From contig JALCKY010000009.1 in assembly GCA_022647575.1 (NCBI GenBank), positions 1-57,733 of the forward strand: a stretch of DNA of 57,733 nucleotides. The letters run 5' to 3'. Under the pieces are notes generated by a model. That model was not told the DNA's origin. It worked only from the letters and a program-made list of their open reading frames with translations, and ran no database searches. Each line of letters begins with the position of its first letter. The stretch's first letter is position 1. Source of the stretch: Lachnospiraceae bacterium. GTDB lineage: Bacteria; Bacillota; Clostridia; Lachnospirales; Lachnospiraceae. Below, piece by piece: positions 1-57,733 of this stretch. The translations under genes were made by a program, and so were the position numbers.

Positions 1-2
1 CG

Positions 3-635
3 GGACGTGACGGGAAATACATCAGCGGCTGCTATAACTTTACGGATTTCTGCCAGAAACTGACGCGGAGAAGTCCGGAAGGCCTCCGGAGATGCCTGGA
101 ATGCGACCGCAGGGGAACCGGCATTTATCAGTGCCATGCAGGGCTGGTGGATTTTTCTGCACCGATTACCCTGGAAGACGGAACCCTGCTGGGCAGCATC
201 ATCGGCGGACAGGTACTGCCGGAAAAGCCGGACGAAGCGAAATTCCGTACAACGGCGGAAGAGCTGGGGATAGACGGGGATACTTATCTGAAGGCGCTTC
301 ATGAAGTCAATATCCGCTCGCAGGAAGAAATCCAGTCTGCCGCAGACCTGCTGGCCAACGTCATCAACATGTTTGTCCGCACAAGCTTTGCCGCACGGAA
401 AAATGCTGCGTCCCTGACCGAACGGACAAGGATTATTTCCTCGCTCGGCGGGATTTATTTCTGTGATTATTATATCGATCTCGACGGCGATTCTTTCCTG
501 GAACTGGATGCCGTCGAGGAACTGCATCCGTACATAAAGAGCCGCGGCCGTGCTTCCGAACTGCTGGCAAGCGCCGGCGGATATTTTGCCGAAGAAGATT
601 ATCAGAAGTGCCGATCTTCTGTGAATCCTGTTTAG
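3..635 (+). CDS. PocR-domain sensory protein, truncated at both ends
   Basis: The frame is open from base 3, so the true start lies outside the window. The first ~70 codons match a PocR ligand-binding domain: a Cys-rich segment (CLECDRRGTG) is followed by IYQCHAGLVDFSAP and then a GGQVLPEKPDE stretch. A helical linker rich in Glu and Arg follows. After it comes a segment with SLGGIYFCDYYIDLDGD, which resembles the sensory insert found before GGDEF domains in Lachnospiraceae regulators. The frame then stops abruptly after YQKC at a short inverted repeat where rny sequence begins on the other strand. The usual output domain (GGDEF or AraC-type) is missing. A diguanylate cyclase is possible from the domain style, but nothing in the window shows it. 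PocR identification is fairly secure; the output function is unknown. Confidence 0.7.
   Translation, partial: GRDGKYISGCYNFTDFCQKLTRRSPEGLRRCLECDRRGTGIYQCHAGLVDFSAPITLEDGTLLGSIIGGQVLPEKPDEAKFRTTAEELGIDGDTYLKALHEVNIRSQEEIQSAADLLANVINMFVRTSFAARKNAASLTERTRIISSLGGIYFCDYYIDLDGDSFLELDAVEELHPYIKSRGRASELLASAGGYFAEEDYQKCRSSVNPV
603..621. repeat. Short inverted repeat at a gene-to-gene junction
   Basis: CAGAAG and CTTCTG flank a 7-base spacer. The plus-strand PocR reading ends here and the minus-strand rny reading ends at the same place, so the repeat marks the breakpoint. Confidence 0.6.
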
Positions 636-726
636 TCTTGTTGGCAACAGCCAGCTTCCATACAACCGGAAGAGCAATCAGCAGGACGACTACTGCAACA
701 ATCAGTATAATGGTTAATACATTCAT
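607..726 (-). pseudogene. rny: 5' fragment of rny (ribonuclease Y)
   Basis: The first 40 codons encode an N-terminal membrane anchor (NVLTIILIVAVVVLLIALPV) followed by KLAVANKTKQDSQKIGT, the typical start of clostridial RNase Y, the membrane-bound endonuclease that begins mRNA decay. The position directly after recA-recX is the usual one. An AAGGAGG site lies 12 bases before the ATG and a sigmaA promoter lies upstream. After Thr40 the similarity ends: the frame reads into the reverse complement of the PocR gene. The coiled coil, KH domain and HD domain are all absent. The gene is cut either by a real inversion or by an assembly chimera. Identity rests on the N-terminus and position only. Confidence 0.7.
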
Positions 727-781
727 GCTACAGGAGCACCTCCTTATTTAGTTTTCATTGTACGGGTATACAACATTTAAC

Positions 782-810
782 ATTTTATATGGTTTTCTAT
801 TTTATGTCAA
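782..810 (-). promoter_or_regulatory. sigmaA promoter of rny
   Basis: On the minus strand TTGACA (805-810) and TAAAAT (782-787) are separated by exactly 17 bases. It lies between the recX terminator and the rny start, so rny can be transcribed independently of recA-recX. Confidence 0.75.
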
Positions 811-823
811 GCAAACGAAAGCA

Positions 824-859
824 TGAAAAAGCCGAACAAACGAAAGTTTGTCCGGCTTT
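824..859 (-). terminator. Intrinsic terminator after recX
   Basis: On the minus strand a 14-bp stem (AAAGCCGGACAAAC against GUUUGUUCGGCUUU, one G-U pair) closes a UUUC loop and runs into a short U-tract. It sits just after the recX stop and ends the recA-recX transcript. Confidence 0.85.
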
Positions 860-864
860 ATCTG

Positions 865-1326
865 TTAATCCATTCTGAACAGATCCAGGTCTTCCAGTAC
901 GGAGCGGATGTCGCCCGGCCGAAAGCCCTGCCGCTGGAGTGCCGCACCGATTTTCTGTGCCTTTTTCGGATCCTCTTCCTTTAAGCCGCGGAGCTTCTTT
1001 ACAGCCAGGGAACGGATCAGCGGCCTTTCGTCGTAAGGCTCGATCTCTTCAAATGCTTCCGAGATGACTTCCTTCGGCAGGCCTTTCTTCCCCATATCAA
1101 AGCGGATTCGCTGACGGCTTCTCTTGCCCAGATAGAACTCCAGGTATTTCTGCGCGTATTTCCGGTCATCAATATAGCCGAAGCTTTTGACATACTCCAT
1201 CGTTTCATCGACTGTTTCTTCGGAGTATCCGGCCTTTTTCAGCTTATCGTACAGTTCCTTTTCGGTACGGTCCATATCGGTAAGAAGATAGAGCGCCCGC
1301 TTCTTTGCCCTGGTTATCTCATCCAT
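865..1326 (-). CDS. recX: RecX, RecA modulator
   Basis: A 153-residue protein made of the three-helix repeats typical of RecX. The N-terminal part has ALYLLTDMDRTEKELYDKL and the core has YVKSFGYIDDRKYAQKYLEF. RecX binds in the groove of the RecA filament and controls its activity in the cytoplasm. It begins 6 bases after the recA stop codon, so the two are co-transcribed and share the SOS-type promoter upstream of recA. Length is normal for the short Firmicute form and no frame disruption is seen. It is followed by a strong intrinsic terminator. Confidence 0.93.
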   Translation of the reverse strand: MDEITRAKKRALYLLTDMDRTEKELYDKLKKAGYSEETVDETMEYVKSFGYIDDRKYAQKYLEFYLGKRSRQRIRFDMGKKGLPKEVISEAFEEIEPYDERPLIRSLAVKKLRGLKEEDPKKAQKIGAALQRQGFRPGDIRSVLEDLDLFRMD

Positions 1327-1332
1327 GGCCGA

Positions 1333-2436
1333 TTACTCTTCATCCTCCGGAACTTCTTCTATATCCTGTGCGGGAGCCTTTGCCCCGTCGCTTTTCTTTG
1401 CGGCTCCGTCTGCTCCGATGCCTCTTGCCTCACGCACCTGAGCTTCGATTTCTTCCATGACAGACGGATTTTCCTCAAGATACTGCTTGGCGTTCTCGCG
1501 TCCCTGGCCGATCTTCTCGCCCTTGTACGCAAACCATGCTCCGCTCTTTTCCACGATATCATCTTCTACTGCCAGGTCGAGGATGTCTCCTGATCTGGAA
1601 ATGCCCTTGCCGAACATGATATCGAACTGGGCTTCCTTGAAAGGCGGCGCCACTTTGTTCTTCACGACCTTGATTCTGGTCCGGTTGCCGATCACTTCTC
1701 CGCCGGCCTTCAGGGTTTCTGTCCTTCTGACGTCCAGACGGATGGAAGCATAGAACTTCAGTGCCCGGCCGCCTGTGGTCGTCTCCGGGTTTCCGAACAT
1801 GACGCCGATCTTCTCACGCAGCTGGTTGATGAAAACGACGATGCACTTCGTCTTGCTGACGGTTGCCGTCAGTTTCCGGAGGGCCTGGCTCATCAGTCTG
1901 GCCTGGAGTCCCATATGGGAATCTCCCATCTCCCCGTCAATTTCCGCCTGAGGAGTCAGGGCAGCCACGGAGTCCACGACGATGATGTCCACTGCTCCGG
2001 AACGTACCATCGTTTCCGTAATCTCCAGCGCCTGCTCGCCGGAATCCGGCTGGGAAATGTAGAGGTTGTCGATATCCACGCCGATGTTCTTGGCATAGAC
2101 CGGATCGAGTGCATGCTCCGCGTCCACGAAACCGGCGATGCCGCCCCTCTTCTGGACTTCCGCCACCATATGCAGGGCCACGGTCGTCTTGCCGGAAGAT
2201 TCCGGTCCGTAGATTTCTATGATTCGTCCCTTCGGGATTCCGCCGAGACCGAGTGCAATATCCAGTGAGAGCGAGCCTGTCGGAACTGTTTCCACATTCA
2301 TGGAAGCACCGGATTCTCCGAGCTTCATGACAGCTCCTTTTCCGAATTCCTTTTCCAGATGCCCGATGGCAGCTTCCAGGGCTCTTTCTTTCTCTTCCTG
2401 AACCTTATTCTGATCCTTGTTTTTATCTTCTTTCAC
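1333..2436 (-). CDS. recA: RecA recombinase
   Basis: A 367-residue RecA. It has the Walker A motif GPESSGKTT near residues 77-85, the VDAEHALDP motif, and the L2-type segment around [22 protein letters not shown]. The C-terminal tail is acidic ([11 protein letters not shown]), as is common. RecA forms filaments on single-stranded DNA, drives strand exchange and triggers LexA self-cleavage. The promoter region contains a near-perfect Gram-positive LexA box just downstream of the -10 element, so SOS control is expected. recX follows directly in the same operon. The frame is intact over its whole length. Confidence 0.98.
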
Positions 2437-2458
2437 TTTTCGGTTCTCCTTTTAAATA

Positions 2459-2472
2459 CGAACATTTGTTCG
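2459..2472. promoter_or_regulatory. LexA (SOS) operator of recA
   Basis: CGAACATTTGTTCG is a perfect dyad at its outer GAAC/GTTC arms and closely matches the Bacillus-type LexA consensus. It lies 10 bases downstream of the recA -10 element, where LexA would block transcription. Confidence 0.85.
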
Positions 2473-2482
2473 TCCTTTGATA

Positions 2483-2511
2483 ATAGTACACTACAAGGTC
2501 TTAATTGTCAA
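2483..2511 (-). promoter_or_regulatory. sigmaA promoter of recA
   Basis: On the minus strand a consensus TTGACA (2506-2511) is followed after 17 bases by TACTAT (2483-2488). The LexA box lies just downstream. Confidence 0.85.
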
Positions 2512-2612
2512 TCGGAAAATCAGCTTAAAAAGAGCATACTTCCCCCTTCCTTCGTCATCATCTCACAAAAGGAATTTCAATGCCCGAACGGGCTTTCAGA
2601 TATGGAAATACG

Positions 2613-2639
2613 GCGGCCGGAAATCAGATTTCCGGCCGC
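2613..2639 (-). terminator. Hairpin after glgA
   Basis: A perfect 12-bp stem (GCGGCCGGAAAT with ATTTCCGGCCGC) and a 3-base loop lie just downstream of the glgA stop. The following U-tract on the minus strand is weak (GUAUUUCC), so termination may be partial. Confidence 0.65.
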
Positions 2640-2656
2640 AGCCGATCGTACGGATG

Positions 2657-4099
2657 TCAGCCGACCAGCCAGTCGTACAGTTCCTGATACTGCAGTGCGG
2701 AATGGTTCCAGGAGAAATCCTTCGCCATCGCACGGTCGATGATCTTGTTCCACTCGCGTTTCTTATCGTAATAAACCTTTTCCGCGTAGCGGACCGTTGC
2801 CATCATTTCATGGGCATTGTAATTCGTGAAGGAGAAGCCGGTCCCGGTGCCTTCGAACTCATTGTACGGCTCTACCGTATCCTTCAGTCCTCCAGTCTCA
2901 CGGACGATCGGAATCGTTCCGTAGCGAAGGGACATCAGCTGGGAAAGTCCGCACGGCTCAAACTGGGACGGCATCAAAAATGCGTCCGACGCCGCATAAA
3001 TCTTATGCGCCAGCGCATCATTGTAATAAATCTGGGCTGTCACCTTGCCGCCGTATTTCCAGGCAAAATGACGGAACATATTTTCATACTGCTCATCGCC
3101 CGTGCCAAGGACTGCGAACTGAACGGCATCCTGGCACATTTCATCCATCACATAGGCAATCAGGTCAAAGCCCTTCTGGTCGGTCAGACGGGAAACAATG
3201 CCGATCAGCATCGTCTTCGGATCCACGGTCAGGCCGAGATCCTGCTGCAGCGCCGTTTTGTTCTTCACCTTTTCCCGGCGGAAAGTCCTCGGGCTGTAAT
3301 TTGCATAGATTTCCTTATCCGTCTGCGGATCGAATTCTGCGTAGTCGATGCCGTTCACGATGCCGCGGAGATCATTGGCGCGTGCGCGCATCAGGCCGTC
3401 GAGGCCTTCCCCGTAATACGGCATCTTGATTTCCTCTGCATAGGTACGGGACACCGTCGTGATGGCATTGGCATAGACGATGCCGCCCTTCAGAAGGTTG
3501 CCGTCTTTCTTGTATTCAAGTTTGTCCGGAGTGAAATAATAATCCGGCAGTCCGACGATATCCTTCATGGTCTTGACGTCCCACACGCCCTGGAATTTCA
3601 GGTTGTGGATCGTCATGACGGTCTTGATTCCGCGGTAGAAATCCCCGGCCTGGAAATCTCCGTTGAGATAAACGGGGATCAGGCCTGTCTGCCAGTCATG
3701 GCAGTGGATGATATCGGGACGGAACTCAATGACCGGCAGGATTGAAAGCGCGGCCTTTGAGAAGAAGGCAAACTTATCAATATCGTACGGCATTCCGGCA
3801 TACGGCTTGTCGCACGTGAAATAATCCTGATTGTCGATGAAATAGAAATGAACGCCCTCATACTCGCATTCCAGGATGCCGACATAGACGGATCTCCAGT
3901 CGAAATCCATATAGAAGGAGGTGCGGTAGTTCAGCATGTCCTTGTACTTCTGGGCCATGCAGGAATAAAGAGGAAGCACGACGCGGCAGTCGAAATATCT
4001 TTTATCCAGGTATTTCGGCAGGGAGCCGACGACATCGGCAAGTCCTCCTGTCTTGATAAACGGGACGCATTCGGAAGCAGCAAAAAGAATATTTTTCAT
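2657..4099 (-). CDS. glgA: Glycogen synthase (ADP-glucose type)
   Basis: A GT5-family starch/glycogen synthase of about 480 residues. It has the N-terminal KTGGLADVVGSLP motif that binds ADP-glucose and the C-terminal PSQFEPCGLSQL and RETGGLKDTV region that holds the catalytic Glu pair. It adds glucose from ADP-glucose to glycogen in the cytoplasm. The start at 4099 (MKNILFAASE) is chosen because GGAGGTG lies at good spacing; an upstream in-frame ATG at 4111 is almost on top of that site. The gene follows recN by 30 bases. No other glycogen-synthesis genes are present, and the only related neighbour is the debranching-like gene near 18 kb. Confidence 0.95.
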   Translation of the reverse strand: MKNILFAASECVPFIKTGGLADVVGSLPKYLDKRYFDCRVVLPLYSCMAQKYKDMLNYRTSFYMDFDWRSVYVGILECEYEGVHFYFIDNQDYFTCDKPYAGMPYDIDKFAFFSKAALSILPVIEFRPDIIHCHDWQTGLIPVYLNGDFQAGDFYRGIKTVMTIHNLKFQGVWDVKTMKDIVGLPDYYFTPDKLEYKKDGNLLKGGIVYANAITTVSRTYAEEIKMPYYGEGLDGLMRARANDLRGIVNGIDYAEFDPQTDKEIYANYSPRTFRREKVKNKTALQQDLGLTVDPKTMLIGIVSRLTDQKGFDLIAYVMDEMCQDAVQFAVLGTGDEQYENMFRHFAWKYGGKVTAQIYYNDALAHKIYAASDAFLMPSQFEPCGLSQLMSLRYGTIPIVRETGGLKDTVEPYNEFEGTGTGFSFTNYNAHEMMATVRYAEKVYYDKKREWNKIIDRAMAKDFSWNHSALQYQELYDWLVG

Positions 4100-4129
4100 G
4101 AGATCATTCACCTCCGCTTAATGCCCTTA

Positions 4130-5818
4130 TTATAGCGCATCCGATTTATACTGTCGACACATCTCTTTCATTTCCCGTGCCGTATCAAAGGTGCTTTCCG
4201 TCAGTTTTGCGCCTCCGAGGATCCTGGCCAGTTCCCGTACGGATTCTTCTTCCGAGAGCGCATCGATCCTCGTCACGGCTTCCGTTTCGCTTACCTCTTT
4301 CGTGATGGCATAGTGCTCATCCGCCATGGCGGCAATCTGCGGAAGGTGCGTGATGCACAGAGTCTGGTGGCTCCTGGAGACGACCGAAAGCTTTTCGGCC
4401 ACTTTCTGGGCGGTGCGTCCGCTGATGCCCGCATCGATTTCATCAAAGATCAGCGTGTCCGTGTCGTCTTTTGCAGCGAACATCGTGCGGATGCCCAGCA
4501 TGATCCTGGAAAGTTCGCCGCCCGATGCGATTTTATTGATGGGAAGCTTCGGTTCGCCGGGATTCGTGCGGATCAGGAAATCGACGGTATCCTGTCCGTT
4601 CGCCGAGAAATTCCCGCCGACAGAAAATCCGATTTCAAAATCCGCCCTGGCAAAATTCAGGTCAAGGAACTGCTGCTGCGCTGCCTTCTCAAATGAAGCA
4701 GCCGTTTCCTTCCTCACGGCAGTCAGGGCATCCGAGGATTTCTTCAGGGCAGCTTCTGCCGCATGGAATTCCGATTCTAGATGCTTTCTGCCTTCCGCGT
4801 AATCTTCCAGTTCGCTGCGCTTCTTTTTCTTCTCTTCAAGCAGGTTCAGGATTCCTTCGATTGAATCCGCATACTTTGCCTTCAGCCGGTTGATCCGGTT
4901 GAGCCGTTCTTCTGTTTCTTCAAAAGAATCCGCTTCATAGGTCAGTCCGCTGATATAGTCAGCCGTATCCCTGTTGAAGTCATTCAGCAGGGAGTCCATG
5001 CTGCGCAGGGAATTCTCCAGTTCTTCCAGAGCCGGATCAAACTCGCTCACGCTTTCCAGTTCCTTCAGCGCCCGTCCGATGGTTTCACCGGCTCCCTCGT
5101 CGCTGTCGTAGCCGGTCATCGTATGCACGGCATTGACGGTTTCCGCAATGCGCTTGCTGTTGGAAAGTCTCCTGTAAAGCTTCTCAAGTTCTTCGTCTTC
5201 TCCGGGCTGAAGATCCGCCTCTTCGATTTCCTGAATCTCAAAATCCAGGAAAGAAAGCGTACGGAGACGTTCTTCCTCGCTCATTCCCGTTTCGCTCATC
5301 CGCTTCTTCAGGGAAGAATAAGTCCGGTAATCTTCCGCTGTTCTTGCCTTTGCGGAAGAAACGGCCTCTCCGCCGAATTCATCCAGAAGCTCCAGCTGCC
5401 GGTCATTCCTTAAAAGCTGCTGATATTCATGCTGCCCGTGGATATCGATCAGGCAGGCCCCGCACTCCCGTACCTGAGCCGTCGTCGAGGTGACTCCGTT
5501 GATGCGGCAGACCGATTTCCCCTCTTCCAGTTTCCGGGAAATGAGGATGACGCCGTCTTCCGGTTCGATTCCGAGTTCCGCCAGTTTTTTCAGGACGGAA
5601 GGATTTTCCGTTTCAAAGACCATCTCCACAAGAGCAGACGGCGCCCCTTCCCGAAGCATGCTGCGGGAAAACTTCGCGCCCAGCGCTGTCATGACCGAAC
5701 CCACGATGATTGATTTTCCGGCTCCTGTCTCACCGGTCAGGATATTGAGGCCTTCTCCGAAATCAACATCGATTTCCCGAATCAGGGCTAAATTTTTAAT
5801 ATGGAGATTTCTCAGCAT
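4130..5818 (-). CDS. recN: DNA repair protein RecN
   Basis: A 562-residue SMC-like ATPase. The N-terminus carries the Walker A motif in LTGETGAGKSIIVGS, long coiled-coil arms fill the middle, and the C-terminal half contains the ABC signature region KIASGGELSRIMLGIR and the Walker B segment TLIFDEIDAGISG. RecN helps to hold and process double-strand breaks for RecA-dependent repair. It lies directly after argR, the usual pairing in Firmicutes, separated by an unusual 36-bp tandem repeat. The frame is intact. Confidence 0.97.
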   Translation of the reverse strand: MLRNLHIKNLALIREIDVDFGEGLNILTGETGAGKSIIVGSVMTALGAKFSRSMLREGAPSALVEMVFETENPSVLKKLAELGIEPEDGVILISRKLEEGKSVCRINGVTSTTAQVRECGACLIDIHGQHEYQQLLRNDRQLELLDEFGGEAVSSAKARTAEDYRTYSSLKKRMSETGMSEEERLRTLSFLDFEIQEIEEADLQPGEDEELEKLYRRLSNSKRIAETVNAVHTMTGYDSDEGAGETIGRALKELESVSEFDPALEELENSLRSMDSLLNDFNRDTADYISGLTYEADSFEETEERLNRINRLKAKYADSIEGILNLLEEKKKKRSELEDYAEGRKHLESEFHAAEAALKKSSDALTAVRKETAASFEKAAQQQFLDLNFARADFEIGFSVGGNFSANGQDTVDFLIRTNPGEPKLPINKIASGGELSRIMLGIRTMFAAKDDTDTLIFDEIDAGISGRTAQKVAEKLSVVSRSHQTLCITHLPQIAAMADEHYAITKEVSETEAVTRIDALSEEESVRELARILGGAKLTESTFDTAREMKEMCRQYKSDAL

Positions 5819-5821
5819 CTT

Positions 5822-5916
5822 TCAGGCTTCCTCACGATTGCTTTTCTGGAACGTTCTCAGGCTTTCTTCATGACTGCTTTTCTGAAACGTTCTCAGGCTT
5901 CCTTCATGATCTCTTC
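5822..5916. repeat. ~36-bp tandem repeat between argR and recN
   Basis: Two full units (5822-5856 and 5857-5892) and a partial third (5893-5916) share TCAGGCTT, CTTCATGA and TTTTCTG..ACGTTC. The partial third unit is the end of argR itself, so the intergenic copies reproduce the last codons of ArgR, including the stop. This looks like a local duplication of the argR 3' end. Confidence 0.8.
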
Positions 5917-6348
5917 AAGTTTCTTCCGCAGCGTCCCGGCATCTTCCGGAGAACGCAGGACCAGCATGACCGTGTCATCCCCTGCGATGCATCCGAGCAC
6001 TTCCCTCCAGTCGAGGGAATCAAGAGCTGCTGCCGCCGCCATCGCCATGCCGGAAACCGTCTTGACCACGCCGATGTTGTACGAAATATCCAGCGACACA
6101 TAGACATCTTTGAGGACCCGCTGATAGCGCATCGACAAAGAGCCGCTGCCGCCGTTGACCGTCGTATATTTCTGGCGTCCGCCTCCGGCGGAAACTTTTC
6201 TCAGTTCCAGCTGGCGGATATCCCGCGAGACCGTAGCCTGCGTGACGTTGAATCCCGCCCTGCGGAGCTGGTCAGCCAGTTCCTCCTGCGTTTCGATGTC
6301 GTGCTGCGTAATCAGTTCCAGTATCTGCTCATGCCGCGCGTTTTTCAT
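5893..6348 (-). CDS. argR: Arginine repressor ArgR/AhrC
   Basis: A 151-residue ArgR with an N-terminal winged helix (ITQHDIETQEELADQLRRAG, then VTQATVSRDIRQLEL) and a C-terminal arginine-binding hexamerisation domain ending with CIAGDDTVMLVLRS. It represses arginine biosynthesis and activates catabolism when arginine is bound. It lies between nadK and recN as in many Firmicutes. Both flanks are unusual: the leader holds four 40-bp repeats and an 18-base homopolymer, and the 3' end is duplicated in tandem. These may affect its expression, but that is inference. Confidence 0.95.
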   Translation of the reverse strand: MKNARHEQILELITQHDIETQEELADQLRRAGFNVTQATVSRDIRQLELRKVSAGGGRQKYTTVNGGSGSLSMRYQRVLKDVYVSLDISYNIGVVKTVSGMAMAAAAALDSLDWREVLGCIAGDDTVMLVLRSPEDAGTLRKKLEEIMKEA

Positions 6349-6370
6349 GATTTTTCTCTCCCATCCGGCA

Positions 6371-6545
6371 TCATCCGGCTGTTCAGGTCAGACTGCCGCG
6401 GAATTCGGTATCGTCCGGCCATTCATGTCAGACTGTCACGGAATTCGGTACCATCCGGCCATTCAGGTCAGACTGTCACGGAATTCGGGGGGGGGGGGGG
6501 GGGGTACCATCCGGCCATTCAGGTCAGAATGTCACGGAGTTTCCG
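6371..6545. repeat. Four 40-bp tandem repeats upstream of argR
   Basis: Units at 6371-6410, 6411-6450, 6451-6488 and 6507-6545 share the core CCGGCCATTCAGGTCAGACT, followed by GTCACGGAATTCGGTA. The last unit runs up to the nadK stop codon. Units 3 and 4 are separated by a poly-G tract. No open frame or known element explains them. Confidence 0.85.
6487..6504. repeat. 18-base poly-G tract
   Basis: The third 40-bp unit should end GAATTCGGTA, but the GG is expanded to 18 G (18 C on the coding strand of argR). It lies about 140 bases upstream of the argR start, in its probable 5' leader. It is either a slippage-prone tract or a sequencing artefact. Confidence 0.9.
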
Positions 6546-7370
6546 TCAGTCGCTGCTCATTTTCTTCCGGAGGACTTCCAGGAAACTCAGGTTGCTGATC
6601 TTGATGATATTTGTTCCCTTCCGGGACATCCTCACGACGATCCGGTCCCCGGTTTCCACCCTGTGGTCGCCTTCCCCGTCAAAGTTCACCGTGGCCGCTT
6701 CCGGCTGCGGCGTGCGCCCCGGTCCGATTTCCACCATGATTTCATCGCTTTTCGGGAAAATAATGCTTCTCGTATTAATGGTATGCGGTGCCAGCGGCGT
6801 CAGGATCAGAAGGTCCGCCTGAGGCGAGACAATCGGTCCTCCTGCCGACAGGCTGTAGCCGGTCGAACCGGTCGGCGTGGAAATGATGATGCCGTCGGCC
6901 TGATACGAATTCAGGAATTCATTGTTGACGTAGTTCATGAATTTCAGGATGCGCGGCGGTCCGGTTCTCGTAATGACAATGTCATTCAGGGCATTTCCCG
7001 AACAGACTTTGATGCCGTCATGATAAATCGTACCGTAAATCATCATCCGCTTTTCAATATCGAAATCGTTGTTCATGACTTTGTCGAGAGCCGGCAGGAT
7101 CATCGCGCGGTTCACTTCTGCCAGATAGCCGAGCGTGCCCAGATTGACGCCGAGCAGAGGAATCTGACGGTCCACGACCTTATCCGCCGCCCTCAATAGC
7201 GTACCGTCTCCGCCAAGCACGATCACGCAGTCGGCATCGTCCGGGATATCGTCGCCGTCATTTGAGACGGTGCTGATCCGGTCATTCTTCTTCAGATATT
7301 CCGTAACCTTGCGGGTAAATTCCCCGCTGGGATCCTTGACCGTGTTTCTCAGGATGCAGAATTTTCTCAT
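6546..7370 (-). CDS. nadK: NAD kinase
   Basis: A 274-residue NAD kinase (PpnK). It has the GGDGT motif at residues 53-57, the ALNDIVI segment and the glycine-rich TPTGSTGYSLSAGGPI motif. It phosphorylates NAD to NADP in the cytoplasm. The start overlaps the tlyA stop by four bases (ATGA), so it is translationally coupled in the asp23-nusB-xse-tlyA operon. The tlyA-nadK-argR-recN order is a well-known Firmicute arrangement. Confidence 0.96.
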   Translation of the reverse strand: MRKFCILRNTVKDPSGEFTRKVTEYLKKNDRISTVSNDGDDIPDDADCVIVLGGDGTLLRAADKVVDRQIPLLGVNLGTLGYLAEVNRAMILPALDKVMNNDFDIEKRMMIYGTIYHDGIKVCSGNALNDIVITRTGPPRILKFMNYVNNEFLNSYQADGIIISTPTGSTGYSLSAGGPIVSPQADLLILTPLAPHTINTRSIIFPKSDEIMVEIGPGRTPQPEAATVNFDGEGDHRVETGDRIVVRMSRKGTNIIKISNLSFLEVLRKKMSSD

Positions 7371-8263
7371 TTTTGTCCATCCAGTTCCCCGTGTGCCTGC
7401 TGCACGGTTTCATCTATCATCTGACCGGTAACATTTCCGTCCCCCGGTTTCTGTATGGAATCTTCAGGCAGTTCTCCGGAAGCTTTATCTTCCGTTTTAT
7501 CTTCCGCTTTGTTTCCCGGGCTGTCTTCCGCAGCTTTCTTTTTCAGGTAAAGAAGATATTCGATATTTCCTTCCGGTCCGCGGATCGGCGAATAGCTGAG
7601 CATCACCGGCTCCAGTCCGAGTCCGTCCGCAGCGCCGATGACTCTTTCAATCACTTCGCGGTGAACCTTCGGGTCCCGCACGACACCGTGCTTTCCGACT
7701 TTCTCCCTGCCCGCCTCGAACTGAGGCTTGATCAGGCAGACGATTTCTCCGTTTTCCTTCAGGAGATCCCTGACCGGTCCCAGTACCAGCAGGAGGGAAA
7801 TAAACGATACGTCGATGCTCGCAAAATCTGCTTTCTCCGGCAGGTCTTCCGGCTTCATGAGGCGTACGTTGGTTTTCTCCATGCACACGACGCGCGGATC
7901 GTTCCGCAGCTTCCAGTCAAGCTGACCGTATCCCACGTCCACAGAATAGACCTTCACGGCTCCGTTCTGCAGCATGCAGTCGGTGAAGCCTCCTGTGGAG
8001 GCTCCGATATCCAGACAGGTCTTTCCTTCCATGGAAATGGGAAAGACTTTCATTGCTTTTTCCAGCTTCAGTCCGCCGCGGCTCACATACGGGAGCGTCC
8101 TGCCGCGCACTTCGAGCGCAGCCGTCTCGTCAACGGACGTTCCGGGCTTGTCTTCCTTCACTCCGTCCGCGTAGACGATGCCCTCCATGATCAGGACTTT
8201 CGCCTTTTCCCTGGACGGGGCAAGGCCTTTTTCGAACAGAAGGATATCCAGTCTTTTCTTCAC
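7367..8263 (-). CDS. tlyA: TlyA-family rRNA 2'-O-methyltransferase / hemolysin-like
   Basis: A 298-residue protein with an N-terminal S4 RNA-binding domain (RLDILLFEKGLAPSREKAK), the RGGLKLEKA motif and an FtsJ-like Rossmann methyltransferase (CLDIGASTGGFTDC, with LIKPQFEAGREKVGKHGVV). TlyA proteins 2'-O-methylate cytidines in rRNA. The start is GTG and overlaps the xseB stop. A hydrophilic tail of about 60 residues, rich in Glu, Asp, Lys, Gly and Gln, follows the conserved domain and is absent from typical TlyA. Its role is unknown. Confidence 0.93.
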   Translation of the reverse strand: MKKRLDILLFEKGLAPSREKAKVLIMEGIVYADGVKEDKPGTSVDETAALEVRGRTLPYVSRGGLKLEKAMKVFPISMEGKTCLDIGASTGGFTDCMLQNGAVKVYSVDVGYGQLDWKLRNDPRVVCMEKTNVRLMKPEDLPEKADFASIDVSFISLLLVLGPVRDLLKENGEIVCLIKPQFEAGREKVGKHGVVRDPKVHREVIERVIGAADGLGLEPVMLSYSPIRGPEGNIEYLLYLKKKAAEDSPGNKAEDKTEDKASGELPEDSIQKPGDGNVTGQMIDETVQQAHGELDGQK

Positions 8264-8475
8264 GTAAATTCCTCGGTCGTGCCGTCCCCGGCAATTTTCT
8301 GCATCTTCTTTTCAACGGTATCGATACTGCCGTTGACATCCTTCAGAAGCTTCATTCCCTCTTCATAAGTCTTAAAGGACTCTTCCAGGGAAATGTCTTC
8401 ATTTTCCAGCTTTTTCACCATCTCATCCAGAGCCGCAAAGCTCTCTTCGATGCTCTTTTCCTTCTTTTCCGCCAT
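8260..8475 (-). CDS. xseB: Exonuclease VII small subunit
   Basis: A 71-residue helical protein with the XseB pattern SFAALDEMVKKLENEDISLEESFKTYEEGM. It forms exonuclease VII with XseA and degrades single-stranded DNA. The start at 8475 (MAEKKEKS) is chosen because AGAGGAG lies six bases upstream. A longer in-frame extension would overlap xseA by about 50 bases and lacks a ribosome site. It starts one base after the xseA stop and overlaps tlyA at its end. Confidence 0.92.
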   Translation of the reverse strand: MAEKKEKSIEESFAALDEMVKKLENEDISLEESFKTYEEGMKLLKDVNGSIDTVEKKMQKIAGDGTTEEFT

Positions 8476-8476
8476 T

Positions 8477-9754
8477 TCAGACTCCTCTGTCCGGTTCGAT
8501 TTTCCCGACTGTTGCATCCATCGTACCATCGGTGACGCGGATGGTCAAACCTTCTCCCGTCTTCACCTGCTTCACGGAACGCACGGCCAGGCCCGAAGCA
8601 TTTCTTACATAAGAGAACCCGCTCTTCAGTTTGTCCAGCGGATTCAGTCCTTTGAAGCGCTCAATCAGCATTTCCAGTTTCTGCCGGCGGTTCCGGGCTT
8701 TTTCCGTCATCGCGGACTGAAGGTCTTCCAGCAGACGTTCCTGTCTGTCTCTGGCGCTGCTGATCTTTTCGGAAATGGCCCCGTTCATCGCCTCTTCCAG
8801 GTCCGCCGCCCGCCGCCTCTTGTCACGGATCCGGTTCTGCGGACTTAAGTAGGCAAGCCTTACCCGGCAGGATTCCGCCCGGCTTCTGGCAGCCAGGATC
8901 TTCCGGTTCAGGCGCTGCGTCAGAGCTTCCGCATAGCTTCCGGTCAGATTCCGGAATTCCGCATAATCAAAAACAGCCAGTTCCGCAGCGGCCGACGGAG
9001 TCGGTGCCCTGAGGTCTGCGGCAAAATCAGCGATTGTCGTGTCGGTCTCATGTCCCACAGCGGAAATGACCGGCGTCCGGCAGTCGAAAATGGCTCTTGC
9101 GACTTCTTCTTCATTGAAGGCCCAAAGGTCTTCGATCGAGCCTCCGCCCCTTCCGACGATGATCACGTCCAGATTTTCCCGGTCCAGCGTTTCGATTCCG
9201 CGCACGATGGATTCCTTTGCATTTTCTCCCTGGACAATGGCCGGGTAAAGGATCAGCTGCACATACGGATTTCTCCGGTGGGCAATGTTCTGGATATCCC
9301 GGATGGCTGCTCCGGTCGGAGCCGTCACGATGCCGATCCGCCGGCTGTATTTCGGGATCGGCTGTTTATAGCGGGCATCGAACATTCCCATTTCTTCCAG
9401 CTCCCGCTTCATTTTCAGGAAGCGTTCGTAAAGAAGTCCGGAGCCTTCCAGGCTGATTTCCCGGGCATAAAGCTGGTAGGAACCGCCGCGCTCGTAGACA
9501 TCGACGGCACCGCCCACGATGACTTTGTCTCCGTCTTTCATAGGAAAGGCAAGGCCCCTGCGCTCCCCGCGGAACATGACACAGGAAAGCGTACCGGTCT
9601 CATCTTTCAATGAGAAATAAATATGTCCTGATGTGTGGTATTTGCAATTGCTGACTTCGCCCTTGACGAAAATGGAAGAAAGCAGGATGTCCCCGCTGAA
9701 GATGCCTTTGATATAGTGATTGACCTGACCGACGGAGTAGATATTCTTCTCCAT
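8477..9754 (-). CDS. xseA: Exonuclease VII large subunit
   Basis: A 425-residue XseA. It has an N-terminal OB fold (VGQVNHYIKGIFSGD with VKGEVSNCKYHTSGHIYFSLKD), the catalytic domain with GRGGGSIEDLWAFNEEEVA and GHETDTTIADFAADLRAPTPS, and a C-terminal coiled coil. With XseB it degrades single-stranded DNA from both ends. It is part of the nusB-xseA-xseB-tlyA-nadK run and lies 10 bases after nusB. The frame is intact and length is normal. Confidence 0.97.
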   Translation of the reverse strand: MEKNIYSVGQVNHYIKGIFSGDILLSSIFVKGEVSNCKYHTSGHIYFSLKDETGTLSCVMFRGERRGLAFPMKDGDKVIVGGAVDVYERGGSYQLYAREISLEGSGLLYERFLKMKRELEEMGMFDARYKQPIPKYSRRIGIVTAPTGAAIRDIQNIAHRRNPYVQLILYPAIVQGENAKESIVRGIETLDRENLDVIIVGRGGGSIEDLWAFNEEEVARAIFDCRTPVISAVGHETDTTIADFAADLRAPTPSAAAELAVFDYAEFRNLTGSYAEALTQRLNRKILAARSRAESCRVRLAYLSPQNRIRDKRRRAADLEEAMNGAISEKISSARDRQERLLEDLQSAMTEKARNRRQKLEMLIERFKGLNPLDKLKSGFSYVRNASGLAVRSVKQVKTGEGLTIRVTDGTMDATVGKIEPDRGV

Positions 9755-9763
9755 GGGAGACTC

Positions 9764-10165
9764 CTATACGCGCGCCAGGGTGCCGAGAATTCCGTTGATA
9801 AAAGAAGGGGAATCGTCGCCTCCGAAACGCTTTGCCAGCTCTACGGCTTCCGAAATGGCAACGCCTCCCGGGATGGATTCATCATAGAGAAGCTCATACG
9901 TGCCGAGACGGAGAATCGCCAGATCGACATGCGACATGCGGTTCGTCTTCCATCCCTTGGATGTATGGTTCAGCTTCTGATCGATTTCAGGAATCAGCGG
10001 TTCAATGGTTTTGAACCGTTCACGAAGAAACGCGCTTTCCTCTTCCGTAATCCCGTCCTGGGATTCCAGATAAAGCTGCGTCTGCTGCGGCATTTCCTCG
10101 GCGGAATTGAATTCCGCAAGAAATATTAATTTGAAAAGGTGCTCTCTGAGTTTTCTTCTGCTCAT
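9764..10165 (-). CDS. nusB: Transcription antitermination factor NusB
   Basis: A 133-residue all-helical NusB ([19 protein letters not shown] at the start, [11 protein letters not shown] and [20 protein letters not shown] near the end). With NusE/S10 it binds boxA RNA and promotes rRNA antitermination. It lies 12 bases after asp23 and 9 bases before xseA, so it is the second gene of this operon. Confidence 0.96.
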
Positions 10166-10177
10166 GAATGATGGGTG

Positions 10178-10558
10178 TTACGATTTATTTTCAACGCTGA
10201 CGTCCGCCACTCTTACATTGACGTCCGATACTTCCATGCCGGTCATGCTCTCGATTGCCGTCTTGACTTTTTCCTGAACTTTCTTGCTGACATCGACAAT
10301 GGAATATCCATAGGCGATGTTCAGGGTCAGATCGACCGTGACGACACCTTCCAGCACATCTACTTTCACGCCTGATCGGAGGCTTCTCATGCCGAGCTTG
10401 GCAATCAGATCCTTTGTCACGCCTCCGGCCATCGATGAAACGCCTTCGACTTCCGTCGCGGCAAGACCGGCGATGATCGCCGTTACTTCTTCCGTGACCT
10501 TGACGCTGCCGACATTTTCCTGTTCGCGGATCGTGAATAAATTGCGTTTATCTGCCAT
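10178..10558 (-). CDS. Asp23/Gls24 family envelope stress protein
   Basis: A 126-residue protein of the Asp23/Gls24 (YloU/YqhY) family, with IREQENVGSVKVTEEVTAIIAGLAATEVEGV near the start and the VDLTLNIAYGYSIVDVSKKVQEKVK core. The family acts near the cytoplasmic membrane. Members of the YqhY type often sit upstream of nusB, as here, and have been linked to control of fatty acid synthesis. It is the first gene of the operon and has a good sigmaA promoter. Its exact role here is not known. Confidence 0.9.
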   Translation of the reverse strand: MADKRNLFTIREQENVGSVKVTEEVTAIIAGLAATEVEGVSSMAGGVTKDLIAKLGMRSLRSGVKVDVLEGVVTVDLTLNIAYGYSIVDVSKKVQEKVKTAIESMTGMEVSDVNVRVADVSVENKS

Positions 10559-10582
10559 TTTCCTTACCTCCGAACAAAACCC

Positions 10583-10611
10583 ATTATACCAAACCGCGCC
10601 GCAAACCGCAA
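10583..10611 (-). promoter_or_regulatory. sigmaA promoter of the asp23-nusB operon
   Basis: On the minus strand TTGCGG (10606-10611) and a perfect TATAAT (10583-10588) are 17 bases apart. A GGAGGTAAGG ribosome site and the asp23 ATG follow. Confidence 0.8.
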
Positions 10612-10650
10612 TGTCGATCTTTTAGCTTCCCGGCTGCGGCTGTTTCTTTT

Positions 10651-12252
10651 TTATCCCTGTTCGTCCCAGTCTCCGAATTCGGAAAGCTTCAGGTTCTTAT
10701 TCCGGTCGAGCGTCATGCCGATGCTCCATTCATGAGCCCACAGAAGGAGCGGACGGCCCTTCATGTCCTTGACCTTCTTCATGTCGGACGTGCCTTCCAG
10801 AGCCTCGATATCCGTTTCTTCCGGATTCCTGATCCAGCGGATGTACTCGTACGGAAGAGTCTCCATCGCAATCTCCACCTTGTATTCATTTTCCAGACGG
10901 AACTTCAGGACGTCGAGCTGCAGGATACCGACGACGCCGACAATGATTTCCTCCATGCCGGTATGGAACTCCTGAAAAATCTGGATGGCGCCTTCCTGCG
11001 CGATTTCCGTGACGCCCTGCATGAACTGCTTGCGCTTCATCGTATCGATCTGGCGCACCCTTGCAAAATGCTCCGGCGCAAAGGTCGGAATGCCGCCGTA
11101 CTTAAAGTTCTCTCCGGGCGTGCACACCGTGTCGCCGATGGCATACGTGCCGGGATCGAAGACGCCGATGATGTCGCCGGCCCACGCTTCCGAAACCACA
11201 TGGCGGTCGTCCGCCATCATCTGCTGCGGCTGCGAAAGGCGCTGCTTCCTCTGCCCCTGTACGTGCCAGACTTCCATGTTGGCATCGAAATGTCCCGAGA
11301 CGATTCTCATGAAGGCGACCCTGTCCCGGTGATTCTTGTTCATATTGGCCTGAATCTTGAAAACAAAAGCAGAGAAATTCCTGGTCAGCGGATCGATGAT
11401 TCCCTGGTCCGACATGCGCGCCATCGGCGGTGCCGTCATCTTCAGGAAATGCTTCAGGAATGTCTCGACGCCGAAATTCGTCAGAGCCGAACCGAAGAAG
11501 ACCGGCGACAGCTCGCCCTTGCTGACCTTTTCCTGGTCGAACGATTCCGAAGCGCCGTCCAGAAGTTCGATCTCATTTCCCAGTGTCTCTTTCTCATCGA
11601 AAGAAATCAGTTCATCGAGGAACGTGTCCCCGAGATTGATTTCCTCTTCCGTGCCTTCCTTCGTGCCTTTCTGGGTATCCGAGAAAAGCAGGACTTTTCT
11701 GGTTTCGCGGTCATAGACTCCCTTGAAAGCCTTGCCGGAGCCGATCGGCCAGTTGACCGGACAGGTCGGGATACCGAGCTCGTGCTCGATCTCATCGACC
11801 AGTTCGAACGGATCCCGCGCATCGCGGTCCATCTTGTTGATGAAGGTAAAAATCGGGATGTGCCTGCGGGCGCAGACTTTAAAGAGCTTTCTCGTCTGTG
11901 CCTCGACGCCCTTGGCGCCGTCGATGACCATCACGGCTGAATCCGCCGCCATCAGCGTACGGTAAGTGTCTTCCGAGAAGTCCTGATGTCCCGGCGTATC
12001 CAAAATGTTGATGCAGAAGCCGCCGTAATTGAACTGCAGGACTGATGACGTGACGGAGATTCCTCTCTGCTTCTCGATCTCCATCCAGTCGGAAACCGCA
12101 TGACGGGCAGTTGCCTTGCCCTTGACGGAGCCGGCCAGATTGATGGCTCCTCCGTAAAGAAGGAACTTCTCCGTCAGTGTCGTCTTGCCGGCATCCGGAT
12201 GCGAAATGATCGCGAATGTCCTTCTTTTGATTATTTCCTGATTTGCTGCCAT
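10651..12252 (-). CDS. prfC: Peptide chain release factor 3
   Basis: A 533-residue RF3 GTPase. The G domain has AIISHPDAGKTTLTEKF, the DTPGHQDF motif and FINKMDRDA; an EF-Tu-like barrel and the RF3-specific C-terminus follow. RF3 recycles RF1 and RF2 from the ribosome after termination. The start at 12252 (MAANQEII) is chosen because GGAGGAGG lies just upstream; a longer in-frame extension reads through the sfp end and has no good site. It overlaps the 3' end of sfp by about 22 bases. Confidence 0.96.
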   Translation of the reverse strand: MAANQEIIKRRTFAIISHPDAGKTTLTEKFLLYGGAINLAGSVKGKATARHAVSDWMEIEKQRGISVTSSVLQFNYGGFCINILDTPGHQDFSEDTYRTLMAADSAVMVIDGAKGVEAQTRKLFKVCARRHIPIFTFINKMDRDARDPFELVDEIEHELGIPTCPVNWPIGSGKAFKGVYDRETRKVLLFSDTQKGTKEGTEEEINLGDTFLDELISFDEKETLGNEIELLDGASESFDQEKVSKGELSPVFFGSALTNFGVETFLKHFLKMTAPPMARMSDQGIIDPLTRNFSAFVFKIQANMNKNHRDRVAFMRIVSGHFDANMEVWHVQGQRKQRLSQPQQMMADDRHVVSEAWAGDIIGVFDPGTYAIGDTVCTPGENFKYGGIPTFAPEHFARVRQIDTMKRKQFMQGVTEIAQEGAIQIFQEFHTGMEEIIVGVVGILQLDVLKFRLENEYKVEIAMETLPYEYIRWIRNPEETDIEALEGTSDMKKVKDMKGRPLLLWAHEWSIGMTLDRNKNLKLSEFGDWDEQG

Positions 12253-12806
12253 AAAACCTCCTCCATACGGATGTCCAGCGGCGCATCCGCACGGATCGCA
12301 CACATATATTCTTTATCGATTTCAATCATTGCCGCCCAGCCGTCCATCGGCAGCTGCTGCAGGCTGCGGGTCAGCCCTTCGCCGGTCCATTTCACATAGC
12401 TTTCCTTCAGGACCCATTTCCGGAAGAAATAACTCCGCTTGTCTTCCGATTGTAAAAATTCCTGAAACTCCTGCGGACTCAGGATCTTCCCTGCCAGTTT
12501 TCCGATGTCAGAGCCCATGATTTCCTGGATGTCGATTCCGACGGGCACGCCGCATACGGCGGTAACGATATAGCTTCCGGAATGGCTCCAGTTGAAACAG
12601 ATTTCCGGATGCTCAGGCAGGTAAGGCTTTCCGTTTACCCCGGTGCCGAAGACCAGGCTCCCCGGATCGGCCGCCCAGTACTTTCCGATCACGAATCTTG
12701 TCAGGCTGCAGGCCGCTTCGTGCAGGTCGGACGGCTTCCGGTCCGCACCGTCCGGAATGCGGACAAAGGCAATCCGGGCAGTTCTGATCTTGTTTTGTTC
12801 AGGCAT
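12231..12806 (-). CDS. 4'-phosphopantetheinyl transferase, Sfp/AcpT type
   Basis: About 190 residues with the two Sfp metal and CoA motifs: VGIDIQEI in the middle and [19 protein letters not shown] (W-K-E-[SA]-x-x-K). It moves phosphopantetheine from CoA to carrier proteins. The family includes both peptide-synthetase activators and fatty-acid ACP synthases. No carrier-protein gene is nearby, so the partner is unknown. The start overlaps the gltX end by eight bases (ATGCCTGA); a TTG three codons upstream is an alternative. Confidence 0.88.
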
Positions 12807-14250
12807 CCTTCTCAAGTTTTTGAACTGCCGCGCGGACGCGGGAAATGCTCTCTTCTTTTCCGAGGACTTCCATCAGCTGCGTCGCACCGCCCGGCGTCAT
12901 TGCCTCGCCGGAAACAGCTGTCCGAAGCGGCCACATGACCTGGCCGTTCTTGAGTTCATGCTCTTTGGCGAATTCAACCATCATGGCGTACAGGGCGTCG
13001 TTTGAATAATCTTCCTGCGCTTCCAGAGCCGGGAGTATTTCCCTGAGCACCTTCAGCGAAATGGCCCTGTCCGTCTTCATTTTCTTATGTTCATACATGG
13101 AGCTGTCGTATTCCGGAACTTTTTCCAGGAAGCCGATCAGCGCCGGGATATCCTCGAATGTCTCGATGCGGGACTTCGCCATCTCCGCCACCTTGTGCAG
13201 GTCGATGTCTTTCGTCAGCGTGCTCTTCAGGTACGGCTCCGCTTTCTTAAAGAAGCTTTCGTCATCCATCCTGCGGATATATTCCCCGTTGATGAATTTC
13301 AGCTTGGCGACGTCGAAGACAGCCGGGCTTTTGTTGATCTTGCGGTAATCGAATCTCTCCACCAGTTCCGGCAGGGAAAGGATCTCGCAGTTGTCTTCCG
13401 GACTCCATCCGAGGAGCGCCACGTAGTTGACGACCGCATCTGCCAGGAAGCCGTGATCCAGAAGGTCCTCGAAGGAAGAATGTCCGCTTCTCTTGCTGAG
13501 CTTCTTATGCTCTTCATCCGTGATCAGCGGGCAGTGCACATAGGTCGGGATTTCCCATCCGAAGGCTTCGTAGAGGCGGTTGTATTTCGGTGCCGAAGAC
13601 AGGTATTCATTTCCCCGGACGACATGCGTGATGCCCATCAGATGATCGTCGATGACGTTGGCAAAGTTATAGGTCGGGAAGCCGTCCGACTTGATCAGGA
13701 TCATGTCGTCCAGCTCATCGTTGTTGACGGTAATGTCGCCGTAGATCTCGTCGCTGAACGTCGTCGTTCCCTCGTTCGGTACATTGAGACGCACGACATG
13801 CGGCACGCCTGCTGCCAGCTTTTCCTCGATTTCCTCTTTCGGCAAATGGAGGCAGTGCTTGTCATACATGACGTATTCTTTATCCGTGCCTTCCTGCTTC
13901 AGGGATTCCAGGCGCTCTTTCGTGCAGAAGCAGTAATAGGCATCGCCCTGTTCAATCAGCTGCTTTGCATATTTGTCGTAAATGCCGAGACGGCATCTTT
14001 CACTCTGGACGTAAGGACCGACGCCTCCGTCCTTATCCGGACCTTCATCGTGTTCCAGGCCGGCATCCTTGAGAGACTTGTAGATGATCTCCAGGGCTCC
14101 TTCCACGAAGCGTTCCTGATCCGTGTCTTCGATGCGCAGCATGAAGGAACCGCCGGCATGTCTGGCGATCAGATAAGAATAAAGGGCCGTGCGAAGGTTC
14201 CCGACATGCATCCTGCCTGTCGGGCTTGGAGCAAATCTTGTTTTAACCAT
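12799..14250 (-). CDS. gltX: Glutamyl-tRNA synthetase
   Basis: A 483-residue class I synthetase. It has [20 protein letters not shown] (the HIGH motif read as HVGN) and KLSKRSG (the KMSKS-type motif), and a C-terminal anticodon-binding helical domain. It charges tRNA-Glu, and in this group often tRNA-Gln as well. Two in-frame ATGs lie near the start (14256 and 14250); the second has better spacing to GAGGTG. A tRNA-Glu gene lies far to the right in the same window. It sits between sir2 and sfp with almost no spacing, indicating one operon. Confidence 0.97.
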
Positions 14251-14262
14251 TTTCATTTCACC

Positions 14263-14991
14263 TCAATGATATACTTCCGGGAGAATATCCCTCGGTCTTG
14301 CGTGATAGACCATGTCCGCAATGTTGTCCGAATAATTTTCACGGTCATTGATGAGCACGATCCGTTCGCCTTCAAAATACTTAACGCAGGTAGATGCCAG
14401 AAGCGAATGCATGCTGCATCCGAGAACCAGCAGGGTATCCGCCTTGGAGATCTCGTTTGCCGCCTGCGTCATCAGCTGATTATCGATCATTTCCCCTGTG
14501 AGGACGATCTGCGGACGGATAGGCTGGCCGCATTTCTCGCAGAGCGGGATTCCCTTGGACTTCATCATGAAATCGATGTCGTAGCGCGTGCCGCAGTGCG
14601 GGCACTTGTTGTCGTAGACGGATCCGTGAAGGGCAATCACGTTCCGGCAGCCGGCGCGGCTTGCCAGTCCGTAAATCTCTCTCGTAATGATCGCATAGAG
14701 CTTGCGGTCGTCTTCCATTTTTTTCAGTGTGGCCAGTTCCGGTCCGGGCTCGCCGAGCTTTGCCAGGACTTCGTTATGGTAGAAGGTGAAGAAATCCTTC
14801 GTACGCGTATTGTAAAAACCGGTGGAATAGATTTCCTCCGGAGAATACCCGTACTTCGTCTCGATCGCATAGGCATTATCCCCGCTGCGGTAATTGAGAC
14901 ATCCGCAGTCTTCACTGACTCCTACGCCCATCAGGCAGACGATATGCCCGCTGTTGCGGATGACGTCTTCAAGATGCTTGAGATCCATCAT
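14263..14991 (-). CDS. Divergent Sir2-family protein
   Basis: A 242-residue protein with a Sir2 Rossmann fold and zinc ribbon. The zinc cysteines are Cys130, Cys133, Cys151 and Cys154, and the catalytic His is present in LHGS (His122). The NAD-binding motifs are altered: the usual GAGxS is GVGVSEDCG (residues 22-30), and the usual TQNID is TREIYG (103-108), so the Asn and Asp that hold NAD and water are missing. It may have weak or different NAD chemistry, or only bind ligands. It has a strong AGGAGG site and lies between ftsW and gltX, apparently co-transcribed. Family membership is firm; deacetylase activity is doubtful. Confidence 0.8.
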   Translation of the reverse strand: MMDLKHLEDVIRNSGHIVCLMGVGVSEDCGCLNYRSGDNAYAIETKYGYSPEEIYSTGFYNTRTKDFFTFYHNEVLAKLGEPGPELATLKKMEDDRKLYAIITREIYGLASRAGCRNVIALHGSVYDNKCPHCGTRYDIDFMMKSKGIPLCEKCGQPIRPQIVLTGEMIDNQLMTQAANEISKADTLLVLGCSMHSLLASTCVKYFEGERIVLINDRENYSDNIADMVYHARPRDILPEVYH

Positions 14992-15011
14992 TTCTCCTCC
15001 TTTAAAATTTT

Positions 15012-16205
15012 TTAGTATTCCTCTTCAACAACCGAACCCCAGAGATCCCTCTCCTCTTTCTGGAATCGGATTCCCCTGGAAACGGACAGCGCAATCGACA
15101 TTTCCATCATCAGGAACAGCACCGACGTCCCTCCGTAACTGACGAAGGGAAGCGTGATCCCGGTCGTCGGGATCAGGTTCAGCACCACGCAGATGTTGAG
15201 AATCACCTGCAGGGCGATATGGGCAAAGATTCCTGTTACCATCAGCGAACCGTACAGATCGTTCGCATTGCGCGCGATGAAGAAGAGCCTGTACAGCAGA
15301 TACACGAAAAGCAGGATCAGGATGATTCCCCCGAAAACGCCCAGCTCTTCGCAGACGATGGAAAAGATCATGTCGTTCTGTGCTTCCGGAAGCGACCCCA
15401 GCTTCTGCGTGCTGTTTCCAAGTCCCTTTCCGAAAATTCCTCCGCTGCCCAGCGCATAGAGCGCCTGCATGATCTGATAGCCGCCCTCTTCCGAATATTT
15501 CTCCGGATTCAGCCACACCAGGATTCTCTGGATGCGGAAGCTTCCGCTCACGGAATAATGCACCAGTGCCCAGACTCCCAGGCCCGCTGCGGCAGCTGCG
15601 ATCACCATGAGGATGATGAACGGAGCCGTCTTCGGATGTGCCACGAAAATAATGAAGAACGTAATCAGGAAAATGATGATGCCCGTACTCAGGTTCTCCG
15701 TCAGCACGTAAGCGCATCCGGCCAGAAGAATTCCCGACAGCATCGGAAGGACGCAGGCCCGGAAGCCTTTGAAGTTCTTCCCCATTTTCACGATCAGCAG
15801 CGGCACGAACACGATGATCGCAATTTTTGCGATCTCGGACGGCTGGAACTGAAACGGCCCCAGCTTGACCCAGCGTCTGGCATGATTGATGGTGATGCCG
15901 AACCTTGTCCGGACAAGTGCCATCAGGGCGATGGAAAGAAGGAAGAGCCATCCTCCGAGCTTCATCAGGATGTGATAGTCGATGCGGGAAATCAGAATGG
16001 CTGCGACAATCGCGGCCAGCGAGATAAGTGCCTGCCGCGAAAAATAGTACATATCATTCCCGAATTTGACTTCCGCCACATACGAACTCGTGCTGTACAG
16101 CATGACGAGCCCGAAGCCTGTCAGAAGGATTACGACTGCGAGCAGACTGTAGTCATAATAATCGGGGTTTCCCTTTCGGTTTTTCCCGCTGATTCTGCCT
16201 GACAT
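15012..16205 (-). CDS. ftsW: SEDS glycosyltransferase FtsW
   Basis: A 397-residue polytopic membrane protein with about ten hydrophobic segments. It has NHARRWVKLGPFQFQPSE, LPEAQNDMIFSIVCEELG and the C-terminal FVSYGGTSVLFLMMEMSIAL, which fit FtsW rather than RodA. It polymerises septal peptidoglycan from lipid II together with a class B penicillin-binding protein. It lies 22 bases after an Hpt-domain gene and before sir2-gltX-sfp-prfC. No dcw-cluster genes are near, which is common in Lachnospiraceae-type genomes. FtsW versus RodA is judged from motifs only. Confidence 0.88.
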   Translation of the reverse strand: MSGRISGKNRKGNPDYYDYSLLAVVILLTGFGLVMLYSTSSYVAEVKFGNDMYYFSRQALISLAAIVAAILISRIDYHILMKLGGWLFLLSIALMALVRTRFGITINHARRWVKLGPFQFQPSEIAKIAIIVFVPLLIVKMGKNFKGFRACVLPMLSGILLAGCAYVLTENLSTGIIIFLITFFIIFVAHPKTAPFIILMVIAAAAAGLGVWALVHYSVSGSFRIQRILVWLNPEKYSEEGGYQIMQALYALGSGGIFGKGLGNSTQKLGSLPEAQNDMIFSIVCEELGVFGGIILILLFVYLLYRLFFIARNANDLYGSLMVTGIFAHIALQVILNICVVLNLIPTTGITLPFVSYGGTSVLFLMMEMSIALSVSRGIRFQKEERDLWGSVVEEEY

Positions 16206-16227
16206 ATAACCCCTTCAGTTCTCCCTT

Positions 16228-16581
16228 TTACCCCGCATCCTCCATGATGGACAGATATTTCTGATGCGTTTTCTCAAATTCCTTTACATCTTCATCCAGG
16301 TTCTCCGTCGGACCGTTCCGGAGATCTTCCACGACCCTGCAGATGGCTTCATACATCGGCGTCAGGGAAAGATTCGCAGACACACCCTTCAGTGTATGCG
16401 CATCTTCAAAAGCGCCTTTGAATTCACGGTTCTTCAGGTCATCCGACAGCCTGGCGAAGCTTTCGTCCGTCACGAAAGACTTGAGGCATTTCACATAAAG
16501 ATCCTTATCCTGCAGGAAACGGTTCATTCCTTCCGGGATGTTGCAGCCCCAGTCCTGCAGCCTGTCCAGTAATTCTGTCAT
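16228..16581 (-). CDS. Stand-alone Hpt (histidine phosphotransfer) protein
   Basis: A 117-residue helical-bundle protein with FEDAHTLKGVSANLSL; His62 is the likely phosphorylated residue and GVSANL the following conserved turn. Hpt proteins relay phosphate between response-regulator receivers or hybrid kinases. No kinase or receiver gene is present in the window, so its partners are encoded elsewhere. It has its own promoter and is the first gene of the ftsW-sir2-gltX-sfp-prfC run, 22 bases before ftsW. Confidence 0.88.
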   Translation of the reverse strand: MTELLDRLQDWGCNIPEGMNRFLQDKDLYVKCLKSFVTDESFARLSDDLKNREFKGAFEDAHTLKGVSANLSLTPMYEAICRVVEDLRNGPTENLDEDVKEFEKTHQKYLSIMEDAG

Positions 16582-16614
16582 ATCGTCACCTCATCACTAT
16601 AGATATACAGTATT

Positions 16615-16643
16615 ATTTTAACATCAGAAAGCGCTTAAAACAA
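16615..16643 (-). promoter_or_regulatory. Probable promoter of the hpt-ftsW operon
   Basis: On the minus strand TTGTTT (16638-16643) and TAAAAT (16615-16620) are 17 bases apart. AGGTGA precedes the hpt ATG. Confidence 0.6.
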
Positions 16644-16650
16644 TGCCTGT

Positions 16651-17202
16651 TTACTCAATCTTCCCGCCTTTGAGAAAAACATCGCGGATATAGCGGACCG
16701 TCTCATTTTCCCCTTTTTCCGCCCACATCCGAAGAAGAAACTCCATCTCCTTTTTCGTTTCCGGATGGATGTACCAGCTCCTGTCGCGGTTCTTCATGAA
16801 GTATGCCAGAGGATCCGTCTGGGCATAGGTGCTGCCGTGATAGACCTTGGAGGCGGAGACGCGGTCGAAAATCATTTCCGCCACGTATTTCCTCGGCATT
16901 CTTGCACCGGCCAGTCCCAGGGTATCCGCCGGATCCGAAGAATAGTCAATCCAGTATTCGTAGTGATGGCGGTTCCGCCCTTTATGATGCAGCCACGCCC
17001 TGGAAACCCCGGTCTCCTCTCTCTCCGCATTGTTGGGGCTCCGGTCTCCCTGGTAGTACTTCGCACCGACCCAGAATTCCGAAGGCTCCAGTTTCGAGAA
17101 GTCGTGGAAAAGTCCCTGCCGGTAAAGTCCCGCCCGGAAACAGAAGCACATGACCAGGTGGTGATGCTTCGTAATGGTTTTCAGATGACCGATGATATTC
17201 AT
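16651..17202 (-). CDS. DUF5662 family protein
   Basis: A 183-residue protein that matches the DUF5662 pattern: GLYRQGLFHDFSKLEPSEF, then WLHHKGRNRHHYEYW, then MPRKYVAEMIFDRVSASKVY. The spacing of HD, HH and HHYEYW recalls an HD-type metal site, so a hydrolase role is possible but unproven. The start is two bases after the stop of the upstream debranching-like gene, so the two are co-transcribed. Function is unknown. Confidence 0.85.
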   Translation of the reverse strand: MNIIGHLKTITKHHHLVMCFCFRAGLYRQGLFHDFSKLEPSEFWVGAKYYQGDRSPNNAEREETGVSRAWLHHKGRNRHHYEYWIDYSSDPADTLGLAGARMPRKYVAEMIFDRVSASKVYHGSTYAQTDPLAYFMKNRDRSWYIHPETKKEMEFLLRMWAEKGENETVRYIRDVFLKGGKIE

Positions 17203-17204
17203 CC

Positions 17205-19026
17205 TCAGCCTTCCGCCCTCCCGACCAGAATCGTAACGCTCCGGGCTGCCGCCGCATAGGACCTCTGGTCCGCCAGCGGTGAAGCCTCGTCGGAAAATTC
17301 CCTGCCGGATTTCGCTTCCGTCGTCATTTCCTTAAACCACTTCATCCCCTTGGGAAGAGACGGCAGGGCGAAGGAATGCTTGTCCCAGTAGGCATTGTAG
17401 GCAACATACAGGAAGTCATCGGAAGCCCCTTCCTTTTTCGCATAGAGCCCGCAGTACATGATGCCCATGGAACGGCTGCTGTTGTCGTACGGGCAGTACC
17501 AGGCTTTCGTATCATGGAAGGAAACGTCCGGATAGCCGACAGAAAGATAATCGCTCTCGCGGAGCGGCGACTTCATGTGCAGGATCGGATGGTTCTTCCG
17601 GAAAGCAATCAGCTTTTTCACGAAGAGCGTCAGGTCTTTCTCTTTCCCGATCTCATTCCAGTCCAGCCAGCCGACGGAATTGTTGCTTGAATAGGCATTG
17701 TTGTTTCCGCCCTGGGAATTGCCGAATTCATCTCCGGCATAGAGAAGCGGAACGCCCTGCGAAAGGAAGACATAGGAAAGCGCATTCTCTTCCTGCTTTC
17801 TTCCGCAGCGCAAGCACGGAAGCCTTTTTCGTCCGTCCCTCGGCGCCGCAGTTCCAGCTGGCATTCACTGCCGGCCCGTCCTCGTTGTCCTCTCCGTTCT
17901 TCTCATTGTGCTTCCAGTCGTACGACACGGCATCCGCCAGAGTAAAACCGTTTACATTTGCCATGTAATTGACGAACTCGTGCGTCGTGCGGTTGCGCCG
18001 CACGTGATCGGCGAAGCTGCCGAGCTGGCCTTCGTCGCCCTTGAGGAAAGCCCTGCCGTTCATCATGAAGGACTCGTTGTATTCCATGAGGTTGCGGCGC
18101 ACCGGATTGTGTCCGCCGTAGATCCAGTCCGCGTCGATGTTCTCGAAAAGCATCTTCGTGCGGGTCAGATACGGATCCCTGATCAGAAGTTCCGTCGGGA
18201 CGCCCGCCCCTACGAAATGAAAGCCGTCCGCATGATACGAATCAACCCAGAAATGAACCGCTTCCAGCGCGAGCATCGGGTTCGTGCCCTGCGGGAAAAA
18301 GAACTCCGGAATGCATTCCATCTTCCTGGCATGCATTTCCCGGATCAGGTCTTTCAGCTCCCTGCAGGAATCCGGTGTGCTGGAGTAGGACTGCTTCGGT
18401 GCGAAATAAAAATTCTTTTCGGAATAGCCCCAGTAATTCTTCGGAAGATCCGCAGGCTTTTCCTCCGTGTAGGAATGCGGCGTCATTTTCAGCGTGTCGT
18501 CCCATTCATACATCGGCATGAACTCAACAGCCGTAAAGCCGAGGTCCCGGATATAGTCCAGTTTTTCCGAAACGCCGCGGAAAGTCCCTTTGGCCTTGAC
18601 GGAAGATCCTGCTTTTTTCGTGAAGCCGCGTACATGAAGCTTGTAGAGGATCGTTTTATGAAGAGGCGTCAGAGGCAGCGTATCTTCCTTCCAGTCATAC
18701 CCGCTGCCGTCGGTAAAGCAGATGCCGTCCGACAGGCGCCTCGCATAAGGATCCAGGACCTTCTTCCCTTCCACCAGATAATAGTAGCCGAAATTCTGTC
18801 CGGCCAGACCTTCCAGGCCGACCGCACTCAGCGACCCGCGCCTTTCCGATGCCGGCAGAGACACCTTCTCCAGAACCGTTTTTCCTGCCGCATCCGTCAG
18901 AACGAGCTGAGCTTCCGCCTCGTCCGGCACAGATACCGTAAAATAAACGTTTCCGCCTTCGATCTTTGTCCCGTAAACCTCGAATTTCCCCGGAAGGGTT
19001 TTAAATCGGTTCCTGCTGTCTTCCAT
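17205..19026 (-). pseudogene. GH13 debranching-enzyme-like protein, catalytic residues missing, one frameshift
   Basis: Two frames join into a protein of about 607 residues similar to GlgX-type isoamylases, with an N-terminal CBM48-like domain, a central barrel and SQGVPLLYAGDEFGNSQGG near the C-terminus. The frame shifts by one base near 17797: ALRKK continues in the next frame as QEENALSYVF, which needs one base less. Independently, the GH13 catalytic motifs are lost: region I (normally DVVYNH) reads IPEFFFPQ, the nucleophile Asp in GFRFD is Val272 (GFHFVGAG), and the region IV HD pair is Val358-Asn359 (NVNGFTL). The surrounding scaffold is well kept, so it is likely a non-catalytic glucan-binding homologue. 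The start at 19026 has GAGGAGGGAAT before ATG. Confidence 0.75.
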
Positions 19027-19084
19027 ATTCCCTCCTCTGTCAGCGCGTATGTTCTGCATTCATTGATCTTTCAGTTATGAAATG

Positions 19085-19113
19085 ATTATAACATGATTTC
19101 CTTCTTTTTATCA
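19085..19113 (-). promoter_or_regulatory. Possible promoter of the debranching-like gene
   Basis: A perfect TATAAT (19085-19090) on the minus strand is preceded at 17 bases by a poor -35 (TGATAA). It is divergent from the DUF1292 promoter. Confidence 0.45.
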
Positions 19114-19128
19114 TCTCTTTTGAAGTCG

Positions 19129-19157
19129 TTGCAAATCCTTCCGTTATCTGATATTCT
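19129..19157 (+). promoter_or_regulatory. sigmaA promoter of the DUF1292 gene
   Basis: TTGCAA (19129-19134) and TATTCT (19152-19157) are 17 bases apart, and AGGAGG with an ATG at 19189 follows. Confidence 0.7.
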
Positions 19158-19188
19158 GAATTCAGCTTAAATGCCAAGGAGGAAACCT

Positions 19189-19554
19189 ATGTCTGAAAAT
19201 GAAAAAGAACTGCACCAGCATGATGCAGATTGCTGCTGTGATGAGGAAGAGGATCTCGGAACCGTAACCCTCACTCTGGAAGATGATACGGATGTCGAAT
19301 GCGCCATCCTGGCCATCTATCCGGTGGAAGGAAAACAGTACATCGCTCTTCTGCCGATCGATGAGAACGGCGAGGCCAAAGAGGATGAAGACGTCTTCAT
19401 CTACCGTTATGTCGATAACGGTGCGGACAAAGATCCTGACCTCGAGAACATCGAAGATGACGCCGAATATGAAGCGGCTGCCGATGCCTTCGACGAACTC
19501 CTGGATGAGGACGAATTTGACGAAGAAGATCCGGACAACTCTTCCGATCAGTAA
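19189..19554 (+). CDS. DUF1292 (YrzB-like) acidic protein
   Basis: About 121 residues, strongly acidic at both ends. The central DUF1292 core is TVTLTLEDDTDVECAILAIYPVEGKQYIALLP, followed by DVFIYRY. The family is widespread in Firmicutes as a small cytoplasmic protein of unknown function. The start at 19189 is chosen because AGGAGG lies six bases upstream; an earlier in-frame ATG overlaps that site. A His/Cys cluster (HQHDADCCCDEEE) near the N-terminus could bind a metal, which is inference. It is the only intact plus-strand gene in the window. Confidence 0.88.
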   Translation: MSENEKELHQHDADCCCDEEEDLGTVTLTLEDDTDVECAILAIYPVEGKQYIALLPIDENGEAKEDEDVFIYRYVDNGADKDPDLENIEDDAEYEAAADAFDELLDEDEFDEEDPDNSSDQ

Positions 19555-19569
19555 TGACGATTTTTTAAA

Positions 19570-19616
19570 AAATACCCTCCTTACTGTTTGATTCAGTTCA
19601 GAGGGTATTTATAATT
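19570..19616 (+). terminator. Probable terminator after the DUF1292 gene
   Basis: AAATACCCTC (19570-19579) and GAGGGTATTT (19601-19610) form a 10-bp stem with a 21-base loop, followed by ATAATTT. The loop is large and the T-tract broken, so strength is uncertain. Confidence 0.6.
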
Positions 19617-19753
19617 TGCCTGATTATCTAAATCTGCCGATTGTCCGGTATGTTGTACCTTATTTTACTCCTAAGGTATAAAAAGAAATTCTTATTTATT
19701 TAATATCTACACTTCATGGCAATATCATTTCTTCTTTTTGATGTTTACCCTTC

Positions 19754-20533
19754 TTATGTTTTCATGTCGGCGGTATGGAAAAAAATAAGAACGACAAGGA
19801 AAAGAACCACTGTGATTGCACAGACCGCAGTCCAAAAAGATGCATTGCTTGCATCACCGGTTTTAACCTTCGAGGTCACCTGGATCGCACTCACAGTGGA
19901 TGTCGTGGATGCTGTGGTTACTGTGCTTGATGTACAGGATGTTGTTTTCGAGCTGCTATCCGTTTTCTTTTGTTGGATTTTCGGAAACGCTGTCACATCA
20001 TAAACCCAAGAATTTCCTGAAAACTGAGGGACCAGGATTAAAAAAGGCTGTAACGAATTATAATTATCAGCATCTCCTGTTCGTCCTGTTTCTGTCACTA
20101 GGTATATTCCAACGCTTAGACCGCTGAATTTCACAATGCCGCCATTACCAGTCGTCGCAACACCTGCGTTGATAATGCCGTGCTCTTTTACATAACTCTG
20201 CAGTGTTGCTGCATAGCTAATAGACTGTTCTACCGTCATACCGGCCAACTTAATACCCGTCGAAGCAAAATCCGATGTAAGCATATAATCCGGAGAACCA
20301 CCATGCGTCGCAAGTGATGCGACCTTGTAGATCGCCAGCTTTTCGCCCGATACCGTTGTTGTCACAGAATCATCGTGTACAGCTATCGTTATTGTCAGCG
20401 AACAGGCTGCCGAGCTGTTCACATCTGGTACCGCGACTGTATCCGCGTAAATGGAAACTGCAGATTTACCGATTCCATAAACTGCGGCTGCAAGCAGTAA
20501 CAACAACATCAGATTTTTCAAGATTTTTTTCAT
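19754..20533 (-). CDS. Secreted SpaA/pilin-like protein with a C-terminal anchor
   Basis: A 259-residue protein with a clear signal peptide (MKKILKNLMLLLLLAAAVYG). The middle contains an isopeptide-type pilin fold: VSGEKLAIYKVASL near the start and VKFSGLSVGIYLVTETGR near the end, typical of Gram-positive SpaA-like repeats. A Ser/Thr linker follows, then SKVKTGDASN and a hydrophobic segment. KVKTGD sits where an LPXTG sorting signal would be and may be a variant motif, but the tail after the membrane segment (HTADMKT) has little positive charge. No sortase is present. The base composition is AT-richer than its neighbours, so transfer is possible. Confidence 0.7.
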   Translation of the reverse strand: MKKILKNLMLLLLLAAAVYGIGKSAVSIYADTVAVPDVNSSAACSLTITIAVHDDSVTTTVSGEKLAIYKVASLATHGGSPDYMLTSDFASTGIKLAGMTVEQSISYAATLQSYVKEHGIINAGVATTGNGGIVKFSGLSVGIYLVTETGRTGDADNYNSLQPFLILVPQFSGNSWVYDVTAFPKIQQKKTDSSSKTTSCTSSTVTTASTTSTVSAIQVTSKVKTGDASNASFWTAVCAITVVLFLVVLIFFHTADMKT

Positions 20534-20599
20534 TCCTTTTTATCCCTTCTGTTACCATATCTTCTTCTTAGAATCAAAACAATGAGGCATGTCCGAACA

Positions 20600-20631
20600 C
20601 AAAAAAAAGACCATCGCTTTCGCAATGGTCT
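20600..20631 (-). terminator. Intrinsic terminator after dut
   Basis: On the minus strand AGACCAT-GC pairs with GC-ATGGTCT (one mismatch) around a short GAAA loop and is followed by eight U. It ends the pnp-dut transcript. Confidence 0.9.
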
Positions 20632-20673
20632 CAGACTTCAGATAGTATAAAATTGAAAATCAAAAGATTTTAT

Positions 20674-21187
20674 TCATTTCGACGTGCTTCCGAAACCGCC
20701 GTTTCTGGTTTCTGATGCGCTGTCGCTTTCCGTAATCCCGAACGGCAGGAATACTCCCTGCATGAAAGCTTCTCCGGCTTTCAGGGAAAGCGTCTTCCCT
20801 TCGTTGGAATCATTCGTGATCTTGGAGAAGATATGGCCTTCATTATCCGACCCGTAGTAATCGCTGTCGATGACTCCGACCGTGTTGTTGAGCTGCAGCC
20901 GGTATTTGAATCCCAGTCCGCTCCTCGGGAACAGCATCAGGACCCAGCCTTCTTCCATCCGTGCCCTCACACCGGTCGGAATTTTCACCGTTTCCCCGGG
21001 TGCAAGTGTTATGTCAACCGGAAGGCAGAAATCATATCCTGCCGATCCGGCCGTCGCCCTTTTGGGAAGAGGCGTGCTTCTCATAGGCGGTACGGATCGT
21101 CTCCGTTGGCGTTTCGCCGAAAGAGCCGACCCATCCTTCCTGAAACTGTTCAAAGCTTACCTTTTCGAATTCAGCTATCCTGCTCAT
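20674..21187 (-). pseudogene. dut: dUTPase, frameshifted
   Basis: The five trimeric dUTPase motifs are all present: AGSAGYD, PRSGLG, GVIDSDYYG, the QGVFLPFG segment and RNGGFGSTSK at the end. The enzyme hydrolyses dUTP to dUMP. The N-terminal part (MSRIAEFEKVSFEQFQEGW to IRTAYEK) is in another frame; removing one base near 21076 joins it as AYEKTPLPKRATAGS. The ATG at 21187 lies inside the last codons of pnp, so the pair is translationally coupled. As written it is broken, but the intact motifs suggest a consensus error rather than real decay. Confidence 0.85.
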
Positions 21188-23366
21188 TTCCATTTTCATC
21201 TTCATTGGCATCGACCGGTTCCAGATCTTCCGGGTCCGCTGTTGCGACAACCTTTCCGATTTCGCTTCCGTCACCCTTCGGGCAGTCCTTGATGGAGAAG
21301 CTGATGCGTCCCATCTTGTCCTTGCCGAGGCAGATTGCGCGGACGACATCGCCCACCTTGAGGACATCTTCCACTTTGTTGATGCGCGTATTGGCGATCT
21401 TGGAAATGTGGACCATGCTCTCCTTGCCCGGGGCAAATTCGAGGAATGCGCCGAATTCCTTGATGGAAACGACTTTTCCTGTCAGGATCATGCCTTTTTC
21501 GAAGTCGGTCGTAATGATCTGGATAGCTTCCAGAGCCTTCTTCATGTTCTCCGGATCCTCGCCGCAGACGGAAACAGAACCGTCATCGTCGATATCGATC
21601 TGGACTTTATACATATCAATAAGCGTATTGATGGTCTTGCCTCTCTGGCCGACCACATCGCCGATCTTCTCCGGATCGATCTTGATCTGGACAATCTTCG
21701 GAGCCCACTTGGAGACTTCCTTGCGCGGAGCAGGAATGCACGGCTCCATGATGTTCGTAAGGATGTACTCTCTTGCCTGTTTCGTCTTGGCAATTGCTTC
21801 CTCGACGATCGGGCGGGTCAGTCCGTGGATCTTGATATCCATCTGGATGGCGGTAATGCCGTCATGCGTTCCGGCAACCTTGAAGTCCATATCCCCGAAG
21901 AAGTCCTCGAGTCCCTGGATATCCGTCAGAACGATGTAGTTGTCATCGGTGTCGCCCGTAACCAGTCCGCAGGAAATGCCGGCAACCGGTTTCTTGATCG
22001 GGACGCCTGCCGCCATCAGTGCCATGGAAGATGCGCAGATGGAAGCCTGTGACGTAGAGCCGTTGGATTCAAATGTCTCGGAGACCGCACGGATTGCATA
22101 CGGGAATTCCTCCTCGGACGGAAGAACCGGAATCAGGGCTCTTTCAGCAAGAGCGCCGTGGCCGATTTCTCTTCTGCCCGGTCCTCTGGACGGCTTTGTC
22201 TCACCGACCGAATAGGACGGGAAATTGTACTGATGCATATATCTTGCTTTCGTGATGTACGGATCCAGGCCTTCGATCTTCTGGGCTTCGGAAAGCGGAG
22301 CCAGCGTCACGCAGTCGCAGATCTGCGTCTGTCCTCTTGTGAACATGGCCGATCCGTGTGCTCTCGGGATCAGGTCGATTTCCGCTGCCAGCGGACGGAT
22401 CTCCGTAATCTGACGGCCGTCAGGACGCTTGTGGTCCTGAAGGATCATCTTGCGGACGGTCTTCTTCTGATACTGGTAAAGAGCGTCGCCGACCAGCGGC
22501 AGCCAGTCTTCCTTATCCGCATATTTCTCCGTGAACTGATCCTTGATGGCCGCGATATTCTTCTCGCGTGTCTGCTTGTCGTCCGTGAAGACAGCTTTTT
22601 CCATCTCTTCCGGCGGGCAGATTTCCCTCAGGGCATCGTTCAGTTCCTGCGGAATCTCATAGTGCTGATATTCTGATTTTTCCTTGCCGCATTCTGCGAT
22701 GATCGTATCGAAGAACTTGATGATTTCCTTGTTGACTTCGTCGCATTTGTAAATTGCTTCGATCATCTTTGCTTCCGGAATTTCATTGGCTCCGGCTTCA
22801 ATCATGATGACCTTCTCGCGCGTGGAAGCGACGGTCAGGGCCAGATCTGATTTTGCCTTCTGCTCATAGCCCGGGTTCACGACGAACTCGCCGTCGATCA
22901 TGCCAAGCTGCGTGGTTGCACAGGGGCCGTCAAATGGAATATCGGAAATGCTGGTGGCCAGAGCCGATCCGAGCATAGCCGGGATTTCCGGATCGCATTC
23001 CGGATCCACGGACATGACCATGTTGTTCAGGGTCACATCGTTGCGGTAATCCTTCGGGAAAAGCGGTCTCATCGGACGGTCGATGACACGGCTCGTCAGG
23101 ACGGAATGCGTGCTTGCTTTCCCTTCACGTTTATTGAAGCCGCCGGGGAATTTTCCCACGGCATACATCTTCTCTTCAAATTCAACGGAAAGCGGGAAGA
23201 AATCAATTCCTTCTCTGGGTTCCTTCGATGCTGTTGCAGTAGAAAGGACCAGCGTGTCGCCGTAATGCATGAAGCAGCAGCCATTGGCCTGTTTGCCCAC
23301 GCGTCCGATATCGACGGAAAGAGTCCTTCCACCAAGTTCCATGGAATACGTTTTGTAATTTGCCAT
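21171..23366 (-). CDS. pnp: Polynucleotide phosphorylase
   Basis: A 731-residue PNPase with two RNase PH domains (FFPLSVEFEEKMYAVGKFPGGF; RGPGRREIGHGALAERAL and SNGSTSQASICASSMALM), then KH (IGDVVGQRGKTINTLID) and S1 (GMILTGKVVSIKEFGAFLEFAPGKESMVH) domains. It degrades RNA from the 3' end using phosphate. It follows rpsO, the classical arrangement, with an intrinsic terminator between them; the two may still be partly co-transcribed. The end overlaps the dut start by 17 bases. Confidence 0.98.
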   Translation of the reverse strand: MANYKTYSMELGGRTLSVDIGRVGKQANGCCFMHYGDTLVLSTATASKEPREGIDFFPLSVEFEEKMYAVGKFPGGFNKREGKASTHSVLTSRVIDRPMRPLFPKDYRNDVTLNNMVMSVDPECDPEIPAMLGSALATSISDIPFDGPCATTQLGMIDGEFVVNPGYEQKAKSDLALTVASTREKVIMIEAGANEIPEAKMIEAIYKCDEVNKEIIKFFDTIIAECGKEKSEYQHYEIPQELNDALREICPPEEMEKAVFTDDKQTREKNIAAIKDQFTEKYADKEDWLPLVGDALYQYQKKTVRKMILQDHKRPDGRQITEIRPLAAEIDLIPRAHGSAMFTRGQTQICDCVTLAPLSEAQKIEGLDPYITKARYMHQYNFPSYSVGETKPSRGPGRREIGHGALAERALIPVLPSEEEFPYAIRAVSETFESNGSTSQASICASSMALMAAGVPIKKPVAGISCGLVTGDTDDNYIVLTDIQGLEDFFGDMDFKVAGTHDGITAIQMDIKIHGLTRPIVEEAIAKTKQAREYILTNIMEPCIPAPRKEVSKWAPKIVQIKIDPEKIGDVVGQRGKTINTLIDMYKVQIDIDDDGSVSVCGEDPENMKKALEAIQIITTDFEKGMILTGKVVSIKEFGAFLEFAPGKESMVHISKIANTRINKVEDVLKVGDVVRAICLGKDKMGRISFSIKDCPKGDGSEIGKVVATADPEDLEPVDANEDENGNEQDS

Positions 23367-23421
23367 TTTCCCACCTTCTGCCCGATTGGGCGATCCTCAG
23401 TAAAATAGATACCGTTACACC

Positions 23422-23449
23422 AAAAAATGGGACGGTCATCCCGTCCCAT
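23422..23449 (-). terminator. Intrinsic terminator between rpsO and pnp
   Basis: On the minus strand ATGGGACGG and CCGTCCCAT form a perfect 9-bp stem with a GATGA loop, followed by five U. Confidence 0.9.
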
Positions 23450-23458
23450 CTTTCTTCA

Positions 23459-23725
23459 TTATTTACGAAGCCCTAACTTTTCAATCAGAGAACGATAACG
23501 CTCGATGTCCTTGCCTTTCAGATATCCGAGAAGATTTCTTCTCTGTCCGACCATCTTCAGAAGTCCTCTTCTGGAATGATGATCCTTCGGATGATCCTTC
23601 AGATGCGCTGTCAGCTCATTGATTCGCTCCGTGAGTACGGCTACCTGAACTTCCGGTGATCCTGTATCGCCTTCTGTCCTGGCGTACTCTTTCATAATCT
23701 GCTGCTTTAATTCTTTCGTAATCAT
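23459..23725 (-). CDS. rpsO: 30S ribosomal protein S15
   Basis: An 88-residue S15 with the signature [22 protein letters not shown] and the C-terminal [21 protein letters not shown]. It binds 16S rRNA in the 30S platform. The start at 23725 (MITKELKQQ) is set by AAGGAGGAATTAAA directly upstream; an upstream open extension overlaps the promoter and is not coding. It has its own promoter, partly inside the 3' end of ribF, and a terminator before pnp. Confidence 0.97.
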
Positions 23726-23825
23726 TTTAATTCCTCCTTTGGAATCTGTCTGCCTTCGCCTGTCATTAAGAGCCGGCCGGAGAAGCCTGGTTCCGAATGA
23801 AGGTAACGGACTGTGCAACCTAGAA

Positions 23826-23855
23826 AGTATAGCATACCCCTTCCTTATAAGTCAA
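23826..23855 (-). promoter_or_regulatory. sigmaA promoter of rpsO
   Basis: On the minus strand TTGACT (23850-23855) and TATACT (23826-23831) are 18 bases apart. The -35 element overlaps the final codons of ribF. A leader of about 100 bases precedes rpsO. Confidence 0.8.
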
Positions 23856-24739
23856 GGAAAAAGGCCCTTCCGTTCTTCTCATCCTTCTTCAGCTGAGTTT
23901 TCAGCTCTTCGACGGACGGAAATTTCTTTTCCCGGCGCAGATGGCTTAATATCCGGACCTCTTCTTCCTCGCCGTAGAGGTCCTCGCTGCAGTCAAAAAG
24001 GAACGTCTCGACGCCGACGAACTGTCCGTCGACCGTCGGCTTGGTTCCGATGTCGGTCACGCCCTGATAGATTCTTTTCCCGATCCTCGTTTCCGAAGCA
24101 TACACGCCGTTCGGCGGCAGAAGCTTCGTCTTCTCCGGGATGATGTTCGTCGTCGGCACGCCCAGCGTCCTTCCGATGTGGTTGCCGTGCACGATCTCGC
24201 CGGTCACGAAGAAATCGTATCCCAGAAGTTCATTGACCTTCTCCATTTCTCCCTTTGCCAAATGATTCCGGATCCGGCTGCTGCTGATTTCGCCCTCCTC
24301 ATCGCAGACCACCGGCACGACCTTCACGGTGAAGCCGTACTGCTTTCCGAGCTTCCTCAGCGTATCGGCATTTCCTTCCCGCTCATATCCGAAGCGGAAA
24401 TTCGGTCCGACCACGACTTCTTCGGCGTGCATTTTCTCCGAAAGGATATCCCGGACGAATGCTTCCGGGCTCATCGTAATGATCTTCGGCGTAAACGGAC
24501 ATTCCACCATCATGGAAATGCCCATCTTCTCCAGCATCGTCCGGCGTTCGCGCTTCGTCAGAAGCGTCATCGGCGCGATGTCGAAGGCAAAGACAGCAGG
24601 AATTCTTTTCCGTCCCGGCATCCTTCACGGTCTTTTCAACCAGTTTCCGGTGCCCGCGGTGAAGCCCGTCGAATTTTCCGAGCGTGACCACCGTCGGCTT
24701 TTCACTGTTCAGTTTATCAGTTTCTTTAATCAGGATCAT
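23845..24739 (-). pseudogene. ribF: Bifunctional riboflavin kinase / FAD synthetase, one frameshift
   Basis: About 297 residues when joined. The N-terminal nucleotidyl-transferase part begins VVTLGKFDGLHRGHRKLVEKT and continues after a frameshift near 24612 with RKRIPAVFAFDIAP; deleting one base restores KDAGRKRIP. The adenylyltransferase part ends with ISSSRIRNHLAKGEMEKVNELLGYDF. The C-terminal riboflavin kinase has GRTLGVPTTNI and PPNGVYASETRIG. It makes FMN and FAD from riboflavin. It overlaps the truB end by 14 bases. The enzyme is essential, so the shift is probably a consensus error. Confidence 0.88.
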
Positions 24740-25648
24740 AGAAGTTTTTCACCAGACGGAACATTCCGTATTTTTTATCAAAGCGATAGATTCCGATGAA
24801 TTTTCCCGCGGAAGTATGTACCCGCACTTCCTGCAGATCCGGTCTTCCGTTCTCTTCCGGAATCTCAAAGTCATTTCCGTTGATCAGTCTCTGGTCCATG
24901 GACGGAGGGCAGGTCAGGACCGGCATTTCCGAAAACATTTCCTCCAGGGGAATCAGGAAGCTGTACGGACTTGCCGCGTTCCGCGTCACCCCGTCCTCTT
25001 CCTCTTTCTTTTTCCGGATCTCGTCAAGCGTCAGGCTGTCTTCCAGATGAAAGCCGCCGACCCGCGTCCGGACCAGCGATTCCATTGCTCCGCCGCAGCC
25101 GAGCTTCTTTCCCGATGTCGGCGCACAGCGTGCGGATGAAGCTGCCCTTGGAACAGGTCACGCGGAAATGAACCCGCGGCAGGTTCATTTCCAGGATTTC
25201 GAGCTCCGAAAATTCCACCTCGCGCGGCTGCCGTCTCCACCTCGACGCCCTTCCTTGCCAGATCGACCAGCTTGTGCCCGCCGATCTTGACCGCGGAATA
25301 CATCGGAGGCATCTGCATCTGCTTTCCGGCAAAGGAAGCGATCACCGAAGAAACCTCTTCTTCGCCGGCAGTCACTTCTTTTTCGGCAAGGACTTTTCCG
25401 GTCATGTCTTCCGTGTCCGTCGAAACGCCCAGAAGCAGAACCGCCTCATAGGTCTTCGTCGTGCCGGTGAGCATGGAAACCAGACGGGTCGCCTTGCCCA
25501 TGCAGACGGGAAGGACTCCTTCCGCCTCCGGATCCAGCGTCCCGGTATGGCCCATTTTCTGCTGCCCGAAAATCTTCCTCAGACGGTAGATCACGTCAAA
25601 GGAAGTCATGCCTTTTTCTTTTTTTACATTCAGGATTCCGTTGATCAT
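24726..25648 (-). pseudogene. truB: tRNA pseudouridine-55 synthase, two frameshifts
   Basis: The N-terminal TruB core is intact: GILNVKKEKGMTSFDVI, the catalytic GHTGTLDPEAEGVLP (Asp in TLDP) and the KTYEAVLLLG segment. Near 25228 the frame moves (VEVETA then PREVEFSELEIL), and near 25107 it moves again (ADIGK then KLGCGGAMESLVRTRVGGF). Each needs one base removed. The C-terminal PUA-like tail follows. Joined length is about 306 residues, as expected. It overlaps nrnA by four bases and ribF by fourteen, all in the nusA-infB operon. It modifies U55 of tRNAs. Confidence 0.87.
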
Positions 25649-26611
25649 GAAATCTTATTGATTTCCTCAGAAATGACGCCCATCAGGTTGTTGATGACGT
25701 CATGCACATTTCCCTGCATCGTGCAGCCCGCTGCCTTGACATGGCCGCCGCCTTTGAAGGCACTGGCGATCCTGCAGACATCTGCCTTGCCGCTGCTCCG
25801 GAGCGAGACCTTGAAGATCTGCGGCTGCGTCTCATAGATATAGACCGCCACTTCCACGCCTTCCGTCAGCCGCATCTGCGCAACGATTCCGTCAAGATCC
25901 TGCTGGGTGACATCGTAGAAGCGCATATCCCTCAGGGTTGTCGACGCGACGATGCATTTCCCGTCCAGCATCAGCATGCTTTCAAGAAGGGTACGTCCCA
26001 GGATCTGATTCTGTTTATAGGTTTTCTTATTGAAAGGTCTCGTCAATAATGGTACTGGCCGGTACGCCCTTTTCCATCAGGGCAGCGCCGATGCGCAGCG
26101 TTTCAGGTCTCGTGTTCGTATACTGGAAAACGCCGGTGTCATGGATGATTCCCGTAAAGAGCGCTTCCGCAATGCCCTCGTCAATCTTCTCTTCGTCCAG
26201 AAGTTCATAAAGGACTTCCGAGCACGATCCGATTTCAGGCCTGATCACATTGATCTGCGCAAGCCCGCCGTTGCTGACGTGATGGTCGATGCAGACCGTC
26301 TTCTTCGCAGTATCAAGAAGCTTCTTCGCCAGGCCGATGCGGTCGCGGGTGCTGACATCGAGTACGGCAAAAAGATCCGGCGCTTCGGTGTCGGGTGCAT
26401 TTTCCGAAATGATTTCCGAGGTATCCTGAAGGAACATCATCTCGGGCTTCGGTGTTTCCAGATAGACTTTGACATCGATCCACGGACAGTTCTTTTTGAC
26501 ATAAAGATAAAGGGCCATGCAGGAGCCTGTGCAGTCGCCGTCCGGCTTGATGTGTCCGGCAATGGCCATCGTCTTCACGTCACCGGTAAGAATCTCACTG
26601 ATTCTGTCCAT
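25645..26611 (-). pseudogene. nrnA: DHH/DHHA1 phosphoesterase NrnA, one frameshift
   Basis: The first part has the DHH-family motifs IAGHIKPDGDCTGS, LDVSTRDRIG and CIDHHVSNG, and the second part has the DHHA1 glycine-rich FKGGGHVKAAGCTM. The frame shifts near 26035: IIDET continues as FNKKTYKQNQ after one base is removed. Joined length is about 321 residues, normal for NrnA, which removes nanoRNA and in many Firmicutes cleaves pAp or cyclic-dinucleotide breakdown products. It overlaps rbfA by 17 bases and truB by 4. Its presence beside a possible c-di-GMP circuit is not evidence of a link. Confidence 0.86.
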
Positions 26612-26957
26612 GATTGACCTCTTCGATGATCTGCGTCATATGCACGCCGTATTCAATGGAATGATCCGACACGAAAGTCAGTTCCGGCGTGTTCCGCAGA
26701 TTCAGGTTCTTCGCAAGCATCGAACGGATAAATCCTTCCGCACTGTTTAAGCCCTGCATCGTCTTCTTTCGCACGTCCTCGTCGCCGAGCACGCTGATGA
26801 AGACTTTGCAGGTTTTCAGATCCGGCGCCACAATGGCGTCCGTAACGGTCGTCATGATTCCGACGCGCGGATCCTTCAGTTCATTGCGGATGATGTCCGA
26901 AAGCTCGCGCATCACTTCCTGGTTTAATCGGTTGTTTTTTATGCTGTTTTTTCTCAA
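26595..26957 (-). CDS. rbfA: Ribosome-binding factor A
   Basis: A 120-residue RbfA with RLNQEVMRELSDIIRNELKDPRV, then VTVTDAIVAPDLKTCKVFISVLG-type residues and the KH-like core. It helps in late 30S maturation. The start overlaps the infB stop by four bases (ATGA), and the end overlaps the nrnA start by 17 bases, which indicates tight translational coupling. Confidence 0.95.
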   Translation of the reverse strand: MRKNSIKNNRLNQEVMRELSDIIRNELKDPRVGIMTTVTDAIVAPDLKTCKVFISVLGDEDVRKKTMQGLNSAEGFIRSMLAKNLNLRNTPELTFVSDHSIEYGVHMTQIIEEVNHGQNQ

Positions 26958-29900
26958 TCCTGTTTAACCTCTACCATCTTATAGGCTTCCACGGTATCTT
27001 CTTCCTGGAAATCGTTGAAATCCTTGAAGACAAGACCGCATTCGAAGCCTTCCCTGACTTCCTTGGCATCGTCCTTGAATCTCTTCAGGGATGCCAGTTC
27101 GCCGTCATAAATCTTGTCGCCGTCATGGAAGACACGGACCTTGCAGCCGCGTTCGAAAATACCGTCCTTGACGTAGGAGCCGGCAATATTTCCGACGCCC
27201 GACGCCTTGAAGATCTGACGGATCTCCGCATGGCCGATGACCTGTTCCGCGTAGACTGCCGCACGCATGCCCTTGATGGCGCGCTCGACGTCTTCGATTG
27301 CCTGGTAAATGACGCTGTATAATTTGATTTCCACTTTCTGCTGTTCCGCAATCGTCTTGGCGGTCGCATCCGGCTTCACGTTGAAGCCGATGATGATCGC
27401 GTTCGAAGCCGCTGCCAGTTCGACATCGGATTCATTGATCGCGCCGACGCCGCCGTGGATGATCTTGACGATGATCTCATCGTTCGAAAGCTTCAGCAGG
27501 GACTGACGCACTGCCTCGACCGAGCCCTGTACGTCTGCCTTGATGACGATCGGCAGTTCCTTGAGGGAGCCAGCCTTGATCTGGTCATACAGATCATCCA
27601 GAGACATCTGATGTTTCGTCTCTTCCAACAGGTCTTTCTTTCCTTCCGTAACGAAGGTCGCCGCGAAGTCCTTGGCTTCCTTGTCTGTATCGAGTGCCAC
27701 CAGCACTTCGCCTGCTTCCGGTACGGAAGACAGACCGATGATCTCGATCGGCATTGACGGAGTTGCCTTGTGCAGATGCTTTCCTTTCTCATCCGTCATG
27801 GCACGGACCTTGCCCGAAGAAGAACCGCAGGCAATGAAGTCGCCCTGATGCAGCGTACCCTTCTGGATCAGAATGGTTGCCACCGGGCCTTTGCCTTTAT
27901 CCAGCTTCGCTTCCAGAACGATGCCTCTGGCCTTGCGGTTCGGATTGGCTTTGAGCTCGTCGACCTCGGCCGTGAGCAGGATCATTTCCAGAAGGTTGTC
28001 GAGGCCTTCATGCGTACGTGCGGAGACCGGACAGAAAATCGTCTGACCGCCCCAGTCCTCGGAAATCAGTCCGTATTCGGAAAGTTCCTGTTTGACTCTT
28101 TCAATATTGGCATTCGGCTTATCAATCTTGTTGACCGCAACGATGATGTCGACATTGGCGGCTTTGGCATGGTTGATGGCCTCAACGGTCTGGGGCATGA
28201 CGCCGTCATCCGCTGCGACGACCAGGACCGCGATATCCGTAGACTTCGCGCCTCTCATTCGCATGGCGGTAAATGCTTCATGTCCCGGCGTATCGAGGAA
28301 GGTGATCTTCTTCCCCTTGATGGTGACCATATAGGCACCGATGTGCTGCGTGATGCCGCCTGCTTCCTTTTCGGTAACATGCGTGTTCCGGATGGCATCC
28401 AGAAGGGAAGTCTTGCCGTGATCGACATGGCCCATGACGCAGACAACAGGCGGACGAGCCACCATTTCGTCGGTATTCTCCTCGCCTTCGGCAAGAAGCT
28501 CTCCGATGACGTCTTCTTTTTCTTCCGGTTCCGCAATGACGTTGAAGTCAAGCGCGATTTCGGCCGCCTTGTCGAATTCCACTTCGTGGTTCACGGTAAC
28601 CATTTCCCCTTTGAGGAAAAGCTCCTTCACGATTGCGGACGGCTGAATCTTCATCTTATCGGCAAGATCGCGGATCGTAATTCTTTCCGGAACCTTGATT
28701 TCGGTAACTGCCTCTTTCTTCTGTTCCTGTTCCTTCGGCTTCTGATTCTGAAGAGCCTTCGGAATGCGGCTGAACTGACGTCCCGCAGTCTGTCCGCTGC
28801 GGTTGCTGCCGCGTTTGCCGAGCTCTCTTCTGTCCTCATGGGCTTTTTCGTAATTCTTGCCCTTGTAATCCCTGGTTGTCTTGTGCGCCAGTGCGCCGTC
28901 GGAGTTTGCTGTTTCCGGAGCCTTTGCCTGTCCGTAAGGCGGACGGCTCTGACCCTGCCCGTAAGGCGGTCTGCTCTGACCCTGGCCGTAGGACGGTCTG
29001 CCCTGACCCTGGCCGTAGGACGGTCTGCCCTGGCCCTGGCCATAGGACGGTCTGCCCTGGCCCTGACCATAGGACGGTCTGCTCTGGCCCTGGCCGTAGG
29101 ACGGTCTGCCCTGACCCTGGCCGTAGGACGGTCTGCCCTGACCCTGGCCGTAGGACGGTCTGCCCTGACCCTGACCATAAGACGGTCTGCCCTGGCCCTG
29201 ACCGTAGGACGGTCTGCCCTGACCCTGGCCGTAGGAAGATCTTCCCTGTCCCTGAGGACGGTTCTGACTGTACGGTGTCCGCTGTCCCTGAGGACGCGAT
29301 GTCGGCGCCGGACGTACCGGTGCTGACGGATGCTGAACGGCAGGAGCCGGTGCTGATGCCTGAACAGGAGTCGTTGCTGCAGGTGCCGGTTTTTCAGCTG
29401 CCGGTGCAGAGGATGCCGCAGGTGATGCAGCAGGTGCCGTATGAACAGCCGGTGCCGTATGGCTTTCCGGTGCGGTATGCGTTTCCGGTACTGTATGGAC
29501 TGCCGGTGCCGTATGTTCCTGGACCGGTTTCTTTGCTTCTTCCGTGACCGGTGCTGCCTTTACAGGAGCCGGTGCACTTGCTTCCGCCGGTTTCCTTACT
29601 TCCGCTGCTTCCGGTTTCTTCACCGCTTCCGGCTTGACGGCCGGAGCTTCCGGAATCTTCGGAGCTGCCTGTGCAGCAGGTGCCGCCTTCGGCTCTTCCG
29701 GTGCTTTTCTCACCGGTTCTGCCGGCTTCGGTGCCGGAGCGGGCATCGGTTTCTGCGGCCTGTGCTGCTGCAGCTGGCCGCTGGCATTCTGGGAACGGAA
29801 GACTCGGATAATCGTCTTCTTTTTCTTTTCCGGCGATCCCGCTTCTTCGGCCTTCTTAACCGGAGCACTCTTCATTTCCTTCGGTGCCTCTTTCTCAGCA

Positions 29901-30076
29901 GGCTTGGACTGCTGCTTCGGTGCGCCGAATTTGGAACGAAGGAAATCTGCCTCGTCGTCCGGGACGCTGCTGACTGCCGTCTTTCCCTTGTACCCCTTTT
30001 CCGTGAGGTAGTCCAGGATATCCTTATTTTCCTTGCCCAGTTCTCTTGCTAACTCGTGAACCCTGATTTTAAGCAT
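26954..30076 (-). CDS. infB: Translation initiation factor IF-2 with long repeat-rich N-terminus
   Basis: A 1040-residue IF-2. The N-terminal IF2_N domain ([22 protein letters not shown]) is followed by a Pro/Ala-rich segment and a 12-copy nine-residue repeat at about residues 275-385. A second IF2_N-like domain ([22 protein letters not shown]) precedes the G domain (GHVDHGKTS near residue 547, [20 protein letters not shown]), and the C-terminal barrels complete the protein. It places fMet-tRNA on the 30S subunit. The coding frame is intact across the repeat. It is longer than usual because of the disordered region. Confidence 0.97.
28929..29248 (-). repeat. Twelve 27-bp tandem repeats inside infB
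   Basis: Each unit encodes GQGQ[GS]RP[SP]Y with small changes; the first copy is RSSY and the last two are SRPPY. The copies are nearly identical at DNA level, so the array expanded recently and copy number is likely to vary between strains. Confidence 0.95.
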
Positions 30077-30415
30077 TTACCTGTTTCCTCCGATGCTTCC
30101 CTTTGCTTCCCCGTTAATGTTCCGTACGATCAACTCCGCGAACCGATCATCGATGACCGCCAGCGAAGCCCGGAATTCTTTTCCGATTGCATGCCCGATG
30201 ACATCCTTCGTGTCCGGGAAATAAACCGGCACATTGTAATGGTCGCACAGATTCGTAAATTTCTTTTTCGTATTGTCCGATGAGTCGCTTGCGACAAAGA
30301 CAAGCTTTGCCTTTCCCGACCGGACAGCCTTCTCCGTCATCAATTCCCCGCTCATTACCCTGCCTGCCTTTTCCGCAAGCCCGAGAGAAGAAAGGTATTT
30401 AGGAACTCCCGCCAT
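30077..30415 (-). CDS. L7Ae-family RNA-binding protein (YlxQ)
   Basis: A 112-residue protein of the L7Ae/L30e/S12e fold: LGLAEKAGRVMSGELMTEKAVRSGKAKLVFVASDSSDNTKKKF style N-terminal half, followed by VPVYF and IGKEFRASLAVIDDRFA. YlxQ proteins bind kink-turn RNA and sit between ylxR and infB in Firmicutes, as here. The ATG overlaps the ylxR stop, and infB starts one base after its end. Function in the cell is not well defined. Confidence 0.9.
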   Translation of the reverse strand: MAGVPKYLSSLGLAEKAGRVMSGELMTEKAVRSGKAKLVFVASDSSDNTKKKFTNLCDHYNVPVYFPDTKDVIGHAIGKEFRASLAVIDDRFAELIVRNINGEAKGSIGGNR

Positions 30416-30677
30416 CTTCGAACCCCTTTCTTAAGGAATCCAAGAACTCCTCCGGCACCTCTGTCTTCAGGGCTCTCTGAAGGGCTCTGCTTTTGCAGGC
30501 CTTCTCCAGGCATTTCACATCCCTGCACAGATAAGCGCCGCGGCCGTTCTTCTTTCCGCCCGGGTCGAGTTCAATCCCGCCCTCCGGTGTCCGGATGATT
30601 CGGACCAGTTCCTTTTTATTTTTCATCGTCCTGCAGCCGATGCACATTCTTTCCGGCTGCTTTTTGATTTCTTCCAA
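30399..30677 (-). CDS. YlxR-family protein (DUF448)
   Basis: A 92-residue YlxR with the signature PERMCIGCRTMKNKKELVRI and the GRGAYLCRDVKCLEKACK motif. YlxR is encoded next to nusA in many bacteria and has been reported as a nucleoid-associated or RNase P-binding protein. It lies 11 bases after nusA and overlaps ylxQ. Confidence 0.92.
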   Translation of the reverse strand: MEEIKKQPERMCIGCRTMKNKKELVRIIRTPEGGIELDPGGKKNGRGAYLCRDVKCLEKACKSRALQRALKTEVPEEFLDSLRKGFEDGGSS

Positions 30678-30688
30678 ATGCAGCTCCT

Positions 30689-31957
30689 TTACTCCGCCGG
30701 ATGATCTTCTTCCGCCGCTCCCTCAGCAGGCGTTCCTTCAGCCGGTGTCTCATCAGCCGGTGCTCCGTCAGCAGATGCTGCATCCGCTGCTTCACCGGAC
30801 AGATTTCCTTCTTCGCCGAATCCTTCTTCCGCAAATCCCTCTTCCCCGTTTTCATCGAGGCTTCCGTAGAATTCGCCGTTTTCATCGAAGTCTTCCGCGA
30901 ACATATCATCGAATTCGCCGGACTCACGTGCCTGCGTCTCCGATTTGATATCGATCTTATAGCCGGTCAGTCTGGCAGCCAGGCGGGCATTCTGCCCTTC
31001 CTTGCCGATGGCCAGGGAAAGCTGGTAATCCGGGACGACGACCGTTGCCGCTCTCTCGTCCGGATCCGCGCCGACGGAAATGACCTTCGCCGGGCTCAGT
31101 GCATTTTCAATCAGGACAGCCGGATTCTCATCCCACTGGATAATGTCGATTTTCTCGCCGCACAGTTCATTGACGACCGCATTGACACGGCTGCCGTTCA
31201 TGCCGACGCAGGCGCCGACCGGATCGACATCCGGGTTGTTGGACCAGACGGACATCTTTGTACGGGAACCCGCTTCGCGGGAAATGTTCTTGATCTCGAC
31301 CGTGCCGTCGCGGACTTCCGTCACTTCCTCTTCAAAGAGGCAGCGCACCAGTTCCGGATGCGTACGGGAAACCAGGATCTTCGGTCCCTTGGTCGTATTG
31401 CGGACATCGAGCACATAGACGCGGACGCGGTCATGCGGACGGAACGTTTCCGTCTTGACCTGTTCATTTTCATTCAGGAGGGCATCCGCCTTGCCGAGGT
31501 TGATGATGTAGCTCTTGCCCTGCATCCTCTGAACCGTGCCGGCTACGACGCCGCGGACTTTCTCACTGTACTGGTTGAAGACCGCATTGCGCTCCTCTTC
31601 ACGGATTTTCTGAAGAATGACGTTCTTTGCGTTCTGCGTTGCGATTCGTCCGAAAGACTTTGAGTTGATATCCTTCGTGATGATGTCGCCGACTTTTGCA
31701 TCCGGTTCGATTTTCTTAGCATCCGCAACCGTGATCTGCATGTTCGGATCCATGACATCGTCCACGACCTCCATCTCGGCCGTCACCGTGTACTCACAGG
31801 TATCCGGGTCGATGGAAACATTGATATTGTCGTTTTTTCCGAAGTTCGTCTTGCACGCCTGAAGAAGAGACTGCTCGATGGCGCTTAAAAGCGTCTGCTT
31901 CGGAATCCCTTTTTCCTCTTCCAGCATCTTGATTGCCGCTACCAGCTCGCTGTTCAT
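30689..31957 (-). CDS. nusA: Transcription factor NusA
   Basis: A 422-residue NusA with the N-terminal RNA-polymerase-binding domain, an S1 domain (VRGVVAGTVQRMQGKSYIINLG) and two KH domains (DPVGACVGMNGSRVNAVVNELCGEKIDII and LSLAIGKEGQNARLAARLTGYKIDI). It controls pausing, termination and antitermination. The C-terminal tail of about 75 residues is acidic and low in complexity (rich in Glu, Gly, Ala and Pro), a common clostridial extension. It follows rimP by 21 bases. Confidence 0.97.
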   Translation of the reverse strand: MNSELVAAIKMLEEEKGIPKQTLLSAIEQSLLQACKTNFGKNDNINVSIDPDTCEYTVTAEMEVVDDVMDPNMQITVADAKKIEPDAKVGDIITKDINSKSFGRIATQNAKNVILQKIREEERNAVFNQYSEKVRGVVAGTVQRMQGKSYIINLGKADALLNENEQVKTETFRPHDRVRVYVLDVRNTTKGPKILVSRTHPELVRCLFEEEVTEVRDGTVEIKNISREAGSRTKMSVWSNNPDVDPVGACVGMNGSRVNAVVNELCGEKIDIIQWDENPAVLIENALSPAKVISVGADPDERAATVVVPDYQLSLAIGKEGQNARLAARLTGYKIDIKSETQARESGEFDDMFAEDFDENGEFYGSLDENGEEGFAEEGFGEEGNLSGEAADAASADGAPADETPAEGTPAEGAAEEDHPAE

Positions 31958-31978
31958 TTTTTGTTGATTCCTCCTGCT

Positions 31979-32443
31979 CTAAAATTCAAATGTCAGACGG
32001 ATAAGCGAAGTATCCGCCCGCGGGATCGTGATCTCCCCGTCATTCGTTACAATGGTGATCGATTCTTCACTGAAAGCCGTAAGCTTTCCCGTAAATTCTT
32101 TTTTCTTACCGACCGCTTTATAGGTCCGCACTTCAATATCTTTTCCCATCGCGAATTCAAAATCGTGCGGCCGCTTCAGCACCCGTCCGAGTCCCGGCGA
32201 ACTGACTTCCATCACATAAGGCTCACCGATGAAATCATCGCTGTCCAGGACGGGGTCGACTGCATGACTCATTTCCTCGCAGTCGTCAATCGTGATGCCG
32301 CCCTCCTTGTCAATGTAGAGCCTGAGCACGTTTCCTCCGCTCTCCTTGAGGTACTCGGCATCGACCAGGACGTATCCCTTCTCTGCGGCAATCGGCCGGA
32401 TGACATTCCAGGCCCGGTCTTCAATTTTCTCTTTCTTTGTCAA
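31979..32443 (-). CDS. rimP: Ribosome maturation factor RimP
   Basis: A 154-residue RimP with the two-domain pattern: GYVLVDAEYLKESGGNVLRLYIDKEGGITIDD-type N-terminal half and YVMEVSSPGLGRVLKRPHDF, followed by an SH3-like C-terminus. It helps 30S assembly. The start is TTG at 32443, with AAGGAG six bases upstream; no ATG is available. It is the first gene of the nusA-infB operon, behind a promoter and a hairpin in the leader. Confidence 0.93.
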   Translation of the reverse strand: MTKKEKIEDRAWNVIRPIAAEKGYVLVDAEYLKESGGNVLRLYIDKEGGITIDDCEEMSHAVDPVLDSDDFIGEPYVMEVSSPGLGRVLKRPHDFEFAMGKDIEVRTYKAVGKKKEFTGKLTAFSEESITIVTNDGEITIPRADTSLIRLTFEF

Positions 32444-32462
32444 AGGGATCTCCTTCGCGAAA

Positions 32463-32491
32463 TGAGAGCGGACCTCTGCGGCCCGCTCTCA
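32463..32491 (-). promoter_or_regulatory. Hairpin in the rimP-nusA leader
   Basis: TGAGAGCGG and CCGCTCTCA form a 9-bp stem just upstream of the rimP ribosome site on the minus strand. No U-tract follows, so an attenuator or stability role is more likely than termination. Confidence 0.5.
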
Positions 32492-32516
32492 CTGATGTCA
32501 TTCTTTATGCTCTGAC

Positions 32517-32545
32517 AGCATACCACAGCTTTTGGGAAAACGCAA
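32517..32545 (-). promoter_or_regulatory. Promoter of the rimP-nusA-infB operon
   Basis: On the minus strand TTGCGT (32540-32545) and TATGCT (32517-32522) are 17 bases apart, just upstream of the leader hairpin. Confidence 0.65.
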
Positions 32546-32568
32546 GCGGATTCTTCGAGGATTCCGGT

Positions 32569-32634
32569 GGAACCACGGGGACGGGGGTGGTGGTCCCTGC
32601 AGTTCGGGACCACCACCCCCGTCCCCGTGGTTCC
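32569..32634. repeat. 29-bp perfect inverted repeat (REP-like)
   Basis: Arms 32569-32597 and 32606-32634 are perfect complements around an 8-base loop. The arm is GC-rich and contains GGAACCACGGGGACGG. Its GGGGACGG core recalls REP-like palindromes linked to IS200-type (RAYT) transposases in Firmicutes. It lies between the parC end and the rimP promoter. No U-tract follows on the minus strand; TTTTTT follows on the plus strand. Confidence 0.8.
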
Positions 32635-32646
32635 CGCTGCTCTTTT

Positions 32647-34905
32647 TTATCTCGCCTTGCTTCCCTTCCCGCCGCGCTTTGCCAGCTTCAGGCGGTTGAG
32701 CGTGAGATGCTTGTCCTTGAATTCGATCGCAAAATCCTTGCCGTTCTGCAGAAGATAGCCGTGTTCAACGAAGTCGCTGCCGCCAAGCTTCATGCCGCGC
32801 ACGCCCTTCGCCGTCTTCTTGAGGTCCGGCGCCTCGGATACCGGGAACCGCAGGAAATAATCCTCGTGCGTCTGCAGCACGACGTATTCGGAGTCGTCGC
32901 AGATGCCCGTCAGGATCACGGCATCGCCCTCGTCGAGCTTCGAAGCCATGATTGTGCGGTTCGTCGAATCGAATTCCGCACCGTTAACCTTCTTAATCAT
33001 ACCCGTCTTCGTCGCAAAGAAAAGACTCGAGGCCTTCACCAGGGACAGCGGCGAAATCAGCACGATCTCTTCCGTGGCATTCGAGAAATTGCTGACGTTG
33101 TCGATCGGCACGCCCTTGTCCCTCAGCCTTCCGGACGGCAGGTCGGCGACCTTGACCGTGTGCAGCTTGCCCTTGTCCGTGAAGATGCACAGCCTGTCGG
33201 TATTCATCAGCCGGAAAATGTACCGGTAGTCCGCATCCGCCGCATCTTTATTCTTCTCATACGTGTTCGTATCCAGAAGCTTCGCGTATCCGAATCGATC
33301 CATCACGAAGACGACTTCCTCTTCCACGATCTTCGGCTCTTCCACCACGGCTTCTTCCTGGTTCTCGATGAGCGTCCGGCGCGGTCTTCCGAATTCCTTC
33401 TTGATCGCATCGAGGTCTTCGATGATCACCTTAGCCATCGATTCGTAATTATTGAGGATATCCTCATAGCGTGTGATGTTCTTCAGCGTTTCCTCGTGCT
33501 CGGCAATGAGGGCTTCGACCTCCAGGCCGATGAGCTTTGCCAGCCTCATTTCCAGGATGGCGGTCGCCTGCCTCTCGGTGAAGCGGAGCTTGGCGGCTTC
33601 CTTTTTGCTTTCCTCGGACTTGAAGCGGATGTCCTTGGTAATGCCCCGGATCAGGCAGTCGCGTGCCATCTGCTGGTCTTTCGATCCGCGGAGGATCTCG
33701 ATGATCAGGTCGATGACGTCGCAGGCCTTGATGAGGCCTTCCTGGATTTCCTTCTTTTCCTTTTCCTTGCCGAGCAGGTTCTCGTACTTGCGGTTCTCGA
33801 TCTCCAGCTGGAAATCGAAATGCGCCTCGATGATCTGCTTGAGGCTCATCGTCTCCGGCCGTCCGTTCGAGACGACCAGCATGTTCACGCCGAACGTATC
33901 TTCCAGCTTTGTCTTCTTATAAAGAAGATTCTTCAGCTTCTCCGGGTCCGCGCCCTTGCGCAGTTCCAGCACGATGCGGATGCCTTCCTTGGAAGACTGG
34001 TTGGAAATGTCGACGATGTCCGAAGTCACATGTCCTTCGACCAGCGCCGCCACATCGCTCATGAATTTGGCGATGCCCGCACCGATCATCGTGTACGGAA
34101 TCTCGGTGATGACGAGCGACTGCTTCCCGCCCTTTTCCCTTTTCCACCTCGACCTTGCCGCGCACGCGCAGCTTGCCGGGTACCGGTCTCATAGATTTCC
34201 TTCAGGTCGTCCGCGTTGGCGATGATGCCGCCGGTCGGAAAGTCCGGTCCGGAAATGTAATGCATCAGTCCCTTGACCGTGCAGTTGTTGTTTTTGATGT
34301 ACGCCTTGACGGCGTCGATGACTTCCGAAAGATTGTGAGGCGGGATTGAAGTCGCCATGCCGACCGCGATGCCGTCTGCGCCATTTACCAGAATATTGGG
34401 AATGCGGACCGGGAGCACCGTCGGCTCCTTCTCCGTCTCATCGAAATTCGGCATGAAGTCGACGACGTCCTTGTCGAGATCCGCCAGGAAAACTTCCTGC
34501 GTGATCTTCGCCAGACGCGCTTCCGTGTAACGCATGGCAGCGGCGCCGTCCCCTTCGATCGAGCCGAAGTTGCCGTGGCCGTCCACCAGGATCTGCCCCT
34601 TCTTGAAGTCCTGCGCCATCACGACGAGCGAGTCGTAAATGGAGCTGTCTCCGTGCGGGTGGAACTTGCCCATCGTGTCGCCGACGATACGGGCACTCTT
34701 GCGGTACGGGCGGTCCCAGCGGATGCCGAGCTGCTGCATGTCATAGAGTACGCGGCGCTGAACCGGCTTGAGTCCGTCGCGCACGTCGGGCAGTGCACGG
34801 GGAAATGATGACGCTCATCGCGTAATCAATGTAATTTTTCTGCATGATGTCGGAATAATCCGTCCGGATAATATGATCTTCCGGCGTTTCAGTCTTTGCT
34901 GCCAT
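32647..34905 (-). pseudogene. parC: Type IIA topoisomerase subunit A (ParC/GyrA), three frameshifts
   Basis: About 752 residues when joined. It has [31 protein letters not shown] (quinolone-determining region) and the active-site Tyr in AMRYTEARL, then a coiled coil and a C-terminal beta-pinwheel without a visible GyrA box, which favours ParC. Single extra bases break it at G4 34799-34802 (VIIS then RALPDVRDG), near 34178 (ETGT then GKLRVRGK) and near 34129 (KG then [13 protein letters not shown]). Start at 34905 has GGAGGGGTT. It follows parE and should act with it in chromosome decatenation. The repeated shifts in one essential gene point to sequence errors. Confidence 0.85.
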
Positions 34906-34926
34906 AACCCCTCCGAATTTTTAATG

Positions 34927-36853
34927 TCAGACGTCGAGCTCCGCGTCCTGCGCGTGGTCGTAAATGAAATCCTTGCGCGGCGGAACGTCCGTCCCCATCA
35001 GGATCTCCGTGACGTCCGAAGAAAGACGCGCATCTCCGATCTCAATGCGGCGCAGCCGCCGGGTTGCCGGATCGAGCGTTGTCTCCCCAGAGCTGCTGCG
35101 GATCCATTTCCCCGAGGCCCTTGTATCTCTGAAGCGTGAATTTCTCACCCTTGTGCGTTTTGCGGTAGCGGTCCAGCGCCTTGTCGTCGTAGAGATATTC
35201 TCCCGCACCCTTGGGCGGTTCCACCTTGTAAAGAGGCGGCATCGCGATGTAGACGTGACCTTCATTGATGAGGTCCGGCATGTAGCGGTAAAAAAGCGTC
35301 AGGAGCAGCGTGGCCGATATGCGCGCCGTCGACATCGGCATCAGCCATGATGATGATCTTGTCGTAGCGCAGCTTCGTGATGTCGAAGTCATTTCCGTAG
35401 CCTTCCGAGAAGCCGCAGCCGAAACTGTTGATCATCGTCTTGATCTCGGCATTGGCCAGGACCTTGTCGATGCTGGCCTTCTCGACATTCAGAATCTTGC
35501 CGCGGATCGGCAGGATGGCCTGGTAATTGCGGTCGCGGGCCGTCTTGGCAGAGCCGCCGGCGGAATCTCCCTCGACGATGAAAATCTCGCATCTGGACGG
35601 ATCGCGGCTCTCGCAGTTCGCGAGCTTTCCGTTGCTGTCAAATGAAAACTTCTGTTTCGTCAGGAGATTGGTTTTCGCCTTCTCCTCCGACTTGCGGATC
35701 TTCGCCGACTTCTCGGCGCAGCCGAGGACTGCCTTCAGCGTCTCGAGGTTCCGGTCGAAATAATGCGGTGCCGCTTCGCCGTGATCTTCGCGACGACGCG
35801 TGCCGCGTCCGGATTGTCGAGCTTCGTCTTCGTCTGCCCTTCGAAACGGGGATCCGGATGCTTGATGGAAAGGACTGCCGTCATGCCGTTGCGGATGTCG
35901 GCGCCCGTAAAATTCATGTCCTTGTCTTTAAGAATCCCCAGCTCGCGGGCGTAGTTGTTCATGACCGTCGTAAAGGCCGTCTTGAAACCCGTCAGATGCG
36001 TGCCGCCGTCCGCGTTGAAAATGTTGTTGCAGTAGCCCAGCACATTTTCATGGAACTCATTGACATACTGGAAAGCGACGTCGACGGTGATGCCCTCGTC
36101 TTCTCCGTGGAGAACCACGATGTCCGTCAGCGCTTCCGAGTTCTTGTCCATTTCCTTCACGAAACCCGCGATGCCGTCCGGCTCGTGGTAGAGAATCTCG
36201 ATCGGTTCGTCCTGCCGCAGGTCGCGGAAAACAATCTTCAGTTCCGGATTGAGATACGCTGTCTCATGCAGTCGCGACTTGACCTCCGTCGAGGAGAAAC
36301 GAGTGACCTCAAAAATCTCCGGATCCGGCAGGAAGTTCACGCACGTCCCGGTCTCCTTCGTCTTTCCGATTACCGGCAGGAGTCCGTCCACCAGCTTCAT
36401 GTCAGGCTTGCCCTGCTTATAATGATCGTGCCAAATGGCCCCGTCTCGCTTCACCTTGACGTCCATATAGGTGGACAGCGCATTGACGACCGAAGATCCG
36501 ACGCCATGCAGGCCGCCCGAAGTCTTATAGGCATTGTTGTCGAATTTGCCGCCCGCGTGCAGCGTCGAATAGACGAGACGCTCCGCCGGCATTCCCTTCT
36601 TGTGCATGCCGACCGGAACGCCGCGGCCGTTGTCGGTCACGGTGCAGGAACCATCCTTTTCCAGGACGACCTCGATATCCGTGCAGTAACCCGCCAGATG
36701 CTCGTCAACCGAATTGTCGACGATTTCATAGATCAGATGATTCAGGCCCTTCCGCGAAGTCGAGCCGATATACATTCCCGGCCTGCGCCTGACAGCCTCC
36801 AGCCCTTCCAGCACGGAAATGCTGTTCTCATCATATTTCTGAGCTTTTGCCAT
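34927..36853 (-). pseudogene. parE: Type IIA topoisomerase subunit B (ParE/GyrB), three frameshifts
   Basis: About 642 residues when joined. The GHKL ATPase part has RPGMYIGSTSRKGLNHLIYE, DNGRGVPVGMH and YKTSGGLHGVGSSVVNAL; the TOPRIM part has [10 protein letters not shown] and [11 protein letters not shown]; the C-terminal part has [18 protein letters not shown]. Frames change near 35773 (one base missing after ITAK), near 35314 (one extra base after DGAHI) and at C4 35085-35088 (one extra base after QQLW). It pairs with the following parC. The promoter overlaps a LexA-like site. ParE rather than GyrB is favoured by the pairing and the partner's C-terminus. Confidence 0.85.
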
Positions 36854-36928
36854 AAAAAATAACCCCTCTCCCTTAACAAAAAATGAGTCCGGACACAGAG
36901 AAACCCCGTCTGCGTTCCGACGAGGTTC

Positions 36929-36957
36929 ATTTTACCATAGCGAACATTTGTTTTCAA
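36929..36957 (-). promoter_or_regulatory. Promoter of parE-parC
   Basis: On the minus strand TTGAAA (36952-36957) and TAAAAT (36929-36934) are 17 bases apart. Confidence 0.65.
36941..36954. promoter_or_regulatory. LexA-like site in the parE promoter spacer
   Basis: CGAACATTTGTTTT shares its first 12 bases with the recA operator in this window (CGAACATTTGTT) and lies between the -10 and -35 elements. The right arm is imperfect, so binding is plausible but not certain. Confidence 0.45.
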
Positions 36958-37018
36958 CGGAAAAAGTACCACATGTGGGGCACAGTCCGGATTTGATGCG
37001 CAAAATAACGGTTTTCCC

Positions 37019-37798
37019 CTACAGTCCGAAAAGACCGAGATACCAGCGGAGAAGATTATTTCCGAAAAGAACCGAAACTGCCATCCCCAGCGCAAGGAAC
37101 GGGCCGAACGGCATATGTGCCTTACCGCTCTCCTTCTTCCCGGCCATCAGGTAAATGCCCCAGCCTCCTCCCGTAATCAGGGAAATGAAGAAGGCGATGA
37201 GCGTCAGCTTCCATCCCAGCAGGAATCCGGCCGGTGCCATCAGTTTGATGTCCCCGCCTCCGAAGGCATCCGGGATGATCAGCGTAATGAGGAACAGCGG
37301 AGCACTGATGCAGAAGAAACCGATGACACGCTCCAGGATTGGCACCTGCGGTCCGGTCACCAGCGACAAAAGCGCTGCGATGATGACCGTGATCAGGAAG
37401 CGGTTCGGAATCTCCATCGTATCCGCATCCACGAAAGCGATGACCGTCAGGATAGCAAGGAAAATAAACACCGTAACGGCTGCAAAGGAAAGTTCGTAAA
37501 CCCAGAGGTCTCCTACCGCGCAGGCTGCCCCGAGAAGCTCAACGACCATGTAGCGGGGAGAGATCTTCGTCCCGCAATAGCGGCATTTCCCGCGCAGGAA
37601 AAGCCAGCTGAAGACCGGCACCAGGTCTTTCGGGTAAAGCCGGTGCCCGCAGGTCGGGCACATCGAGAACCCTTTCGCATAGGAAATATTCCGCGGTACA
37701 CGATAGATCACGACGTTCAGGAAAGAGAAAATGCACATCCCGAATACCGCGGCAATGAGGTAGATGCATAAGTCGATTGAAAAGATTCCGGTCATCAT
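37019..37798 (-). CDS. pilD: Prepilin peptidase (A24 family)
   Basis: A 259-residue polytopic membrane protein. The N-terminal cytoplasmic loop carries two CxxC pairs (CPTCGHRL and CRYCGTKIS), and the two catalytic aspartates lie in FVDADTMEIPNR and GGGDIKLMAP. It removes the leader peptides of prepilins and methylates the new N-terminus. It is the last gene of the type IV pilus operon. It is GC-rich like the housekeeping genes and unlike the pilus genes immediately upstream, so it may lie outside the exchanged segment. Confidence 0.95.
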   Translation of the reverse strand: MMTGIFSIDLCIYLIAAVFGMCIFSFLNVVIYRVPRNISYAKGFSMCPTCGHRLYPKDLVPVFSWLFLRGKCRYCGTKISPRYMVVELLGAACAVGDLWVYELSFAAVTVFIFLAILTVIAFVDADTMEIPNRFLITVIIAALLSLVTGPQVPILERVIGFFCISAPLFLITLIIPDAFGGGDIKLMAPAGFLLGWKLTLIAFFISLITGGGWGIYLMAGKKESGKAHMPFGPFLALGMAVSVLFGNNLLRWYLGLFGL

Positions 37799-37828
37799 GA
37801 AAGTATTATCCGCCTGTCAGAAATATTT

Positions 37829-40800
37829 TCAGTCAAGATCAAAAAGCTGGGTCTTCATCAAGGTTACTTTTGTATAACCTATTAAATCTGTATAAGTTTT
37901 CCCATAATAGGTGAAGGAGTTCCGTACAACAATATAGATTTCCGCATTCGATGAATCCGTGAGATAAGCGTATGGATTTGTAAGTGTCGTATGGTACACA
38001 TTTCCGGACGAAATTGGATTGCTTTCCGAAACTTCAGTATTTGAAGCTCCCACATAGGTTGTCAGTCCGGTAATTTCAGTCAGTTTGACACCGTTGATAA
38101 TCGTTTCCTTTCCATTGACATCATCTTTTTTATAATAGGTAACTGTCATGTTCTTCGGAGAAGTCGCCATGTTTGAATCAAATACTGAATAATACAATTC
38201 CACATTGCCGTCCATGTTTCCGCTGTTTGAATCCGACCCGCTGGATGCCATGGCCTGATCATAGGTTAGATATTTCGTATTCTCCACCGCTGCTCCAAGT
38301 GAAGGCGTCTTTAAAGATGTTACAATAGGATTCTGTACACCATTTTTATAGGCTGCGACAATTGTGTTGATAAACAGTTTCGCTTCTTCTGAATTTCCGG
38401 TTACAGCTGAATGTCCGACGCCGGAATACATGACGTTCCCTTTGCTGTAAATATAATAATTGTTTCGCACATCTTTTGGAGAAGCTGTATATAAAGTATT
38501 CGAAGTAGAATCACTGCCCCCGATCGTATACCAGACAACGATATCGCTCTCTCCGTCATGGTCGTCATCCGCCTGAAGGTCCAACTGATAATACTGGAAA
38601 TGAGTTGAGGCAATTGAAAGCTTGTCACTGATTGCAAACGGATACTGCGTAATAAGACCGGTATTGATTTTTGTTGCATACATCTTGGAAAAGGCACCAT
38701 TTCCCCCGATATCCGTATCAAGTCCAGCTGCCTTTTTAGGATTAAGATTATACTGTTCTGTACTGTATAATTTCGACATATTCAACACAGCATTCGTATA
38801 GCCCTGAGTAGTGCTGTAAGTTGATTCAGCATCATTCGCCTTATAAGCAAAATCATTGCCTGTCAGCTGTACTGTATTTCCGGCTGCATTCTTCGAGGTG
38901 AGGCCTCCGGTTCCTTGTGAAAGTGTTAGATTATTTCCCTCTCTCAAAAGCTTTGCCGTTGCATTCAATGATCCGTCTGTATTGACACCGGTAATCCCAT
39001 AGCGATCCATTCCAACAATATTTCGCATGATTGTGTTGATATTGTATCCCCAGTAGGCAGCCATGCCGTCCGTATCGGAGCAATAATATTGTACGCCGTC
39101 ATGCCAATATGTTTTATATGTACCTGTATTGTCCGTTTTATACTGGTCGCTGGTTGCCACATTAATAAAGGACGTCGTATCATGCGTAAACAAGACACTC
39201 TTGCCGTCATTAATAAAGTTCTCAATAGCAGTGACCGGCCCGATTTTCAATTTGTTTCCGGTTACGACAGTATTTGAAATATCCTGATAGACATCAGCAA
39301 ATCCCAAAATAAGCATATCATAATCATCAAGAATATTCACAGGTACCGGCGCCGAGGCATTTGTATTGAACTGGGACACAAAATCATTTGAACGTATGGA
39401 CGTGATTTGAATACTGTAATCTTTTACAGAAGACAGAAGTGTCTGGAATTTGGTATCTTTCTGCATATTCCAGTTACCATCGCTGCCTCTCTGCATGATC
39501 TGAAGAATTTTTACTGTCGGAGCATTGCCGACTTTAATTTTCAGATATCCGTTCTGTGAAGCGCGAATATTATCATTCACCGGTGATGACTGCGTCGCTT
39601 CTATCTTCCATGGAAGTTCGCCCACGTAATCTCCGACAAGAATACGAGTAATCCGGTAAGTGCCTGTTTTCAGAAGATACATGCCGTTGGCACTCTTATC
39701 AACAACCGAATAGCTGCCGTCTGTCTGTTTCTGCATCACGGTTATATCGGTCATCTCTTCTTTTGTAGAATATTTGCCGTCAGCGTTTAAATCGAAGTAC
39801 AGATGAACAGCATAGTAAGTATCCAGATCGATTTCAGTTTTACTGGATAAATCAAGATCCCAGGTAAGTGTTGTCAGAGAATTTACCGAATCAGCAGAAG
39901 AATTATTTACAGACAGACTGAGTTTCGGCATATTGACGTAATAGTAGAATGTAGGCTTTTTATTAAGCGTTACAGCAATTCCATCTGTTCCCCTGATTGA
40001 AGTCCCGTCAGCGTTTCTATTAACCGAAGCAATTGCCGTATTATCCATATTCATGCACGACTCAAGGAAATCATACATATAGGATGTATTATCTATATAA
40101 GAAGAATTTACGCTGATTGGTGTTCCATCACTGTCTTTATTGTAAAATTTCGAGTCAACAATAAGTGCATATTTACCGGCTATATATTCTTTCAGGGATG
40201 CAAGATTTTCTTTTGTAATATCATTTCCTGAATATCTATATTGTCCGACATATGCCGTCGATGCAGGACTTTTAAGTTTTGAATTCCAATTATTGTTTTG
40301 ATAATCCGTCTGAAGCAGGCCTCCGATTTTCGGCATGCAGGTAACAGAATCTCCGGTATGCGTATAGATCAGACCATTCATGGAAGTGTCATTATAAATT
40401 GTTTTTCCATAATCGTCTGTATACATCTGTCCGACATTTGATCCAATATAAATCACATCGTAAGTTGTATTCAAGTCCTCAATTCTGCCAATAAATTCAG
40501 CAGCAGACATCGTCGTTATATGAATGCTTTCATCTGGCAAATCTGCGTACTCGGTGCTGAATGCCCTGACATCATCTTTATTTAAATCAAAAGATGCACA
40601 GGGTTCTATTTCAAGAACATTCAATGCCGTTTTTTTCGTAATCTGTCTGCGATCCTTGAAGTTAATGATATATTGAAGTGCGGTTGCCTGAGAAATATCC
40701 GTTGAGATCATATCTTCCGTTTTTGTACGAATCGTATTCTCACTGGCAATCAGCTGAGCAATCTCGAAGAACCCTGTATTTAAAGAATCATTTGTCGTAA

Positions 40801-42564
40801 ATTTCATTGAAAAGTCTTTGCTCGCCAATGAGCGATTGATATCGGAAATATCCGTTGTACTGCTGACATCTCCTGCTGCAATTTTCTGTATGCAGTAAAC
40901 ATTTTCTTTTACATAGTTATAATTATTATCCGCAACCACTGAATCAGAAAGATCTTCCCAGTTAATAGCAGAATCCAATTCAGATTCTTTTGCTATGTTC
41001 AAAAAAGACTTCAAAAAAGTCGTATTGATATCCTTTTGGCCTGCCAGAATTGCCAATTTGTGTATGTTTGAAAACTGCTTCGTATTATAATCAACAGTTT
41101 CTTTAAAAATACTTCCATCTACAACGCAGGGCCATCTCATGGAATCGTCTGCAATGGCTCCGCATAGGAACTTCAGTACTGAGAATGATATATCATTCGT
41201 AAATGCCTCTGACGTACTGTCGTAACTGCCTAACTGATTTTCATAAGTTACCAGATTTCCATTTTCCTTCAAGCCTATATTGTTTCCGCAGATATATACA
41301 AAATTGTATCCCGAGATGTCATCCAGCGTTTTAGCCTGCAATTCCTTCGGTGTCAAAGTATCGACCGATACTTTGAAAGAATCAGTCGCAGCAGTAACAC
41401 CGAATACTTTCTGTTCCAGCCAGCGGTTATTCTGCAGACCGCATGTATAATAAACGGAATTAATCTTTACGGTATAAGTTTTATCGGAAGCAGTTCCATG
41501 TTGAAACACATAATTATCTGCAGCTGTGCTGATTGGACTGCTATTGTATGAAAAATACTGTGCATCACAAGACAGAGTCACCGTTGCCGCAGGTGTCTCT
41601 CTGTCGGTGTTGGGGTATCTGTTGGTGTGGCTGTCGGTGTCGGAGTATCTGTTGGTGTCGGCGTTGCCGTCGGCGTCGGGGTATCTGTCGGTGTAGGCGT
41701 TGCCGTCGGCGTCGGAGTTGCCGTTGGTGTCGGCGCAGCAACTTCAGAAAATGATTTCACATAATAGGCTGCTGTTCCTTCCGGAACACTATCTGTCTTT
41801 GTCAGAATCTGATTTCCGGCTGCATCCTTTGTAATCGTGTAAGTTCCGTACTGAGTCTTCGCATTATCCTGACCTTCCTGAAACACCACCTGATATCCGC
41901 CATTTGTATCCTGCGAAAAAGATTCTGGATCCCCAGATGCTGAATCTGAAGGTATTACACCTCCGGAAGCAGTTGTCATTAAAGAATAAACAATCTTGTC
42001 CGTAAGACTGCTGTCTGCAGCAAGCAAAGAAAATGTCCCGTTATCTTGTATATCTTCAGTGACACCTGATGGGAATTGCAGTAAATGATATCCTGTATCG
42101 GTACTTTCAAGATAAGTTTTTTCCGCATAAGTATCCTTATTATAAAATAAAGGATAACTATCCTTTTGCGCTGAATCTTCCGTGCATATTGAATTTATCT
42201 CCAGCTGATTGATGATATTATTGAAAATCGTTTTTCTCTCTGTAATACCAATTGCTGTTCCGGAAGCGTATGAATCAGATATATATTGTTTCATCAAAGG
42301 TGTAATATAATTATATTCCTGCCCGTCAGCAAGATATCCAATTTCACCTAGACCTTCTTTTGGAACTACTTCCAGTATTTTATAAGTTTTAGATTCGGAA
42401 TTCTCGATTTTTGAAACAACAGTTTCCAACCCAGGAAGCATATTGCTTGCCGTAATACTGATTATTGAGGAACTTGTCAGGGCAATCGCAATAATAATTG
42501 CCAAGTAAGCGACAATTATCTTTGCAAATTTATGTCTACTAATATACCGTTTGTTTTTCATCAT
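37829..42564 (-). pseudogene. Giant DUF5057-like surface protein, frameshifted at a Thr-Pro repeat
   Basis: Two frames join into about 1580 residues. The N-terminus has a short basic segment and one membrane helix (FAKIIVAYLAIIIAIALTSS), followed by YKILEVVPKEGLGEIGYLA, typical of DUF5057 proteins. A TP-rich linker follows near residue 300, then a long extracellular part with paired sections that speak of events such as SFDLNKDDVRAFS and YDMLILGFADVYQD. The frame breaks at TCTCTCT near 41596; removing two bases gives PTPTETPAATVTLSC. It lies between a large minor pilin and pilD, so it is probably a pilus-associated or cell-surface component. Function is not known; the DUF5057 link is from memory of the N-terminal motif. 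Confidence 0.65.
41594..41740 (-). repeat. Thr-Pro coding repeat
   Basis: Six- to twelve-base units (variants of GGTGTC on the plus strand) encode (TP)n with interspersed Asp and Ala. The frameshift in the giant surface protein lies at its 3' edge. Confidence 0.85.
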
Positions 42565-42583
42565 AAATCCTTCCGTTTCACTG

Positions 42584-44761
42584 CTATGAATAATACCAAT
42601 TATCCCAATAAGTGTATGAATAATATTTTTTCCAATCCAAGGAAAGTACAAGTTTTCCGCTGCTTTTTTTGTAGGTGACAGAATAATCTGTTCCATCACA
42701 GGTTTTCGCCGAATAACTTATTCCACTATCTGGTATAGGAATATAATAATTGACTAACTTTGAATCATCTCCGTAAACATTGGCCAATCTATATTTCAAA
42801 GAAATTGTAGCGTAAGCGCCATTATACAATTGGATATTTGTACCAGTATCTATACCAATAATGACATCCTTATTACTGACAGAATTTGTCGGAGTTGTAT
42901 ATACTACTGTGTATTCATTGCTTCTGTAAGTGATTTGATAATTTTCTAAAGGTTTTGTCGCCACTACATATCCAAGAGCCTCAGACGTATCTGAAAATTC
43001 GATACCTTCTGATTTTAATACAATAACCCTGTCTGCAACTTTTTTTATTGTTCCGCCATATCCATTGGTTGATGTTATATAGCTTATATAATTTGAATTC
43101 TTATCAGTCTGAGTAAGTGTTACCTTGCTGATATCCTGCTTGATTGATGCACTTGAATTATCATACTCGTCATCTATATCTGTTACGGTAACATCTAGAT
43201 TAAAAGTTTCAGCCTGCGCCAACGGCAACTTTCCAGAATCTTTACTTACATTGACATAGGTTGTTTCTGTGTTCTCACCTGATAGTTCCAAATAATCTCT
43301 TGATAAATCAATTGACCATTCACAGCTGCATTTCCCATCTGCAGAAATAGTCGTCTCTGTTTGTCCTTCACGTGTCACATAAACCTGATAAGTTCCCGTT
43401 TCACCTCTCCACAAAGTATCGGTACCATGTGCAGCTGCATCAGTCCTTGCAATGCGAACAGCAACTATCTTCGGATTTGCCGCTGGGGTTGCTGGAACAG
43501 TAATAGAAACACTTGCTTCTTTGCTGTGGTCACCATCTGTGATATTTGCCGGATAATTCAATTTAATAGAACAATTAATAATCGAATTATCAGCTATTCC
43601 CGAGTAATTGATTGTAATTGGCCAGGAGATATAAGTTTTTGTTGACGTGTCCGCCGCTTCCACGGAAACAGCTGCACTGACAGCATTTCCAGCCGCATCC
43701 GTCAGTTTAAAGTTTGCAGGAACCACCTGCCCGTCAAATACAGTCTGATCAAGGAAGAATCCGGAAACGCTCAATGTCGCTTTTACGGTTCTTGCCTTCG
43801 CATCATAGGTTCCTTCTTTCAGGGCAAGACCTGCAGATTCCATGTAGCTTGCCGAAACCACGGAATTCGTGGAAACTTTCGTCGTATCAAATACGGAAGT
43901 TGCCGTTACAATCATATTCTGGCTTGTTTCATTTATACCCAAATGCAGGGTGCCGTCTGAATCAATCGTTGTGGTAGTATCTTTATTATCCTTTACCTGC
44001 CAGGTTACATCCGTTGCCGGATGATTGACCCCGGATACCGTTGCTTCAAACTTCTTGGATCCTCCCTGTACAACCTGTGCGGAAGACGGGGATACATTGA
44101 CTGCTGTTACCGTCGATACATAAGGAACAACCGGAACCGCAACATCTGCAAGATCACGGTTTACGGCAACATTATTACGCAGGGTAACTGTGTTTTCCGT
44201 CTTGTAGCTTCTGTCATTCAATGTAAAGGTAATCTGATATTTTACCTGATTGCTGCTGATAGTATTCGTTGTGCTGTTCGGATCATAAAGCTGCATTTTA
44301 AAATCCGTCACATATTGTGCCAGGATATTTGATTCCACCGTCGGCTCAGTTTTATCGGCTACATATTGATAAAAGGAATACTGAAGTTCTTTAGCTGCCC
44401 TGTCAAAGGTGATACAGTAAACAGTTACCTTAGAATTATCCGAACCACCATTGACGTCTTCATCCCAGTCATAAATATAAAGTTTCTTTGACTCAGCTGT
44501 GTCGTCCGTGTCGTTATAGACTTTAACATTGCTGCCAACGTAATAAGCAACTCCCGCAGATGCATCCACAAGCATATCGTGAAGTCTGTTGCTTGTCAGC
44601 TGTGCTTCATTTTGTATATTTGTTTCGGTATTGGAATTTTTGAACAGGTTCGTACTGACAAGAAGAAAAGAAATAATGGAGCCGAACACAATGACAGAGA
44701 TCGCAATCGCTACGATCAGCTCCACCAATGTCAGTCCTTTGTTTTTCTTCAGAAAATTCAT
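42584..44761 (-). CDS. PilW-like pseudopilin with Ig-like domains
   Basis: A 725-residue protein with a type III (prepilin) signal: MNFLKKNKG then LTLVELIVAIAISVIVFGSI, cleaved after Gly, with Glu5. The first ~210 residues resemble PilW/GspJ pseudopilins. After it, VTAVNVSPSSAQVVQGGSKKFEATVSG and similar segments look like bacterial Ig-like (Big2) domains. It is far longer than usual minor pilins and may carry adhesive domains at the pilus tip. It ends 20 bases before the DUF5057-like gene. Confidence 0.85.
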   Translation of the reverse strand: MNFLKKNKGLTLVELIVAIAISVIVFGSIISFLLVSTNLFKNSNTETNIQNEAQLTSNRLHDMLVDASAGVAYYVGSNVKVYNDTDDTAESKKLYIYDWDEDVNGGSDNSKVTVYCITFDRAAKELQYSFYQYVADKTEPTVESNILAQYVTDFKMQLYDPNSTTNTISSNQVKYQITFTLNDRSYKTENTVTLRNNVAVNRDLADVAVPVVPYVSTVTAVNVSPSSAQVVQGGSKKFEATVSGVNHPATDVTWQVKDNKDTTTTIDSDGTLHLGINETSQNMIVTATSVFDTTKVSTNSVVSASYMESAGLALKEGTYDAKARTVKATLSVSGFFLDQTVFDGQVVPANFKLTDAAGNAVSAAVSVEAADTSTKTYISWPITINYSGIADNSIINCSIKLNYPANITDGDHSKEASVSITVPATPAANPKIVAVRIARTDAAAHGTDTLWRGETGTYQVYVTREGQTETTISADGKCSCEWSIDLSRDYLELSGENTETTYVNVSKDSGKLPLAQAETFNLDVTVTDIDDEYDNSSASIKQDISKVTLTQTDKNSNYISYITSTNGYGGTIKKVADRVIVLKSEGIEFSDTSEALGYVVATKPLENYQITYRSNEYTVVYTTPTNSVSNKDVIIGIDTGTNIQLYNGAYATISLKYRLANVYGDDSKLVNYYIPIPDSGISYSAKTCDGTDYSVTYKKSSGKLVLSLDWKKYYSYTYWDNWYYS

Positions 44762-44782
44762 CTGTTTTCCCCTGTCAATTAC

Positions 44783-45295
44783 TTAATCATCAATATAAGT
44801 TTTTCCTGTTAAATGAACCAGCTCGACTGTTTTCTTACTGCTTCCCTGTTCAATAATAATGGAGGTGCAGTAAACAGCTGTCGATCCGCCGTTTGTATAA
44901 CTGATTGGCATAAATGCACCAGAACTCCGGTCGAATCCAAGTGTAAGCGATGAACCTGCTGAAATCTGGTGTACCTCCGTCGTACTCTGCGTATCCGTAT
45001 AACTGATTGATATTGACGAAGAAGCAGCTTCTTTCGTACCATCCTCTCCTGCCACGGATATCGAATATTTTCCGTCACTTCCGCAGGTCAGGATAAACTG
45101 TGCTGCATTGCTCTCTCTGGTCATGGCATAAACTTTTGTTTTCTTAAGTCCGTCATCAATGCTGATGGCCGCCTGACGCACATTCCATCCGGACAGTGAA
45201 AAGAAAGCCGAGACCGCCCCGACTGACAGAATGCCGATGATTGCAATCACGACAATCAGCTCGATTAACGAAAATCCCCTGACGTTTCTTTTCAT
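44783..45295 (-). CDS. FimT/GspH-like pseudopilin
   Basis: A 170-residue pseudopilin with MKRNVRG then FSLIELIVVIAIIGILSVGAV, cleaved after Gly with Glu5, and a GspH-like C-terminal beta domain (KKTKVYAMTRESNAAQFIL). It probably helps to start pilus assembly as part of a minor-pilin complex. It lies 18 bases after the PilX-like gene and 21 bases before the PilW-like gene. Confidence 0.9.
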   Translation of the reverse strand: MKRNVRGFSLIELIVVIAIIGILSVGAVSAFFSLSGWNVRQAAISIDDGLKKTKVYAMTRESNAAQFILTCGSDGKYSISVAGEDGTKEAASSSISISYTDTQSTTEVHQISAGSSLTLGFDRSSGAFMPISYTNGGSTAVYCTSIIIEQGSSKKTVELVHLTGKTYIDD

Positions 45296-45313
45296 TCTGT
45301 CATCTGGCTCCGT

Positions 45314-47623
45314 TTACTGTTTAACCCAGTTCTGATATACGATTAAATCTTCAATACTGGCAGAATCGACACTTCCTGCATTTCCGCTTGTCGCTCCACC
45401 GATAATATAACTGGAAGCATCATAAATATAATTCATGATCTTATTATTATTTGTTTCTGTCTCCAGGACCTTGGCTACTTCCTCCGGTGCTGACTGCAGG
45501 GATGAATTATTTTTCAGAGTAACTGTCCCATTGGAAATAATTAATCCGCTGAAATTGCTGTTTTCAACGACGACATTTCCTGTTGAAATGATGACCCTGA
45601 GATATGGTGATGCAGCAGTTCCTGAACCGGTATATACAGTCAGCACATCATCGGACAGGCTGTTGGTACCCGTGCCGTTTTTCACAACAACATTTTTCTC
45701 CGTAAGAATCCCGCTCAGGCTCGATTTCTCAGTCTGGAAAGTCATCGTCTGATTCGTGACATTATTCAGATCCGTCGTCAGCTTCGTCAGATCCACAAGA
45801 TTTTTAAAAACATTCTGCTTCTTTTCTGTTTCACTCAGAGCACTGTAATTCGAGACAAGTTTCAGGCGGTAAGCTGCAAATTTATTCTGGAGATTGACCT
45901 GTCTTTCAGTCAGTGCAGCCGTTGTGTTCGCAGCTCCGTCCGTCAGAGTATCCGACTGTTCTGTTACCGTATTGTTTGTCGTATCGACCTGAGAAAGAAT
46001 ATTTCCATTCAGGTCAAACTTTGCACTGCTTGCGGAATTCATTGTAACGCCCTGTAAATAGAATTTAACATACCGGTTAAGTTCCGTCTGATTGGCGCTG
46101 TCAGCATAATAGGTCTTAAAGTATTTCGCAGCTTCCAGTGCCGTATCGAATTTCAGATAAAAATATACCATATAGGAATTGTAAGCCTGGTAATAAGCCT
46201 TTTCATAAGAGGAAGCGCCGAGGCTCTTGACTGAATCCAAAGCAACCAGCTTATCGTCATTTTCCGTGGTAAGTCCCGCTTCTTTCCTGAGAGCTTCATA
46301 GGTATCAGCTGTCATAGGATTCTGTCCGCCGTTTGTATATTTCTGTCCGATCAGAGATGAGGGCACCAGATAAGCCAGCTGATTGCTCTTGACGGTCAGG
46401 GATTCACCCGTCATGACGTTGGCAGCATTTGTTATCGTTTCTGTGTTTTTCGCCTTCGTGCTGATGTAAGCATTTCCGCTCAGCATCAAGTATTCAATCC
46501 CCGAAAAATTCATCGTAACATTCGTACCGTTCACGACAATCGAACTGCTGTAATTGTTCGGGTTTGCCGTGATATCTGTTTTAATGGCTTCAACATCAGA
46601 AGAAGTGCCCAGTCGTTCTTCGGCAGCCCTGGCTGCTGTGACCGGGTTCCCATATCCGAAATAATTTCCGCTGACCGTAATGCTGCTGGCACTTCCGCTC
46701 TGATCTGTGACTGTCAGATCATCCTGAAGATAAGTTGATCCATTCAGATTCAATGCTGCTGAAACAATATTGACTCCGTCCGCCCAAAGATTTGTCTTGG
46801 AATCGGTAGAAAACGTTGTACCTGCAGCAAGATCAACCAGTTTATTGGTTACAGCTACATCTGCTTTTGAAACCGCAAGACTTCCTGCATTAAGTTTTAT
46901 TCCGTTTTCCCCGCCATATAAGGACCCGGCTATCGTGCTCGCCCCTGTATCATTAATCAGGGAATTCTCAGCAAGAACGGTGAAATCAAGAAGACTCGGT
47001 ACTGCCGACGTTTGGGTGAAATTCACAGAGGGATATTCCAGAATAATGTCTGTTCGAATCTGGGAAAGATTTCCCTTTTCATCTGTATAGCGGATTCTCA
47101 GATTCTTCAGGGCAAGTCCGTCTTTTACAGGAGTCAGATAATTCATTCCCTGACCTGTCTCGCCTGCAGTCTGAAAGACCGTCGTCACTTCGGCTCCGGA
47201 AACACTTGTGTCTGTCTTCAGAGGTGTCTTTGTAACATATCCTTTTAACAGATCCAGACTGTAATAAGACTGAGTGCCTGTTTCCTTCAGTGCAGCTCTT
47301 AATGTATCAATATATAAGTTTTCAAACTTTTCCTGGCGCTGAGTACGATCCATCGACGTATATCTTTCCATGACATTCGTATAAGCTTCCGTATAGGCTG
47401 TCGATACCTGATTCTGCAGCCCTGCCTTGATTTCGCTGACAACGCCTTCGCAGGAGTAGAATGAATTCTTGGCATTTGCGTCGATTGCCTTCATCTTGAT
47501 ATTCCACAGACTGGCCATCAGAACAAGAGTCACCAGAATCGTAGATATGGCAAATGTAACAAGCACGAAAACGAGGCTTGCTCCATGATTATTGATTCTG
47601 TTTTTAAGATATAATTTCTTCAT
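45314..47623 (-). CDS. PilX-like pilus assembly protein
   Basis: A 769-residue protein. The N-terminus (NNHGASLVFVLVTFAISTIL) is a PilX-type membrane helix without the Glu5 of true prepilins. The next part is helical, then a long extracellular region repeats beta-rich stretches such as LNAGSLAVSKADVAVTN and GNYFGYG. PilX proteins are minor pilins with one membrane helix. Its length is far above the family's ~200 residues, so it likely carries an added surface domain. It lies between PilV- and GspH-like genes. Confidence 0.75.
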   Translation of the reverse strand: MKKLYLKNRINNHGASLVFVLVTFAISTILVTLVLMASLWNIKMKAIDANAKNSFYSCEGVVSEIKAGLQNQVSTAYTEAYTNVMERYTSMDRTQRQEKFENLYIDTLRAALKETGTQSYYSLDLLKGYVTKTPLKTDTSVSGAEVTTVFQTAGETGQGMNYLTPVKDGLALKNLRIRYTDEKGNLSQIRTDIILEYPSVNFTQTSAVPSLLDFTVLAENSLINDTGASTIAGSLYGGENGIKLNAGSLAVSKADVAVTNKLVDLAAGTTFSTDSKTNLWADGVNIVSAALNLNGSTYLQDDLTVTDQSGSASSITVSGNYFGYGNPVTAARAAEERLGTSSDVEAIKTDITANPNNYSSSIVVNGTNVTMNFSGIEYLMLSGNAYISTKAKNTETITNAANVMTGESLTVKSNQLAYLVPSSLIGQKYTNGGQNPMTADTYEALRKEAGLTTENDDKLVALDSVKSLGASSYEKAYYQAYNSYMVYFYLKFDTALEAAKYFKTYYADSANQTELNRYVKFYLQGVTMNSASSAKFDLNGNILSQVDTTNNTVTEQSDTLTDGAANTTAALTERQVNLQNKFAAYRLKLVSNYSALSETEKKQNVFKNLVDLTKLTTDLNNVTNQTMTFQTEKSSLSGILTEKNVVVKNGTGTNSLSDDVLTVYTGSGTAASPYLRVIISTGNVVVENSNFSGLIISNGTVTLKNNSSLQSAPEEVAKVLETETNNNKIMNYIYDASSYIIGGATSGNAGSVDSASIEDLIVYQNWVKQ

Positions 47624-47632
47624 CCAGCTCCG

Positions 47633-48880
47633 TCAGGCATCCGCCGTACCTGTCATGGTATAAACAGACTCTTCACTGCCTTCTGTAAATACATCAATTG
47701 TTATCTGATAGAGTCTTGTCACCTTGCTTGCATCTTCCATCGTCGTTATTCCGAGGTATTTTTTATTTTTCTCTATCAGGCTCAGAGACTGGCTTCCTGA
47801 TTTAAACAGAATTGAATCAAACTGTTCAGTCTTCAGATCAGTCAGCATATTTGTCCCGATATTTGTCAGGATTGTCGTAAAAGCACGATAATCATCCGGA
47901 GGAGACCAGGCAACCGGCTGATCCGGATTGATTTCATCCACTTCAAGATTCACTTTATAGGTACTCTCAAAAACTTCCTGCGCATCTGTCGTCCGCTGCT
48001 TGACAAGATAAACCTTTGCGGAAATGGAAGAAGGTTTCGTCTCTGAAGAAGTCGTATTGTTAAAAACTTTTATGGTATCCTTTGCCGCCGCATTTTTAAT
48101 TGCATAAAGGGGAGTATAAAAGAGGTAGACCGAACGAAGTTTACCGTTCACGATATCGGAATTGTCGTAAACTGTACTTGAAACTGTTTTTGTCGTTGCC
48201 GCATTATTATCAAGTTTGTAGATACAATCTACCCGTACTTTCGTGATGCCGGTATCTTCGTCACCGGTATGCAGGATCGTAATGTCTATTTCTCTGCTGA
48301 GGGCATTAATAATCGCTGTTTCTGTCGTATAGGTATTGGTAATGTTCGGCATTGAAAAATATTCATCTACAATCTTCTGATCCGCATCCTCGCCGGACAC
48401 ATAAAAGGCATCCTGGAGGACATTCATATTATCAATGTTGGCAAGCGAAGCATCGTTATAGCCTGTCCCGCTTTCATTTGAGAATGCCGCAGGACTGAAA
48501 ACCGCTTTGAACCGGAAAGACCTGTTATTAATCACCTGCTGAGGTACCAAGACCCCTGCTGCAGTTTCTGATGAATTGTCAAGCGTATAAATTCCCTGCG
48601 CGTCCGGCGCCGCATAGGTATAGCCGCTTTCTGCTGTTCCAATTTTCAGACTGTCCAGGTAAGCCTTCACTCCTACTGCTTTTATGTTCTCCATCACATT
48701 CTGGGCTGCCGTTGTTGCTTCCAGCTTACGCTTGGCGCGGCTGTTGGCATTTGCAGAACTGATAAAAGCCGTGAGAACCGGCACAACAATAATCGCAAGA
48801 ATGGTAATTGAAACCAGAAGCTCTACCAAAGTAAAGCCTTTCTCTGATTTATTCAGTTTTCTATTCCTGCTTTGATTCAT
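47633..48880 (-). CDS. PilV-like pseudopilin
   Basis: A 415-residue pseudopilin with a longer leader (NQSRNRKLNKSEKG) followed by FTLVELLVSITILAIIVVPVLTAF, including Glu5. The next part (SRAKRKLEATTAAQNVMENIKAVG) resembles PilV/GspI minor pilins, and the rest is a beta-rich extracellular domain. It lies 9 bases before the PilX-like gene and 15 after pilO, in the minor-pilin block of the operon. Confidence 0.85.
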   Translation of the reverse strand: MNQSRNRKLNKSEKGFTLVELLVSITILAIIVVPVLTAFISSANANSRAKRKLEATTAAQNVMENIKAVGVKAYLDSLKIGTAESGYTYAAPDAQGIYTLDNSSETAAGVLVPQQVINNRSFRFKAVFSPAAFSNESGTGYNDASLANIDNMNVLQDAFYVSGEDADQKIVDEYFSMPNITNTYTTETAIINALSREIDITILHTGDEDTGITKVRVDCIYKLDNNAATTKTVSSTVYDNSDIVNGKLRSVYLFYTPLYAIKNAAAKDTIKVFNNTTSSETKPSSISAKVYLVKQRTTDAQEVFESTYKVNLEVDEINPDQPVAWSPPDDYRAFTTILTNIGTNMLTDLKTEQFDSILFKSGSQSLSLIEKNKKYLGITTMEDASKVTRLYQITIDVFTEGSEESVYTMTGTADA

Positions 48881-48895
48881 GATGTACCTTCAATC

Positions 48896-49813
48896 TTATG
48901 AAGCTGTTGATTCTGCTGTTGATTCTGCTGTTGATTCTGCTGCCGCTTCTTCCGCTGCAGAATCCGCCGCAGGCGTAACCGTCCCGAAAACATTGTCTGT
49001 TCCGACAGAAACATCGTTGATACTTGGCGGCACATATCCCTGAGTCGTTCCGGTCATATAGAACTTATCAATTACGATCGTTCCCATCAAATTTCCGGTT
49101 GTTGTGTCAAATGAAGCCGTTACATTGCTGATCGACTGTTTTGCCGTATCTGTCGGAATGGAATTCAGCATGCTTTTAAATCCTTCATAAGTCGATGTAA
49201 AGGTCATATTCAGCTGTGTCTTATAAAGGATTCCGGTATCTTCTGCCGAAGCACCGGTGCCGGTTGCATTCTGCAGCGCAGATGCCGCCTGTGATGCAGC
49301 GTCTCCTCCCAGTGTTCCGTTTACGGTTTCTCCGGTTCCTGTAGCTGCAGCAGAAATATCCGACTCCATGGTATCCGTTGACGTCGTTGTACTTGCAGAT
49401 GATGTCGTCGATGCTGCTGTCGTCCCGTCATTCTCACCCGGTGCACCATCTGCGAGAGAATAAACCATAATCGGATCGGTGATCCCAACACTGGAAACTG
49501 TTAGTCCGTTATCTGTCTCGAGTTTTCTTGCATACAGAATTTCATCTTCAGATTTTACATCGGCAGGAAACTCCTGAATCATCTGGCTGATTGCAGCTTT
49601 ATCCGATGCTGTCTTTGCCTCATAATCAGTCTGTTTTGCCTTCAAGGCAGAGGTACTGTTATATTGCATTTCCAGCTGCGTCAGAGTTTCCTGGGCACTT
49701 GCATTTTCTTCCATCTTCGGGGAAAAATACAGGAAATAAACGAGCGCCGCTGCAACAATGCCCGCTAAATAAAGGAGAATAATGATGTCTCTTCTTTTGA
49801 TTTTCAAGTCCAT
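48896..49813 (-). CDS. pilO: PilO-like inner-membrane platform protein
   Basis: A 305-residue protein with one N-terminal membrane helix (IIILLYLAGIVAAALVYFLYF), a coiled coil (ENASAQETLTQLEMQYN) and a ferredoxin-like domain ending FMTGTTQGYVPP. It pairs with PilN to form the alignment complex. A low-complexity Ser/Thr/Ala stretch in the middle and a C-terminal AEST tetrapeptide repeated three times (12-bp DNA repeats near 48900-48940) are not typical. It follows the PilM-PilN fusion by 11 bases. Confidence 0.85.
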   Translation of the reverse strand: MDLKIKRRDIIILLYLAGIVAAALVYFLYFSPKMEENASAQETLTQLEMQYNSTSALKAKQTDYEAKTASDKAAISQMIQEFPADVKSEDEILYARKLETDNGLTVSSVGITDPIMVYSLADGAPGENDGTTAASTTSSASTTTSTDTMESDISAAATGTGETVNGTLGGDAASQAASALQNATGTGASAEDTGILYKTQLNMTFTSTYEGFKSMLNSIPTDTAKQSISNVTASFDTTTGNLMGTIVIDKFYMTGTTQGYVPPSINDVSVGTDNVFGTVTPAADSAAEEAAAESTAESTAESTAS

Positions 49814-49824
49814 GAGTATCCTCC

Positions 49825-51531
49825 CTATGACCCTGACGATGTGCTTTGCACAGATTCAGTAGTTTGTCCTGACTGTGTGCCTGAATCTGCAGAAGAATCC
49901 GTTACCGGATAGGAACAGGTGACAGACATATTGACTGTAGGAGCAACGCCTTCTGCCGTATCTTCCGTGATTCCGCCGGTTGTGACATCCGTAATGCTGG
50001 TAAAGGACCTCAGCTGCTGCAGAACCAAGGCAGCGGATTCCTTACTAGTTACATTAACCGTCATGGCAATGCCTGTATCATCTGCACTGAAAGAAACAAT
50101 ATTGATATCCGAAGGCATCTTTTTTTCCAGTTCATCGATAAATGCCTTCAGCTGATTATTCTGATTCTCCGTATAAGCATACATCTTCTGATAATTCTGG
50201 ACCCTGGCCTCTGCAGCCGTATATTCATTATAGGCAGACTGTGCACTCTGCAGCTGTGTGATTTTGGTCTGCAGATCCAGATTTTCTGTCTGAATCATCG
50301 TGCTGGAAATCATTCCATACACAAGCATTGCAGCCGCGGCAGCAATACCCACACCGCATACAATCAAGGCAGGAACGAGGCTTAATTCTTTACCTCCGGC
50401 GGTCTTTCCGCCTTCCGCCTTTCCTGTCACGACAATATCATTGCCGAGTATATTCAGCGGAGACATCCCTGCTCCGATGCAGGCTGCATAAGCACTCATA
50501 CTCGTACCTTCATCGAGAAATGCTCCGGTATCTTTCATGGAATCAAGAGAAAGCATGGCTGTTACTTTCTGTCCAAGTTCATTTGTCAGGAGTTTTGTCA
50601 GACCGCTGAAATTGGCGCCCTGTCCTACTACGGCGATATGTTCCAGTACAGTTTCTTTATTCTGGGATTCATAATAAGCAAGTGCTCGTGAAATATTTGT
50701 TACCAAAGGTCGGAGCCCTTCCGTAGCACTGTCTCTGACTTTTAAATACTCTTCAGCATCATCATCCAAATTATGCTCAGTAGGATTCAGGTGCTGCCTA
50801 ATACAGGTCTTATGACGGACAATGTTCAGTGCGTCGTTATACGAACGCGTCGTTTCTGCTGAAGGGTCATTCATAATAGCTGCAAGCGCATCATCGATGC
50901 CGTAAGCAAGATTCCGCTGCATGTCAAACTTTCCGTCTTTAATTACGGTCAGCATGGAAGTCTGTTCATCTATTTTTAAAATTGCCGTACAGCCCTTCGG
51001 AAAGATTCCTTTAGCAACCTGGCATACACTGTTCCCTATATAATCCAATGCGATTAGATTCAAACCGCACATCTTTGCAAGTGCTTTATAAGAAGATACA
51101 AGTTCATTCGGAACAATAGTCACATTAATACGAAATTTCTTCTGTTTGTCTTCTCCGGAAATAACTTCCAGGATTTTCCAGGATGTCTTATACATGGAAA
51201 TATCCACCGGGAAGTAATCATCCATCCCGGCAGAAAGAATCTCGGCAATCTTCTTCTCTTTTACAAAGGGAATCATGACAACACGGCTGGCAATGGCATT
51301 GGATGCGATTGTAAAAATCACATTCTTTGTCGTGACATTTCTTTTTGAGCATTCGGCATTCAAAAGCCCGCGGAAAGTCTCAGACGGTTTTACCGTTCCG
51401 TCTTCAAACATATCTACCGGTGTTTCAAACTGAAAACATTGGTATACTTTGGGCTTTGATCCCTTGGCATCCATGACAACTACTTTTGTCAGGGAATATC
51501 CAACTTCAATAACTAGCAATTTACCAACCAT
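49825..51531 (-). CDS. pilMN: PilM-PilN fusion protein
   Basis: A 568-residue protein that combines two platform subunits. Residues 1-~370 have the actin-like PilM fold (VGKLLVIEVGYSLTKVVVM, IAVVGQGANFSGLTKLL, DEGTSMSAYAACIGAG). Then comes a membrane helix (LVPALIVCGVGIAAAAAMLV), a coiled coil and a PilN-like ferredoxin domain (INIVSFSADDTGIAMTVNVTSK). In most systems PilM and PilN are separate and interact through the PilN N-terminal tail, so fusion keeps them together. The start is ATG at 51531 with GAGGG upstream. Confidence 0.88.
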   Translation of the reverse strand: MVGKLLVIEVGYSLTKVVVMDAKGSKPKVYQCFQFETPVDMFEDGTVKPSETFRGLLNAECSKRNVTTKNVIFTIASNAIASRVVMIPFVKEKKIAEILSAGMDDYFPVDISMYKTSWKILEVISGEDKQKKFRINVTIVPNELVSSYKALAKMCGLNLIALDYIGNSVCQVAKGIFPKGCTAILKIDEQTSMLTVIKDGKFDMQRNLAYGIDDALAAIMNDPSAETTRSYNDALNIVRHKTCIRQHLNPTEHNLDDDAEEYLKVRDSATEGLRPLVTNISRALAYYESQNKETVLEHIAVVGQGANFSGLTKLLTNELGQKVTAMLSLDSMKDTGAFLDEGTSMSAYAACIGAGMSPLNILGNDIVVTGKAEGGKTAGGKELSLVPALIVCGVGIAAAAAMLVYGMISSTMIQTENLDLQTKITQLQSAQSAYNEYTAAEARVQNYQKMYAYTENQNNQLKAFIDELEKKMPSDINIVSFSADDTGIAMTVNVTSKESAALVLQQLRSFTSITDVTTGGITEDTAEGVAPTVNMSVTCSYPVTDSSADSGTQSGQTTESVQSTSSGS

Positions 51532-51620
51532 TTGCAAATCCCTCTTTTTCCAATTTACAAGTAATATCTTAGAAACTTATTCTTTTATTTTACGTTAATT
51601 ACAGTTACTTGAACACTTAT

Positions 51621-51677
51621 TGCTGGGTAAAGATAAGCTACTCTAAGCATTAATCAAAAGCTTATCTTTACCCAGCA
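51621..51677 (-). promoter_or_regulatory. 19-bp perfect hairpin between pilin and pilMN
   Basis: TGCTGGGTAAAGATAAGCT (51621-51639) and its complement (51659-51677) surround a 19-base loop. No U-tract follows. Between a major pilin and a platform gene, such a hairpin may stabilise the pilin mRNA or reduce readthrough. Confidence 0.6.
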
Positions 51678-51791
51678 CTATTAATTATCGTAATAAAAGC
51701 AAAAATTACTTGCATCATTTATGAACACTGCTTTTTACATTGCGGCCACAATAGGGTTCTGCCACAACATTTGAATAGGGAATAAATCTCC

Positions 51792-52278
51792 TTATAATAA
51801 ATATTTAGATTGTTTTAGAAGGTACTTTGTAGTCAATCCAGATCCATTTGAAGGCTTCATCGACGCTTTAACTGAACCATCAGATTTTGTTATCGTGATT
51901 GTCACTAAAGCTACCGGTTGTCCAGTATATGTACTTTTGAACTTATATCGCAGTATTCATGCAAGTGAAATGGTTTTTTGAACTGCTGTATCAAGTGCAT
52001 CCCATCCAATCTTAGTCTGTTTAGCTGCCGTAAAAGTAATTGTTGTATCTGCAAGTCCTGCATATACAGTTTCATCTGCCAAAGCAACTTGGATTGCATT
52101 CTGAACTTCAGAAACCATCTTTTCATCTTTAGATGCTCTTGACTTTTCAATGTACTGAATAAATTGCGGTGCAAGAATACCTACCAAGTATAGCCATAAT
52201 AGCAATAACGATGATAAGCTCTACCAGTGAAAATCCTTTGCTGTTTTTCTTTCTCCATTTCAGCATCTTGTTTAACAT
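51792..52278 (-). pseudogene. pilA: Major type IV pilin, frameshifted and with an internal stop
   Basis: The start at 52278 has AAGGAGA upstream. It encodes KWRKKNSKG then FSLVELIIVIAIMAIL with Glu5; an extra base near 52185 must be removed to read on as VGILAPQFIQYIEKSRASKDE. A TGA at 51957-51959 then interrupts VQKTISLA, but the same frame stays coding-like beyond it (KFKSTYTGQPVALVTI up to SKYLL) to a stop at 51792. The total of about 161 residues fits a normal clostridial pilin. No other major pilin gene is visible, so errors in the sequence are more likely than true loss. Confidence 0.75.
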
Positions 52279-52369
52279 AGTTTCTTTTCTCCTTTTTCTT
52301 TTTGCATAGTTTAATAACCTTTATTAAAACCCTCACGCCCTATTTCATGAGGAATTCTAACCTTTATAA

Positions 52370-53611
52370 TTAAACGTTACCAAGTCCTCCATACATAGCC
52401 GCCATTGTTTGTATGATAGCAATTACAATCGTACCAACAATCAGTGCCATCACAACAATAATCAATGGTTCCATAGCCGCCATGACAGCCTGTGTGGCAA
52501 GTTCCACTTCTTCATCATAGTAATCTGCTAAGCTTATCCAGCATAGATCTCAATGTTTCCCGTCTCTTCACCAATTTTAATCATATGATTAACCATTGGC
52601 GGAAAAATATTTGCAGTTAGGTCAGTGAAACCGACAAGCGGGATTCCTTTTGCCACATCATCTTCCGCATTCTTCAAGAGCTCTTTTAAAATGAATATTT
52701 GCTCATGTTTCGTCGAGGTAATATCCAAAGCCTCAATCATTGGAATTCCCTGCTGCAAGTAAGTGTACTCATCGTTCTCGCAAACTTTCGAACAGGCAGA
52801 TTTTGATTGTCAGATTTTCCGAAAATCGGAGCTTTCATTGCCAGTTTTCCAAAAACTTCCTGACCTTTGAATTGATTTGGCAAAGAGTCTTGATTCCAAC
52901 AATCTAATGCCACTACAGACGGCAATAAGGATATACCAACTTATTAACAATAAAATTACTGGTAGCAATTATTACCCTTCATCAGTCCCGGCAGTTCTGT
53001 TCCAATTTGGCTCAAACATGCTCGGTAGAACGTCGGCACCACAACGACCATTAGACACGATAATAACTGCTATTGCCACAACTCCGACCACGCACGGATA
53101 GATCATGGCCTTCTTCATCATTCCCGACAGCTTCGCATCTTTTTCAAACTGCGTTCCCATGCGGTCGAATGCGACATCGATGCTTCCGGAAGCCTCTCCT
53201 GCTTCCACCATGTTGTCCAGCATCGTCGGGAAGACGTCCTTCTGCGCTGCCATGGAACTCGACAGCGTCTCGCCTTTGCGGATGCCTTCGTTGGCATTCT
53301 TGATGGCCGTCGCAAGTCTCTTATTTTCCGTCTGCTCCTGCAGCATGTCCATGGCCTGGCCGATCGGGACGCCGGCGCCGATGATGCTGACGAACTGACG
53401 GCAGAAAACGGAAAGGTCACGCGGCTTGATCTTCTTCTTGAAGAGCGTGAAGGAAAGATCCTTGGTCATGGCATTCTGTTTCGTGATGCGCGTAACGATC
53501 ATTCCCTCTGACTTTGAGGGACTTCCGCACGAATTCTTCATTTTCTGCCTGAAGACTTCCTTTTTTCTCTTTGCCGTTCGGAAGGATGGCTACGTATGCG
53601 AAATTATCCAA
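52370..53611 (-). pseudogene. pilC: Pilus platform protein PilC, many frameshifts in its 3' half
   Basis: The N-terminal part is clear: VAILPNGKEKKGSLQAENEEF, then after an extra base near 53512 SEGMIVTRI and KPRDLSVFCRQFVSIIGAGVPI, and MVEAGEASGSIDVAFDRMG. After KKAMIYPCVVGVVAIAVIIV (about 53050) the frame moves repeatedly, yet PilC pieces continue to the end: MFEP..TELPGLMKG, QQGIPMIEALDIT, IFPPMVNHMIKIGEETG, DYYDEEVELATQAVMAAMEPLIIVV and AMYGGLGNV. The 3' half is AT-rich like the pilin genes, and the 5' half is GC-rich like pilT. It is a polytopic GspF-family protein that anchors the motor. Confidence 0.8.
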
Positions 53612-53720
53612 GATTCTTCCCCTTCATCATTTCCGGTTGTCCGATTTCCGTTGGTTCTGATTCACTAAATATTATTATAAGAAGTAATTCTTCTGTCGTA
53701 AAGCCTTTGTTACTGCATAT

Positions 53721-54833
53721 TTAATTGAGATCTCCCTGATTCAGTCTCTTCCTCAGGGCATTAGGGTCCAGCGCATAGCCGACGGCGTATTCTGCTGTGA
53801 TCCTGCCCTGCATGTAAAGATCGAGGAGGGCATCGTCCATGGTCTGCATCCCGAGAGCCTTGCTGGTCTGCATGACCGTCGGGATCTGGAAGGACTTGGC
53901 CTCACGGATGAGGTTTCTGACCGCACCGGTTGCCAGAAGAACTTCGATGGCGGCTGCTCTTCCCTTTCCGGACTCCAGCGGAATCAACTGCTGGGAAATG
54001 ACCGCTTCGAGCACCGACGACAGCTGAATCCGGATCTGCTGCTGCTGGGACGTCGGGAAGACGTCGATGACACGGTCGATCGTGCTTGCCGCATTGTTCG
54101 TATGCAGGGTTGAGAACACCAGGTGTCCGGTCTCGGCTGCCGTAATGGCGGTGGAAATCGTTTCCAGGTCTCGCATCTCTCCGACGAGGATGACATCCGG
54201 ATCCTGACGGAGGGCTGCACGGAGTGCGTGAGAATAGGACTGCGTATCGTGTCCGACTTCACGCTGGTTCACGATGGACATATCGTGACGGTGCAGGTAC
54301 TCGATCGGGTCTTCCAATGTGATGATGTGCTTGGCATACTTATGATTGATGATGTTGATGAGGCAGGCCAGCGTGGTCGATTTTCCGGAGCCGGTTGCTC
54401 CGGTGACCAGCACAAGTCCCCTCTTCTTGTCCGTCAGCTTGACGATGGATTCCGGAAGTCCGAGAAAGGCCGGATCCGGGACATCGAACGGGAGAATACG
54501 GATGGCCGCGGCCAGGGAACCTCTCTGACGGAAGATGTTGACACGGTAGCGTCCGACTCCGAAAATGGAATGCGCGAAATCGGATTCGCCGTACTCTTTC
54601 AGTTCTTCGATGATCTTCTCGTCCTGAAGAGGTCGAAGGATCGTTTCCGTATCGACAGCCGTCAGCTTGTAGTCATTGACGCAGGTAAGCTCGCCGTTGA
54701 TCCGGTAGGTAATGGCGCGGTTGGCCGTAATGTGGACGTCGGAAGCTTTTCTTTTCTGCGCTTCGGCAAGGATCTTGTCGATCGTATTGAACTCTTCCGG
54801 GATATTCGATTGTTCCTGTCCGTAGTTATCCAA
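53721..54833 (-). CDS. pilT: Pilus retraction ATPase PilT
   Basis: A 370-residue hexameric ATPase. It has Walker A GATGSGKST at residues 145-153, the Asp box and Walker B (ALRQDPDVILVGEMRD), and the His box (TGHLVFSTLHTNNA). PilT depolymerises pili for twitching or DNA uptake. The segment AAIRILP is typical of PilT. It lies directly after pilB and before pilC and has the GC-rich composition of the host. The frame is intact. Confidence 0.96.
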   Translation of the reverse strand: MDNYGQEQSNIPEEFNTIDKILAEAQKRKASDVHITANRAITYRINGELTCVNDYKLTAVDTETILRPLQDEKIIEELKEYGESDFAHSIFGVGRYRVNIFRQRGSLAAAIRILPFDVPDPAFLGLPESIVKLTDKKRGLVLVTGATGSGKSTTLACLINIINHKYAKHIITLEDPIEYLHRHDMSIVNQREVGHDTQSYSHALRAALRQDPDVILVGEMRDLETISTAITAAETGHLVFSTLHTNNAASTIDRVIDVFPTSQQQQIRIQLSSVLEAVISQQLIPLESGKGRAAAIEVLLATGAVRNLIREAKSFQIPTVMQTSKALGMQTMDDALLDLYMQGRITAEYAVGYALDPNALRKRLNQGDLN

Positions 54834-54930
54834 ATTCGTACCTCTCGCAGCAAGAGAATTCGAAATCTGTTATTCTATTTGAGGCAATTATATTTGCATC
54901 TGTATCCTGAAGTTTCGTTTTCTGCAAGCA

Positions 54931-56622
54931 TCAGTTTTCAAATGAAACCCTGAGCATTTCCGTTATGGAAGTCGTCCCGTCCAGCACCAGTTCCGTCGCC
55001 GCCATCCGCAGGGTCTTCATGCCGTCCTTCAGCGCGGTCTCCCGGATCTGGTCGGTCGTTCCGTGTGCGGAAATGATTTCCTTCAGGTCGTGCGTGATCG
55101 GCATGATTTCGTAGACGCCGATCCGGCCGTAGTATCCTGTATCGTTGCAGAGCGAGCATCCGCAGGGTTCGTAGATTGTCAGGTCCTGGTCTTTCGGTAC
55201 GCACAGCAGCTCTTTTTCGTGTTCATCCGCCGGTCTCGGCTTCTTGCAGTGTTCGCAGAGTCTTCGTACAAGTCTCTGGGCAATGACTCCTGCCATGGCA
55301 TCCGCGAGAAGGTAGCTCTCGATTCCCATATCGATCAGTCGCGTGATCGTCGCCGCTGCGGAATTCGTATGGAGCGTGCTGACGACCAGATGGCCGGTGA
55401 TGGATGCCTGTACGGCAATCTGTGCGGTCTCTTCATCACGGATCTCGCCGATCATGATGATGTCCGGATCCTGCCGGAGGATGGAACGCAGGGCATTTGC
55501 AAAGGTCAGGTCTGCTTTTGTATTGACCTGCACCTGGTTGATGCCGTCGATGTTCGCCTCGACCGGGTCTTCAACCGTGATGATGTTGACGTCTTCTTTA
55601 TTTAACTCCGAAAGGGCCGTGTACAGTGTCGTGGACTTTCCGGAACCGGTCGGTCCTGTTGCCAGGATAATGCCGTTCGGATTCTGGAGGATCCGGTCGA
55701 ACTTTGCCAGCTCATCCGGCTTGAAGCCGAGTTCCTGCTTGCTCTTCGTCAGTGCCTTTTTCTGGGCAAGACGCATGACCACTTTTTCGCCGTAGACCGT
55801 CGGCAGGACCGAAACTCGGACATCGTATTCTTTCCGGTCGACCGCCATGGTCAGACGTCCGTCCTGCGGTTTCCTCTTCTCGGAAATGTCCATGCCGCTG
55901 ATGATCTTGATTCGTGCGACGATGGCCGGAAGCAGGTTCAGGTCGTAGGTGAACCGTTCGTACAGCGCACCGTCAATGCGGTAGCGGACACGGACTTTAT
56001 TTTCCCCGGCTTCCACGTGGATATCGGAAGCCCTCTGCCGGGCGGCCTGCTCGATCATGACCTTGACGAGCTGGACGATCGGGGAATTCAGGATTTCTTC
56101 GTTGACAGCTTCCGCTTCTTCGTCCTGTTTCTTTTCCAGCTCCGCCGTAAATTTCTCGGCGGCGACCAGGGCTTCTGCATTTCCGTAATACTTGTCGAGC
56201 GTCTGCAGGATCATGCCGGAGGTTGCGAGAACCGGTTCGACCTGCATATTCGTGATGATCGAAAAATCATCGATGGCCAGCTCGTCCATCGGGTCCGCCA
56301 TGGCCACCCGCATGGTGTTCGCCTTGCCTTCCGCGTATTCAAACGGAATCATCACGTGCTTCCGCAGGATCTGCGGGTTTACCAGGGCGACGATGTCGTC
56401 CGGAACTGCCACGAGCGTCAGGTTGATGGAAGGAATTTCCAGCTGCTGCGACAGGACGCGCATAATCTGCTCTTCTGTCACAAAACCCATCTCAGTCAGG
56501 ACTTCGCCCAGTTTCTTCTTTTCCGACTGTTGTACGGAAAGGGCTTTGTCCAGCTGATCCTGGGTAATGACTTTCTTCTGAAGAAGAAGTTCTCCCAGCC
56601 TGATTTTTCTCTTACCGATCAT
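54931..56622 (-). CDS. pilB: Pilus extension ATPase PilB
   Basis: A 563-residue GspE/PilB ATPase. The N-terminal MshEN-type domain begins RLGELLLQKKVITQDQLDKAL and includes EMGFVTEEQIMRVLSQQLEIP; MshEN domains of this kind can bind c-di-GMP. The core has ATGPTGSGKSTTLYT, the Asp box, and GHLVVSTLHTNSAA, and a zinc site of CEHC and CSLC. It powers pilus extension. The c-di-GMP link is of interest because the operon leader holds a c-di-GMP riboswitch, but binding residues were not checked in detail. Confidence 0.95.
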   Translation of the reverse strand: MIGKRKIRLGELLLQKKVITQDQLDKALSVQQSEKKKLGEVLTEMGFVTEEQIMRVLSQQLEIPSINLTLVAVPDDIVALVNPQILRKHVMIPFEYAEGKANTMRVAMADPMDELAIDDFSIITNMQVEPVLATSGMILQTLDKYYGNAEALVAAEKFTAELEKKQDEEAEAVNEEILNSPIVQLVKVMIEQAARQRASDIHVEAGENKVRVRYRIDGALYERFTYDLNLLPAIVARIKIISGMDISEKRKPQDGRLTMAVDRKEYDVRVSVLPTVYGEKVVMRLAQKKALTKSKQELGFKPDELAKFDRILQNPNGIILATGPTGSGKSTTLYTALSELNKEDVNIITVEDPVEANIDGINQVQVNTKADLTFANALRSILRQDPDIIMIGEIRDEETAQIAVQASITGHLVVSTLHTNSAAATITRLIDMGIESYLLADAMAGVIAQRLVRRLCEHCKKPRPADEHEKELLCVPKDQDLTIYEPCGCSLCNDTGYYGRIGVYEIMPITHDLKEIISAHGTTDQIRETALKDGMKTLRMAATELVLDGTTSITEMLRVSFEN

Positions 56623-56654
56623 CCCTGCGTCTCCATCCCTGCTGCTTTGCCGAT

Positions 56655-56891
56655 CTACTGCTGTCCGCCTGCTGCCTGCAGATAAGCCTGCTCATCAGTC
56701 TTTAAGCGCCAGTTTACGTACTTTCCTGTGCGTACCCGTTTGTCCTTCGGTTTGGACGCCTCGGCAGGTATCGCCCAGACTCTCCCGAAACGCATGGCTC
56801 CGCGGATCCTGCCTTCACGGCAGAGCACCTGTACCCGCTTTTCGGAAATGCCCCATTCCTCGGCTTTCTGACTGATTGTCTTATATTCCAT
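56655..56891 (-). CDS. Small helix-turn-helix DNA-binding protein
   Basis: A 78-residue protein with the excisionase/MerR-type helix-turn-helix pattern: SQKAEEWGISEKRVQVLCREGRIRGAMRFGRVWAIP. Such proteins bind DNA and may regulate local genes. It is the first gene of the pilus operon, 32 bases before pilB and directly after the riboswitch terminator. The ribosome site GAGGGTGA lies 6 bases before the ATG. It could act on pilus gene expression, but no target is visible. The rest of the chain (about 30 residues) is polar and Gln-rich. Confidence 0.75.
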   Translation of the reverse strand: MEYKTISQKAEEWGISEKRVQVLCREGRIRGAMRFGRVWAIPAEASKPKDKRVRTGKYVNWRLKTDEQAYLQAAGGQQ

Positions 56892-56908
56892 GAAATCACC
56901 CTCAGAAT

Positions 56909-56934
56909 AAAAAAACGCTGCCGGATCCGGCAGC
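56909..56934 (-). terminator. Intrinsic terminator in the pilus operon leader
   Basis: On the minus strand GCTGCCG-GATC-CGGCAGC is a perfect stem with a 4-base loop, followed by G and seven U. It lies between the aptamer and the helix-turn-helix gene, so transcription must pass it to reach pilB. It is the probable expression platform of the riboswitch. Confidence 0.85.
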
Positions 56935-56945
56935 TTCGTTAACAG

Positions 56946-57012
56946 TGCAACTGGCTGTCTAAATTGATAGACCCTAAAGCTTTGCGACGCCGGATCACTC
57001 CGGTTGTGCTGA
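56946..57012 (-). ncRNA. c-di-GMP-I (GEMM) riboswitch, probable
   Basis: On the minus strand the leader has the GEMM order: AGCACAACC, a hairpin CCGGA-GUGA-UCCGG with a GNRA loop, then GUCGCAAAGC, AGGGUCU, a second hairpin (GUCUA paired with UAGAC) and AGCCAGUUGC closing the first strand. The usual base before CGCAAAGC is A; here it is U. GEMM-I riboswitches bind c-di-GMP and control motility, pilus and surface genes. A sigmaA promoter is 46 bases upstream and a terminator 12 bases downstream. Identification is by motif; folding was done by eye. Confidence 0.8.
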
Positions 57013-57057
57013 TATTAAATTAAATACTTATTTGACTTTGTTCGTTTCTATGAATTA

Positions 57058-57086
57058 ATTTTAATTCCTCTTCTGAACAATGTCAA
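57058..57086 (-). promoter_or_regulatory. sigmaA promoter of the type IV pilus operon
   Basis: On the minus strand TTGACA (57081-57086) and TAAAAT (57058-57063) are 17 bases apart. The leader begins near 57051 and holds the riboswitch. Confidence 0.8.
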
Positions 57087-57130
57087 TTCAAATTTTATAC
57101 AATATTACGCATGAAATCCTGTGAAATATG

Positions 57131-57170
57131 CAAAAAGCCTTTTACCGGAATTGCTTCCGATAAAAGGCTT
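57131..57170 (-). terminator. Terminator after tRNA-Glu
   Basis: AAGCCTTTTA and TAAAAGGCTT (57135-57144 and 57161-57170) form a 10-bp stem around a loop that can also fold (CCGGAA/TTCCGA), followed by U on the minus strand. It ends the tRNA transcript before the pilus promoter. Confidence 0.85.
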
Positions 57171-57175
57171 CCTGA

Positions 57176-57247
57176 TAGCCGATGGGGGAATCGAACCCCC
57201 GATTCCGCCGTGAGAGGGCGGCGTCTTAACCGCTTGACCAACCGGCC
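57176..57247 (-). tRNA. tRNA-Glu (anticodon CUC)
   Basis: A 72-base cloverleaf on the minus strand starts GGCCGGT and ends ATCGGCTA; CCA is not encoded. The D-arm region is TGGTCAAGCGGTTAAGAC, the anticodon stem-loop is CCGCC-CTCTCAC-GGCGG with anticodon CTC, and the T-arm is GGGGGTTCGATTCCCCC. The acceptor has one G-U pair at position 1-72. It has its own promoter and terminator. Confidence 0.96.
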
Positions 57248-57256
57248 GTACCTAGT

Positions 57257-57285
57257 AATATACTATAGCTGCCGGAAATATGCAA
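57257..57285 (-). promoter_or_regulatory. Promoter of tRNA-Glu
   Basis: On the minus strand TTGCAT (57280-57285) and TATATT (57257-57262) are 17 bases apart, 10 bases before the tRNA. Confidence 0.65.
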
Positions 57286-57369
57286 GGTTTTTCTTGGTCT
57301 TGCTCACAGTTGATTGCTGATTCCTGTCTGCCGTCGATTCCTTTTCGTGCCTGTCTGTGATTCTTTATT

Positions 57370-57732
57370 TTATTCTCCGTCAATCGGAGTCGTACGGTTC
57401 GGGTCGAAGAAGTCGGCAATGTTGTTCACGCCGAGCTTTCCGTAATTGTAGGAGCAGTTCTTGTAGGAATTGCCGTCCGGCGTAATGGCCTGATACAGGG
57501 TGAACCCGTCGATCGCGAAACGGCCGGTGCGGAGATAGTCCGGTCCGAACTGGCACCAGGCCCAGGTTCCCCAGCAGTTGCAGTAGATCTTATAGCCTTC
57601 GCTCTTGTAGTAGGCATATTTCTCATTTGCCGTCGTGTACTCTTCCGTTCCGGCAATGTCGGCGCCGAACGCGGTGATCAGCTTGTCCGTTTCCCCGACG
57701 CAGATGCCGACGGTGGCTTTCCATCTCTCGTT
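57370..57732 (-). CDS. C-terminal end of an unrecognised protein
   Basis: The last 120 codons of a minus-strand gene whose start lies to the right of the window. The sequence is rich in Trp, Tyr and Cys (NCWGTWAWCQFGPDYL, NCSYNYGKLG) and ends NIADFFDPNRTTPIDGE. Such a composition suggests an extracellular or carbohydrate-related domain, but no family is recognised. No clear terminator was seen between its stop and the tRNA promoter. Confidence 0.6.
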   Translation of the reverse strand, partial: NERWKATVGICVGETDKLITAFGADIAGTEEYTTANEKYAYYKSEGYKIYCNCWGTWAWCQFGPDYLRTGRFAIDGFTLYQAITPDGNSYKNCSYNYGKLGVNNIADFFDPNRTTPIDGE

Positions 57733-57733
57733 G

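Follow-up and report, generated by a model that had tools for sequence, protein, structure and literature searches.

We identified a c-di-GMP-I (GEMM-I) aptamer at the head of a type IV pilus cluster in the genome of a Lachnospiraceae bacterium. The analysed stretch of 57,733 nt, here referred to as the window, is one entire contig of the 3.03-Mb, 11-contig genome. A preliminary description of this DNA had placed a promoter, a GEMM-I-like aptamer and a terminator in order before an HTH gene and pilB, and these elements were found as claimed: on the minus strand, the leader runs from the promoter through the GEMM-I aptamer and the intrinsic terminator to a small HTH-like gene, and then to pilB-pilT-pilC-pilin onward. 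A sensor of a c-di-GMP-binding RNA family heads this cluster, and pilus production is probably set by c-di-GMP. As a tentative account of the whole chain, the c-di-GMP-bound class I aptamer would let the terminator stop transcription before the HTH gene and pilB. The computation gave the aptamer family, the promoter match, the terminator, the gene order and the compatibility of terminator and aptamer, and the features were as follows:

57058..57086, minus strand: promoter-like site, -35 TTGACA and -10 TAAAAT with a 17-nt spacer (consensus match only)
56943..57020, minus strand: c-di-GMP-I (GEMM-I) aptamer (RF01051, 43.0 bits)
56990..57003, minus strand: aptamer P2 hairpin with a GUGA (GNRA) loop (Rfam alignment, genus alignment and nascent-RNA folds)
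56924..56996, minus strand: possible antiterminator, 56996-56989 with 56924-56931 and, at lower certainty, 56981-56976 with 56932-56937 (nascent-RNA folds)
56909..56934, minus strand: intrinsic terminator, a 7-bp stem (6 G-C) with a loop of 4, then G and seven T (terminator scan and folds)
56655..56891, minus strand: 78-aa HTH_17-like protein, first gene 3′ of the leader (PF12728, 23.1 bits, Pfam cut-off of 27 not reached)
54931..56622, minus strand: pilB, assembly ATPase with an N-terminal MshEN domain of the c-di-GMP-receptor type (PF00437, T2SSE, E 2.8e-138; PF05157, E 4.6e-15)
53721..54833, minus strand: pilT, retraction-ATPase-like (PF00437, E 2.3e-50)
52370..53589, minus strand: pilC, split over frames in the assembly (PF00482, E 2.8e-28 for the first piece)
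51957..52320, minus strand: major-pilin-like gene, frame broken in the assembly (pilin-type N-terminus, by eye)
37019..51537, minus strand: pilM-like gene, T2SSM-like gene (below cut-off), three N_methyl pilin-like proteins, DUF5057 protein and prepilin peptidase (37798-37019)

The Rfam GEMM-I covariance model, which the preliminary description had proposed as a check of its aptamer, matched 57020-56943 of the minus strand above its gathering cut-off of 35 bits (cmscan of both strands of the whole window, 4227 families, E 3.9e-5), and the same aptamer scored 43 bits again when its own genome was searched with RF01051. The GNRA tetraloop on P2, the P3 helix and the invariant CGCAAA core (GUCGCAAAG) were all present. 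GEMM-I was detected in 8 of 42 genomes of the window's genus, in 18 copies, 17 of which were aligned (L125 was omitted, being identical to L130). Across the aligned copies, 11 of the 15 predicted aptamer pairs showed compensatory changes, and the P2 tetraloop, GUGA in the window copy, was GAAA in the other 16. We regard it as nearly certain that the aptamer region is a riboswitch.

The promoter-like site, with 11 of 12 consensus matches, was the top match among the 55 such sites found by a consensus scan of 37700-57300, where shuffles gave a mean of 37.8 (sd 6.4). The terminator (GCTGCCGGATCCGGCAGC, then G and 7 T) has its stem at 56934-56917 and its T run at 56915-56909 of the minus strand. 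It starts 8 nt 3′ of the aptamer end with zero bases in common, and this separation of terminator from aptamer is solid. Terminator-like sites in 37700-57300 numbered 19, near the shuffle mean of 15.5, and the leader terminator had more G-C pairs than the others. Inside the cluster, the scan gave nine more terminator-like matches on the minus strand and many promoter-like sites, in counts near or somewhat above those of shuffles.

A GAGGG ribosome site precedes the ATG of the HTH_17-like gene (by eye). Across the fetched pilB loci, this gene found weak matches only and no convincing homologue, the best being 37% identical over 43 aa (L107, E 0.005) and located inside pilB. The MshEN domain of PilB, compared by eye with the motif given in the available part of PMC5013675, has two 24-residue motifs with 5 residues between them (24+5+24). 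Motif I keeps R, L, G, L, L and Q, and motif II has K, L, G, I, L and Q, with the first turn Gly changed to Lys. According to the same source, MshEN domains also bind cGAMP, more weakly.

Besides pilC and the pilin gene (51957-53589), the frames of parE (35042-36931) are broken too. This speaks for indel errors made in assembly and against a decaying operon, and we consider the broken frames in all three genes to be probably such errors. Given this likelihood, single bases of the leader could also be affected. Close to the pilus cluster end, the DUF5057 protein (37829-41581 minus) is 1250 aa long. An inverted repeat with perfectly matching 19-nt arms (51677-51659 / 51639-51621) and no T run separates the pilin gene from pilM (by eye), and it may be a terminator-like or RNA-stability element. 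The part of the pilus cluster at 37001-53000 has 37–46% G+C, and the rest of the contig has mostly 49–59%, with 44% at 19-21 kb.

A contaminant contig was ruled out. The best matches of the contig's PNPase were 81–91% identical in congeners, with one fragment at 74%, and thus the contig belongs to the host genome. The nearest named relatives of the window PilB are mostly from Lachnospiraceae, at up to 67% identity. Its identity was 58–65% to three genomes belonging to other genera within the family and, over long stretches, did not exceed 47% to congeners, a patchy pattern which suggests transfer or loss. A second host PilB, on contig C1, was 41% identical to the window PilB, and no class-I switch was found in the 18 kb of sequence surrounding it (L136). 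The host genome has 5 GEMM-I matches above cut-off, the window copy scoring lowest. The others precede an ECF-sigma-like gene and two HTH/WYL-type regulators (L001, L003 and L004) and a large surface protein (ORFs by eye); as some copies lie before regulators, the signal may reach further regulators.

We infer the ligand, its binding, the OFF direction and the extent of the transcript as follows. RNA polymerase would start near 57050, as the promoter match implies, and the aptamer would be made first. With ligand bound, most likely c-di-GMP, P2 and P3 would be held and the downstream terminator hairpin would be free to form, at which point transcription would end before the HTH gene and pilB. 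With no ligand, the terminator 5′ arm would pair briefly with the P2 3′ strand, and perhaps with the start of P3, and this antiterminator would give readthrough into HTH-pilB-pilT-pilC-pilin. c-di-GMP may also act on the product, via the MshEN domain of PilB.

In folds of the nascent RNA, transcripts ending at 56924-56920 had the terminator 5′ arm paired with the P2 3′ strand with a probability of 0.93–0.99, and the probability of P2 itself was 0.00–0.06, the RNA that stops just short of the terminator 3′ arm giving 0.06. The first part of the antiterminator reached pair probabilities of 0.78–0.91 and the second part, at the start of P3, 0.35–0.46; from 56917 onward the terminator prevailed. 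Since terminator and aptamer occupy different stretches and the possible antiterminator would break the aptamer, OFF with ligand is predicted. This reading is also supported by the published logic of C. difficile Cd1, in which aptamer and terminator coexist, and by the class I switches of C. difficile, of which the seven functional ones are all OFF (PMC6366702 and PMC11477304). On balance, we lean towards the OFF direction. The terminator probability was 0.998 in the free RNA and 0.999 when P2 was enforced and the C that pairs with the ligand was kept free; as the terminator wins at equilibrium with or without ligand, the switch must be kinetic.

The predicted antiterminator is a lead, modestly above chance. 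Its 14-nt stretch was picked after the fold was seen, and duplex energies as good were reached by 26 of the 5000 permutations, by 22 of the 6000 14-mers taken from the window and by 6 of the 858 that were matched for GC; for the shorter arm, 66 of 2000 permutations were as good. When 1000 shuffled 14-mers were tried, 39 broke P2 to the same degree, as did 69 of 1000 real 14-mers matched for GC. Of the genus's 17 further GEMM-I loci, five (L004, L125, L127, L129 and L134) gave no terminator with a crude finder, L004 having a mismatched terminator by eye, L125 stopping at the contig edge and L127 running into N. By simple duplex energy, none of the 12 scored loci had a comparable antiterminator, the closest to the window (rank 66 of 2000 permutations) being L001 (247) and L122 (322), which argues against a single shared platform in the genus.

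Our best explanation, with its OFF reading, is weakened by these modest nulls, by the termination at equilibrium without ligand, by the lack of a switch upstream of pilB in all searched pilB relatives but one (G049, below) and by the class I switch Bc2 of B. thuringiensis, which is ON (PMC6366702). The same riboswitch might instead be ON, the ligand favouring readthrough into the pilus genes. The published switches at C. difficile pilA1 (class II) and Geobacter pilM are ON, and the GEMM-I found before pilB in another genome (G049) is predicted to be ON, its terminator falling from 0.89 to 0.0 once the ligand C is reserved. However, the window terminator lies past the aptamer with no common base, and holding the aptamer leaves its formation undiminished, so that we consider the ON direction unlikely.

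About as unlikely, in our view, is a degenerate or ligand-insensitive leader, in which an old aptamer would stand before a constitutive attenuator. The A in place of G20, the GUGA tetraloop and the lowest score of the genome's 5 copies, which also weaken our best explanation, agree with such a leader, as do the equilibrium termination and the broken pilC and pilin gene, and in C. difficile the non-functional copies are described as less well conserved (PMC6366702, in part). On the other hand, the invariant core is kept, the aptamer exceeds the cut-off, and the parE frames are broken as well, pointing to assembly errors.

The ligand-pocket bases G11/A38/C81 of Bc1 correspond to G20/A47/C92 of Vc2 in the available text of PMC11218506, and the window aptamer has A 57010, A 56983 and C 56947 at these positions (placed by eye on alignments), so only G20 differs. 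A at position 20 is the GEMM-Ib hallmark, and A20G is reported to convert a Geobacter GEMM-Ib from cGAMP to c-di-GMP (PMC6456294, in part). Position 20 was A in 8 and G in 9 of the 17 aligned genus copies, and the A20 copies likewise exceeded the RF01051 cut-off. Hypr GGDEF enzymes (cGAMP cyclases) are marked by Ser at the Asp position of GHxxGD. None of the 17 GGDEF hits of the host genome, several of which were degenerate and one of which had a broken frame, showed Ser at this position by eye (15 Asp, 1 Asn and 1 Gln), a reading which concerns GGDEF-type enzymes only.

Within the clan, the sister family c-di-GMP-I-UAU (RF03168) was the best-ranked match for the window aptamer, with 42.5 bits and its cut-off of 65.9 far from reached, when small amounts of sequence were run under permissive filters. 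c-di-GMP-II (RF01786) gave no match in the window at gathering score and none in the host genome, where the control of the same search gave none either and absence is unproven. Because no Hypr-like GGDEF was seen, PilB carries MshEN, and A20 occurs in almost half of the genus copies, c-di-GMP is the likeliest ligand, and we consider it the probable physiological ligand of the predicted riboswitch. Sensing of 3′,3′-cGAMP as a GEMM-Ib, or promiscuity, is improbable: the A at the G20 position with A47 and C92 kept, the A20G shift and the cGAMP-binding pilM precedent (PMC9262584, in part) favour it, whereas the GGDEF residues, the frequency of A in the genus, the absence of a large effect of Cd1 G11A (PMC9262584, in part) and the occurrence of both G and A in copies from the pilT-pilC gap of one genus (below) all count against it.

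We searched for class I switches at pilus loci of other genomes. GEMM-I was present somewhere in at least 26 of 50 genomes with named pilB relatives, 25 of them above cut-off under strict filters (the genomes are those of 50 of the 80 named pilB loci). At the pilB loci themselves, cmscan detected GEMM in 0 of 33 (26 from GEMM-I-bearing genomes, L010 and 6 others), and no switch was found upstream of the 8 close pilB genes (55–65% identity). With the custom covariance model R1, searched up to E of 1 in 100 pilB loci (80 from named relatives and 20 more), one match was obtained, in L098 from G049, the only genome among the searched pilB relatives with a switch upstream of pilB. This GEMM-I (L098 3467-3385 minus) is some 230 nt away from the pilB match, on its upstream side, scores 70.1 bits with Rfam and has G20. 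The cluster is pilB-pilT-pilC-pilin-pilM, with MshEN in its PilB (genes beyond pilB by eye), and the terminator 5′ arm is built partly from the aptamer 3′ strand and takes the ligand-pairing C. We predict that G049 has an ON-type architecture, which would make its switch a natural counterpart, of opposite sign, to the one in the window. At the end of its cluster there is a 1353-aa ORF, for which kinship to the DUF5057 protein is not implied.

In an order-wide survey of 146 genomes, GEMM-I was found in 62 and PilB (E ≤ 1e-90) in 83. Among the GEMM matches listed, with part of the candidates scored, a same-strand GEMM-I within 2 kb of pilB was seen in at least 3 genomes besides the window (G049, G189 and G230; coordinates by eye). 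In G189 (L157 6349-6271 minus; gene names by Pfam) and G230 (L158 5980-5904 minus), both of one genus, a class-I-family aptamer lies between pilT and pilC and matches the sister family c-di-GMP-I-GGC best, above its cut-off. The two differ at the selectivity base, which is G in G189 and A in G230.

The congener G022 (L135) carries two GEMM-I inside one Tad pilus operon, where six Tad genes were named by Pfam and the rest by eye. The first, at 12164-12084 minus, is at the operon head, ahead of the prepilin peptidase gene and of the series tadV-tadE-cpaB-cpaE-cpaF-tadB-tadC, and the second, at 5186-5105 minus, precedes the Flp pilin gene. They scored 51.6 and 67.7 bits with RF01051, respectively, and each has A at the G20 equivalent; under permissive filters, c-di-GMP-I-GGC was their first match by E-value, without its cut-off being reached. 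The terminator of the Flp leader rose from 0.005 in the free to 0.47 in the ligand state, so this leader is predicted to be OFF-type, and that of the operon-head leader was 0.91 free and 0.98 in the ligand state. These loci suggest that class-I-family switches were placed repeatedly at pilus operons, with differing predicted sign.

More speculatively, the class-I switch in the window may shut type IV pilus transcription while the same signal activates PilB through its MshEN domain; such two-level control would be incoherent, and its sign would be opposite to that of pilA1. In the same proposal, class-I-family switches would have been placed several separate times in the order, with the sign changing by platform swap (OFF-type at a pilB head, ON-type at a pilB head, in the pilT-pilC gap and in a Tad operon; no tree was made). 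Little work has been done on the type IV pili of gut monoderms, and the riboswitch best known for controlling such pili is that of C. difficile, which is of class II and ON. With a class I switch heading pilB and natural counterparts of both predicted signs in the order, it can be tested whether c-di-GMP always promotes pili, and the A-for-G pocket base offers a natural test of how strongly this position determines the choice between c-di-GMP and cGAMP. In open-access full text, none of the matches listed described, as judged from titles and abstracts, a class-I switch at a monoderm type IV or Tad pilus operon, most subscription papers lying outside this search.

As to known systems, the closest in order and genus are those described above. 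Like G049, the window has a class I aptamer heading a pilB-pilT-pilC-pilin-pilM cluster with an MshEN PilB, whereas G049 has G20, a higher score, an ON-type platform and no ORF of at least 60 aa between switch and pilB. With G022, it shares the genus and class I aptamers with A20 before pilus genes, but in G022 the operon is of the Tad (type IVc) kind, with switches at the operon head and before the Flp pilin gene.

The aptamer of Geobacter pilM has A at position 20, as in the window. In this system, from G. metallireducens, a switch of the GEMM-I type precedes type IV pilus genes in an operon; the switch binds cGAMP and is ON (PMC9262584, in part), and most Geobacter are reported to have GEMM-Ib upstream of pilus assembly genes, the GEMM-Ib Gmet_0970 having A at position 20 (PMC6456294, in part). 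Both pilM and the window combine a GEMM-I-type aptamer with an intrinsic terminator, and in both a polycistronic type IV pilus operon follows. They differ in that the pilM terminator makes use of one strand of the aptamer, whereas that of the window stands apart from it and no Hypr-like GGDEF turned up in its host. The preliminary description had presented a class I switch in this place as a separate solution; the class assignment stands, but the solution is less novel than supposed, given the published pilM switch and the four other genomes of the order.

C. difficile Cdi-2-4 (pilA1) is likewise a c-di-GMP-family riboswitch with a terminator before type IV pilus genes in a monoderm (PMC6366702, in part), but its aptamer class is unrelated and it is ON. 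The contrast drawn earlier with pilA1 as a class II switch was correct, as far as the available text of PMC6366702 and PMC11477304 goes. The logic predicted for the window matches that of C. difficile Cd1 of the flgB operon, also class I with the terminator apart, in which an antiterminator excludes the aptamer and the switch is OFF (PMC9262584 and PMC6366702, in part). According to the available text of PMC9262584, terminator and aptamer are mutually exclusive in pilM, giving ON, while in Cd1 both coexist and the antiterminator excludes the aptamer, giving OFF. Cd1 controls flagella, has G at position 11 and places its antiterminator on the ligand-binding C87, whereas the predicted antiterminator of the window targets P2.
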